Both the position numbers and the translations under genes were made by a program. This document shows, piece after piece, positions 1 through 30,503 of a stretch of 30,503 nucleotides of DNA. Each line of letters opens with the position of its first letter. Positions within the stretch are counted from its first letter, which is position 1. Source of the stretch: a virus. Below the pieces are notes generated by a model. The model was not told the origin of the DNA. It ran no database searches and was given only the letters and a program-made list of their open reading frames with translations. The stretch is from the IMG/VR virus record IMGVR_UViG_3300017763_000113, positions 1 to 30,503 of that record; one strand, given 5' to 3'.

Positions 1-737
1 ATGTAGATGGTGAGATTAAGGCAGGAACTGGTTGTGTTCCAGATACGGATTTGGGTGCTTACTTAGGATCTAGTACTGAAAGATGGACTGCTGCTTGGAT
101 TGATAATATCGGTATTGGAACAGGAGCTGGTGCATTAATTGCCTCTCACGTAGGTGATCTTTCTATCAGTTGCAATGAATCTACTGGAATTGTATCAGTA
201 TCTACAGATATTAATGTTTCTGGTGTTGTCACTGCAACAGCATTCTATGGTGATGGATCAAATCTAACTGGTATTGTTGCTGGTGGTGGAAGTGGAACTG
301 GATACTTTGATAACAACCAGACTAATGCTGGTATACATACAACAGCAGCTCATGTTGGTCTCGGAACTACCAATCCAAGAACACCTCTACAAGTTGAAGA
401 AGTCTATGGTGTTTATACCGACTATGGATCATTCACAGCAGTTGCAGGTGTTACAACTATAGGTGATGCTTCTTGGGTGATTGCAACGGATGACTTTAAA
501 ACTGCAGAATATACACTGTACTTCAAATATAATGATAACATCCAATCACAGAAAGTTCTATTGATGAACGATGGGACAACTGCATATTCTCAAGAGTATG
601 CGATTATGTATAATAATGACCTTCTAGTTTCGGTAGGTGCTACTGTTAATTCTGGAACTTGTGAATTACAATGGACTCCAGAACCAGGAGTAAGTGGTAT
701 AGTCACATATAGAGTAGTAAGGGAGACAATGCTCTGA
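1..737 (+). CDS. Phage tail fibre-like structural protein, 3' part (5' end outside window)
   Basis: The reading frame is open from base 3 to the TGA at 735-737, so the gene starts upstream of the window; an internal TTG at 51 is probably not the start. The visible ~244 residues are rich in Gly, Thr, Ser and Val. They contain the segment VTATAFYGDGSNLTGI, a repeat type typical of cyanophage fibre and baseplate-associated proteins that also occurs in the gene at 4981. The last ~120 residues look like a compact beta-rich C-terminal domain (around TTIGDASWVIATDDFKTAEY) ending in RVVRETML. The stop codon shares its final A with the ATG of the protease gene (TGATG), suggesting translational coupling. 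A virion structural role is inferred from composition and neighbours; the exact fibre is unknown. Confidence 0.75.
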   Translation, partial: VDGEIKAGTGCVPDTDLGAYLGSSTERWTAAWIDNIGIGTGAGALIASHVGDLSISCNESTGIVSVSTDINVSGVVTATAFYGDGSNLTGIVAGGGSGTGYFDNNQTNAGIHTTAAHVGLGTTNPRTPLQVEEVYGVYTDYGSFTAVAGVTTIGDASWVIATDDFKTAEYTLYFKYNDNIQSQKVLLMNDGTTAYSQEYAIMYNNDLLVSVGATVNSGTCELQWTPEPGVSGIVTYRVVRETML

Positions 738-3700
738 TGCATACAGAAGTACATTCCGAGTCTGGCAGAGTCATTGTCATCAGTGACATAGCAGATAATG
801 AATCTCAATCGTTTACAGTTGCAATTAGAGATCCCGCCGATTGGCAGGAAATGCATGACTATATTATAAATGAAAATGATCTTGATGGGATACCAAATAG
901 AAGAATAGATTGTACTGCTGAAATGCCCTTCTCAACAAAAAGGGCAGTGTATCAGATTTCTGTGGAAGAAGCAGAAGTTTTAAGACAACATCCTAAAGTT
1001 GAATGGGTTGAAGAGTCTTCTACTTATAATCCAACTTGTCTTGAGCAAAGAAAGTATGATGAGAAATTTGATCGTCATGCTGATAAATTTAGATTTAAAG
1101 ATACTAGCATTAGACATCTAAGAGCTGCTGGTACTCCAGGTTCGGATCTAGATTTTACTCAATGGGGTTTACATCGTCATGGATATAAAAATGATCCTTT
1201 TGGATCAGAAACAAATGCAACAGCAGATATTAAGTACCAATTTACTGGTAAGAATGTTGACGTTGTAATTATGGATACTGGAATTCGTTGGGATCACCCA
1301 GAATTCTTAAAACCTGGAGTTACAACTTTTGTTGATAAGAATAGTACAAGAGTTAGAGATATTCTAATCCATGGAGCATCTGAATATGGAATTGATTGGG
1401 AAGCAGAAGGATTGATTCCTGCAGGACAATCCACATATTCAAACTATACTGTAGCAAATGTTTTAGAATCAAGTACGTTTGGAAATCCTGGATCTTGGCA
1501 CGGATCTCATGTTGGAGGAACTGCTGCTGGTAATCAATTTGGTGCAGCATTTGAAGCAAATATTTGGTCTATTGCTTGCGTAGATCGTTCTGATGTTGGT
1601 TGGGCAGAACCATCTGATGGATTTGATTATATTAAAGTATGGCATAAAAATAAACCCATCAATCCAGAAACTGGAAAAAGAAATCCAACTATTGTAAATT
1701 GTAGTTGGGGACACAGGCAATTTATAAGAACTGATCTTTCTTCTGAAGCAACATTTAGAGGAGTATCATATGGTGATGGTGGTGATTTTTACCGCAATGA
1801 AGCATATGACGCCATTTATTACCTAGACTATACGACTTCCGTATATAAAGGATTTACCACTAGAAGAGTAAGTGGTCAAACCATAATGAATGAACTTCTA
1901 GATGATCCAGATTGTCAGGGTGTAGTTTTTATATGTTCTGCTGGTAATTCTGACCACAAACAAGATACTATTGGTGGCATTGATTATAACAATCGATTTA
2001 CTTCAGGATCACTTTATTATAGTACAGCTGGTTATGATAGTTATTTTCATAGAGGAGGAACTCCAGCAGTTGGTCATGAAGGAGCAGCAGATGCAGTAAT
2101 TAGTGTTGCTGCTTTATCAGAATATTATAGTAACAGTCAAGAAACATTAGATAGTTATACAAATAGAGGACCAAGAACTGATATATCTGCTGCTGGTGGT
2201 GAGATTTTGTCTCCATGGGACGCAGGATATGATGATCCAAGAGATACGTCATTCCATAATAATTACTTACAAGGAACAAGTATGGCAGCACCAAATGTAA
2301 CTGGTGTTCTTGCTTTATATTTACAATCAAGACCAGATGCAACAAGAGTTGATGCTAGAAATTGGTTATTTGACCATGGATCTATAGTAGCACCACTAAG
2401 AGATTCTGAACCAGACTTTACGGATTCTAGTTATTGGGGAAGTAGTACTGCACTGAGAAATACAATTCCAAGAGTTCTTTTCAATCCATTTGCAAATAAT
2501 GAGAGAGTTTCAATTGTTCCTGGAGTTGAGCAAATTATCAAAGAAAATCTAGTTATGGAACTGGATGGTGAAAAAGAAGAAATTGTAGATAATATATGGA
2601 GAGATACAAGTCGTAATGGTTCTAATAATCTCGCAACATTAGATCCTGGTGTTGATTACTTTGGTGATCGTTACTCTTATCAATTTAATGGTAATGCTAA
2701 GGCAAGTATAGCCAATAATAGTGACTTCCAATCTATTGGAGAATTTACTATTGAACTTTGGTATAATCAACATACACACTCACTATCAAATGTATATCCA
2801 ACAGTAATTTTTGGATCATGGAATGCTCTTGAAGTTGATGATAATGAGTTTGCAATTTACCAACAACCAGATGGCACATTGACATATGAACTTGCAGGTG
2901 GTTCTGCAAATTCTGGCATCACATCTACACATCAAACAACACCACAACTGAATACTTGGAATCATGTTGTTCTAACAAGAACTAGTAATAAAATTGATTT
3001 TTATCTGAATAAAGAAAAAACAACATATCAAGGAATTTATTCTCCAAATATTACTTGCACTCTTGAAGCAAGAGTCGGAACAGACAACAGCACTGGAGAT
3101 TTTATTAATAGAGTTACTGGTATTAGTGCTGGATCTGGGTATGAAACAGTACCAACAGTTAATGTTGTGAACCCTGGTGGTGCAACAGGTGCTACCTTTG
3201 TTGCATCATTAAGCACTCAAGGAACTTTTAAAAGATTTGAAGTTACTAGTGGTGGATCTGGATACACATATCCACCTGTTGTAACACTTGGTGGTGGTAT
3301 GGCAGATGTTGGTGCTACCGCAGCAATTACTGCTGGTGTTGTTACGTCAATTTCCCTTGATGGTATTGTTTATGATACTACTAATTCCGATGATATCTTT
3401 CAGTTTGGTAGTGGAACTAGTATTGCAAGTAATGGATCTGGTAATGGAGAGCAGGGTGGATTTGACATTGGTGAAACACACTTAAGATTTGGTGATTCTG
3501 ATGGTGGTATCCGTGCAGTTGTTGTAAATCCAGTCGATGCCACAGATTTTGATACTATTAGAATCTATGCTATTCGTGGTGATGACTTTAATGGTGGTGA
3601 ACTTCCTGAGGGAGATTCTGGTGACGAAAGTCTAAGACTTTCTTATAATATTGGTGCTGGAGTTACTGATTCTTGGACAGATGCTGGTATCATTATTTGG

Positions 3701-4963
3701 CATGAAGGTCTTGATGGTACTTATGGAAATCCTGGTGGTGATTTGAGAAACTGGGACATTAGTATTCCTGGTATTGCAAGAACAGATAATGTCTACTTTA
3801 GATTGTATATGCCAAATAATAGTGGAACAATTTATGATAACTATGGTATTTTAAGTGTCTCATTTATTGATGAAGGCACGGAATATACTGATAGTACAGT
3901 TACATTAACACCCAATGCACTGGAGTCTAATCCATCGGGCATCACAACAGCAACAGCAAATGTTTGGATCAATAAAAATATAACCGATATTGAACTAACT
4001 GATGGTGGTTCTGGATATGGTGGAACATATGCATTATCAATGTCAGGTGGAAATCCAACTTCACCAGGATCTGGTCAAGCAGTTGCAGATGGAAATTTAT
4101 ACTATGATGGTTATGTTGGTATGGTGAGATACTATAAAGGTAGACCATTCATTCAAGATGAAGTCAATCAACATTATGAAGAGCAAATTGCAAGATTTGA
4201 TCCAAGTAAGAAACCATCAATATCTTTTGGAAACTCAGATCCTAGTACCGATGCATCACTTGCTGATATAACTACAACTGGACTTGTAATGCACATTGAT
4301 GGTCCAACTAAATTTGATACTGATTTAAGTGGTAATGGCAATGTACCAACTTATTATAGTGATAATCCATATAATGGACTATCATATCTTAATTTTCAAG
4401 GAACTACCAATACTTCTGGTGGTGGATTACTTAGTGGTGTGAACATATCTGGAGGTTCCTTTGCAATGGAAGCATGGATTTATCTTCTAGGAAATCCTAA
4501 TTCTGGCACAAATGGACAGATTGTATCTCAAGATGATGGTGGTAATGATGGGCAGGGATGGCAATGGAGAATAAGTGATGCTCCAGATTATCAACAAGAT
4601 TTTGTATATTTTACTTCTTCATCAAGAGGTTCTGCAGTTGATCTCTCAGCAGCACCAACTCCAATTCCTTTAAATAAATGGAGTCACGTTGCAGTTACAT
4701 ATGATGGAACTGATATTAGAATGTACTTGAATGGTGTTCAAGATTTTATCCACACACCAGCATCTTCACTTTATGCAAGCAGTACTCAGATAGGAATTGG
4801 AAGATATGGTGGCACCGCTTTTGCTAGCAGTTATAGATTAAATGCTAGATATGGTGCTGTCCGTCTTTACAATCAGTTCTTAACTGGTGATCAAATCAAA
4901 TCACACTATGATTTACAAAAGTATCGTTTCATCCCTCAATCTCTCACTTTATCATACGAATAA
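737..4963 (+). CDS. Subtilisin-like serine protease fused to two LamG/concanavalin-like domains
   Basis: This 1408-residue protein carries a full S8 (subtilase) catalytic set: Asp180 in IMDTGIRWDHPEF, His255 in SWHGSHVGGTAAG, the oxyanion Asn404 in CSAGNSDH, and Ser515 in GTSMAAPNVTG. Residues ~10-95 resemble an I9-type inhibitory propeptide, ending in RQHPKVEWVEES, so the enzyme may be autoprocessed. Residues ~605-785 and ~1180-1400 look like LamG/concanavalin A-like sugar- or protein-binding folds (NTWNHVVLTRTSNKIDFYLN and KWSHVAVTYDGTDIRMYLNG). Between them lie Gly-rich segments of the GSGY type (~790-855 and ~1083-1110), common in marine phage structural proteins. No signal peptide is visible. 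The start has GGGAGA at 721-726 upstream and overlaps the preceding stop. Neighbours suggest a virion-borne enzyme acting at the host surface or in virion maturation; this is inference. Confidence 0.9.
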   Translation: MHTEVHSESGRVIVISDIADNESQSFTVAIRDPADWQEMHDYIINENDLDGIPNRRIDCTAEMPFSTKRAVYQISVEEAEVLRQHPKVEWVEESSTYNPTCLEQRKYDEKFDRHADKFRFKDTSIRHLRAAGTPGSDLDFTQWGLHRHGYKNDPFGSETNATADIKYQFTGKNVDVVIMDTGIRWDHPEFLKPGVTTFVDKNSTRVRDILIHGASEYGIDWEAEGLIPAGQSTYSNYTVANVLESSTFGNPGSWHGSHVGGTAAGNQFGAAFEANIWSIACVDRSDVGWAEPSDGFDYIKVWHKNKPINPETGKRNPTIVNCSWGHRQFIRTDLSSEATFRGVSYGDGGDFYRNEAYDAIYYLDYTTSVYKGFTTRRVSGQTIMNELLDDPDCQGVVFICSAGNSDHKQDTIGGIDYNNRFTSGSLYYSTAGYDSYFHRGGTPAVGHEGAADAVISVAALSEYYSNSQETLDSYTNRGPRTDISAAGGEILSPWDAGYDDPRDTSFHNNYLQGTSMAAPNVTGVLALYLQSRPDATRVDARNWLFDHGSIVAPLRDSEPDFTDSSYWGSSTALRNTIPRVLFNPFANNERVSIVPGVEQIIKENLVMELDGEKEEIVDNIWRDTSRNGSNNLATLDPGVDYFGDRYSYQFNGNAKASIANNSDFQSIGEFTIELWYNQHTHSLSNVYPTVIFGSWNALEVDDNEFAIYQQPDGTLTYELAGGSANSGITSTHQTTPQLNTWNHVVLTRTSNKIDFYLNKEKTTYQGIYSPNITCTLEARVGTDNSTGDFINRVTGISAGSGYETVPTVNVVNPGGATGATFVASLSTQGTFKRFEVTSGGSGYTYPPVVTLGGGMADVGATAAITAGVVTSISLDGIVYDTTNSDDIFQFGSGTSIASNGSGNGEQGGFDIGETHLRFGDSDGGIRAVVVNPVDATDFDTIRIYAIRGDDFNGGELPEGDSGDESLRLSYNIGAGVTDSWTDAGIIIWHEGLDGTYGNPGGDLRNWDISIPGIARTDNVYFRLYMPNNSGTIYDNYGILSVSFIDEGTEYTDSTVTLTPNALESNPSGITTATANVWINKNITDIELTDGGSGYGGTYALSMSGGNPTSPGSGQAVADGNLYYDGYVGMVRYYKGRPFIQDEVNQHYEEQIARFDPSKKPSISFGNSDPSTDASLADITTTGLVMHIDGPTKFDTDLSGNGNVPTYYSDNPYNGLSYLNFQGTTNTSGGGLLSGVNISGGSFAMEAWIYLLGNPNSGTNGQIVSQDDGGNDGQGWQWRISDAPDYQQDFVYFTSSSRGSAVDLSAAPTPIPLNKWSHVAVTYDGTDIRMYLNGVQDFIHTPASSLYASSTQIGIGRYGGTAFASSYRLNARYGAVRLYNQFLTGDQIKSHYDLQKYRFIPQSLTLSYE

Positions 4964-4966
4964 ATA
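4959..4966 (+). promoter_or_regulatory. T4-type late promoter (AATAAATA)
   Basis: The octamer AATAAATA matches the T4-like late promoter (TATAAATA; NATAAATA in cyanophages). It overlaps the TAA stop of the protease gene and ends 14 bp before the ATG of the next fibre gene. The surrounding 16-mer AATAAATAACTAAAAA recurs at 9780-9795, before another fibre gene. It would be read by host RNA polymerase carrying phage late sigma and clamp factors. Confidence 0.7.
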
Positions 4967-4980
4967 ACTAAAAAAGACTT

Positions 4981-7590
4981 ATGGCCAATAAGGATTTTGG
5001 TGTAAAGAAGATAGAACTTATTGGTTCATCTGGCACCCCAAATTTAACTAGTCCAACTAACCTAAACTTAAACGCAAATACTGTTGCGATTAGTACGGAT
5101 GTCACGATCGGAGGTAAAGTTCAATCAGATGTCATTGTTGGTAGTGGATATTCAGTAGGTATTGGTAGTACACAACCACAGCAAGCACTTGATGTTAGTG
5201 GAACAATTCGTGCTACTGCTTTTGTAACTCCTGATGGTCCCATTGGTGCTGGTGGAGGTGGTGGTGGTGTAACTGGTGTAACAATCAGAGAAGAAGGATC
5301 TGTCGTCGGTGTTGCAAATAGTATTACTGATATTGATTTTGTCAGTAGTAATTTAACAGCAACTGCATCTGGTGCTGATGCCACAATCACATTATCAGAT
5401 ACACCATCATTCACTTCAGCAGTAGTAGGATCTGCAGTTAATATTAATTCTACTGGTGTCAATGTTGTTGGTACTGTAACTGCAACATCATTTTCTGGTG
5501 ATGGTTCACAACTTACCAACATTGGTGCAGGAACAACTAGTGAATGGACTTTGGGTGCAAATGGTAGTAGTGATTATACATTCACTGGTCCTGGTCTAAC
5601 TGGTGCAGAGAATGATCCCACACTCTACTTAGTAAGAGGTCAGTCATATAGATTTACTAATAACATGGGTGCTCACCCATTCAGAATTCAGAGCACTGTA
5701 AACGGATCTACTGGAAGTCAATATAATGATGGTATCACAAATAATGATGTAAGCAACGGAACTCTAGTATGGGATGTTCAGTTTGATACTCCTGACACTC
5801 TATATTATCAGTGTACTGCTCATGGTGGTATGGGTGGTCCAATCTTTATTGTTGGAGAATCACCCAATAAAGAACTTACACAACTTACAGTCACTGGTGT
5901 TGCTACAATTACCAATGGTAGAATTCAATCGGGTGGAGCATCCAACCTAAGATTTGGTAACATTGCTGCTGGATCTGGTAGTGGTAGAAATATTGCAATT
6001 GGTGATCAGGTTCTAGGTTCACTCTCTAGTGGTAACGGTAGAAATATTGGTCTTGGTGAACTTTCACTTAATAATGTAAATTCTGGTGGATATAACATTG
6101 GTCTTGGTATCAAAGCAGGACAATTAATCACAAATGGTCAATATAATGTTGTTATTGGGGGATATGATGGTAACTCTGGTAATCTAGACATCAGAACTCT
6201 ATCTAATCGAGTTATTATTGCTGACGGTGAAGGAAATATTAGACAATATATCAACAACTCTGGAAGAACTGGTATCAATACAACAGTTCTCACAGACATG
6301 CTAACTGTTGGTGGTAGTGTTACTGCCACATCTTACTCTGGTGCTGCTTCTGGACTTACAGGATTGCCTGCTGGGCAACTCACAGGAGCACTACCTGCAC
6401 TCGATGGTTCTGCACTTACTGGTGTATCTGCTGTTGGATCTGGTATTGAAGTCAAGGATAGTGGTTCAGCAGTTGGTGCTGCTGCAACCATTGATTTCTC
6501 TACTGGTTTAGATGTATCTCCAGTATCTGCTGGTGTTGTCACAATCACAGCATCTATTCCTGGTATCAGCACAACAGGAACTTCTGGTTTTAGTGATATT
6601 ACTAGTACTGGTATTGATGTAACTGGACATACTGAGACTGATAGTTTAAGAGTTTCTGGTGTTTCTACATTCGATGATGTAAAAGCAACAAGGGTGTCTA
6701 CTGGTGACGGTTTCAGTTCTGGATTGAAGGTTGGTGTAGGTGATGATCTTTCAATATATGAAACTAGTAGTGATGTTGGGATGAGCTATGGTGGTACTGG
6801 ACTACTATTTGTGCGTACTGGTGGAAACTATCAAATTGATAAAAATGGTTCAAAGAGAATTTATGCATACTCTTCTGGTGAAGTAGACCTTTATTATAAC
6901 AATTTCTTAAGACTTCAAACAACAACTAACGGAATTACTGTTTATGGTAATGTAACACTTTCTGGTTCTGGTTCAGAGTTTGTTGGTTCTGGTGCTGGTC
7001 TCACAAGTATTCCTTCAGGTGAACTTACTGGTTCATTACCTGCTATTGATGGATCTGCACTACTCAACGTTAATGCAACTGGTGATGGTGTTGTTGTTGA
7101 AAACAGTGGGTCAAACGTTGGTTCAGCAAAGACTATCAACTTTGATACTGGTCTAGATGTTAGTTACGGTTCTGGTATTGCTACTGTTACTGCATCTGGT
7201 GGTTCACTACAAAACAGAACAATAGTTTCTGCATCAACAACATCTATTGCAGACAATGCTGTAGGTCTTGTAACAGTTACTGGATTTAAGTCTTATGCAC
7301 TGATGAAAATTGGTCTATCTACAGCAGGTTGGATTAGAATATATACTGATAGTGAATCTAGAACTGCTGATTCTAGTAGAAGTGTTGGGGAAGATCCAGC
7401 AGCAGGAAGTGGAGTTATTGCTGAAGTTGTAACGACAGGAATCTCTACTGAACAAAAAATCTCTCCATTCACAATGGGTGGAAACATGAATGATCCAGTT
7501 GATGCCACGATTTATATGGCAGTCACAAATCTATCTGGAAGCACACAATCAATCAATGCAAATCTAACCATTCTTCAACTAGAGGCATAA
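4981..7590 (+). CDS. Tail fibre-like structural protein with a cupredoxin-like domain
   Basis: This 869-residue protein is a mosaic of fibre modules. Residues ~60-75 and ~165-180 hold VSGTIRATAF and VTATSFSGDGSQLTNI segments. Residues ~188-293 form a cupredoxin-like domain with His232 (GAHPFRI) and Cys278-x2-His281-x2-Met284 (YYQCTAHGGMGG), the type-1 copper ligand set with amicyanin-like spacing. Next come left-handed-roll-like repeats with NIAIG, NIGLG, NIGLG and NVVIG units (~335-395). Two ~85-residue units, around G458 and G673, repeat each other (GLTGLPAGQLTGALPALDGSAL and GLTSIPSGELTGSLPAIDGSAL types). The C-terminal ~120 residues form a beta domain (KSYALMKIGLSTAGWIRIYT) that I recognise from other marine phage structural proteins. 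A late promoter lies just upstream. Copper binding is a prediction. Confidence 0.8.
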   Translation: MANKDFGVKKIELIGSSGTPNLTSPTNLNLNANTVAISTDVTIGGKVQSDVIVGSGYSVGIGSTQPQQALDVSGTIRATAFVTPDGPIGAGGGGGGVTGVTIREEGSVVGVANSITDIDFVSSNLTATASGADATITLSDTPSFTSAVVGSAVNINSTGVNVVGTVTATSFSGDGSQLTNIGAGTTSEWTLGANGSSDYTFTGPGLTGAENDPTLYLVRGQSYRFTNNMGAHPFRIQSTVNGSTGSQYNDGITNNDVSNGTLVWDVQFDTPDTLYYQCTAHGGMGGPIFIVGESPNKELTQLTVTGVATITNGRIQSGGASNLRFGNIAAGSGSGRNIAIGDQVLGSLSSGNGRNIGLGELSLNNVNSGGYNIGLGIKAGQLITNGQYNVVIGGYDGNSGNLDIRTLSNRVIIADGEGNIRQYINNSGRTGINTTVLTDMLTVGGSVTATSYSGAASGLTGLPAGQLTGALPALDGSALTGVSAVGSGIEVKDSGSAVGAAATIDFSTGLDVSPVSAGVVTITASIPGISTTGTSGFSDITSTGIDVTGHTETDSLRVSGVSTFDDVKATRVSTGDGFSSGLKVGVGDDLSIYETSSDVGMSYGGTGLLFVRTGGNYQIDKNGSKRIYAYSSGEVDLYYNNFLRLQTTTNGITVYGNVTLSGSGSEFVGSGAGLTSIPSGELTGSLPAIDGSALLNVNATGDGVVVENSGSNVGSAKTINFDTGLDVSYGSGIATVTASGGSLQNRTIVSASTTSIADNAVGLVTVTGFKSYALMKIGLSTAGWIRIYTDSESRTADSSRSVGEDPAAGSGVIAEVVTTGISTEQKISPFTMGGNMNDPVDATIYMAVTNLSGSTQSINANLTILQLEA

Positions 7591-7593
7591 TAA

Positions 7594-9546
7594 ATGGCAA
7601 TTACTACAAATACAGTTTCTATTGCAGGAACTTGGACAAAAGTAAATCACTTAGAACAACTTGGTGAAGCTCTTGAGTGGTTAGGTTGGCACAGTATTGC
7701 TGGTTCTGGATCTTCAGAAACGGGTAAAGTTTGTGGACTTCAAACATTTTATGGTGGTGGATCATTACCTAATGCAGATCCCAAACAACCAGAATATCAA
7801 GATGTATTTCCTATAGCAACAACTGGTATTGGAACTGGAGCATCATTCTTGGTGCAAAGATGTCCACTCGACAACGACAACGGTTCAGGTGTCAGAGTTG
7901 TTGATGCGATTATGGCTAATCGTCCTGGATACGGATACACTGGTGGAGAAGTTGTAACACTTTCTGCTGAAGATATTGGTGGTTCTTCAAATGGTGCAAC
8001 AAATATTACAATTCCAGTTGTTATTGAATCTGATATAACTGGTGGTAATTCTTATATTTGTACATTTACAGGATCCAGCCCTATGACCATGGAAGCATAT
8101 GGTAGAAATGGATTTGTTTCTGGATCATGCACTAACACCTATGTTGAAATTCAAGAAGGTGACACTATAACCTTTGATAATAACACTGGTGCATGGAATA
8201 TGGCACTTTGTTGGAGAAATCATCCAATCCAAAATAATTTATTTCATGAATATAGCAACGAAAACAGAGTTTTTAATGCCAATGTATTCAATAACGGAGG
8301 AACGGGAACATTTACTCCAATCTCTGGTCAAGCAGGAAAGTATTTCTTACGTGAAGATAGCACAGATATTAGAGATATTGTCAATAATGATGTAGGTAAT
8401 ATAATTGTAACTGCAGCAACTTCTGGTATTTCTACAGTTGGTTTTGGTACAACAAACAGTTGGTATCATGTTGACTATTCAAATACATCATACCCATGGG
8501 CAGTTTGGAGACAAAGTTTTGACGAGAATAAAAAGTTTGGTGCAACCTATAGATTATTTGGAATTAATAATAACTTCCTTGGCATTACTCAATGGGTTGG
8601 TAGTGGATGGCAACCTTCAACAAGATCGCAATATGTTTATTTCAGTGGTGGTCATGGATATGGTATGAGATTTGCTGGTGCAAATGGATTAGATAATGGT
8701 TACGGAGGTCATATGTATGAGACATATGCTACATTTGAAAGTGGACTTACTGGAAATAATCTTACTGCCCATACAAATGCAGGTTTATCCCATGGTGGAA
8801 CTGCAAACAAAGCCCTTGACTTAAACATTTATAGATCAGGAATTGATACCGATTTTGCAGTATTTTCATATTATGAACCAGATGTATCTGCAACAAGATG
8901 GGACGGAAGAAGTGTCAATGCATGGTTCTTCCATAACTTCTCACAGAATGTTTGGGATCTAGATGAATGCTTTACATCTGGAACAACTTTTATTAGTCCT
9001 GGTTCACAAGGTGGTGTAAATCCATACATTCGTATCCAAACACAAGTTGGTGGAACTCACCGTGTAGGTTATGATGATAATCCTTCAAGACGTTCTGGTG
9101 AATTTGGTTATTCATCTCTTGATAATGGTTATGATTTTAATAATTTTATTACTACTGATTACTATTCTGAGATAGTTCCAGCAAGATCTTCTGCTACCAT
9201 CAATCCTGCTGATGAAATGAGAATTTACCATAGATCAACAAATTCTTCATTAAATCAGAAAGATTTGAGTACTGGTTCAGGTGGAACAACAGGACAAGAT
9301 ACCGTAGGTGTTGATTTTAATCCAGTCATTAAAGGAATTCCAATTAGTGGTAAGATGGTTCCTTGTCCATATTATATTCCAGACGATTTTGTGTTGATTG
9401 ATTTCTTCTATGCTTCCAATGACGAATTCATCGACCAGGGAGATACAATTACAATTAGTGGTAGTGAAGTATACACAATAATTGTTGCATCATATTATCA
9501 AGGATCAGGAACAACAGGTATTGCATTCTGTGCGAGGACAACCTAA
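7594..9546 (+). CDS. Phage structural protein, first copy of a duplicated fibre gene
   Basis: This 650-residue protein is paralogous to the product at 9805-11724. Both begin MAI(T/S)T-TVSIAGTWTK, share GIGTGASF and NRPGYGYTGGE near residues 75-120, and end with a related tail (IPDDFVLIDFFY, GDTITISGSEVYTII, FCAR(T/S)T). A segment at ~150-275 has the layout of a cupredoxin-like beta sandwich (EGDTITFDNNTG, then SGQAGKYFLRED) but shows no recognisable copper ligands. AGAGG at 7581-7585 is a good ribosome site, 8 bp before the ATG. The stop overlaps the next start (TAATG). Composition, neighbours and late-region position indicate a virion or fibre protein; I do not recognise an exact T4 counterpart. 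Confidence 0.75.
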   Translation: MAITTNTVSIAGTWTKVNHLEQLGEALEWLGWHSIAGSGSSETGKVCGLQTFYGGGSLPNADPKQPEYQDVFPIATTGIGTGASFLVQRCPLDNDNGSGVRVVDAIMANRPGYGYTGGEVVTLSAEDIGGSSNGATNITIPVVIESDITGGNSYICTFTGSSPMTMEAYGRNGFVSGSCTNTYVEIQEGDTITFDNNTGAWNMALCWRNHPIQNNLFHEYSNENRVFNANVFNNGGTGTFTPISGQAGKYFLREDSTDIRDIVNNDVGNIIVTAATSGISTVGFGTTNSWYHVDYSNTSYPWAVWRQSFDENKKFGATYRLFGINNNFLGITQWVGSGWQPSTRSQYVYFSGGHGYGMRFAGANGLDNGYGGHMYETYATFESGLTGNNLTAHTNAGLSHGGTANKALDLNIYRSGIDTDFAVFSYYEPDVSATRWDGRSVNAWFFHNFSQNVWDLDECFTSGTTFISPGSQGGVNPYIRIQTQVGGTHRVGYDDNPSRRSGEFGYSSLDNGYDFNNFITTDYYSEIVPARSSATINPADEMRIYHRSTNSSLNQKDLSTGSGGTTGQDTVGVDFNPVIKGIPISGKMVPCPYYIPDDFVLIDFFYASNDEFIDQGDTITISGSEVYTIIVASYYQGSGTTGIAFCARTT

Positions 9547-9788
9547 TGGCAGACTATTCTTTTTCACATATAACCACACCATCACGAAGTATGTTCGATA
9601 CTGTTACCAGATTTACAACTGGTAGCACTATTCGATCGGGAGATAGTCCTTTTTATATTACTACAACTAATGGTGGTATCCAATTAAGAGCATTTGATGT
9701 CACACATACATCTGGCACAATAAATGTCTTTAATAGTAGTCAAGATAGACCACCAAATGGTCAGATGTATCCTAGATTTAATAAATAA
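9546..9788 (+). CDS. Small phage structural protein, first copy of duplicated pair
   Basis: This 80-residue protein (MADYSF start, GQMYPRFNK end) is the small partner of the gene at 7594. It starts on the stop codon of that gene (TAATG), with GAGGA at 9534-9538 as ribosome site, so the two are probably translated together. It is rich in Thr and Ser, without a transmembrane segment or cysteine. Its paralogue at 11724-11945 keeps the same N- and C-terminal signatures after the second large copy, so the pair probably works as a unit, for example as an adaptor or chaperone-like partner of the fibre. That role is inference. Confidence 0.7.
   Translation: MADYSFSHITTPSRSMFDTVTRFTTGSTIRSGDSPFYITTTNGGIQLRAFDVTHTSGTINVFNSSQDRPPNGQMYPRFNK
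9780..9787 (+). promoter_or_regulatory. T4-type late promoter (AATAAATA)
   Basis: The octamer AATAAATA overlaps the TAA stop of the small structural gene and lies 17 bp before the ATG at 9805. The first 16 nt, AATAAATAACTAAAAA, are identical to the element at 4959-4974. Confidence 0.7.
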
Positions 9789-9804
9789 CTAAAAATAAAA
9801 ACCA

Positions 9805-11724
9805 ATGGCAATATCCACACATACAGTATCTATTGCTGGAACATGGACAAAAGCAGATCTCATCAATCAGTGGGAAGATGCTTTTGAGTGGTTAGAATGG
9901 CATGGTGATACAAAAACTGGATTAATTATTGGAATCTCTACATTTACTGGTGGAGATTATAGAGAGGGAACTAGTGATGCTGATCATTATGATGTTTTTG
10001 CAAAATCAACATCTGGAATTGGAACTGGTGCATCATTCTCTGTTGATTTAAGTAATGGTGGTATTAACCATGTTCGTGTTAATCGTCCTGGATACGGATA
10101 CACTGGTGGAGAAGAAATTACAATTGATGGGGCAGATATTGATAGAACTTCTGGTGTAGGAGATATTAGTTTTAAGGTTGCAATTGCATCAACTATTACC
10201 AATGCAGTTTCATATGCAATAACTGCCACTGATTATTTTGTACTTTCTGGAACTGATAGAAATGGTGTAGTATCTGGAAAAGCAACCTCTATTACAATTA
10301 AAGAAGGTGATACTCTAAAGTTTGATAATAATATGAGTAACAGTAGTTATCGTTTAAATATTGTTTGGAATTGTGATGAACAATCTGGTACAAGTGTTGG
10401 AAGTACAAATAGGGTATTTAATGTTTATGGACAAAATGCAATTTATAATACTGGAGAAATGTTCTGGACTCCAGTTTCTGGGCAAGCAGGAACATATTTG
10501 GTGAGAGATGATAATGGTAATGAGGGTATAAGTGGTGTAGGTACAATTACAGTATTGCCCGCAAGTCCTTCAGATGTCACTGCACTTGGATATGGTAGCA
10601 CAACTACATTCTATGCAAAAAATACCACCAATGCATATCCATATGGTGTATTAAGACATGTAATTGCAGAAAACAAAAAGTTTGGTGATACTTATCGTGG
10701 ATTTAGTTTTCGTGATACTACTAATATAGTTTTCAGTGTAGGTTCTGCATTTTCTCCACATAAACCTTGGGATTCCGATCACGGATCTTCTGCCAATGGA
10801 GGTTCTCAGTATCCCGAAAGGATGGCAGGAAATTCTTTCTTAGATACTTATCTTCAACCACAAAGTACCCAGGCAAGTTTAACGAATTCTTCTCATTATC
10901 AATATACTCAAAATGGATATACTGATGGTACTCGGTTTCAAACTGGTGGAAATACAACAGAGCAATTAGATCTAAACATTTATAGATCCAGTTTAGATCC
11001 TAAGTTTGTTGTAATGTCATATAAAGCACCTACAGTATCAAGTACCAAACTTAGAGAAAATACTTTTGATACAATCATCTTCCACAACTTTACAAATGAT
11101 AATTTGTGGGATAATGATGATCTATTCTTAGGTGGGTATACACAAATTATCCCAAGTGCCGATTATACAAATGATAATTTACCATCGTTAGAATTCCGTA
11201 CTAGTCTCACTGGTAATCATGACGATGGCAATAATAGATACCCATCTAAGAGAATGGCAGAATTTGGATATGAAGGTATTAAATTGAGTGGCACTGATCC
11301 ATATTATGTACAACAATATTGTAGTTATTATATTCAACCAACAAATAATTCTGCGGGTGGTAGTACACCAATGACTTTTGATCATGGGAGAGTATATTAC
11401 AGAAATGCTTCAGATGACCCAGAAAGATCATGGGGTGGTGTTTCTCAACAAGAATCTGGCAATCAATACGATAAAATTGGAGCAGGTGCAGATTTCAATG
11501 CTGTAGTCAAAGGTATTCCATTGAACGGAAACCTAATTCCAGTTCCGTATTATATTCCAGATGATTTTGTAATAATTAATTTCCATTATAGTAACCCAAA
11601 TACAAATATTTCTCAAGGTGATACAATCACCATCAGTGGTAGTGAAGTTTATACTGTAATCACTGGTTCTTATAACCAGGATACACACACTAGAGGTATT
11701 CTATTCTGTGCGAGGTCAACCTAA
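9805..11724 (+). CDS. Phage structural protein, second copy of the duplicated fibre gene
   Basis: This 639-residue protein is paralogous to the product at 7594-9546: same start (MAISTHTVSIAGTWTK), shared NRPGYGYTGGE motif, and shared C-terminal IPDDFVIINFHY and GDTITISGSEVYTVI. It also has the degenerate cupredoxin-like stretch (~150-255: KEGDTLKFDNN, then SGQAGTYLVRDD). The middle (~260-560) has diverged much more than the ends, as expected if the ends dock to the particle and the middle is exposed. It has its own late promoter at 9780. The stop overlaps the start of the small partner (TAATG), with GAGG at 11712-11715. A virion fibre or decoration role is inferred. Confidence 0.75.
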   Translation: MAISTHTVSIAGTWTKADLINQWEDAFEWLEWHGDTKTGLIIGISTFTGGDYREGTSDADHYDVFAKSTSGIGTGASFSVDLSNGGINHVRVNRPGYGYTGGEEITIDGADIDRTSGVGDISFKVAIASTITNAVSYAITATDYFVLSGTDRNGVVSGKATSITIKEGDTLKFDNNMSNSSYRLNIVWNCDEQSGTSVGSTNRVFNVYGQNAIYNTGEMFWTPVSGQAGTYLVRDDNGNEGISGVGTITVLPASPSDVTALGYGSTTTFYAKNTTNAYPYGVLRHVIAENKKFGDTYRGFSFRDTTNIVFSVGSAFSPHKPWDSDHGSSANGGSQYPERMAGNSFLDTYLQPQSTQASLTNSSHYQYTQNGYTDGTRFQTGGNTTEQLDLNIYRSSLDPKFVVMSYKAPTVSSTKLRENTFDTIIFHNFTNDNLWDNDDLFLGGYTQIIPSADYTNDNLPSLEFRTSLTGNHDDGNNRYPSKRMAEFGYEGIKLSGTDPYYVQQYCSYYIQPTNNSAGGSTPMTFDHGRVYYRNASDDPERSWGGVSQQESGNQYDKIGAGADFNAVVKGIPLNGNLIPVPYYIPDDFVIINFHYSNPNTNISQGDTITISGSEVYTVITGSYNQDTHTRGILFCARST

Positions 11725-11945
11725 TGGCAGACTGGTCTTTTCCATCACTTACTACAGTTAAAGTAGGATTTGTAACAACTACTGTACAGATTGGTAATAA
11801 TATTATTTCAGTAAATCCTGGAATAAGTTATAAAGATAACACCAACTTTGTCTTTACGAACATAAGTCCACAAGTACCTGGATTCTTGACTGGTCGTAGA
11901 CTTGGAGTTGGTCAATTATATCCCAGAGGTGTATATAATAAATAG
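11724..11945 (+). CDS. Small phage structural protein, second copy of duplicated pair
   Basis: This 73-residue protein begins MADWSFPSLTT and ends GQLYPRGVYNK, matching the 80-residue paralogue at 9546-9788 at both ends. It starts on the stop codon of the large paralogue and has the same GAGG ribosome site spacing as the first copy. It has no membrane segment. Its TAG stop lies within the late promoter octamer for the following gene. Function unknown; it is probably co-assembled with its large partner. Confidence 0.7.
   Translation: MADWSFPSLTTVKVGFVTTTVQIGNNIISVNPGISYKDNTNFVFTNISPQVPGFLTGRRLGVGQLYPRGVYNK
11937..11944 (+). promoter_or_regulatory. T4-type late promoter (AATAAATA) before the large fibre gene
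   Basis: AATAAATA overlaps the stop of the preceding gene and lies 54 bp before the ATG at 11999. A second related box, CTAAATA, lies at 11960-11966 and is followed at once by the perfect palindrome CTCTTAAGAG (11967-11976), so this leader is longer and more structured than those at 4959 and 9780. Confidence 0.6.
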
Positions 11946-11998
11946 CAGATTATTAAAAACTAAATACTCTTAAGAGATCCACCTAGCTAAAGAAATAG

Positions 11999-14900
11999 AT
12001 GACTAGAAATAGTAGAGAATTATCTCAATTTGCATCTTTTGTTGAAATTAGAGATGCTAATCAAAACATAGGATTGTCAACATCTTTGGTGATGTTGGGT
12101 GGTGTTGGTATTGGTAGTACGGTCGGTGATTTTTTAGCAGAAAGAGCACTAAGAGATCCTGATGGTGATCCATTAATTAACTTTAATAAATCATTTTTCT
12201 TAGATGATGTCTTCATTCGTGGAGACTTCAATCTAGATGGTGGAGAAACTTCTATAACTGGTGCTGGCGCCACATTCCCAGCATTGAATGTAACTGGATT
12301 AACAACAACTAAAAATCTAGTTGTCACGGGTGTTACTACGCTTTCCCGTGACACTGGAATGGGAACGGTTTATATTGGTCAACAATCGGTTCCTGTTGCT
12401 GGAGCACAGGGAGATGATCCAACAAATAGTAACTCTGATATTGGAATTGGAATTACTGGTCCTGGTGGAACAGTTAATGGTTCTGCGGATGGTCCTGGTA
12501 TAGCACACGGTTTAGTTGTCATTGATAATGTTGGTGCTGGAGATCCTCAAAAGGATGTAGCACTATATGTTTCAGGTAGGGTTCACTTTAATGGTGGTGA
12601 TCCACTTATTACTGATCCCGCAAATGGTGGTGAAACTGGGTTAGGAACTGAGTTCGTTGTTGTTCCCGAATCACTCTTCTATGACACCATTACTTGCATG
12701 GAAGATATCAATATCGTCCGTGAACCAGGTAATTCAACGAAAGCAAGATTAAGAGTATTTAATGATGAACGTGAGGGTGATTGGGCACAAGCAGGTATTG
12801 ATACAGAGTCAGCATCTGCTGCAATTTTCACTACTGGTGGTTTTGAAGCAAAGAAATTTGGATCAGTAGGTTGGGGATTAAGAGTTCAAGAATATGTTGA
12901 TGTTGGTTATGATTTAGGTGGAACTAGTGGATCTGAAGATCATCTCGGTGATGATGTACTCAGTAGATTTTACGGAAATATGAATTTGGAGATGCCAATC
13001 CTTTCGATTGGTATGACACCTGCTTCCCATAAGGCATCATATGCTCCATACGGAAAAACTGAGGTTAATACTGATGGTGCAGTATTCTCCCAACTACAAC
13101 CAAATATTGTTAACACTCCAACTGGTGGTATTGGTAGTGATGGTGCTCGTTGGAATAATGTTTTCAGTAACTTCTTAGATGTTGGTCCTTTAGGAACTGA
13201 CAGTCAAGCAAATATGGTTAACCTAGACGTTGGTTTGGGTGCAACTATTGGATATCTAAATGTTGCTGGTGTTGGTGGAACCGATGAGAATGAAATTTAT
13301 CTAGATGTTGGTCCTGGTAAATCAAGACTATCTAATGTGGATAGTTCTGGATTCTTTAATCATCTTGGTGTTGCAACAATCAATGGATTCTTAAACGTCA
13401 TCAGTGATAGTTACAATAATGCGTATGTTGCTACTGCTTTCCAATCAAATAATGTAGATTTATTCAAGCAAGACGAAACTAATAGTACAAATCCCGAGTT
13501 TTTCTATCCAGCAATGGGCAACTCTGGACAGAATCAAACTGATGCTGGTGCTCAACTATTTGTCAACCCAGGATTCTATCTGGATGCATTTGGTACTAGT
13601 TTATTCGTACATAATAATCTAAATGTTCTTGGTACATCTATTCTTGCGTCAGAAGAAAATCCAGACCTAAGATTTGACCTAATAAACTATGGTGTTACTG
13701 AACTTAATTTTGCAAGTCAGGCAAGATATATTGATATTGGTGAAGCACAAAGTGCTGTTGGTGGTTTTACAACAATTAGAAGTAATAATACAGAACTTGC
13801 CAGACTAGTTCTATCACAGAATGAGATTAAAGCAAGTGATCAGCAAGTAAATATCACTCTTGATAGTGCAACATCCACAGCATTTGCTGGTTTTGTTCAA
13901 ATTGGTGGTACACACATTAAATGTGATTCCAATGTTATTGACATTGCAGACTCATCACAAAGAGCAGATTTATTCAAACAAGCAGAAGATATTATTGTTG
14001 GTTCTAATGATGTTGGTATCATCACCATTAGGAATAATGTCACAGAACTTACTGGTTTCTTGAGACTTGGTAAGAATGTTATTCAATCATCTGATGAATT
14101 TACCGCAATTCAAATTGGATTGGGTGCAACATATACTGAAGTCACTGGTGATTTGGTTGTTGGTGGAAAAGATATTCAAGATGGTATTGGTATCACAAAC
14201 ATGACCCTAGATGGTGATGTTAAGACTACTTTCTATGGAGACATTGAGGTTCGTGGAAATCAGATTCTAGCATCAGATGGTACAGTCAACATCTTGATGT
14301 TTGATGCACAAGAAGCAACGAGTTTTACTGGTAACATAAGAGTTGAAGGCAATAACATTTTAGCAGGTACTGGTGATACAAATATCACTATGGTTGCAAA
14401 TAATAATACCATATTTGCTGGACCAATTCAAGTCAATGGTAATGCAATTCGTGCAAGTAATGGTCAAGATAACATCGAAATGGATAGTGATGTTAAGACA
14501 ACCGTTTTAGGTGATTTGCAGGTAGGTACAGGCACAATGCGTGCTGGTGATGCAACAATATGTATTAAAATGATTGGTGGTACTGGTGATGTTGGAATTA
14601 CAAGTGACTTAACTGCTAATAGTGCATTCTTTAATGGTGATGAAGCAAGACTGAATACATTAGATGTTAACATCAGAGATAATCTACTAACTCTTGGTCT
14701 CATTGAAGATCCACTTAATCAAGGTCAACTTATTCCTCCTAATGTATCGGTAGGAAATAGTGGTGATGCTGGTATCGTCATGGCACGTTATGACGTTGGA
14801 CTTTCAACTCATAAGTATGCTGCTATTTTCTACGATAATTCTCAAGGAAGAATTGCAATCCGCACTGATGTTAATCCAGATCCTGGTACTGGTGAGGTTG

Positions 14901-15085
14901 GAAGAGATCGTTTTGTTGTTGAGCAAGGACTTCCATCAGAATTGGAAGTACAAAATTTATACATTAATCTAAATAGCACTCTTGGAATCACTACTATCTT
15001 TGAAGCACAAGTTTCTGATGATGGTGAATCAGTTGAGGATGTTCTTGCTGTTGTAAATGTTGAGATTGATGCTGGGTTCTTCTAA
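11999..15085 (+). CDS. Large tail fibre-like structural protein with ~30-residue beta repeats
   Basis: This 1028-residue protein starts MTRNSRELSQFASFVEIRD, an N-terminus I recognise from cyanophage fibre or baseplate-associated proteins, where it probably anchors to the particle. The body is Gly-, Asn- and Thr-rich beta sequence. Near the C-terminus is a regular repeat whose units start at Gly717, Gly747, Gly778, Gly808 and Gly838 (pattern G-x-(I/L)-x-V-x-G-(N)-x-I), with less regular units before (around 13889 and 14056). The final ~150 residues (from NIRDNLLTLG, through GIVMARYDVG and YAAIFYDNSQGRIAIRTD) form a separate domain. It is the last gene of the fibre block, and a promoter change follows directly. 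The exact T4 equivalent (long fibre or baseplate) is not certain. Confidence 0.75.
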   Translation: MTRNSRELSQFASFVEIRDANQNIGLSTSLVMLGGVGIGSTVGDFLAERALRDPDGDPLINFNKSFFLDDVFIRGDFNLDGGETSITGAGATFPALNVTGLTTTKNLVVTGVTTLSRDTGMGTVYIGQQSVPVAGAQGDDPTNSNSDIGIGITGPGGTVNGSADGPGIAHGLVVIDNVGAGDPQKDVALYVSGRVHFNGGDPLITDPANGGETGLGTEFVVVPESLFYDTITCMEDINIVREPGNSTKARLRVFNDEREGDWAQAGIDTESASAAIFTTGGFEAKKFGSVGWGLRVQEYVDVGYDLGGTSGSEDHLGDDVLSRFYGNMNLEMPILSIGMTPASHKASYAPYGKTEVNTDGAVFSQLQPNIVNTPTGGIGSDGARWNNVFSNFLDVGPLGTDSQANMVNLDVGLGATIGYLNVAGVGGTDENEIYLDVGPGKSRLSNVDSSGFFNHLGVATINGFLNVISDSYNNAYVATAFQSNNVDLFKQDETNSTNPEFFYPAMGNSGQNQTDAGAQLFVNPGFYLDAFGTSLFVHNNLNVLGTSILASEENPDLRFDLINYGVTELNFASQARYIDIGEAQSAVGGFTTIRSNNTELARLVLSQNEIKASDQQVNITLDSATSTAFAGFVQIGGTHIKCDSNVIDIADSSQRADLFKQAEDIIVGSNDVGIITIRNNVTELTGFLRLGKNVIQSSDEFTAIQIGLGATYTEVTGDLVVGGKDIQDGIGITNMTLDGDVKTTFYGDIEVRGNQILASDGTVNILMFDAQEATSFTGNIRVEGNNILAGTGDTNITMVANNNTIFAGPIQVNGNAIRASNGQDNIEMDSDVKTTVLGDLQVGTGTMRAGDATICIKMIGGTGDVGITSDLTANSAFFNGDEARLNTLDVNIRDNLLTLGLIEDPLNQGQLIPPNVSVGNSGDAGIVMARYDVGLSTHKYAAIFYDNSQGRIAIRTDVNPDPGTGEVGRDRFVVEQGLPSELEVQNLYINLNSTLGITTIFEAQVSDDGESVEDVLAVVNVEIDAGFF

Positions 15086-15088
15086 CCC

Positions 15089-15117
15089 TTGACAAGATGC
15101 CCAAATGTTGCTACAAT
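15089..15117 (+). promoter_or_regulatory. Strong sigma70-type promoter (TTGACA-N17-TACAAT)
   Basis: A consensus -35 TTGACA (15089-15094) and a -10 TACAAT (15112-15117) are separated by exactly 17 bp. It lies just after the fibre gene stop and upstream of the 54-residue gene at 15203, giving a leader of about 80 nt. The type is that used by host RNA polymerase for early phage genes. Confidence 0.7.
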
Positions 15118-15202
15118 CTCTCTGTTGAGGTTAGAAAAGATATAGCTCTAAGACTTTAATACTTGTCTATATACTGCTACAATATAACTAAGGATTATTT
15201 TC

Positions 15203-15367
15203 ATGGACCCATCTGAAATTTCTTTAAGTACTCCATCAAAATCTTTTGAATATGAAAAACTTGCTAGAGATATTGATAAAATTGAAGATATTGAAGAACT
15301 GAAAATGACTCTTAAATCTTATGTTAAATTATATTTTAAGCAACAAGAAACAATTAAAATGATCTGA
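15203..15367 (+). CDS. Small conserved phage protein of unknown function (54 residues)
   Basis: The frame from ATG 15203 to TGA 15365-15367 encodes a 54-residue acidic, helical-looking protein (start MDPSEISLSTPSK, end FKQQETIKMI). AAGGA at 15190-15194 gives a ribosome site 8 bp before the ATG. It has no cysteine, membrane segment or known motif. The region FEYEKLARDIDKIEDIEELK suggests one amphipathic helix, perhaps a dimer or partner-binding helix. It lies between two sigma70-type promoters and before the helicase gene, so it is probably expressed early. I considered an NblA-like antenna-degradation peptide because size and helix fit loosely, but the sequence does not support that name. Confidence 0.65.
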   Translation: MDPSEISLSTPSKSFEYEKLARDIDKIEDIEELKMTLKSYVKLYFKQQETIKMI

Positions 15368-15391
15368 TGGAGACAGTTTGAGAACCGTCAC

Positions 15392-15421
15392 AAGCACCTT
15401 GACTTTAGGGTCGGGGTGCTT
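15392..15421 (+). terminator. Hairpin overlapping a promoter, weak terminator or attenuator candidate
   Basis: AAGCACC (15392-15398) pairs with GGTGCTT (15415-15421), and an inner GAC/GTC pairing is possible. Only two T residues follow, so it is a poor intrinsic terminator. It covers the -35 and spacer of the promoter at 15399-15427. Confidence 0.35.
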
Positions 15422-15427
15422 TATAGT
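15399..15427 (+). promoter_or_regulatory. Sigma70-type promoter for the helicase gene (TTGACT-N17-TATAGT)
   Basis: The -35 TTGACT (15399-15404) and -10 TATAGT (15422-15427) are separated by 17 bp. Transcription would begin near 15434, leaving a leader of under 20 nt before the TTG start at 15451. The element overlaps an inverted repeat. Confidence 0.6.
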
Positions 15428-15450
15428 ATATTCATTGACAGGGACAGCAC

Positions 15451-16698
15451 TTGACCATCACTCTTCGTCCACACCAGCAACGTGCAGTTAATGCTATGTG
15501 GGACAACAGCAAAGGTCAGGTCATCGTTCCTACGGGTGGTGGCAAGACTATTTGTATGATTGAAGATGTAATGATCAATCTTGATCTTATCAATCTTGGT
15601 CAGACTTATGTTGTTGTAGCACCTCGCATTCTGCTTGCTGAACAACTTTGTAGTGAGTTTCTTGAACTGATTGATACTAAGAATGTTCATGTAATGCACG
15701 TTCATAGTGGTGAGACTCAGCATTTCAGCAGCACTAAAGCAGAACAGATTCATATGTTTGCTAATGTTGCTCGGACTTCTGGTGACTCCTGCATTATCTT
15801 TACTACCTATCACTCTCTTCATCGTGTGATGGAAGCAGATATTGAGGTCAATACTATCTACTTTGATGAAGCACATAACAGTGTTCAACGTAACTTTTTT
15901 CCTCCCACTGAGTTCTTCTCTCACGAAGCAGATCGTTGCTTCTTTTTCACTGCTACTCCTAAGCATTCTATCACGGTAATGAAACCTGGCATGAATGATC
16001 CTGAAGTTTATGGTCAGGTTATTTGTCAGGTTCCTGCTCCAGAACTTATCAATGGTGGTTTCATTATTCCTCCTAAAGTTGTTGTTAATCAACTAGATAA
16101 TGCAGATCTCTATCCTGATGTTCCTCTCAGGGATTCTACACACTTAATCAAGACTATTGATGAGACTGGTGCTGATAAGGCATTGATCTGCTCTAAGTCT
16201 ACAAAAAACATCATCAATCTAATTGGTCAGTCTGACTTTACTTTCCAACTAGAATTGCGTGGATATTCTTACATGTATATCACAGCAAAAACTGGTGCTA
16301 TCATCGATGGACGTAAAGTCAACCGTGAGGTGTTCTTTGACACTTTGAGTGCATGGGGTCGTGATGATGACAAAAAGTTTGTTGTGCTCCACCACAGCAT
16401 CCTCTCAGAAGGTATCAATGTCAGTGGTCTTAATGCTGTAATTTTCATGAGGTCAATGGATTATATTGGCATCAGTCAGACTATCGGTCGTGTGATTCGA
16501 TTGCATAAAGATGATGCTGCTGGTCTTCGCAATGGCACTATTGTTCCTGGTAAACTTGATCAGTATACCAAATCTTATGGTCTAGTTTGTATCCCTGCCT
16601 TCAATAAAGTTGGTATTCAGACTGCACAAAAGATTCAGAATGTTGTTGACATTGTGTTTGAGCAAGGTGATGCTGCTGTTTCTGTAGTTAAGAAGTAA
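15451..16698 (+). CDS. Superfamily 2 DEAD/DEAH-box helicase (UvsW-like or type III restriction-like)
   Basis: This 415-residue protein has the main SF2 helicase motifs in order: LRPHQQRAV (residues 5-13), Walker A PTGGGKT (27-33), DEAH (139-142), TATP (167-170) and the arginine-finger motif QTIGRVIR (343-350). It should use ATP to translocate on or unwind DNA or RNA; in T4-like phages such enzymes act in recombination, fork regression or the change of replication mode. It is shorter than T4 UvsW (about 500 residues) and begins almost directly at the Q-like motif, so it lacks the UvsW N-terminal domain and I do not use that name. The start must be TTG at 15451: an in-frame TGA lies at 15436 and the next ATG (15496) would cut into the fold. 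AGGGA lies ~7 bp upstream. Confidence 0.88.
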   Translation: MTITLRPHQQRAVNAMWDNSKGQVIVPTGGGKTICMIEDVMINLDLINLGQTYVVVAPRILLAEQLCSEFLELIDTKNVHVMHVHSGETQHFSSTKAEQIHMFANVARTSGDSCIIFTTYHSLHRVMEADIEVNTIYFDEAHNSVQRNFFPPTEFFSHEADRCFFFTATPKHSITVMKPGMNDPEVYGQVICQVPAPELINGGFIIPPKVVVNQLDNADLYPDVPLRDSTHLIKTIDETGADKALICSKSTKNIINLIGQSDFTFQLELRGYSYMYITAKTGAIIDGRKVNREVFFDTLSAWGRDDDKKFVVLHHSILSEGINVSGLNAVIFMRSMDYIGISQTIGRVIRLHKDDAAGLRNGTIVPGKLDQYTKSYGLVCIPAFNKVGIQTAQKIQNVVDIVFEQGDAAVSVVKK

Positions 16699-16701
16699 TT
16701 T

Positions 16702-16926
16702 ATGAAGTATACATACACTAACTCATCAAAGTTAGAACCTACTTACTATAAACAATTCTGCTCTGATGATGGAAATTTTGTTGTAATTCCGATTGCAGGA
16801 AAGGGTGTTAAATACACCATTATTGCTCAAGGAAAACCAACGGGAAAAATTTATAGAAAATTTGACACAGCAATGAAAGATGTGTTAAAGTTACAAAAAA
16901 AGTACAAAAAGAAATTCAAAAAGTAA
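16702..16926 (+). CDS. Small basic protein of unknown function
   Basis: This 74-residue protein begins MKYTYTNSSKLEP and ends in a strongly basic tail (KLQKKYKKKFKK). The centre (NFVVIPIAGKGVKYTIIAQGKPTGKIYRKF) reads as a short beta-hairpin fold. It starts 3 bp after the helicase stop with an AAGAAG ribosome site inside the end of that gene, so it is cotranscribed and may assist the helicase or bind nucleic acid through its Lys tail. That role is inferred only from charge and position. Confidence 0.65.
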   Translation: MKYTYTNSSKLEPTYYKQFCSDDGNFVVIPIAGKGVKYTIIAQGKPTGKIYRKFDTAMKDVLKLQKKYKKKFKK

Positions 16927-16931
16927 TTGGT

Positions 16932-17600
16932 ATGTCAAATTTTTCATTATATTGTGATGTTCCAGAAGGGCATAATGAATATCTAATTCCCATGTTTTCT
17001 GTCCCACTTCTGCATCTCAAAGTGGAAGAATGGGATGAAAAGAGAAAAAGTCTTCTCGATATGTATTCAAGAAGAAGACAAGAAAGTGATAAATTTAAGA
17101 TTGCCACAGGTTCTAATTCTTCTCTAGATGTGGAAACTGATTATCACCACAATCATGACACTGGAGAGACTTACGATAGAGAAATAACAGATATTCTCAA
17201 ATCAGAATTAGAAACTTTTTCAGATACTTTTGAATGTGCTGCTGAAGTATGTACTTCATGGTTTGAAAGAGCAACTAATAGTAAGTTTCATCAGGTCCAT
17301 AATCATGGATCTATGGGATTTAGTGCTGTATTATTCATTCAGTTTAGTCCTGAGTATCATACTCCCACAGTATTTTTGAATCCAAACCTGGCAGATAATG
17401 AGGTTTGTAATTGCGTACCACCAGGAATTAGGGAAGGTTCACTTATATTTTTCCCTTCTTATGTTCTTCATTATACTGCACCGAATGAGAGTGAGAAGGA
17501 TAGAATCGTCCTCTCATTTAATATAAATGTAGAATACGAGAGTTTTTCTTTCGCAGATGAAGACGATAGTGATGGTGAATACTTCACAAAAGATGTCTAA
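16932..17600 (+). CDS. 2-oxoglutarate/Fe(II)-dependent oxygenase-like protein
   Basis: This 222-residue protein fits the phage and bacterial family of putative 2OG-Fe(II) oxygenases related to Pfam 2OG-FeII_Oxy_5. The metal-site segment is FHQVHNHGSMGFSAVLF (His120, His123, His125). The distal part, GSLIFFPSYVLHYTAPNES, holds His180, followed by Arg191 in DRIVLSFNI as likely 2-oxoglutarate ligand. The family typically shows an H-x-H pair rather than HxD here, so the exact ligands are uncertain. Such enzymes use O2, Fe(II) and 2-oxoglutarate to hydroxylate proteins, nucleotides or small molecules. It is first in a run of four oxygenase genes and its end overlaps the next start by 8 bp. The C-terminus is acidic (ADEDDSDGEY). 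Confidence 0.75.
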   Translation: MSNFSLYCDVPEGHNEYLIPMFSVPLLHLKVEEWDEKRKSLLDMYSRRRQESDKFKIATGSNSSLDVETDYHHNHDTGETYDREITDILKSELETFSDTFECAAEVCTSWFERATNSKFHQVHNHGSMGFSAVLFIQFSPEYHTPTVFLNPNLADNEVCNCVPPGIREGSLIFFPSYVLHYTAPNESEKDRIVLSFNINVEYESFSFADEDDSDGEYFTKDV

Positions 17601-18156
17601 ATCATTTATTCTTCGCAATTTTTTATTCAAAGATGATGTAAAAGCACTCAATCAATGGACTCTAGATAATTGTCATCTAGATTTTTTTGAAGATGCCTGC
17701 ATGGATCCAGATAATCATGGAACACGATTCACAACTCGATTCCCTAATGAAGAGATAGCACCTAATTTAAACTATCCAAAGTCTGCACATACTGTACGGC
17801 AAAGAATAATCAATTATTTTCATCTAGAAGGTTACAAAAGTCCACCATCCTACAGTCATGGAATTGTAAATGGCATTGGATATGATGGTGGCAGAATAGA
17901 GAATCATATTGACCCTACATATTATCCAAATACTAAAACAGTTCACTTTAATGCTATTACTCAACAAGCACATAAGGGTGGACATACGATCATTGGTGGT
18001 GTAGAATATACAGATATAAATTCTACAGATCTTTTGATATATCAAGTCTCTGAGATTCACCATGAAGTAACACCAACACAAGGTGATACTGCCAGAATAC
18101 TATGGGTTTTTGGATTTTGTTTAGATGATGAAAAAGTACAGGAGATATTCTTATGA
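17593..18156 (+). CDS. 2-oxoglutarate/Fe(II)-dependent oxygenase
   Basis: This 187-residue protein has a double-stranded beta-helix core. The HxD motif is His105-Ile-Asp107 (ENHIDPTY), the distal His is 156 or 157 (EIHHEVTP) and the 2-oxoglutarate-binding Arg168 lies 11 residues on (TARILWVFGF). Spacing fits the prolyl-4-hydroxylase-like superfamily. I chose ATG 17593 (MSKSFILRNFLF) rather than the longer frame from 17557: it aligns with the usual family start, and the longer option would overlap the previous gene much more. The stop overlaps the next start (ATGA). The substrate is unknown; the tail-collar fibres in the same block are candidates, by inference. Confidence 0.8.
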   Translation: MSKSFILRNFLFKDDVKALNQWTLDNCHLDFFEDACMDPDNHGTRFTTRFPNEEIAPNLNYPKSAHTVRQRIINYFHLEGYKSPPSYSHGIVNGIGYDGGRIENHIDPTYYPNTKTVHFNAITQQAHKGGHTIIGGVEYTDINSTDLLIYQVSEIHHEVTPTQGDTARILWVFGFCLDDEKVQEIFL

Positions 18157-18890
18157 AAGATTTTGCCAACGATGAATCATTATTTGAAACTAATGATTTT
18201 TCTAATATGAATATCATTGAGTTTTGTGATGGTGATAAGGTTTCCAATTTTTATTGGATGGATAATTTTTATAAAAGACCATACGATGTCTATGAATATC
18301 TTTTATCTGTTGAACCACCATTATGGAAAATGGGAGAAGATTGGGAACTTGGCAGAGGTACACTCAACACAAAAAACTTTGAGGATCGTAGACATATGAT
18401 GAAGCATCCTGGTATGTCTTCACTATACAGTAAGATCTCGGGTATTTGTGACCAAGAATCCGCAGATGTGGATGAAATTGTAACTAATTTTTCAAGATTC
18501 TCACGAATTGATGATAACCCATACGAAACTCATTACTGGTGGCCTCACCATGACGGAGGATACAATGGTATATGTTACTTAAGCACGAATGATGAAATTG
18601 GAACTAACTTATATAAACCATTGGTAACAGATAATCCAGACTTATTACCTCTAGATGAAAATGATGGTGTTAGAGATGAACATGCAATACCATGGACACC
18701 AAAAAACTTATGGGAAACTGTAGTTAGTTTTCGTTCAAAATTCAATAGATTTGCAATGTTTGAAGGATCATATTATTATCACAGTATGAACTTAACTGGT
18801 GAACATTATTTTGGTGATCACTATAGTGATGCCGAATACAGAATTAATCAAGTATTTTTTATGATGAATGAAACTGAGGAACAAGATTGA
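18153..18890 (+). CDS. 2-oxoglutarate/Fe(II)-dependent oxygenase-like protein
   Basis: This 245-residue protein starts on an ATGA overlap with the preceding oxygenase. The HxD motif is His132-His133-Asp134 (WWPHHDGGYNG), the distal site is His210 in SYYYHSMN, and Arg230 (YRINQVFF) is the likely 2-oxoglutarate ligand. The insert between these motifs (~150-195, LYKPLVTDNPDLLPL, IPWTPKNLWE) is longer than in its neighbours. The layout resembles a phage-enriched 2OG-oxygenase family annotated as domain of unknown function in databases. It probably hydroxylates a protein or small molecule; no substrate is indicated. Confidence 0.75.
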   Translation: MKDFANDESLFETNDFSNMNIIEFCDGDKVSNFYWMDNFYKRPYDVYEYLLSVEPPLWKMGEDWELGRGTLNTKNFEDRRHMMKHPGMSSLYSKISGICDQESADVDEIVTNFSRFSRIDDNPYETHYWWPHHDGGYNGICYLSTNDEIGTNLYKPLVTDNPDLLPLDENDGVRDEHAIPWTPKNLWETVVSFRSKFNRFAMFEGSYYYHSMNLTGEHYFGDHYSDAEYRINQVFFMMNETEEQD

Positions 18891-18891
18891 C

Positions 18892-19548
18892 ATGCACAGA
18901 TTCAGAGATGAAATTACTCCAAACGATGATAATTTCTTAGAGATACCTATTAGTGACAAGAATCGTGAAGATCTTTTCATTACACCATTGTATACCTTTA
19001 CTCTAGACATTGATAACGGACCTCTGATTAGAGAATGTTTAGATTTGCGGGAAAGATTTCCCAATGGAGTAAAAAAATCCAATTTTGGTGAAGGTTGGCA
19101 GAGTCAAGTCTATGAATTGCCCACAATCAAAAGAACAACAACTCCTGCTATTCAAAATTTAGCAAGAAATGCTATCGATCTGACAAATGAAATATTGGAA
19201 GACTTTGGTGCAACTTATAGAGTAGATGATAATCAAATTGGATGGTGGATGAATATTAACAAGGGAATGGGATATAATGTTCATCACACTCATCCTGGAT
19301 GTACTGTTATTGGACTTTATTATCCAAAAATTCCTAGTGACCTAAATGAACAGGAAGGTAAACTCACTCTAATCAGAACTGATCCATCAAATCATAATGC
19401 TGCGTTTGCTGATGTTGCCAATAATTGTGAATGGGTAATTGAACCTGAGGAAAATGTTTTTTACTTGATGCCATCTACAGTTGCACATTATGTGACACCA
19501 CACTTTAGTGAAGAGGAGAGAATATCTATTGCATTTAATATTGGATAA
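18892..19548 (+). CDS. 2-oxoglutarate/Fe(II)-dependent oxygenase-like protein (2OG-FeII_Oxy_5 type)
   Basis: This 218-residue protein shows the family signature GWWMNINKGMGYNVHHTHPG with His131, His132 and His134, then VIGLYYPK. The distal site is His199 in STVAHYVTPH, with Arg210 in EERISIAFNIG. These are hallmark elements of putative 2OG-Fe(II) oxygenases widespread in cyanophages. I chose ATG 18892 because it follows the previous stop by one base and has GAGGA at 18876-18880; a start at 18868 inside the previous gene is possible but adds only 8 residues. The stop codon lies within the late promoter octamer for the collar fibres, so the oxygenases and fibres are directly linked. Confidence 0.78.
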   Translation: MHRFRDEITPNDDNFLEIPISDKNREDLFITPLYTFTLDIDNGPLIRECLDLRERFPNGVKKSNFGEGWQSQVYELPTIKRTTTPAIQNLARNAIDLTNEILEDFGATYRVDDNQIGWWMNINKGMGYNVHHTHPGCTVIGLYYPKIPSDLNEQEGKLTLIRTDPSNHNAAFADVANNCEWVIEPEENVFYLMPSTVAHYVTPHFSEEERISIAFNIG

Positions 19549-19551
19549 ATA
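19544..19551 (+). promoter_or_regulatory. T4-type late promoter (GATAAATA) before the collar fibres
   Basis: GATAAATA overlaps the TAA stop of the oxygenase gene and lies 34 bp before the ATG at 19586. It would drive late expression of the two collar fibre genes. Confidence 0.65.
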
Positions 19552-19585
19552 ATACACGTTATCTGTTGTTAGTAATTGGTATAAT

Positions 19586-20122
19586 ATGTCTATTCTGCAA
19601 ACGAGTGGTATTCAATTTGGACTTGATAATACCGTTCTTAATTCTAAATATGGCATTATTCCTCAGAATAGTGTTGCAGTATTTTATCAAGCATCGGCAC
19701 CTAGTGGATGGTCTCAAGTAACTACTCATAATAATAAAGCACTTAGAGTTGTATCTGGAACTGGTGGTGGGTTCGGTTCTGGTGGATCTAATGGTCCTGG
19801 TGGACAACCATTTTCTACTATATTTCCTACATCAACACGTCCAATTAGTGGTACTGTAACTTCTGCTGGTTCAGTAGGAAACACAACATTAACAGTGCAG
19901 CAAATTCCTGGACATACTCATAATGCAGGTTCTCAGGTTAATGTAAGTCCTGGATCTCCTAGTGTTGGAGGACGTGCCGTAAATACTTCAGCACCAGCAA
20001 CATCTCCAACGGGTGGAGGTAACTCACATACTCACCCATTTGTTGGTGCCTCATCACCTTATAGTGGAAGTATTGACCTTAGAGTTAAATATATTGATGT
20101 TATCATCTGTCGTTTTAGTTGA
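19586..20122 (+). CDS. Phage tail collar fibre protein
   Basis: This 178-residue protein has a tail collar domain (residues ~22-65: YGIIPQNSVAVFYQASAPSGW, then LRVVSGTGGG). A central Thr-rich stretch ends in QQIPGHTHNAGS. The C-terminus holds GGGNSHTHPF and ends DLRVKYIDVIICRFS. The two HTH motifs (110-112 and 148-150) resemble the HxH metal-binding motifs of T4 short- and long-fibre tips, where His residues hold metal ions along the trimer axis; metal binding here is an inference. Between the motifs lies a ~35-residue linker rich in Ser, Pro and Gly. It is paralogous to the next gene, which has a huge insertion in the same linker. It follows a late promoter. Confidence 0.82.
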   Translation: MSILQTSGIQFGLDNTVLNSKYGIIPQNSVAVFYQASAPSGWSQVTTHNNKALRVVSGTGGGFGSGGSNGPGGQPFSTIFPTSTRPISGTVTSAGSVGNTTLTVQQIPGHTHNAGSQVNVSPGSPSVGGRAVNTSAPATSPTGGGNSHTHPFVGASSPYSGSIDLRVKYIDVIICRFS

Positions 20123-20132
20123 GGTATAATAT

Positions 20133-21395
20133 ATGTCTATTTTAAGAGCAGACGGGATCCAGTTCGGAAATGGTACTCAATTAAATACGTTTTACGGTAT
20201 TGTTCCACAATCATCTACGATGCTGTTTTATCAATCAGCAGCACCAACTGGGTGGACTAAAGAAACATCAGCAAACGATCAAGCACTTAGAGTTGTAGAT
20301 GGAACGGGTGGAGGATCTTCTGGACAGAATAGTTTCAGCACAACATTTGATGATGGTGGTGCTACTTCAGTTGTAACTTCAACCCTATTGGGTAGTATTG
20401 GACCAACAACACTAACAACACAACAAATTCCAGCACATACCCATAATACTGGATCAAATCCAAATTCCTATAGATCATCTGGTGGTTCTTCACCATTTAG
20501 AACAACTAATAGGCAACCACGTGGATATAATATTAGAGCAACAACTAGAACACAAATTAATAATCGTGTTCAGATTAATTTTAGACAACCTAGACAGGTA
20601 AGACAACCTCGTAACTATAGACAACCACGAAGGCAGAGAGTTCCACTCAGAAACAGACAACCAAGAAACTTTAGAGTAAGATATCCTACACGTTCTAGAA
20701 GACCATTTAGTTTTAGAGTTCCTGTTCCATTCCGTGTTCCTGTAAGATCACGAAGACCAATATCTCAACGAAATCCTGGTGGAAGATGGAGAAACTCTAT
20801 TGGTCAATCTTGGAGAGCAGGTGGAAGAAATAATGATAGAACACCAAGAAGAAGATGGGGTCGGAGAAGAAGAAATGATAGGATTCCAAGAAGAGCAGAT
20901 AGAAGACAACCTAGAGTAAGTTGGTGGAGACAGAGAAGACAGTTTAGAAGACCTGTATCTTTTAGACAGAGAAGATCTTTCCGTCAACCTCGTAACTTTA
21001 GACAACCTAGAAATGCAAGACAGAGGAGATCATTTAGGAGGAGGCAACCAAGATCATTCAGAGTGAGGTATTCATTCAGGCAGAGAAGATCTTTCCGAGT
21101 GAATATTCCGTTCAGAGTAGCAGTTCCTCAGAGAAATCCTTCATCTTTTAGACAACCAAGAACATATCGTACACCTCAAAGATATCCACAGACTACAAGT
21201 GTGAGGGTAACTCAAAGGGTTCTAACTCCTGGTGGTACTATTAGGAAGAATAATACTCAAGGACCAGCAACAAGATCAACTGGTGGTGGTCAATCACATA
21301 CTCATCCATTTACTGGTAGTGAAGTTACTTTCTCTGCTGCACTATCACCACTTAGAGTTCAATACATTGATGTCATTACTTGCAGTTTAGATTAA
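20133..21395 (+). CDS. Tail collar fibre protein with a large Arg-rich (FRQP-type) insertion
   Basis: Residues 1-110 match the paralogue at 19586 closely (MSIL-x-x-x-GIQFG, YGIVPQSSTMLFYQSAAPTGW, LRVVDGTGGG, QQIPAHTHNTGS). Residues 373-420 match its end (GGGQSHTHPF, LRVQYIDVITCSLD). Between lies a ~262-residue segment (111-372) that my hand count gives as about 81 Arg and only 3 Asp/Glu, built from irregular units such as FRQPRN, FRVPV, QRRSFR and RSRRP. It would be an elongated, strongly positive shaft or coat. HTH motifs flank the insertion. GAGG at 20121-20124 is the ribosome site. In related cyanophage fibres the same place often holds YRQP-type repeats with far less Arg; this version seems extreme. 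Confidence 0.82.
   Translation: MSILRADGIQFGNGTQLNTFYGIVPQSSTMLFYQSAAPTGWTKETSANDQALRVVDGTGGGSSGQNSFSTTFDDGGATSVVTSTLLGSIGPTTLTTQQIPAHTHNTGSNPNSYRSSGGSSPFRTTNRQPRGYNIRATTRTQINNRVQINFRQPRQVRQPRNYRQPRRQRVPLRNRQPRNFRVRYPTRSRRPFSFRVPVPFRVPVRSRRPISQRNPGGRWRNSIGQSWRAGGRNNDRTPRRRWGRRRRNDRIPRRADRRQPRVSWWRQRRQFRRPVSFRQRRSFRQPRNFRQPRNARQRRSFRRRQPRSFRVRYSFRQRRSFRVNIPFRVAVPQRNPSSFRQPRTYRTPQRYPQTTSVRVTQRVLTPGGTIRKNNTQGPATRSTGGGQSHTHPFTGSEVTFSAALSPLRVQYIDVITCSLD
20463..21248 (+). repeat. Purine-rich repetitive DNA encoding the Arg-rich fibre insertion
   Basis: This stretch of the collar fibre gene is dominated by AGA and CGT codons and near-repeated words such as AGACAACC, CAACCTCG and AGAAGATCTTTCCG. Short imperfect repeats of 18-27 nt encode FRQPRN-like units, so it could expand or contract by slippage or recombination. 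Confidence 0.7.
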
Positions 21396-21406
21396 CATCG
21401 TGCTAT

Positions 21407-21414
21407 AATAAATA
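21407..21414 (+). promoter_or_regulatory. T4-type late promoter (AATAAATA)
   Basis: AATAAATA lies in the short gap after the collar fibre gene, 19 bp before the ATG at 21434. It overlaps a sigma70-like TATAAT (21404-21409), so host polymerase may also read it. Confidence 0.65.
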
Positions 21415-21433
21415 ATACACTGAATCCCTTGTT

Positions 21434-21820
21434 ATGGCAAAACAGACTGGTAAATGGTGTCCACTAATTCGTAAGGATTGTGTAGAACATAAATGTGCAT
21501 GGTATACGCATATTGCGGGTGTAGATCCTAATACTGGAAATCCAGTAGATCATTGGTCTTGTGCCATTCAATGGATGCCAATGCTAATGATTGAAAATAG
21601 TCAGCAACAACGTTCTACAAGTTCTGCTGTTGAGTCTTTCCGTAATGAAATGACTAAAGCACACGAAACTAATCAGAATATGTTGGATGCTGTCGGTAAC
21701 ATGTATCTTGATATGTGTGAAGATCAGGGTGTCAATGTTTCTGAATACATTGAACAGATTGATGGCATAGATAATGAAGAAGAAAACTTACTACCCGAAT
21801 CCGAAGAGGAGAAAAAATGA
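21434..21820 (+). CDS. Conserved phage protein with a Cys/His-rich N-terminus
   Basis: This 128-residue protein has a possible metal-binding cluster in its first 50 residues: WCPLIRKDCVEHKCAWYTHI followed by DHWSCAIQW, giving four Cys plus nearby His. A zinc or iron-sulphur site is possible but not proven. The rest is helical (SSAVESFRNEMTKAHETNQNMLDAVGN) with a very acidic C-terminus (NEEENLLPESEEEKK). I recognise the pattern as a conserved cyanophage protein of unknown function. It has its own late promoter and overlaps the next gene by ATGA, so it is coexpressed with the coiled-coil protein. Confidence 0.75.
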   Translation: MAKQTGKWCPLIRKDCVEHKCAWYTHIAGVDPNTGNPVDHWSCAIQWMPMLMIENSQQQRSTSSAVESFRNEMTKAHETNQNMLDAVGNMYLDMCEDQGVNVSEYIEQIDGIDNEEENLLPESEEEKK

Positions 21821-23151
21821 AAATTTCTATTATCCCAGAAGATAAAAAAATTATCGTAGATGGTAAAACCGTGGATCTTGAGGATAATGCACCTTGGGAT
21901 TTTGATGATGAACCCATCCATGCAATTCAGTGGAAGGATGATAGAGGTGAATTGGAATATGAAGATATTATTGGTGAAGAACCAGCACCAAATAAAATTT
22001 TTGGTGTAGATGAATTTGATACTATTGTTCAACCATATCTAGATTACTTTAATACATTTTTGGATTCATACGAGAAATCAGAACTTGAGTCTGCATTACA
22101 AGAAGAGCAAAATATTGCTGATCAGATTGAAGAATTGAATATTGATAAACTTGAGAAAGAAGCACAACTTGTTATCATCGAAGACCTCAAGAGACAGAAT
22201 AGAGAACTTCGTGATGAGAGAGAAGATTTGTATGAGGAAAAGAGTAAGTCAGATCAAGCAGCAGTATATGACAAGCAAGTTGCTTTAATTGAACTCGAAC
22301 GTGAAAAAGCAGCACGTGAATCTGAAAAGGCAGGTTTAGAATCACAGAAAGCAGATGAGTTTTTTGAGAAGAAGTCTTTAGAACTTGCTAAAAAGTATGA
22401 TGAACTCTTTCATGATTTTGAAAAGGAAAAAGATGCTTTTGTAGAAGAAAGGAAAGAGTATCAAGAATTGCTGCAAATGGAACGTGATAAGATTGAGAGG
22501 GAAGATGATCTTTCTATGAAGCAACTTGCTCTCGAAGATAAAGAACGTGAAACAAGAGAGGAAATGATTGCCAAGGTTAGGTTGATCGAAGAAGAACAAC
22601 TTGACATTGCTAAGGCAGAACTTGAATTGCAGAAACAGGCAGTTGATATTATCCGTTTGGAGAATCTTGAAGTTCAAGAACAAATCAATGCTGCTAGAGA
22701 TGTAATTAAAGTAAATCTTGAAAAGCAGGAAGATGAGTTTGAGAGGAGAAAGGATCAAGAACTAGAAATTATCATGAGATCTCATGAAGATCTAATGAAT
22801 AAAATGTCTCAGGAAGAGGCATTTGATGAACTAGATGATGCTGTAGAACGTGAATTTGATAAAGCAGAAGTTGAGTATAAAGAATTTCAAAGAGAAAAAC
22901 TCAAGCAATCTAATAGCAGTATTCATGCTGCTGGTCAAGAGAAAATCATTAGAGATAGTATTGAACGTGAAGAAATTCAGGGTGGTGCTGACAAATCTAT
23001 CGAAGATATCCTAACACTTATGGACGGTATTGACCCAGAAGAACTTTATACTGTACTAACTGATGATGAGAGAGGAGAAAATTCTTTCCCTGTAGATAAG
23101 GCAGTTAAGTGGTTTGCTGCCCTAAAAGAAGTTCTAGATAAAAATGATTGA
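21817..23151 (+). CDS. Long coiled-coil phage protein, function unknown
   Basis: This 444-residue protein has three parts. Residues 1-60 (MKISIIPEDKKIIVDGKTVDLED, then PIHAIQWKDDRGELEYED) match a small domain common in cyanophage proteins near fibre genes. Residues ~80-370 are highly charged, Glu/Lys-rich and heptad-like (ELNIDKLEKEAQLVIIEDLK; DEREDLYEEKSKSDQ), predicting a long coiled coil. Residues ~385-444 (SIEDILTLMDGIDPEELYTVL to WFAALKEVLDKND) form a helical end. It could be a fibre-assembly scaffold or a rod-like virion part. No membrane segment or enzyme motif was seen. It overlaps the Cys/His-rich gene and precedes three more oxygenase genes. Confidence 0.75.
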   Translation: MKISIIPEDKKIIVDGKTVDLEDNAPWDFDDEPIHAIQWKDDRGELEYEDIIGEEPAPNKIFGVDEFDTIVQPYLDYFNTFLDSYEKSELESALQEEQNIADQIEELNIDKLEKEAQLVIIEDLKRQNRELRDEREDLYEEKSKSDQAAVYDKQVALIELEREKAARESEKAGLESQKADEFFEKKSLELAKKYDELFHDFEKEKDAFVEERKEYQELLQMERDKIEREDDLSMKQLALEDKERETREEMIAKVRLIEEEQLDIAKAELELQKQAVDIIRLENLEVQEQINAARDVIKVNLEKQEDEFERRKDQELEIIMRSHEDLMNKMSQEEAFDELDDAVEREFDKAEVEYKEFQREKLKQSNSSIHAAGQEKIIRDSIEREEIQGGADKSIEDILTLMDGIDPEELYTVLTDDERGENSFPVDKAVKWFAALKEVLDKND

Positions 23152-23160
23152 TATATTGAA

Positions 23161-24558
23161 ATGAATAATGAATTGTTGAAGAACAACTATATCGTTGTTC
23201 CTAATTTTATCGATCCAGATCATGCCTCACGATTAGAAAAAGAGTTCTTTGTTACTGATGAAATCTTTGATTTTAGTGGTGATGAACAGGCACCAAACTC
23301 ATCAGCAGTATATGATTATCTCCCAGCATTAGAACTTCTGGCAAACAAAACTTCGGAAGTTTCTAAACTAATTGGTGAAACTGTTCTCCCAACTTATGTT
23401 TATTCTAGAATATATCGAAACGGAAGTATTCTTCATAGACACACTGATCGTCCTGGATGTGAAATATCATTAACATTGCACTTAGGTAGTGATAAACCTT
23501 GGGCAATTTGGATTGAAACACCAGAAGGAAAGAATAGATCAGTTAACTTGAATCCTGGTGATGCTATGCTATACTTGGGATGTATTGCTCCACATTGGAG
23601 AGATCAATTTGAGGGTGAAGAGTACACTCAATTTTTCTTACATTATGTAAGAAGTCGTGGTATGTGTAGTCCTGCATACTTTGATAAAAACAAATTTAGA
23701 GACATTGACACTGAAGACTTATTACGGGAGTACAAACAAATGGGAAAGTTTACTAATGTAAATGAGATGACAATACTTCCAAAGAAGTATAGAGAAAAAC
23801 AAGAAAGAAACGATGATAATAAGGTTGAATTTATACTAGATTCTAATAACGATACTGATACTTTCTTTGACTTTGACGATGTAGTCATTGCTAATGATAA
23901 GTATAAAAAGTTCTTGACTAAAAAAGATACTCCAGAATTGATTAATGAACCTAAGGTAGAGAATAAAGCAAAACCATCGGGCAAATTGTCATCTAAACCT
24001 ATTGCTGATTTTGTATGGCATGGTCAAGAAGTTGTTGATCCTGAACTATGTGATAAAATCCTAGATGAGTATGCAAATACAAACTATTGGGAAGCAACAT
24101 TAACTGGAAGTGGTCATGATCCAGATGCACGAAGGTGTGAACAAATTTGTATTTCTGAGCAATCAATCATTGCTGAAGATAATTCTGACACTAGGAAACA
24201 GTTAGATGATCAAATGTTTGAGGTTGTTCAAAACTTGATCGGACTTTATCAAGAAGCACATCCAGAGTTTGAACTAGAGATTCAAGAGGATAGTGGTTAT
24301 GAACTGCTCAAATATGAAGAGGGTGACTTTTATATTGAGCATACAGATTCGTTCAAAGAACAACCTAGAGCATTAACAGTGATTGTGTCAATGAATAATG
24401 CATATGAAGGTGGAGAAGTTGCTTTATTCAATCGTGAACTAGTATATAAACTTGATGTTGGTGATGTAATTATGTTCCCATCTAATTTTATGTACCCGCA
24501 TGAAATTATGCCAGTTACTCAAGGAACAAGATTCTCTATCATTACTTGGGTTGTATGA
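23161..24558 (+). CDS. Fused protein with two 2-oxoglutarate/Fe(II) oxygenase domains
   Basis: This 465-residue protein contains two complete oxygenase domains. The N-terminal one (~1-185) has His94-Thr-Asp96 (ILHRHTDRPGCE) and distal His145 (APHWRDQF). The C-terminal one (~285-465) has His394-Thr-Asp396 (FYIEHTDSF), distal His447 (MYPHEIMP) and Arg457 (GTRFSIITW), with the LTVIVSMNN-YEGGEVAL strand typical of prolyl-4-hydroxylase-like enzymes. An acidic, Lys-rich linker (~200-285) joins them. Both HxD pairs are intact, so both halves may be active. The stop overlaps the next start (ATGA). Substrate unknown; the two active sites could process repeats on one long protein, which is an inference. 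Confidence 0.85.
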   Translation: MNNELLKNNYIVVPNFIDPDHASRLEKEFFVTDEIFDFSGDEQAPNSSAVYDYLPALELLANKTSEVSKLIGETVLPTYVYSRIYRNGSILHRHTDRPGCEISLTLHLGSDKPWAIWIETPEGKNRSVNLNPGDAMLYLGCIAPHWRDQFEGEEYTQFFLHYVRSRGMCSPAYFDKNKFRDIDTEDLLREYKQMGKFTNVNEMTILPKKYREKQERNDDNKVEFILDSNNDTDTFFDFDDVVIANDKYKKFLTKKDTPELINEPKVENKAKPSGKLSSKPIADFVWHGQEVVDPELCDKILDEYANTNYWEATLTGSGHDPDARRCEQICISEQSIIAEDNSDTRKQLDDQMFEVVQNLIGLYQEAHPEFELEIQEDSGYELLKYEEGDFYIEHTDSFKEQPRALTVIVSMNNAYEGGEVALFNRELVYKLDVGDVIMFPSNFMYPHEIMPVTQGTRFSIITWVV

Positions 24559-25205
24559 AACATAATGATTTTATTGGTCATTATGAAAATGTAATGGATG
24601 TTGATGCTTGTGATGCTGTAATTTCACTCTTCGATTCCAATTGGCAACATCCTGATGATCCAAATAACAAATTAAGAACTGGTCAGGGAAATACTGAAAC
24701 TGAAAGAGGTCATTTAAATAGGCACGACTATCAGTGGTATCTGGATCCTAGTCCATCATTTGATCTTATTGTCAGAACTGTAGAGTATTGTTGGGAACAG
24801 TATAAACAAACTTTTTGGGTTTCTAATTATGTTCATATCAACTTTGATGAGGTAAAACTTCAAAAGACTTTTCCCAGAGGTGGATTTCATGACTGGCATT
24901 GTGAGATTACTGATTTAGGAGCAGTTGACAGATGTGTTGCTTGGATGTTATATTTGAATGACATTCCCGAAGGTGAGGGTGAAACAGAGTTCCTTTGGCA
25001 AGGTCGTAGAGTACAACCAAAAGCAGGGACGATGTTAATTTGGCCCGCATTTTACACACATGTTCATCGTGGAAACACTGTATATTCAAAGAGTAAATAC
25101 ATTGCAACAGGTTGGGGAAACTATTTTTGTAATGATAGTCAACTGGAAGATTATTTTGAACATGACGACAATCTAAAACTATTCACAGACAGGAAACGAG
25201 ACTAA
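24555..25205 (+). CDS. 2-oxoglutarate/Fe(II)-dependent oxygenase with HxE variant site
   Basis: This 216-residue protein is placed from ATG 24555, which overlaps the preceding stop; the TTG at 24546 would add only 3 residues. The active-site segment is GGFHDWHCEI, in which His115-Cys-Glu117 forms an HxE variant of the usual HxD. The distal site is FYTHVHRGN (His169 or His171). LYLNDIPEGEGETEFLWQGRRVQPKAGTML is the strand and turn pattern of prolyl-4-hydroxylase-like proteins. Glu can replace Asp as iron ligand in some members, so activity remains likely but should be tested. It belongs to the second oxygenase group after the coiled-coil gene. Confidence 0.8.
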   Translation: MKHNDFIGHYENVMDVDACDAVISLFDSNWQHPDDPNNKLRTGQGNTETERGHLNRHDYQWYLDPSPSFDLIVRTVEYCWEQYKQTFWVSNYVHINFDEVKLQKTFPRGGFHDWHCEITDLGAVDRCVAWMLYLNDIPEGEGETEFLWQGRRVQPKAGTMLIWPAFYTHVHRGNTVYSKSKYIATGWGNYFCNDSQLEDYFEHDDNLKLFTDRKRD

Positions 25206-25414
25206 TGGCACTATCTGACCAAGTAAAAGTAGAAATAGATTCTGCTCAAACACATCTTCGTGAAGCATTGGCATTTGCTGCAAGAAATGAGAAACCGTTT
25301 TTTGTTAAAGCATTGGGTGAAATGATTCATGCTTTAGATACTCTATCATCAGCAGATGATTTTATGGATACTATGCAGGAATTGTTGGAAAAGAATGATG
25401 AATTACCAGATTAA
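25205..25414 (+). CDS. Small helical phage protein of unknown function
   Basis: This 69-residue protein begins on the stop codon of the previous gene (TAATG) and overlaps the start of the next oxygenase by about 17 bp. It is acidic and helical (SDQVKVEIDSAQTHLREALAFA, then DDFMDTMQELLEKNDELPD), with no Cys or membrane segment. Its place between two oxygenase genes suggests co-translation, perhaps as a partner, but there is no direct evidence. Confidence 0.65.
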   Translation: MALSDQVKVEIDSAQTHLREALAFAARNEKPFFVKALGEMIHALDTLSSADDFMDTMQELLEKNDELPD

Positions 25415-25991
25415 AACTGAACCTTTCTCTCATGTTATCATTGAAGAAACATTTGATGAAGAACAATATGATATGATTTGGAGAGAACTTGATTTTCTTT
25501 TGAATAAGTTCAAGGATCCTGAAGGATACATGGCAGCAAAAGATGATGATGGAAACTATCTAACAACAGCAAAAGGTTTATCATTAGATGCAGTGTATAA
25601 TAATGAATATAGAAATATTTCTGACATCTTAACTATTTGTCAGAAGATTTTTTTCAATGATGATAAGTTTTTTGATGATTTAGTGGAAAAGGATGATTAT
25701 TGGACGACATATAAAAGGTCTAGTGAAGATTGGACTAAAATCAGAAGATATTTTCCTGGAGATGGATATGACCCACACGCAGATACTTGGGTGAATGTGT
25801 TAGTAACCACAACACTTTGTCATAAGGAAGATGAGGGAGGAAATTTATATTTCCCAAGATATGATTATGAAATTCAAACGAGTAATAATAAGACTGTAAT
25901 TTTTCCTGGTTGGGTTGAACATTCTGTCACAGATGTGTTGGAGAATGACAGATATGCTATCACAAAGTTTATACACTGTGCCAGTAAGTGA
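25398..25991 (+). CDS. 2-oxoglutarate/Fe(II)-dependent oxygenase
   Basis: This 197-residue protein (start MNYQIKTEPFSHVIIEE) has His127-Ala-Asp129 in GYDPHADTW, distal His175 in WVEHSVTDV and Arg185 in DRYAITKFIH, a regular HxD-H-R set. ATG 25398, with GGAA 7 bp upstream, was preferred; ATG 25395 is an equal option, and the longer frame from 25356 encodes an unlikely Cys/Trp-rich leader. It is the last oxygenase of the block and the last gene before a sigma70-type promoter, so transcription units probably change here. Confidence 0.8.
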   Translation: MNYQIKTEPFSHVIIEETFDEEQYDMIWRELDFLLNKFKDPEGYMAAKDDDGNYLTTAKGLSLDAVYNNEYRNISDILTICQKIFFNDDKFFDDLVEKDDYWTTYKRSSEDWTKIRRYFPGDGYDPHADTWVNVLVTTTLCHKEDEGGNLYFPRYDYEIQTSNNKTVIFPGWVEHSVTDVLENDRYAITKFIHCASK

Positions 25992-26006
25992 ACTGTCCAC
26001 TAGGTC

Positions 26007-26035
26007 TTGACTTTGCCTGTGAGATACCGTATATT
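26007..26035 (+). promoter_or_regulatory. Sigma70-type promoter (TTGACT-N17-TATATT)
   Basis: The -35 TTGACT (26007-26012) and -10 TATATT (26030-26035) are separated by 17 bp. It lies in the short gap after the oxygenase block and before the gene at 26058. TGTCCAC at 25994-26000 lies 36 bp (start to start) upstream of the -10, as at two other promoters in this window. Confidence 0.6.
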
Positions 26036-26057
26036 GTATATGTTCTGAAGAAACCAG

Positions 26058-26453
26058 ATGACCACCACACCAGTGAACAAGGAATTTTCTGATTTTTGTG
26101 CTCAACAGGATGCACGTAACACCATTCAACTGAATATCACTAAGTTTTGCCTCATTTTATGTGATTCACTGACTCAAACTGCTCCAAAAAATGGTAACAA
26201 CATAGGTTTCTATCTTGACTCCATGGGTCGTAAGTATCATAAGATCTTCATGACTAAAAATGGTAAGCAGGACTCAATTCATGCCTTCATTGATAAGAAG
26301 ACTGGTGAAATGTATAAACCAGCATCAATCAAGGCACCTGCAAAAGGTGTACGTTTCAATCTATTAGTCATGCAAGAACGTGAGTTTGTGTTAGATAGTT
26401 GCGAATGGACTGGTGGTTATCTTTATCGCAACGCATATTATCAAGGTGCTTAA
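26058..26453 (+). CDS. Conserved cyanophage protein of unknown function
   Basis: This 131-residue protein contains KYHKIFMTKNGKQDSIHAFIDKKTGEMYKPASIKAPAKGVRFN and ends ECTW-like (DSCEWTGGYLYRNAYYQGA). I recognise these segments as conserved among T4-like cyanophages, where no function is known to me. The fold looks beta-rich, with no catalytic motif or membrane segment. It is the first gene after the promoter at 26007, and its stop is immediately followed by the next ATG. Confidence 0.75.
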   Translation: MTTTPVNKEFSDFCAQQDARNTIQLNITKFCLILCDSLTQTAPKNGNNIGFYLDSMGRKYHKIFMTKNGKQDSIHAFIDKKTGEMYKPASIKAPAKGVRFNLLVMQEREFVLDSCEWTGGYLYRNAYYQGA

Positions 26454-26675
26454 ATGAAAACTCCAGATAAGGTTAAGAAAGATTACGAAACGTGGTTTAC
26501 GGACACATTCTGTGAATTATGTGAGTATGATGATGGTGCAGAGGTTTTTGAACACTGCATCAATCATGCTATCGCAGATCTTTCTTCATGGCATCTCAGA
26601 GAATTACAAGTTCTGAGTAAAATGCACTCTGTCACAGAAAAAACTTTTTCTCAACAAAACAATGCACCTGATTGA
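26454..26675 (+). CDS. Small hypothetical phage protein
   Basis: This 73-residue protein (MKTPDKVKKDYETWFTDTF start) is mixed acidic and helical. It has two Cys in FCELCEYDD and a third with nearby His in EHCINHAIADLSSWH, which could bind a metal weakly, but no known motif fits. It starts right at the previous stop and overlaps the nuclease-like gene by 14 bp, so the three genes form one translational unit. Confidence 0.65.
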   Translation: MKTPDKVKKDYETWFTDTFCELCEYDDGAEVFEHCINHAIADLSSWHLRELQVLSKMHSVTEKTFSQQNNAPD

Positions 26676-27213
26676 CTCTCTCGAAACAAAAACTGACTGG
26701 GGAAAGATCTTCGGTATTGTAGATTCTCTCTACAGTGACAAAGGATTCACCTCCAATGCTGATAACTTTGCGCGAGCAACTGCTGTAGAGAAAGGAATTT
26801 CAAAGTTTTCAGATCTTAAACGTGTTGATCAAACTGGTTATGATTTTCTCTTCGGTGATGAGAAAGTAGAACTGAAGATGGGTAAGAATTTATTCTATAA
26901 ACGTAAAGATGTCAATGCTACAAAGAAGTTCAAAGTCAAATCTTTCCTGAGTGAGACTAAAACTGTAGAAGATTTCAAGCAAATAAAAACATTTGACTAC
27001 ATGATGGTGATGGATCTTACAGCACGTCGTGTGGTGATTGTTGAAGATGAGAAAGCAAGATCACTCTATCAGGATGGTGCTGACGGTGCCATGATTGAAC
27101 TGAAGTTGGGTGACTATTATGAGTGTGATTTGGGTGAGTATGATGTTACTCAACCACCATCATATCTGTCTGATGCTATCAACAAAGCAATCGAGGGTTA
27201 TCTTGACTTCTAA
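26662..27213 (+). CDS. Putative PD-(D/E)XK nuclease-like protein
   Basis: In this 183-residue protein the segment around residues 57-75 (QTGYDFLFGDEKVELKMGK) has Asp61 and Glu70-Leu-Lys72, the D-x(n)-ExK pattern on neighbouring beta strands that marks restriction-endonuclease-like nucleases. The upstream helix (NADNFARATAVEKGISKF) could supply the additional acidic residue (Glu43) often seen in such folds. Downstream, FDYMMVMDLTARRVVIVEDEKA reads as further core strands. This is a motif-level assignment: short D-ExK patterns can occur by chance, and a structure search is needed. A nuclease here could act in host DNA degradation, repair or defence. Confidence 0.45.
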   Translation: MHLIDSLETKTDWGKIFGIVDSLYSDKGFTSNADNFARATAVEKGISKFSDLKRVDQTGYDFLFGDEKVELKMGKNLFYKRKDVNATKKFKVKSFLSETKTVEDFKQIKTFDYMMVMDLTARRVVIVEDEKARSLYQDGADGAMIELKLGDYYECDLGEYDVTQPPSYLSDAINKAIEGYLDF

Positions 27214-27379
27214 GGAAAAACTTGTATTCATAAGTTCATTCTTCATCATGATGAATTGGGGAACACGATTAACTTATTCTCTGCTGAGTGGTTTTTGAGT
27301 GTGCCAGTTGGTTGAAGTGTCCACCATTGCCCCCATTGGCACCAAAATCGTGTATTATTAAAGAGTGAAAGAAACAACC
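27214..27379 (+). promoter_or_regulatory. 166-bp intergenic region with promoter and palindrome
   Basis: This gap holds a 14-bp perfect palindrome TTCATCATGATGAA (27242-27255), the TGTCCAC motif (27318-27324) within a 20-nt stretch (27305-27324) that recurs at 29670-29689, and a GTGCCA/TGGCAC inverted repeat (27301-27306 and 27337-27342). It also has the repeated promoter core TCGTGTATTATTAAAGAGT (27348-27366), with -10 TATTAT at 27353-27358. No good -35 was found for this copy, so the upstream motif may replace it. A 31-residue hydrophobic frame from TTG 27203 to 27298 is possible but weak. Confidence 0.55.
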
Positions 27380-28264
27380 ATGCAAAACAAGCACCAAGAG
27401 CATCCCGAAGATACCATTCTGACTGGTGATCTGTCTGCCATTGATCTACTCTACAATTTCACACATGCAAGTGTGAAGATGGATGGTATTGCTATTGTTT
27501 GGGGCAAAGATCCTGCCACTGGTACATTTTTCGTTGGCAACAAAGCAGTTTTCAACAAGAAAAAGATCCGTATTGCACACTCTTCTGAAGAGATTGACTT
27601 CTTTTATGATGGTGAGATGGCAGAGATTCTTCATCTTGCTTATCAATTTCTTCCTCGCACTGATAGAATCTTTCAGGGTGACTTTCTTGGTTGGGGTGCT
27701 GAACGTATCTTCACTCAGAATACTATCTCTTACGAATTTCCTGAGTATGTGACACAAAAGTTTATTGTTGCACCTCATACAGAATACTTTGCAGAGGATG
27801 ATCTTCGCAATGCTGTAGCATCTCCACTTAAAGAACATTTTGTTGACAATCAAAAGGTTAAGTGGGTTCAACCTTGTGTCGATTGGATGCGAGGACCAGA
27901 AACACCACAAATTGATGTCAGTGAGGTTAAGTTTCTGGATCAACGTACAGCAGATTGTTGTAAGAAAATCATCAATGCTTTCATTCGAGAACAGAAAGCA
28001 TTGACGCATGAATTGCTGACGTTGGTGTTTGATTGTCCTAAACTTGCAAGTCTTTATCTCACTGTCATTGAGATGAAAGAGGATCTGATGGATAGTTTCA
28101 AGATCACAAACTGCCCCAAGTCTTTCATTGGGTCTCTGCAAATCAAGCAGGAAGGTTTCACTATTGCCGATGAAGATGGGACAGTGATTAAACTTGTGGA
28201 TCGTGAGATTTTTTCGATGTTCAACTTTAACATGCCAAAACGGTGGGAGACACCTGGACGATGA
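27380..28264 (+). CDS. Nucleotidyltransferase/ligase-like protein with KxDG motif
   Basis: This 294-residue protein is placed from ATG 27380, which aligns with the start position after the same repeated leader at 28336 and 29748. Residues 30-36 (ASVKMDG) contain KxDG, the motif I of covalent nucleotidyltransferases such as ATP-dependent DNA and RNA ligases, with Lys33 as predicted adenylated residue. Downstream, GTFFVGNKAVFNKKK and RIFQGDFLGWG match segments of a conserved phage family (KWDGAPAVF, VFNK, LQGDL) that I recall as DUF6267-like. A typical ligase motif IV (EGxVxK) was not found, so activity is uncertain; it could be a degenerate or kinase-like member. It lies next to the nuclease-like gene. 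Confidence 0.6.
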   Translation: MQNKHQEHPEDTILTGDLSAIDLLYNFTHASVKMDGIAIVWGKDPATGTFFVGNKAVFNKKKIRIAHSSEEIDFFYDGEMAEILHLAYQFLPRTDRIFQGDFLGWGAERIFTQNTISYEFPEYVTQKFIVAPHTEYFAEDDLRNAVASPLKEHFVDNQKVKWVQPCVDWMRGPETPQIDVSEVKFLDQRTADCCKKIINAFIREQKALTHELLTLVFDCPKLASLYLTVIEMKEDLMDSFKITNCPKSFIGSLQIKQEGFTIADEDGTVIKLVDREIFSMFNFNMPKRWETPGR

Positions 28265-28284
28265 AACAAGTGGCACACAGACCC

Positions 28285-28320
28285 TTGTAGATGCCTCTCA
28301 GTCGTGTATTATTAAAGAGT
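28285..28320 (+). promoter_or_regulatory. Promoter with repeated 19-nt core (second copy)
   Basis: The -35-like TTGTAG (28285-28290) and -10 TATTAT (28307-28312) are 16 bp apart. The 19-nt core TCGTGTATTATTAAAGAGT (28302-28320) is identical at 27348 and 29713, and in each case the ATG follows about 14-16 nt later. AAAGGAA then gives the ribosome site for 28336. Confidence 0.6.
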
Positions 28321-28335
28321 CAAAGGAAAGCAACC

Positions 28336-28521
28336 ATGATCCTCTCACAAGCATCAAATCTTCAAACCCGTCAACGTGTCTGGATTGGTCGTAAATCTGA
28401 TTCAGGTCCACAAATTGGATATGGTGATCAACCAACACAACTCGAAACTGAATGGATTGCTGGTGTTTATGCTGAGAAGTATGAAGCAGAGGCAAAAGCA
28501 AAGATCCCATGTTTTGAGTGA
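28336..28521 (+). CDS. Small hypothetical phage protein (61 residues)
   Basis: This 61-residue protein begins MILSQASNLQTRQRVWIGRK and ends AKAKIPCFE. The start at 28336 is chosen because the repeated leader (AAAGGAA, then CAACC, then ATG) sits the same way before two other genes; the longer frame from 28291 would have to be translated through the -10 box. The protein is polar, with one Cys and no known motif. The DQPTQLETEWIAGVYAEKYEAEAKAK segment looks helical. It is probably expressed early. Confidence 0.65.
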   Translation: MILSQASNLQTRQRVWIGRKSDSGPQIGYGDQPTQLETEWIAGVYAEKYEAEAKAKIPCFE

Positions 28522-28543
28522 TTCACTTACATACTAAATTACA

Positions 28544-28846
28544 ATGTGTTATCCTTCTATGTCAACTATGGACCCCAATTTAAGGACTTATTCTGAGCAA
28601 CGTCGTGAACGTCTGAATGTTGCTATCTTTGACTATCTTTCAGACGAAGAAACAGGAATGGAAGAACTATTTGATGATATTATTGCAGAAGTTCGTGATA
28701 GTCATGAATACTTTGCAAGATATGAGAGAAAGTGTTCAGATCTTCTTGATAAATTGCATGGTCTTCGAGTGGCAGATGATGCAGATTGGGAAGATTTTTG
28801 GAACGGAGATCATTCGGATGAAGAAGTCCAGTCGGATGATTGCTGA
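28544..28846 (+). CDS. Small acidic phage protein of unknown function
   Basis: This protein has up to 100 residues and is very acidic (LSDEETGMEELFDDIIAEV; DDADWEDFWNGDHSDEEVQSDDC). A helical middle contains SHEYFARYERKCSDLLDKL. The start is uncertain: ATG 28544, 28559 or 28568 are all in frame and none has a good ribosome site. A TACAAT at 28540-28545 may be a -10 box, which would favour 28559 or 28568. The stop overlaps the next start (TGATG). The acidity may suggest DNA mimicry or protein binding, but there is no specific evidence. Confidence 0.65.
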   Translation: MCYPSMSTMDPNLRTYSEQRRERLNVAIFDYLSDEETGMEELFDDIIAEVRDSHEYFARYERKCSDLLDKLHGLRVADDADWEDFWNGDHSDEEVQSDDC

Positions 28847-29232
28847 TGGAAAATCTCTTCAAACTTGCAACTGAGGTCGCAGAATCATCACCTTCAAGGA
28901 AAAAGGTTGGTGCTATTCTACTTAAAAAGAATCGTGTTCTTGTTTGTGCAACTAATAATGAGAAGAAAACTCATCCAATTCAAGCACATTGGGCACGAAA
29001 AGTAGGACGACCACAAAAAATTTATCTTCATGCAGAATTATCTGCTCTAGTTAAATCTAAAGAAGATGGAGATAAAATCATTGTTGCACGTTTGGGAGGT
29101 CACAAACAAAATGAACTTAGAATGGCAAAACCTTGTCCTATTTGTGAAGCATACCTGAGAGAATGTGGCATCAAAGATGTCTATTACTCTGTGACAAATA
29201 ACAAATGGTCTTATGAACATTGGGAGGACTAA
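28846..29232 (+). CDS. Cytidine/deoxycytidylate deaminase-family protein
   Basis: This 128-residue protein has the zinc-site motifs of the deaminase superfamily: His62-Ala-Glu64 (YLHAELSAL), with Glu as proton shuttle, and Pro96-Cys97-Pro-Ile-Cys100 (KPCPICEAYLRECGI). It is shorter than T4 dCMP deaminase (about 190 residues), near the minimal family size. The likely reaction is hydrolytic deamination of a cytosine-type base or nucleotide, possibly feeding thymidylate synthesis, but the substrate cannot be read from motifs. ATG 28846 was preferred to TTG 28840 because it makes a TGATG overlap. Its end carries the GGAGGA ribosome site of the next gene. Confidence 0.78.
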   Translation: MENLFKLATEVAESSPSRKKVGAILLKKNRVLVCATNNEKKTHPIQAHWARKVGRPQKIYLHAELSALVKSKEDGDKIIVARLGGHKQNELRMAKPCPICEAYLRECGIKDVYYSVTNNKWSYEHWED

Positions 29233-29235
29233 TTG

Positions 29236-29559
29236 ATGGCAACTTGGAAAGCAGATCTATTTGTCAACTCAAGAGTTGGTCAAATTTCAACAACAGTTGA
29301 GGCAGCATCTTTTCGTGGTGCAGAAGAACAAATCTATGCAAGGCATGGTGATGTTCAACAAATCTGCAATTTGAGAGAAGTATCAGGTGGAGGTTCTTCA
29401 CTCTCAGACATAGGAGATATGGGTGGTTGGTTTGTACTTGGTTGCATAGTATTTGCCACATGGTTGATGATGGAGTTCTGGTGGATTATTGTACCTATCG
29501 GAGCAATTTGTGCTTTAGGGTGGATTGCGGACAAAACTAAACACTGGTGGGATAAGTAA
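29236..29559 (+). CDS. Small membrane protein with two predicted C-terminal helices
   Basis: This 107-residue protein has an N-terminal soluble domain (MATWKADLFVNSRVGQ, EAASFRGAEEQIYARHGD, CNLREVSGGGSS). I recognise this kind of domain from marine phage and bacterial small proteins. Then come two closely spaced hydrophobic segments (GGWFVLGCIVFATWLMMEFWW and IVPIGAICALGWIAD) and a short basic tail, a likely helical hairpin in the membrane. ATG 29236 was chosen for its strong GGAGGA site at 29221-29226, 9 bp upstream. A role in superinfection exclusion or membrane change is possible but speculative. Confidence 0.7.
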   Translation: MATWKADLFVNSRVGQISTTVEAASFRGAEEQIYARHGDVQQICNLREVSGGGSSLSDIGDMGGWFVLGCIVFATWLMMEFWWIIVPIGAICALGWIADKTKHWWDK

Positions 29560-29747
29560 ATTGATTTTTTCATAGTTCTGTTGTTGGGGATGACCTGATG
29601 CCCATTTCAGATTAAAATATGGAAAAATCAGTTTATATCATCGTGAGATCCCTTGCCCTGACTGGTGGACAGTTGGTTGAAGTGTCCACTATCGGTTGAT
29701 CTGGGTCAGTTTTCGTGTATTATTAAAGAGTCAAAGGAATTCAACCC
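29560..29747 (+). promoter_or_regulatory. 188-bp intergenic region with operator-like repeat and promoter
   Basis: The gap holds an inverted repeat GTGGACA (29665-29671) / TGTCCAC (29683-29689), part of the 20-nt stretch CAGTTGGTTGAAGTGTCCAC also seen at 27305. It is followed by -35-like TTGATC (29696-29701), a 16-bp spacer and -10 TATTAT (29718-29723) inside the third copy of the 19-nt core (29713-29731). AAAGGAA (29733-29739) is the ribosome site for 29748. The first ~70 bp (29560-29630) is AT-rich and shows nothing else definite. Confidence 0.6.
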
Positions 29748-30011
29748 ATGCGAGACTTCATCTGTGCTTACTTTGGCAGAGGTTCTGATGGCAAAGACTG
29801 GACGATCACTGCGAGAGGTTTCGAGAACACTCAAGAGGCAGAAAAGCATGGTCTCTATATGATGCCAATGCCAGGATGTTTCGGGTTTGCTGTTATCGCA
29901 GAAAACGATCTTCAAGAGGGTTGGCAACTACGACTCGAAAGGTCTATGTTATCACCAAACAACAAAGTTGTTCAGGACGATCTCAACAACTACAAAATTG
30001 TTTCCTACTGA
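29748..30011 (+). CDS. Small hypothetical phage protein (87 residues)
   Basis: This 87-residue protein (MRDFICAYFGRGSDGKDWT start, NNYKIVSY end) follows the third repeated promoter/leader. It looks like a small alpha/beta fold with two Cys (ICAYF and MPGCFGF) and no known motif or membrane segment. The stop overlaps the next start (TGATG), so it is coupled to the metallopeptidase-like gene. Function unknown. Confidence 0.65.
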   Translation: MRDFICAYFGRGSDGKDWTITARGFENTQEAEKHGLYMMPMPGCFGFAVIAENDLQEGWQLRLERSMLSPNNKVVQDDLNNYKIVSY

Positions 30012-30337
30012 TGTTATTCACCTCAGGCAAATCTCAACACACTCACCTCACACAAAGTGTGTTTGAGTTCTTTACAACCAAATATCAGATTGATAGTGAC
30101 GTTGAGGTTTATCACACTGACCTAAGTGATGATAATGCCTTTGGATTCACTGAGGTTAATGGTGATGAGCAATTTGTTCAGATTCACAATGATCTGAATG
30201 AAAAGGATTACATCACCACATTGCTGCACGAATTAGTTCACGTTGTTCAGAACGAAAGTGGACAATTTGATGATGAAGAGAGAGAAAATGAAGCATATTC
30301 TTTAGAATCTATTCTTTTCAACCAATTCACTAACTAA
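30011..30337 (+). CDS. Putative HExxH zinc metallopeptidase-like protein
   Basis: This 108-residue protein starts at ATG 30011 on the stop of the previous gene; the longer frame upstream is only the out-of-frame shadow of that gene. The motif His73-Glu-Leu-Val-His77 (TTLLHELVHVVQNES) is a classic zinc-peptidase helix. Glu94 in ENEAYSLES, 17 residues beyond His77, could be the third ligand, giving a gluzincin-like arrangement. The whole protein is near the minimum size for such a fold (compare minigluzincins and SprT-like domains). It may process a phage or host protein; HExxH can also occur by chance, so activity is unproven. Confidence 0.6.
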   Translation: MLFTSGKSQHTHLTQSVFEFFTTKYQIDSDVEVYHTDLSDDNAFGFTEVNGDEQFVQIHNDLNEKDYITTLLHELVHVVQNESGQFDDEERENEAYSLESILFNQFTN

Positions 30338-30339
30338 AC

Positions 30340-30503
30340 ATGTTTAAAACCACTTTGGACCTTTTCACATTCAACCAGAGCAATGATCATGATGAAATGA
30401 TTGATGCTATGGCAGAGACTTACTTCAAAGCAATGACAACTTGTGCAGCAGATAACCGCAATTTTGATGCAATTGCTTGCTATCAGGAGTGGGTTGTTGA
30501 TGG
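30340..30503 (+). CDS. Start of a hypothetical protein (runs off the window)
   Basis: The frame from ATG 30340 is open to the window end (54 codons): start MFKTTLDLFTFNQSNDHDEM, then DAMAETYFKAMTTCAADNR. It begins 2 bp after the previous stop. The visible part is helical and acidic, without a known motif. Too short to identify. Confidence 0.6.
   Translation, partial: MFKTTLDLFTFNQSNDHDEMIDAMAETYFKAMTTCAADNRNFDAIACYQEWVVD

Follow-up and report, generated by a model that had tools for sequence, protein, structure and literature searches.

A conserved cluster of 2OG/Fe(II)-oxygenase genes around a repeat-bearing collar fibre in T4-like cyanophage DNA, a candidate fibre-maturation module

Two viral protein hydroxylases, the mimivirus L230 lysyl hydroxylase and chlorovirus vCPH, come from viruses of eukaryotes and have collagen-type substrates. 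The bacterial prolyl 4-hydroxylases (P4Hs) of B. anthracis (3itq/5hv0) and P. putida (4iw3) are single enzymes that were solved with, or act on, EF-Tu or collagen-like proteins. A literature search for prolyl hydroxylases with phage tail fibres found none, and a search for collagen-like proteins with prolyl 4-hydroxylase returned nothing on topic, judged by title. Few unexplained genes of marine phages are as common as 2OG oxygenases, which are usually classed as auxiliary metabolism. The closest described locus is that of Synechococcus phage S-SCSM1, for which the available text of a 2022 paper lists seven ORFs (ORF240-243, 248, 249, 251) among 24 oxygenase genes, with the 17 others elsewhere in the genome (PMC9602691). 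That text interprets the genes as reprogramming host metabolism, and contains no link to fibres and no mention of a repeat (PMC9602691). The oxygenase cluster itself is therefore not new. The new elements are a Pro/Arg-rich hexad insert in the second collar fibre, its co-occurrence with the upstream oxygenases, and a pairing of oxygenases with unrelated Pro-hexad proteins in another T4-like lineage.

The window, a 30.5-kb IMG/VR fragment (30,503 nucleotides), is T4-like cyanophage DNA. It carries eight 2OG/Fe(II)-oxygenase-type domains in seven genes flanking two collar-fibre genes (Table 1). The first-pass annotation had placed seven oxygenase genes around collar fibres, a Cys/His-rich gene and a coiled-coil gene. 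All of these were present; the seven oxygenase genes were open where it had placed them, and its starts for ox2, ox4, ox6 and ox7 are plausible internal starts of longer ORFs. S-SCSM1 has a collinear counterpart comprising seven oxygenases, the collars, cys and cc. The order ox1-ox4-col1-col2-cys-cc-ox5 is retained in relatives at as little as ~40-50% protein identity. ox6 is missing from some relatives and ox7 is restricted to nearer ones. Among the relatives compared the block stays intact across deep divergence while outlying genes change. Values of dN/dS against the relative L008 (0.09-0.33) indicate purifying selection on all genes.

Table 1. Coordinates of the features of the oxygenase and collar-fibre block, as positions in the window.
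Feature	Position	Strand	Basis
UvsW-like helicase, left flank of block	15451..16698	+	Pfam ResIII/DEAD; collinear in relatives
ox1, 2OG/Fe(II) oxygenase, PF13759 type	16932..17600	+	PF13759 45 bits; phrog_81
ox2, 2OG/Fe(II) oxygenase	17557..18156, likely start 17593	+	predicted fold, conserved motif
ox3, 2OG/Fe(II) oxygenase	18153..18890	+	phrog_1644 ('minor coat protein'); predicted fold
ox4, 2OG/Fe(II) oxygenase, PF13759 type	18868..19548, likely start 18892	+	PF13759 55 bits
ATAAATA, late-promoter-like motif before col1	19545..19551	+	upstream of col1 in 26/33 relatives
col1, 178-aa short collar fibre protein	19586..20122	+	
col2, 420-aa long collar fibre bearing the repeat insert	20133..21395	+	
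Hexad-repeat insert of col2, 262 aa, candidate substrate	20463..21248	+	
ATAAATA, late-promoter-like motif before cys	21408..21414	+	in 13/25 relatives
cys, Cys/His-rich protein, regular collar-fibre partner	21434..21820	+	
cc, coiled-coil protein	21817..23151	+	
ox5, two-domain protein	23161..24558	+	C domain PF13640 56 bits; N domain phrog_3531/2954
ox6, 2OG/Fe(II) oxygenase, HxE type	24546..25205, likely start 24555	+	PF13640 39.6 bits
ox7, 2OG/Fe(II) oxygenase	25356..25991, likely start 25398	+	PF13640 35.3 bits

The collar part of col2 matched the solved tail fibre 9qgo_A (E 2e-7). In S-SCSM1 the col1 orthologue, gp128, bears a virion-protein annotation; the col2 of that phage, unlike col1, has no such tag. 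The col2 insert contains 81 Arg, 28 Pro and 25 Gln in 262 aa, with [FY]RQPx motifs and the repeat peptide FRQPRNFRQPRN. Its identity was 78 at lag 6 and 76 at lag 12 compared to 22-48 at the other lags up to 11. Arg is spaced every six residues and is invariant across much of the insert in relatives, and the dN/dS of the insert was 0.24. This repeat, the most specific candidate substrate, had been overlooked in the first-pass annotation. A collagen-type system was rejected because the repeat is a Pro/Arg hexad rather than Gly-X-Y, unlike the collagen-type substrates of L230 and vCPH; a Gly-X-Y scan did not flag S-SCSM1 col2. cys adjoins collar genes in relatives, and P-SSM2 and Roseobacter phage CRP-361 also have it next to fibre genes. 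In the cultured phage P-SSM2 the arrangement fibre-cys-PSSM2_030-PSSM2_031 is a minimal form of the candidate module. cc was shorter where collars are short in the phages compared. The late promoters previously proposed for the locus held for col1 and cys, each directly preceded by ATAAATA, but not for ox1-ox4, where the motif was upstream in 1/131 instances among relatives.

The loci of relatives were anchored on neighbour genes and unique loci were counted. Upstream oxygenase genes accompanied a second collar that is long and Pro-rich (6.4-11.8% Pro) in 22/22 unique loci and a short collar in 0/25. All four of ox1-ox4 were present in 20 of the 22 long-collar loci, with three in L053 and two in L051. 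Among anchored loci ox1-ox4 occurred together solely where the second collar bears the Pro-rich repeat insert. Co-occurrence with collar fibres across relatives, which had been set beforehand as a test of the fibre link, was found, the collar-cys-(coiled coil)-ox5 linkage being kept in most relatives. One change explains the co-occurrence of ox1-ox4 with the repeat on the ox5 tree when the truncated locus L122 is excluded; L122 was first scored as short-collar on this tree, but the contig is truncated and the piece of collar left on it bears the hexad repeat. The cys tree, built on a short alignment, gave two changes. The co-occurrence thus represents few evolutionary events. The link is not absolute because distant ox2 relatives adjoin a repeat-less collar in L322, L323 and L326, those in L319, L321 and L324 lie in clusters where no collar gene was seen, and in S-CAM9 an ox1 orthologue lies beside uvsW with no repeat collar. 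The tie between ox1-ox4 and the repeat fibre suggests chemical modification of the fibres by the virus itself.

A second lineage of T4-like phages encodes an unrelated pair of Pro-hexad proteins with YRSPFT repeats in the neck region. In 57/57 unique loci that were informative, a PF13640 protein and a PF13759 oxygenase came after this pair, and a reverse search gave 20/20. The background frequency of PF13640 and PF13759 both occurring within an 8-kb window was about 5% in eight cyanophage genomes. A DNA-level search of viral contigs for Q-P hexads led to this lineage; most of its hits were unrelated Pro-rich proteins. In S-CAM9 oxygenases gp220 and gp219, the helicase and the ox1 orthologue come after gp222, a collagen-like tail fibre. 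Across the eight genomes oxygenases did not lie near collagen-like or Pro-rich proteins clearly more often than expected.

The domains above the Pfam cut-off were ox1 and ox4 (PF13759) and ox6, ox7 and the C-terminal half of ox5 (ox5C; PF13640). No family match over the cut-off was found for ox2 in Pfam, NCBIfam or PHROG, and ox3 and the N-terminal half of ox5 (ox5N) had no Pfam support. The metal-site motifs and distal His described in the first-pass annotation were borne out, with the ligands (HxD/E...H, or HxH in the two PF13759 members) 96-100% conserved among homologues in all eight domains. The residues are H123-x-H125...H180...R191 in ox1, H117-x-D119...H169...R180 in ox2, H132-x-D134...H210...R230 in ox3, H140-x-H142...H207...R218 in ox4, H394-x-D396...H447...R457 in ox5C, H118-x-E120...H172/H174...K184 in ox6 and H141-x-D143...H189...R199 in ox7. 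All four positions were invariant among homologues of ox1 and ox4, in 34 sequences of ox2 and in 37 of ox3. The 2-oxoglutarate Arg, expected to be usual, was found ~10-12 positions past the distal His in ox1, ox2, ox4, ox5C and ox7. Lys takes this place in ox6, the Arg of ox3 is at +20, and ox5N has no canonical basic residue.

The sequence profiles of ox2 and ox3 had no significant PDB relative and structure prediction was therefore used. The ox2 AlphaFold model (pTM 0.75) was nearest to PHD2 (Z 11.9) and P. putida P4H among solved folds, with B. anthracis P4H and vCPH also among its neighbours and non-prolyl enzymes tied. The ox3 model (pTM 0.87) was nearest to OGFOD1 (Z 12.6), mimivirus L230 and PHD2. 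Both models matched 2OG oxygenases across most of their length, and ox2 and ox3 are predicted to have the double-stranded beta-helix fold of these enzymes. The closest solved proteins to ox5C by profile were the prolyl 4-hydroxylases 3itq (E 9e-6), 5hv0 and 4iw3. The fold and profile neighbours of ox5C, ox2 and ox3 are mostly protein hydroxylases (P4H, PHD2, OGFOD1 and lysyl hydroxylases). In contrast to the single bacterial P4Hs, the block has up to eight domains beside a non-collagen hexad repeat.

There is an even chance that the block is a fibre-maturation module in which several enzymes hydroxylate repeat fibres. The collars, cys and cc would be produced together with ox5, and cys and cc may be assembly helpers. 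In the lineage whose second collar bears the long Pro-rich hexad repeat, this set is flanked by ox1-ox4 on its upstream side and by ox6, in some cases also ox7, on its downstream side. The enzymes would hydroxylate fibre side chains using Fe(II), O2 and 2-oxoglutarate, most likely at the prolines of the [FY]RQPx repeats, with Arg or Asn as second choice. By analogy, prolyl hydroxylases acting on collagen-like or extensin-like repeats offer a model for the reaction, which could stabilise the repeat or alter its surface. Weighing against this reading are the few events behind the co-occurrence, the exceptions to the repeat link, the many oxygenase genes elsewhere in S-SCSM1, the missing promoter motif before ox1-ox4, the untagged S-SCSM1 col2 and the proximity result in the eight genomes. 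If true, this would be the first case of multi-enzyme phage-fibre hydroxylation, with a substrate directly testable in a cultured phage (S-SCSM1 grows on Synechococcus WH7803), and many marine phage 2OG oxygenases would shift to virion maturation. More tentatively, marine T4-like phages may run dedicated multi-oxygenase hydroxylation of Pro-hexad virion proteins, the pairing having arisen at least twice (collar-repeat and YRSPFT lineages), and part of the '2OG oxygenase' and 'ferrochelatase' metabolic genes of cyanophages and pelagiphages would be fibre-maturation machinery.

The dedicated fibre-linked system envisaged in the first-pass annotation gains from the folds, the collar linkage and the YRSPFT lineage; against it stand the prior report of the set and the 17 genes elsewhere in S-SCSM1. 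The main competing explanation is auxiliary metabolism, in which the enzymes would target metabolites of the host, or tap 2-oxoglutarate and thereby influence NtcA and energy supply, and fibre proximity reflects a gene-acquisition hot spot. Such a role has been proposed for cyanophages (PMC3037559; also in the available text of PMC9602691, where most of the 24 S-SCSM1 genes lie outside the block), and each of eight cyanophages has from 4 to ~20 Pfam-detected oxygenase loci. The density in the block exceeds chance: at least five Pfam-detected 2OG loci occurred in 0.14% of 9.1-kb windows in the eight genomes, with the S-SCSM1 block excluded. Auxiliary metabolism is considered unlikely given the conserved block order, the strict association with the repeat insert in anchored loci, the recurrence beside an unrelated repeat protein and the protein hydroxylases as nearest folds.

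Modification of small molecules or of host or virion surface glycans, or halogenase or epimerase activity, is improbable. The ox2 model aligned equally to WelO5/WelO15 and SnoN (Z about 11.5), and ox2 had a weak sub-threshold WelO5 match in Pfam. Halogenases such as WelO5 lack a carboxylate at the Asp position of HxD. Because D119 was kept in 34/34 sequences, with no HxG/A, a halogenase assignment for ox2 was discarded. The absence of sugar-nucleotide genes from the block also speaks against this group of readings.

Still less probable is a chance joint acquisition of the repeat collar and ox1-ox4 that has remained syntenic with no functional link. The single change on the ox5 tree would suffice for it, but purifying selection throughout, the persistence of the block while outer genes turn over and the similar combination in the YRSPFT lineage speak against it.

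AlkB/TET-like oxidation or repair of nucleic acids, a role proposed for Syn9 oxygenases (PMC2984593) and favoured by the top Foldseek rank of ABH2 for ox3, a sub-threshold Tet_JBP match of ox5C (20 of 34.9 bits, Pfam) and the adjoining UvsW helicase, is very unlikely, as structural realignment of ox3 ranked OGFOD1, lysyl hydroxylases and PHD2 level with or higher than AlkB homologues (rows within Z 1 tied) and the genes are linked to structural genes bearing late-promoter-like motifs.

Two database labels bear on these assignments. The 'minor coat protein' name of ox3 is a PHROG label, and the S-SCSM1 orthologue gp130 carries no 'virion protein' tag. ox5N strongly matched the PHROG 'ferrochelatase' families phrog_2954 and phrog_3531 in sequence, yet a Pfam search reaching E 10 found no ferrochelatase family and NCBIfam gave no relevant one, and H94-x-D96...H145 was conserved in 75/75 homologues. 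Profiles of non-overlapping ox5N and ox5C segments showed weak similarity (hhalign prob 21%, E 0.001), in an alignment that puts HxD and the distal His in register. From these motifs and profiles ox5N probably has an oxygenase fold and the 'ferrochelatase' label is probably wrong. The same label is used in claims of seasonal metabolic genes, where a fibre-directed role could correct it (PMC11561400).

The seven 2OG/Fe(II)-oxygenase-type genes, ox1 to ox7, span 16932-25991 of the window, a single IMG/VR record of 30,503 bases. Two collar-fibre genes (col1 and col2) and the genes for a Cys/His-rich protein (cys) and a coiled-coil protein (cc) are situated between ox4 and ox5. At the DNA level Synechococcus phage S-SCSM1 (Kyanoviridae) was 79% identical across 88% of the 12-25 kb stretch, and its gene order was collinear, gene by gene, throughout the oxygenase block. 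The S-SCSM1 genome was reported to contain 24 2OG-Fe(II) genes, including ORF240, 241, 242, 243, 248 (two regions), 249 and 251 (PMC9602691). By position and domain make-up these probably correspond to the seven genes of the window, each ORF being paired with its gene by order. As the S-SCSM1 paper lists the matching ORFs, the cluster as such is already published. The genes were read there as reprogramming host metabolism, and no discussion of a fibre link was found in the available passages of that paper. A 54-aa ORF at 15203-15367 resembles nblA (phycobilisome degradation) of S-SCSM1 in place and length, the two features on which it was likened.

Oxygenase-type genes of the window and the basis of their assignment
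Gene	Position	Assignment
ox1	16932	2OG/Fe(II)-oxygenase-type; PF13759
ox2	17557/17593	2OG/Fe(II)-oxygenase-type; predicted fold
ox3	18153	2OG/Fe(II)-oxygenase-type; predicted fold
ox4	18868/18892	2OG/Fe(II)-oxygenase-type; PF13759
ox5	23161	two domains, ox5N and ox5C; ox5C is PF13640
ox6	24546/24555	2OG/Fe(II)-oxygenase-type; PF13640
ox7	25356/25398	2OG/Fe(II)-oxygenase-type; PF13640

Five domains were placed by Pfam above curated cut-offs, while ox2, ox3 and ox5N had no match above cut-off in Pfam or NCBIfam. AlphaFold models of ox2 (pTM 0.75) and ox3 (pTM 0.87) were double-stranded beta-helix oxygenases. Prolyl hydroxylases, among them PHD2 and P. putida P4H, were the structures nearest to the ox2 model, and SnoN and WelO5-type enzymes tied with them. 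Those nearest to the ox3 model were OGFOD1, mimivirus L230 lysyl hydroxylase, LH3 and PHD2, and Foldseek ranked ABH2 first. Prolyl hydroxylases of B. anthracis and P. putida were among the first matches of the ox5C profile search. Metal-site residues were 96-100% conserved in all eight domains and dN/dS against one relative was 0.09-0.33 for every gene. The Pfam matches, models and metal-site conservation bear out the oxygenase calls of the first-pass annotation.

The least certain of the eight domains is ox5N. Its HxD...H motif was kept in 75/75 homologues and its profile similarity to ox5C was weak. It belongs to PHROG families 2954/3531, which bear the name ferrochelatase. No ferrochelatase signal was found in ox5N with Pfam or NCBIfam and, given the conserved motif, this label appears to need correcting. 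The domain lies at 23161-23760 of the window, and the same conflict concerns PHROG 2954/3531 generally; P-SSM2 PSSM2_031 is called ferrochelatase and bears the gene name piuC. Seasonally enriched pelagiphage "ferrochelatases", which co-occur with 2OG oxygenases (PMC11561400), may partly be the ox5N domain. In contig L290 (10034-12292) ox5N-, ox6- and ox5C-like genes are adjacent, and an APTTT-repeat protein is encoded on the same contig.

An insert in col2 consists of approximately 262 residues of a six-residue repeat (FRQPRN, YRQPRR and others) with 81 Arg and 28 Pro. Self-identity was 78 at lag 6 and 76 at lag 12, whereas the remaining lags up to 11 gave 22-48. Arg at six-residue spacing was invariant across relatives through much of the insert, and a dN/dS of 0.24 indicated purifying selection. 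Pro-rich hexads persist with less Arg in more distant relatives (YRQPQS, YQQPSA, NRQNPx). This repeat, absent from the first-pass annotation, is a candidate substrate.

Loci were collected using cys and col2 as queries, plus those found via ox3. Duplicates were dropped by cys sequence, and loci were kept if the collar was complete and the upstream sequence ran to at least 5.5 kb. Upstream ox1-ox4 genes were present in 22/22 loci with a long second collar (420-517 aa, 6.4-11.8% Pro), some of which, near relatives, entered via the ox3 search and so depend on the oxygenases; distant long-collar loci (L049-L056, L066, L095, L123-L136) entered via col2 or cys. All four genes were present in 20 loci, three in L053 and two in L051. 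None of ox1-ox4 was present in the 25 loci with a short collar (171-192 aa). The collar-cys-cc-ox5 arrangement was common to both classes. Collar class changed once on the ox5 tree (452 columns; L122 noted as a truncated collar) and twice on the cys tree (129 columns). The association is strict, yet few evolutionary events lie behind it. The tie of oxygenases to repeats is also not absolute, because distant ox2 homologues occur in collar-cys-ox5N-ox2 loci with repeat-free collars (L322, L323, L326) or in clusters where no collar was recognised.

A second lineage, located in a different T4-like group at its neck/tail region, came to light when DNA was scanned for Q-P spaced six residues apart. 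Its pair of Pro-hexad proteins (YRSPFT, ARQPNN, AQEPNIR repeats) is unrelated to col2 and is followed by a PF13640 protein (241 aa) and a PF13759 oxygenase (235 aa). Both were present in all 57 of the 60 unique loci with enough downstream sequence, and the reverse search from the oxygenase gave the repeat protein upstream in 20/20 informative unique loci. As these 57 and 20 loci are mostly close relatives, they represent one syntenic arrangement and not many events. Approximately 5% of 8-kb windows in eight cyanophage genomes hold both families. Across eight genomes, the general proximity of oxygenases to collagen-like or Pro-rich proteins did not stand clearly above expectation. Two annotated oxygenases and an ox1 orthologue, the latter adjoining the helicase gene uvsW, come after a collagen-like tail fibre in S-CAM9. 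This fibre is 1830 aa (NC_031922 27398-32890) and lies immediately ahead of the oxygenases, gp220 and gp219. In contig L426 a 524-aa gene (12131-13705) between the repeat pair and the oxygenases had a weak, sub-threshold glycosyltransferase-8 match, which could fit sugar addition onto hydroxylated residues.

Late promoters had been proposed within the block. Late-promoter-like motifs were present ahead of col1 and cys and were not found ahead of ox1-ox4. The proposed stop/start overlaps held, with frames overlapping or abutting at ox1/ox2, ox2/ox3 and cys/cc, consistent with co-transcription. ox5, with ox6/ox7, would be co-expressed with late fibre synthesis and ox1-ox4 would be expressed by read-through from upstream. 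The oxygenases could then hydroxylate the repeat while it is being made or folds, most likely at proline. We infer activity from fold, substrate from neighbourhood and residue from Pro content. A fibre gene precedes cys in P-SSM2 and in Roseobacter phage CRP-361 as well, which makes the cys and cc proteins plausible as partners of the fibres or as helpers in assembly. In CRP-361 the gene after cys is annotated as a tail assembly chaperone and no annotated oxygenase is nearby. The gene cluster described in the first-pass annotation is confirmed and its fibre-modification reading is partly supported. The repeat association and its recurrence sharpen that reading; the exceptions to the tie, and the majority of S-SCSM1 oxygenases being situated outside the block, weigh against a strict form of it.

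Positions 737-4963 of the window, among the tail-fibre genes, encode a protein of 1408 aa that combines a subtilisin-like (Peptidase_S8) domain with laminin-G/ConA-lectin domains at the C-terminus. For a virion protein, such a pairing of protease and lectin would be unusual. A protein with an IrrE-like (Peptidase_M78) metallopeptidase domain is encoded at 29876-30337.

Follow-up and report, generated by a model that had tools for sequence, protein, structure and literature searches.

An arginine-rich hexapeptide-repeat insert in a collar-type tail fibre of a marine cyanophage, linked to a long acidic putative chaperone and to 2OG-Fe(II) oxygenase genes

In the present study, we analysed a 30.5 kb virus fragment (30,503 nucleotides, hereafter the window) which is syntenic with the Synechococcus phage S-SCSM1, a Kyanoviridae isolate. 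The source of the window is a marine cyanobacterial phage. The features in and around its tail fibre genes are as follows, with the insert as delimited below.

19586 to 20122, + strand: short collar fibre of 178 amino acids (aa), a paralogue that lacks the insert; 57% identity to both ends of the next protein
20133 to 21395, + strand: tail fibre protein of the collar type, 420 aa with a net charge of +75; open reading frame (ORF) and translation, S-SCSM1 homology, 9qgo profile match
20436 to 20444, + strand: first HxH motif, H102-T-H104; His >90% conserved (alignment A3), aligned to 9qgo and 9nxk
20472 to 21224, + strand: Arg-rich hexad-repeat insert, residues about 114 to 364; alignment to collars without insert, composition, conservation
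21297 to 21305, + strand: second HxH motif, H389-T-H391; His >90% conserved (alignment A3), aligned to 9qgo and 9nxk
21434 to 21820, + strand: conserved Cys-motif protein, 128 aa (CPLIxKxCxxxxCAWY); homologues in 28 of 28 loci with the insert and 36 of 37 without it
21817 to 23151, + strand: acidic protein of 444 aa with a net charge of -65, the putative assembly chaperone of the tail fibre; homology to CRP-361 gp41 over its first 75 aa
22030 to 22911, + strand: predicted single helix of about 294 residues in this putative chaperone, residues 72 to 365; AlphaFold2

The larger fibre is 76% identical to the 'short tail fiber protein' SSCSM1_245 (421 aa) of S-SCSM1, a direct homologue in which the insert and the gene order are identical in kind. 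An initial annotation of the window had marked positions 20463 to 21248, that is residues 111 to 372 (262 codons), as a segment of about 81 Arg and 3 acidic residues with a net charge near +78 per chain. Our recount confirmed the ORF, the coordinates and the counts, with 81 Arg, 1 Lys, 3 Asp and 0 Glu giving a net charge of +79, and alignment to insert-less collars narrowed the insertion to residues about 114 to 364. The segment is low-complexity and Pro-rich, holds 11 Gly in its 262 residues and is composed of units such as SFRQPR and NFRQPR, with His absent from the hexad repeat. A period of 6 residues is its top periodicity (z 3.1), and the underlying DNA repeats are spaced 18 nt. Its Arg density reaches 27 per 60 residues, against 12 for the runner-up (the frame around the ORF at 29876) and 7 for the next among the long forward frames of the window. 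The two HTH motifs between which the segment had been placed are indeed His-Thr-His (HxH) motifs, at H102/H104 and H389/H391. The two collar fibres had also been described as paralogues sharing both ends almost fully; both ends do match, but at 57% identity 'almost fully' is too strong.

Low-complexity repeats at 18-nt spacing could arise from a sequencing or frameshift artefact or from drifting repeat slippage, and variation of length by slippage among relatives had been expected. When related collar fibres were aligned, as the initial annotation had proposed, the segment was found to be exactly 262 aa long and gapless in the window and in all 10 distinct relatives, the S-SCSM1 isolate included; a second class, longer by about 75 aa, occurs only among distant relatives. 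In this alignment Arg is invariant in 72 of its 78 columns, and the Arg, Gln, Pro and Tyr positions are kept site by site with no indel. The codon varies in 53 of the 72 invariant-Arg columns, 20 columns mixing AGR with CGN, and pN/pS is lower in the insert (0.365) than at the two fibre ends (0.48 and 0.52). The other forward frames contain many stops, and the refuting outcomes named in the initial annotation, namely paired frameshifts or a low-Arg sequence kept by relatives in another frame, did not materialise. Since independent contigs and an isolate share the frame, the length and the Arg positions, an origin by slippage or frameshift was rejected, and we give an artefact of either kind practically no chance. 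The insert is real and under selection, and the original view, in which a collar-type fibre bears a conserved and highly cationic segment, is upheld.

A Pro-centred hexad, (F/Y)(R/Q)xPx(S/T/N), is mostly retained in homologous inserts. In distant inserts (L030, L034, L092, L172, L173, L174, L189, L282 and L290), the composition measured between the HxH motifs was 7-14% Pro and 11-29% Arg, and the Arg-richness of the present insert (about 31%) is the extreme of a continuum among homologous inserts. By the distance from one HxH motif to the other, the inserts fall into two length classes, about 279-297 aa and 353-381 aa. The second insert class (L174, L175 and L189, about 355-381 aa) is rich in Gln, Asn and Pro, has 13-19% Arg and a longer chaperone, and its hexad is weaker in the middle of the insert. 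In other marine phages, proteins of other architecture (L047, L061, L067 and L128) are built of similar hexads (NARQPNNARQP); they resemble the insert in their Pro/Arg hexads, few acidic residues and nearby 2OG genes, and differ from it in having no collar domain, no paired HxH and lower Arg. We read the insert as a member of a marine-phage class of Pro-centred hexapeptide repeats, of which many positions became Arg in this lineage. One of the hexad-repeat proteins (L061, positions 5006 to 7108, - strand) has at its end a self-processing domain of the Hint/intein-like type, for which the matches to PF14890 and PF01079 stay below curated cut-offs, and similar proteins were seen in L077, L094 and L156.

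The fold of the fibre was approached through its family profile, which matches the solved structure of the trimeric tail fibre 9qgo (E 2.9e-6, residues 22 to 107, plus the second HxH region) and, weakly, 9nxk; the matches surround both HxH motifs. A Pfam search of the fibre gave no family, such as a collar domain, at E <= 1. By these profile matches and its paired HxH motifs, which are candidate metal sites, the protein is a collar fibre of the T4 gp12/gp37 type; it would probably form a trimer. In comparison with collars that lack it, the insert sits between the two motifs. In T4 gp37, LPS and OmpC are bound by the D11 needle, which is itself inserted in the collar domain D10 (PMC6957217), and since the present insert occupies the place corresponding to D11, an elongated needle at the fibre tip is its natural reading by analogy. 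The likeness to the distal tip of gp37 (D10 + D11) and to gp12 covers the collar-type end, the His metal motifs and the long tip insertion (PMC6957217). Unlike the gp37 needle, which coordinates seven irons along its length, the HxH motifs here only flank His-less, Pro-centred, Arg-rich hexads.

Two other roles of the segment have to be weighed at this point. A net charge of +79, nearly all of it from Arg, might suit a protamine-like segment that binds nucleic acid, or one that acts on host nucleic acid after entry, rather than an outer adhesin; given its place at a fibre tip, flanked by the two HxH motifs, and homologues that keep the hexad with far less Arg, this seems very improbable to us. 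It may also be proposed that the insert is disordered and forms a charged brush which raises affinity for the negative cell surface, the long chaperone only preventing aggregation. The low-complexity, Pro-rich composition would agree with a brush, as would the AlphaFold2 monomer model of the fibre (25 aligned sequences), in which pLDDT was 40 and no usable fold was obtained. However, conservation of Arg, Gln, Pro and Tyr site by site without any indel is unusual for a disordered brush, and we regard it as unlikely.

Two genes downstream of the fibre, an acidic, rod-like protein is encoded (21817 to 23151), which is absent from the initial annotation. Its first 75 aa are homologous to CRP-361 gp41 (35% identity, E 1e-11), which carries PF16778, a tail assembly chaperone domain, and the gene order of fibre, Cys-motif protein and chaperone is the same as in CRP-361 gp39-41. 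The protein thus resembles PF16778 chaperones in being encoded just after the fibre and in its N-terminal domain, and is unlike them in its acidic helix of about 300 aa and in having no PF16778 domain; a Pfam scan of the product gave no match, PF16778 included. The T4 gp37 and gp12 fibres are made with dedicated chaperones (PMC6957217), and gp27 of Alteromonas phage V22 is a precedent for a chaperone of this type being required by a marine myovirus (PMC7289586). AlphaFold2 predicted a small beta domain followed by one helix over residues 72 to 365, with pLDDT in ten-residue blocks of 61-96 over most of the helix and below 50 at its very end. A Foldseek search of this model against the PDB gave nothing below E 0.7. 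A coiled coil was considered for the rod and rejected; because the heptad period is not significant, the rod is named here a long helix only.

The length of the putative chaperone follows the state of the fibre. It is 431-502 aa in 28 of 28 insert loci with a readable chaperone and 87-297 aa in 37 of 37 loci without the insert. Since only about two gains or losses of the insert are placed on the chaperone tree, P values counted per locus overstate independence. By independent contrasts, chaperone length rises with insert length (r 0.46, P 0.018), and the net charge of the chaperone becomes more negative as that of the insert becomes more positive (r -0.47, P 0.016; raw r -0.84). Specific charge matching between insert and chaperone was nevertheless dropped, because the Cys-motif protein covaries in charge as well; a similar trend was seen in the oxygenase at 23161, with very few contrasts. 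As a remark on geometry only, half of the added insert, taken as an extended strand (about 414 A), would be similar in length to the helix (about 440 A). Some chaperones of loci without the insert are very acidic without a long extension, with charges of -54 to -59 in 213-214 aa (L202, positions 7450 to 8094, and similar proteins). The Cys-motif protein lies between fibre and chaperone in cyanophages and in a roseophage, has homologues in CRP-361, P-SSM2 and S-B05, and matched no family in a Pfam scan; it may be a metal-binding assembly factor.

The virion of S-SCSM1 offers a further view of these proteins. In the S-SCSM1 report, 45 proteins are detected by mass spectrometry (PMC9602691), and the '(virion protein)' note in the S-SCSM1 record appears to mark this detection. 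In that record SSCSM1_244, the homologue of the short collar fibre, carries the note. The Arg-rich SSCSM1_245 carries none, which is weak evidence because this protein has only six usable tryptic peptides. The chaperone SSCSM1_247 is also without the note, despite 26 tryptic peptides of 7-30 aa, and this fits a chaperone which is not packaged. The searched portion of the S-SCSM1 text does not mention the Arg-rich fibre SSCSM1_245 (PMC9602691), and a literature search on Arg-rich short tail fibres found no paper matching all aspects.

The same gene cluster carries 2OG-Fe(II) oxygenases. Seven 2OG-type genes were found in the window, five of them linked to the insert. They are listed below, where paired counts refer to loci with the insert (of 28) and without it (of 37), several of the latter showing a 6 kb flank.

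16932 to 17600, + strand: 2OG-Fe(II) oxygenase (PF13759, Pfam), insert-linked; 17 of 28 against 0 of 37
17557 to 18156, + strand: 2OG-Fe(II) oxygenase-like, insert-linked; H117xD119, H169 and R180 conserved, S-SCSM1 name; 17 of 28 against 0 of 37
18153 to 18890, + strand: 2OG-Fe(II) oxygenase-like, insert-linked; H132xD134, H210 and R230 conserved, S-SCSM1 name; 24 of 28 against 0 of 37, and reverse scan
18868 to 19548, + strand: 2OG-Fe(II) oxygenase (PF13759, Pfam), insert-linked; 25 of 28 against 0 of 37
23161 to 24558, + strand: two-domain 2OG-Fe(II) oxygenase (C-terminal PF13640, Pfam), not insert-specific; 25 of 28 and 28 of 37
24546 to 25205, + strand: 2OG-Fe(II) oxygenase (PF13640, Pfam), insert-linked; 20 of 28 against 1 of 37; PDB 3itq/5hv0
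25356 to 25991, + strand: 2OG-Fe(II) oxygenase (PF13640, Pfam); close relatives have homologues in this position

A Pfam scan of the 17557 and 18153 products gave nothing above cut-off, and their identity comes from the S-SCSM1 annotation and from motifs. Among the cassette enzymes checked, HxD/HxE, the distal His and the basic residue are conserved in 17557, 18153 and 24546, and the PF13759 members 16932 and 18868 have HxH in place of HxD. The 24546 enzyme is weakly like bacterial prolyl 4-hydroxylases (PDB 3itq/5hv0, E 0.01). PDB sequence searches with the profile of the 18153 product and with the 23161 oxygenase gave no match.

The linkage was also examined from the side of the enzymes. In a reverse scan with the 18153 family, wherever enough readable DNA followed an 18153-18868 pair, an insert-bearing collar was present about 1.2-1.3 kb downstream of it; in one case (L349) the pattern search missed the insert, which was read by eye (net +87). 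Scanning with the 17557 oxygenase only, close relatives alone were returned. Distant relatives of the 18153 family occur elsewhere in other cyanophages, some of them near fibre genes without hexads. In a DNA pattern scan, 2OG homologues were present at 23 of 28 hexad-repeat loci, which include collar loci of the window's kind, against 1 of 91 other loci, mostly unrelated phages and thus a loose control; of the five hexad loci that showed no 2OG homologue, several end close to the repeat. At L128, two of the downstream genes encode PF13640 and PF13759 oxygenases. The insert is linked to oxygenases as well as to the long chaperone. It had been suggested that the insert is the substrate of the neighbouring oxygenases, and this gains from the five genes that track it and from the 2OG genes near non-collar hexad proteins; as to the residue modified, Pro or some other constant position is a likelier target than Arg, because Arg varies between 11 and 29% while Pro and the hexad stay.

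A parallel exists in collagen-like phage fibres, such as those of P-SSM2 with piuC, in which a Pro-containing repeat fibre has close by a gene named for PiuC, a 2OG hydroxylase. Unlike those fibres, the insert of the window has no Gly-X-Y and repeats the hexad with period 6. A literature search on hydroxylation of phage fibres found nothing relevant. The S-SCSM1 report counts 24 2OG oxygenase genes in that phage and describes the role of such genes in T4-like cyanophages as not studied (PMC9602691).

The oxygenases may instead act on host metabolism or on other virion proteins and be merely carried along in the lineage, the fibre being a cationic receptor needle that is built with the acidic rod and never hydroxylated. 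Such a reading could draw on the few independent events (about two on the chaperone tree), on the 23161 oxygenase, which is common at loci without the insert, and on the effect on host 2-oxoglutarate and nitrogen metabolism predicted by the S-SCSM1 authors (PMC9602691). We consider it rather doubtful, as the oxygenase genes have overlapping reading frames and form one cluster with the fibre, the linkage is tight both from the insert loci and from the reverse scan, and a second hexad architecture is also found near 2OG genes.

We therefore prefer, with about as much confidence as doubt, a needle-like, probably hydroxylated, receptor-contacting fibre tip that is folded with a dedicated rod chaperone. 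In this proposal, the long insertion would extend the collar tip between the two HxH motifs, at the place of the T4 gp37 receptor-binding needle, and three chains would form an elongated cationic needle. The helix of about 294 residues in the acidic chaperone would hold or shield the insert during folding and trimerisation, and the chaperone would not be retained in the virion. The co-inherited 2OG oxygenases would hydroxylate repeat residues, with Pro as the first candidate, and the finished needle may touch the anionic cyanobacterial envelope. These findings suggest a chemically modified, chaperone-built fibre of a previously undescribed kind. It is possible, with chances a little short of even, that such fibres constitute a separate marine-phage class, with Pro-centred hexads which co-encoded 2OG oxygenases hydroxylate and with a dedicated long-helix acidic chaperone for assembly, a counterpart of collagen maturation with an unrelated repeat, here about 31% Arg. 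An oxygenase set tied to one fibre insert provides a concrete candidate substrate for cyanophage 2OG genes. If true, the proposal would illustrate the folding, in a phage, of a fibre tip that bears +79 charges per chain, and would add a new repeat type for receptor-binding needles. Elsewhere in the structural region of the window, positions 737 to 4963 encode a 1408-aa protein, possibly a fibre-borne protease, in which a subtilase domain (PF00082, E 3e-27) is combined with LamG/ConA-like lectin domains at the C-terminus.
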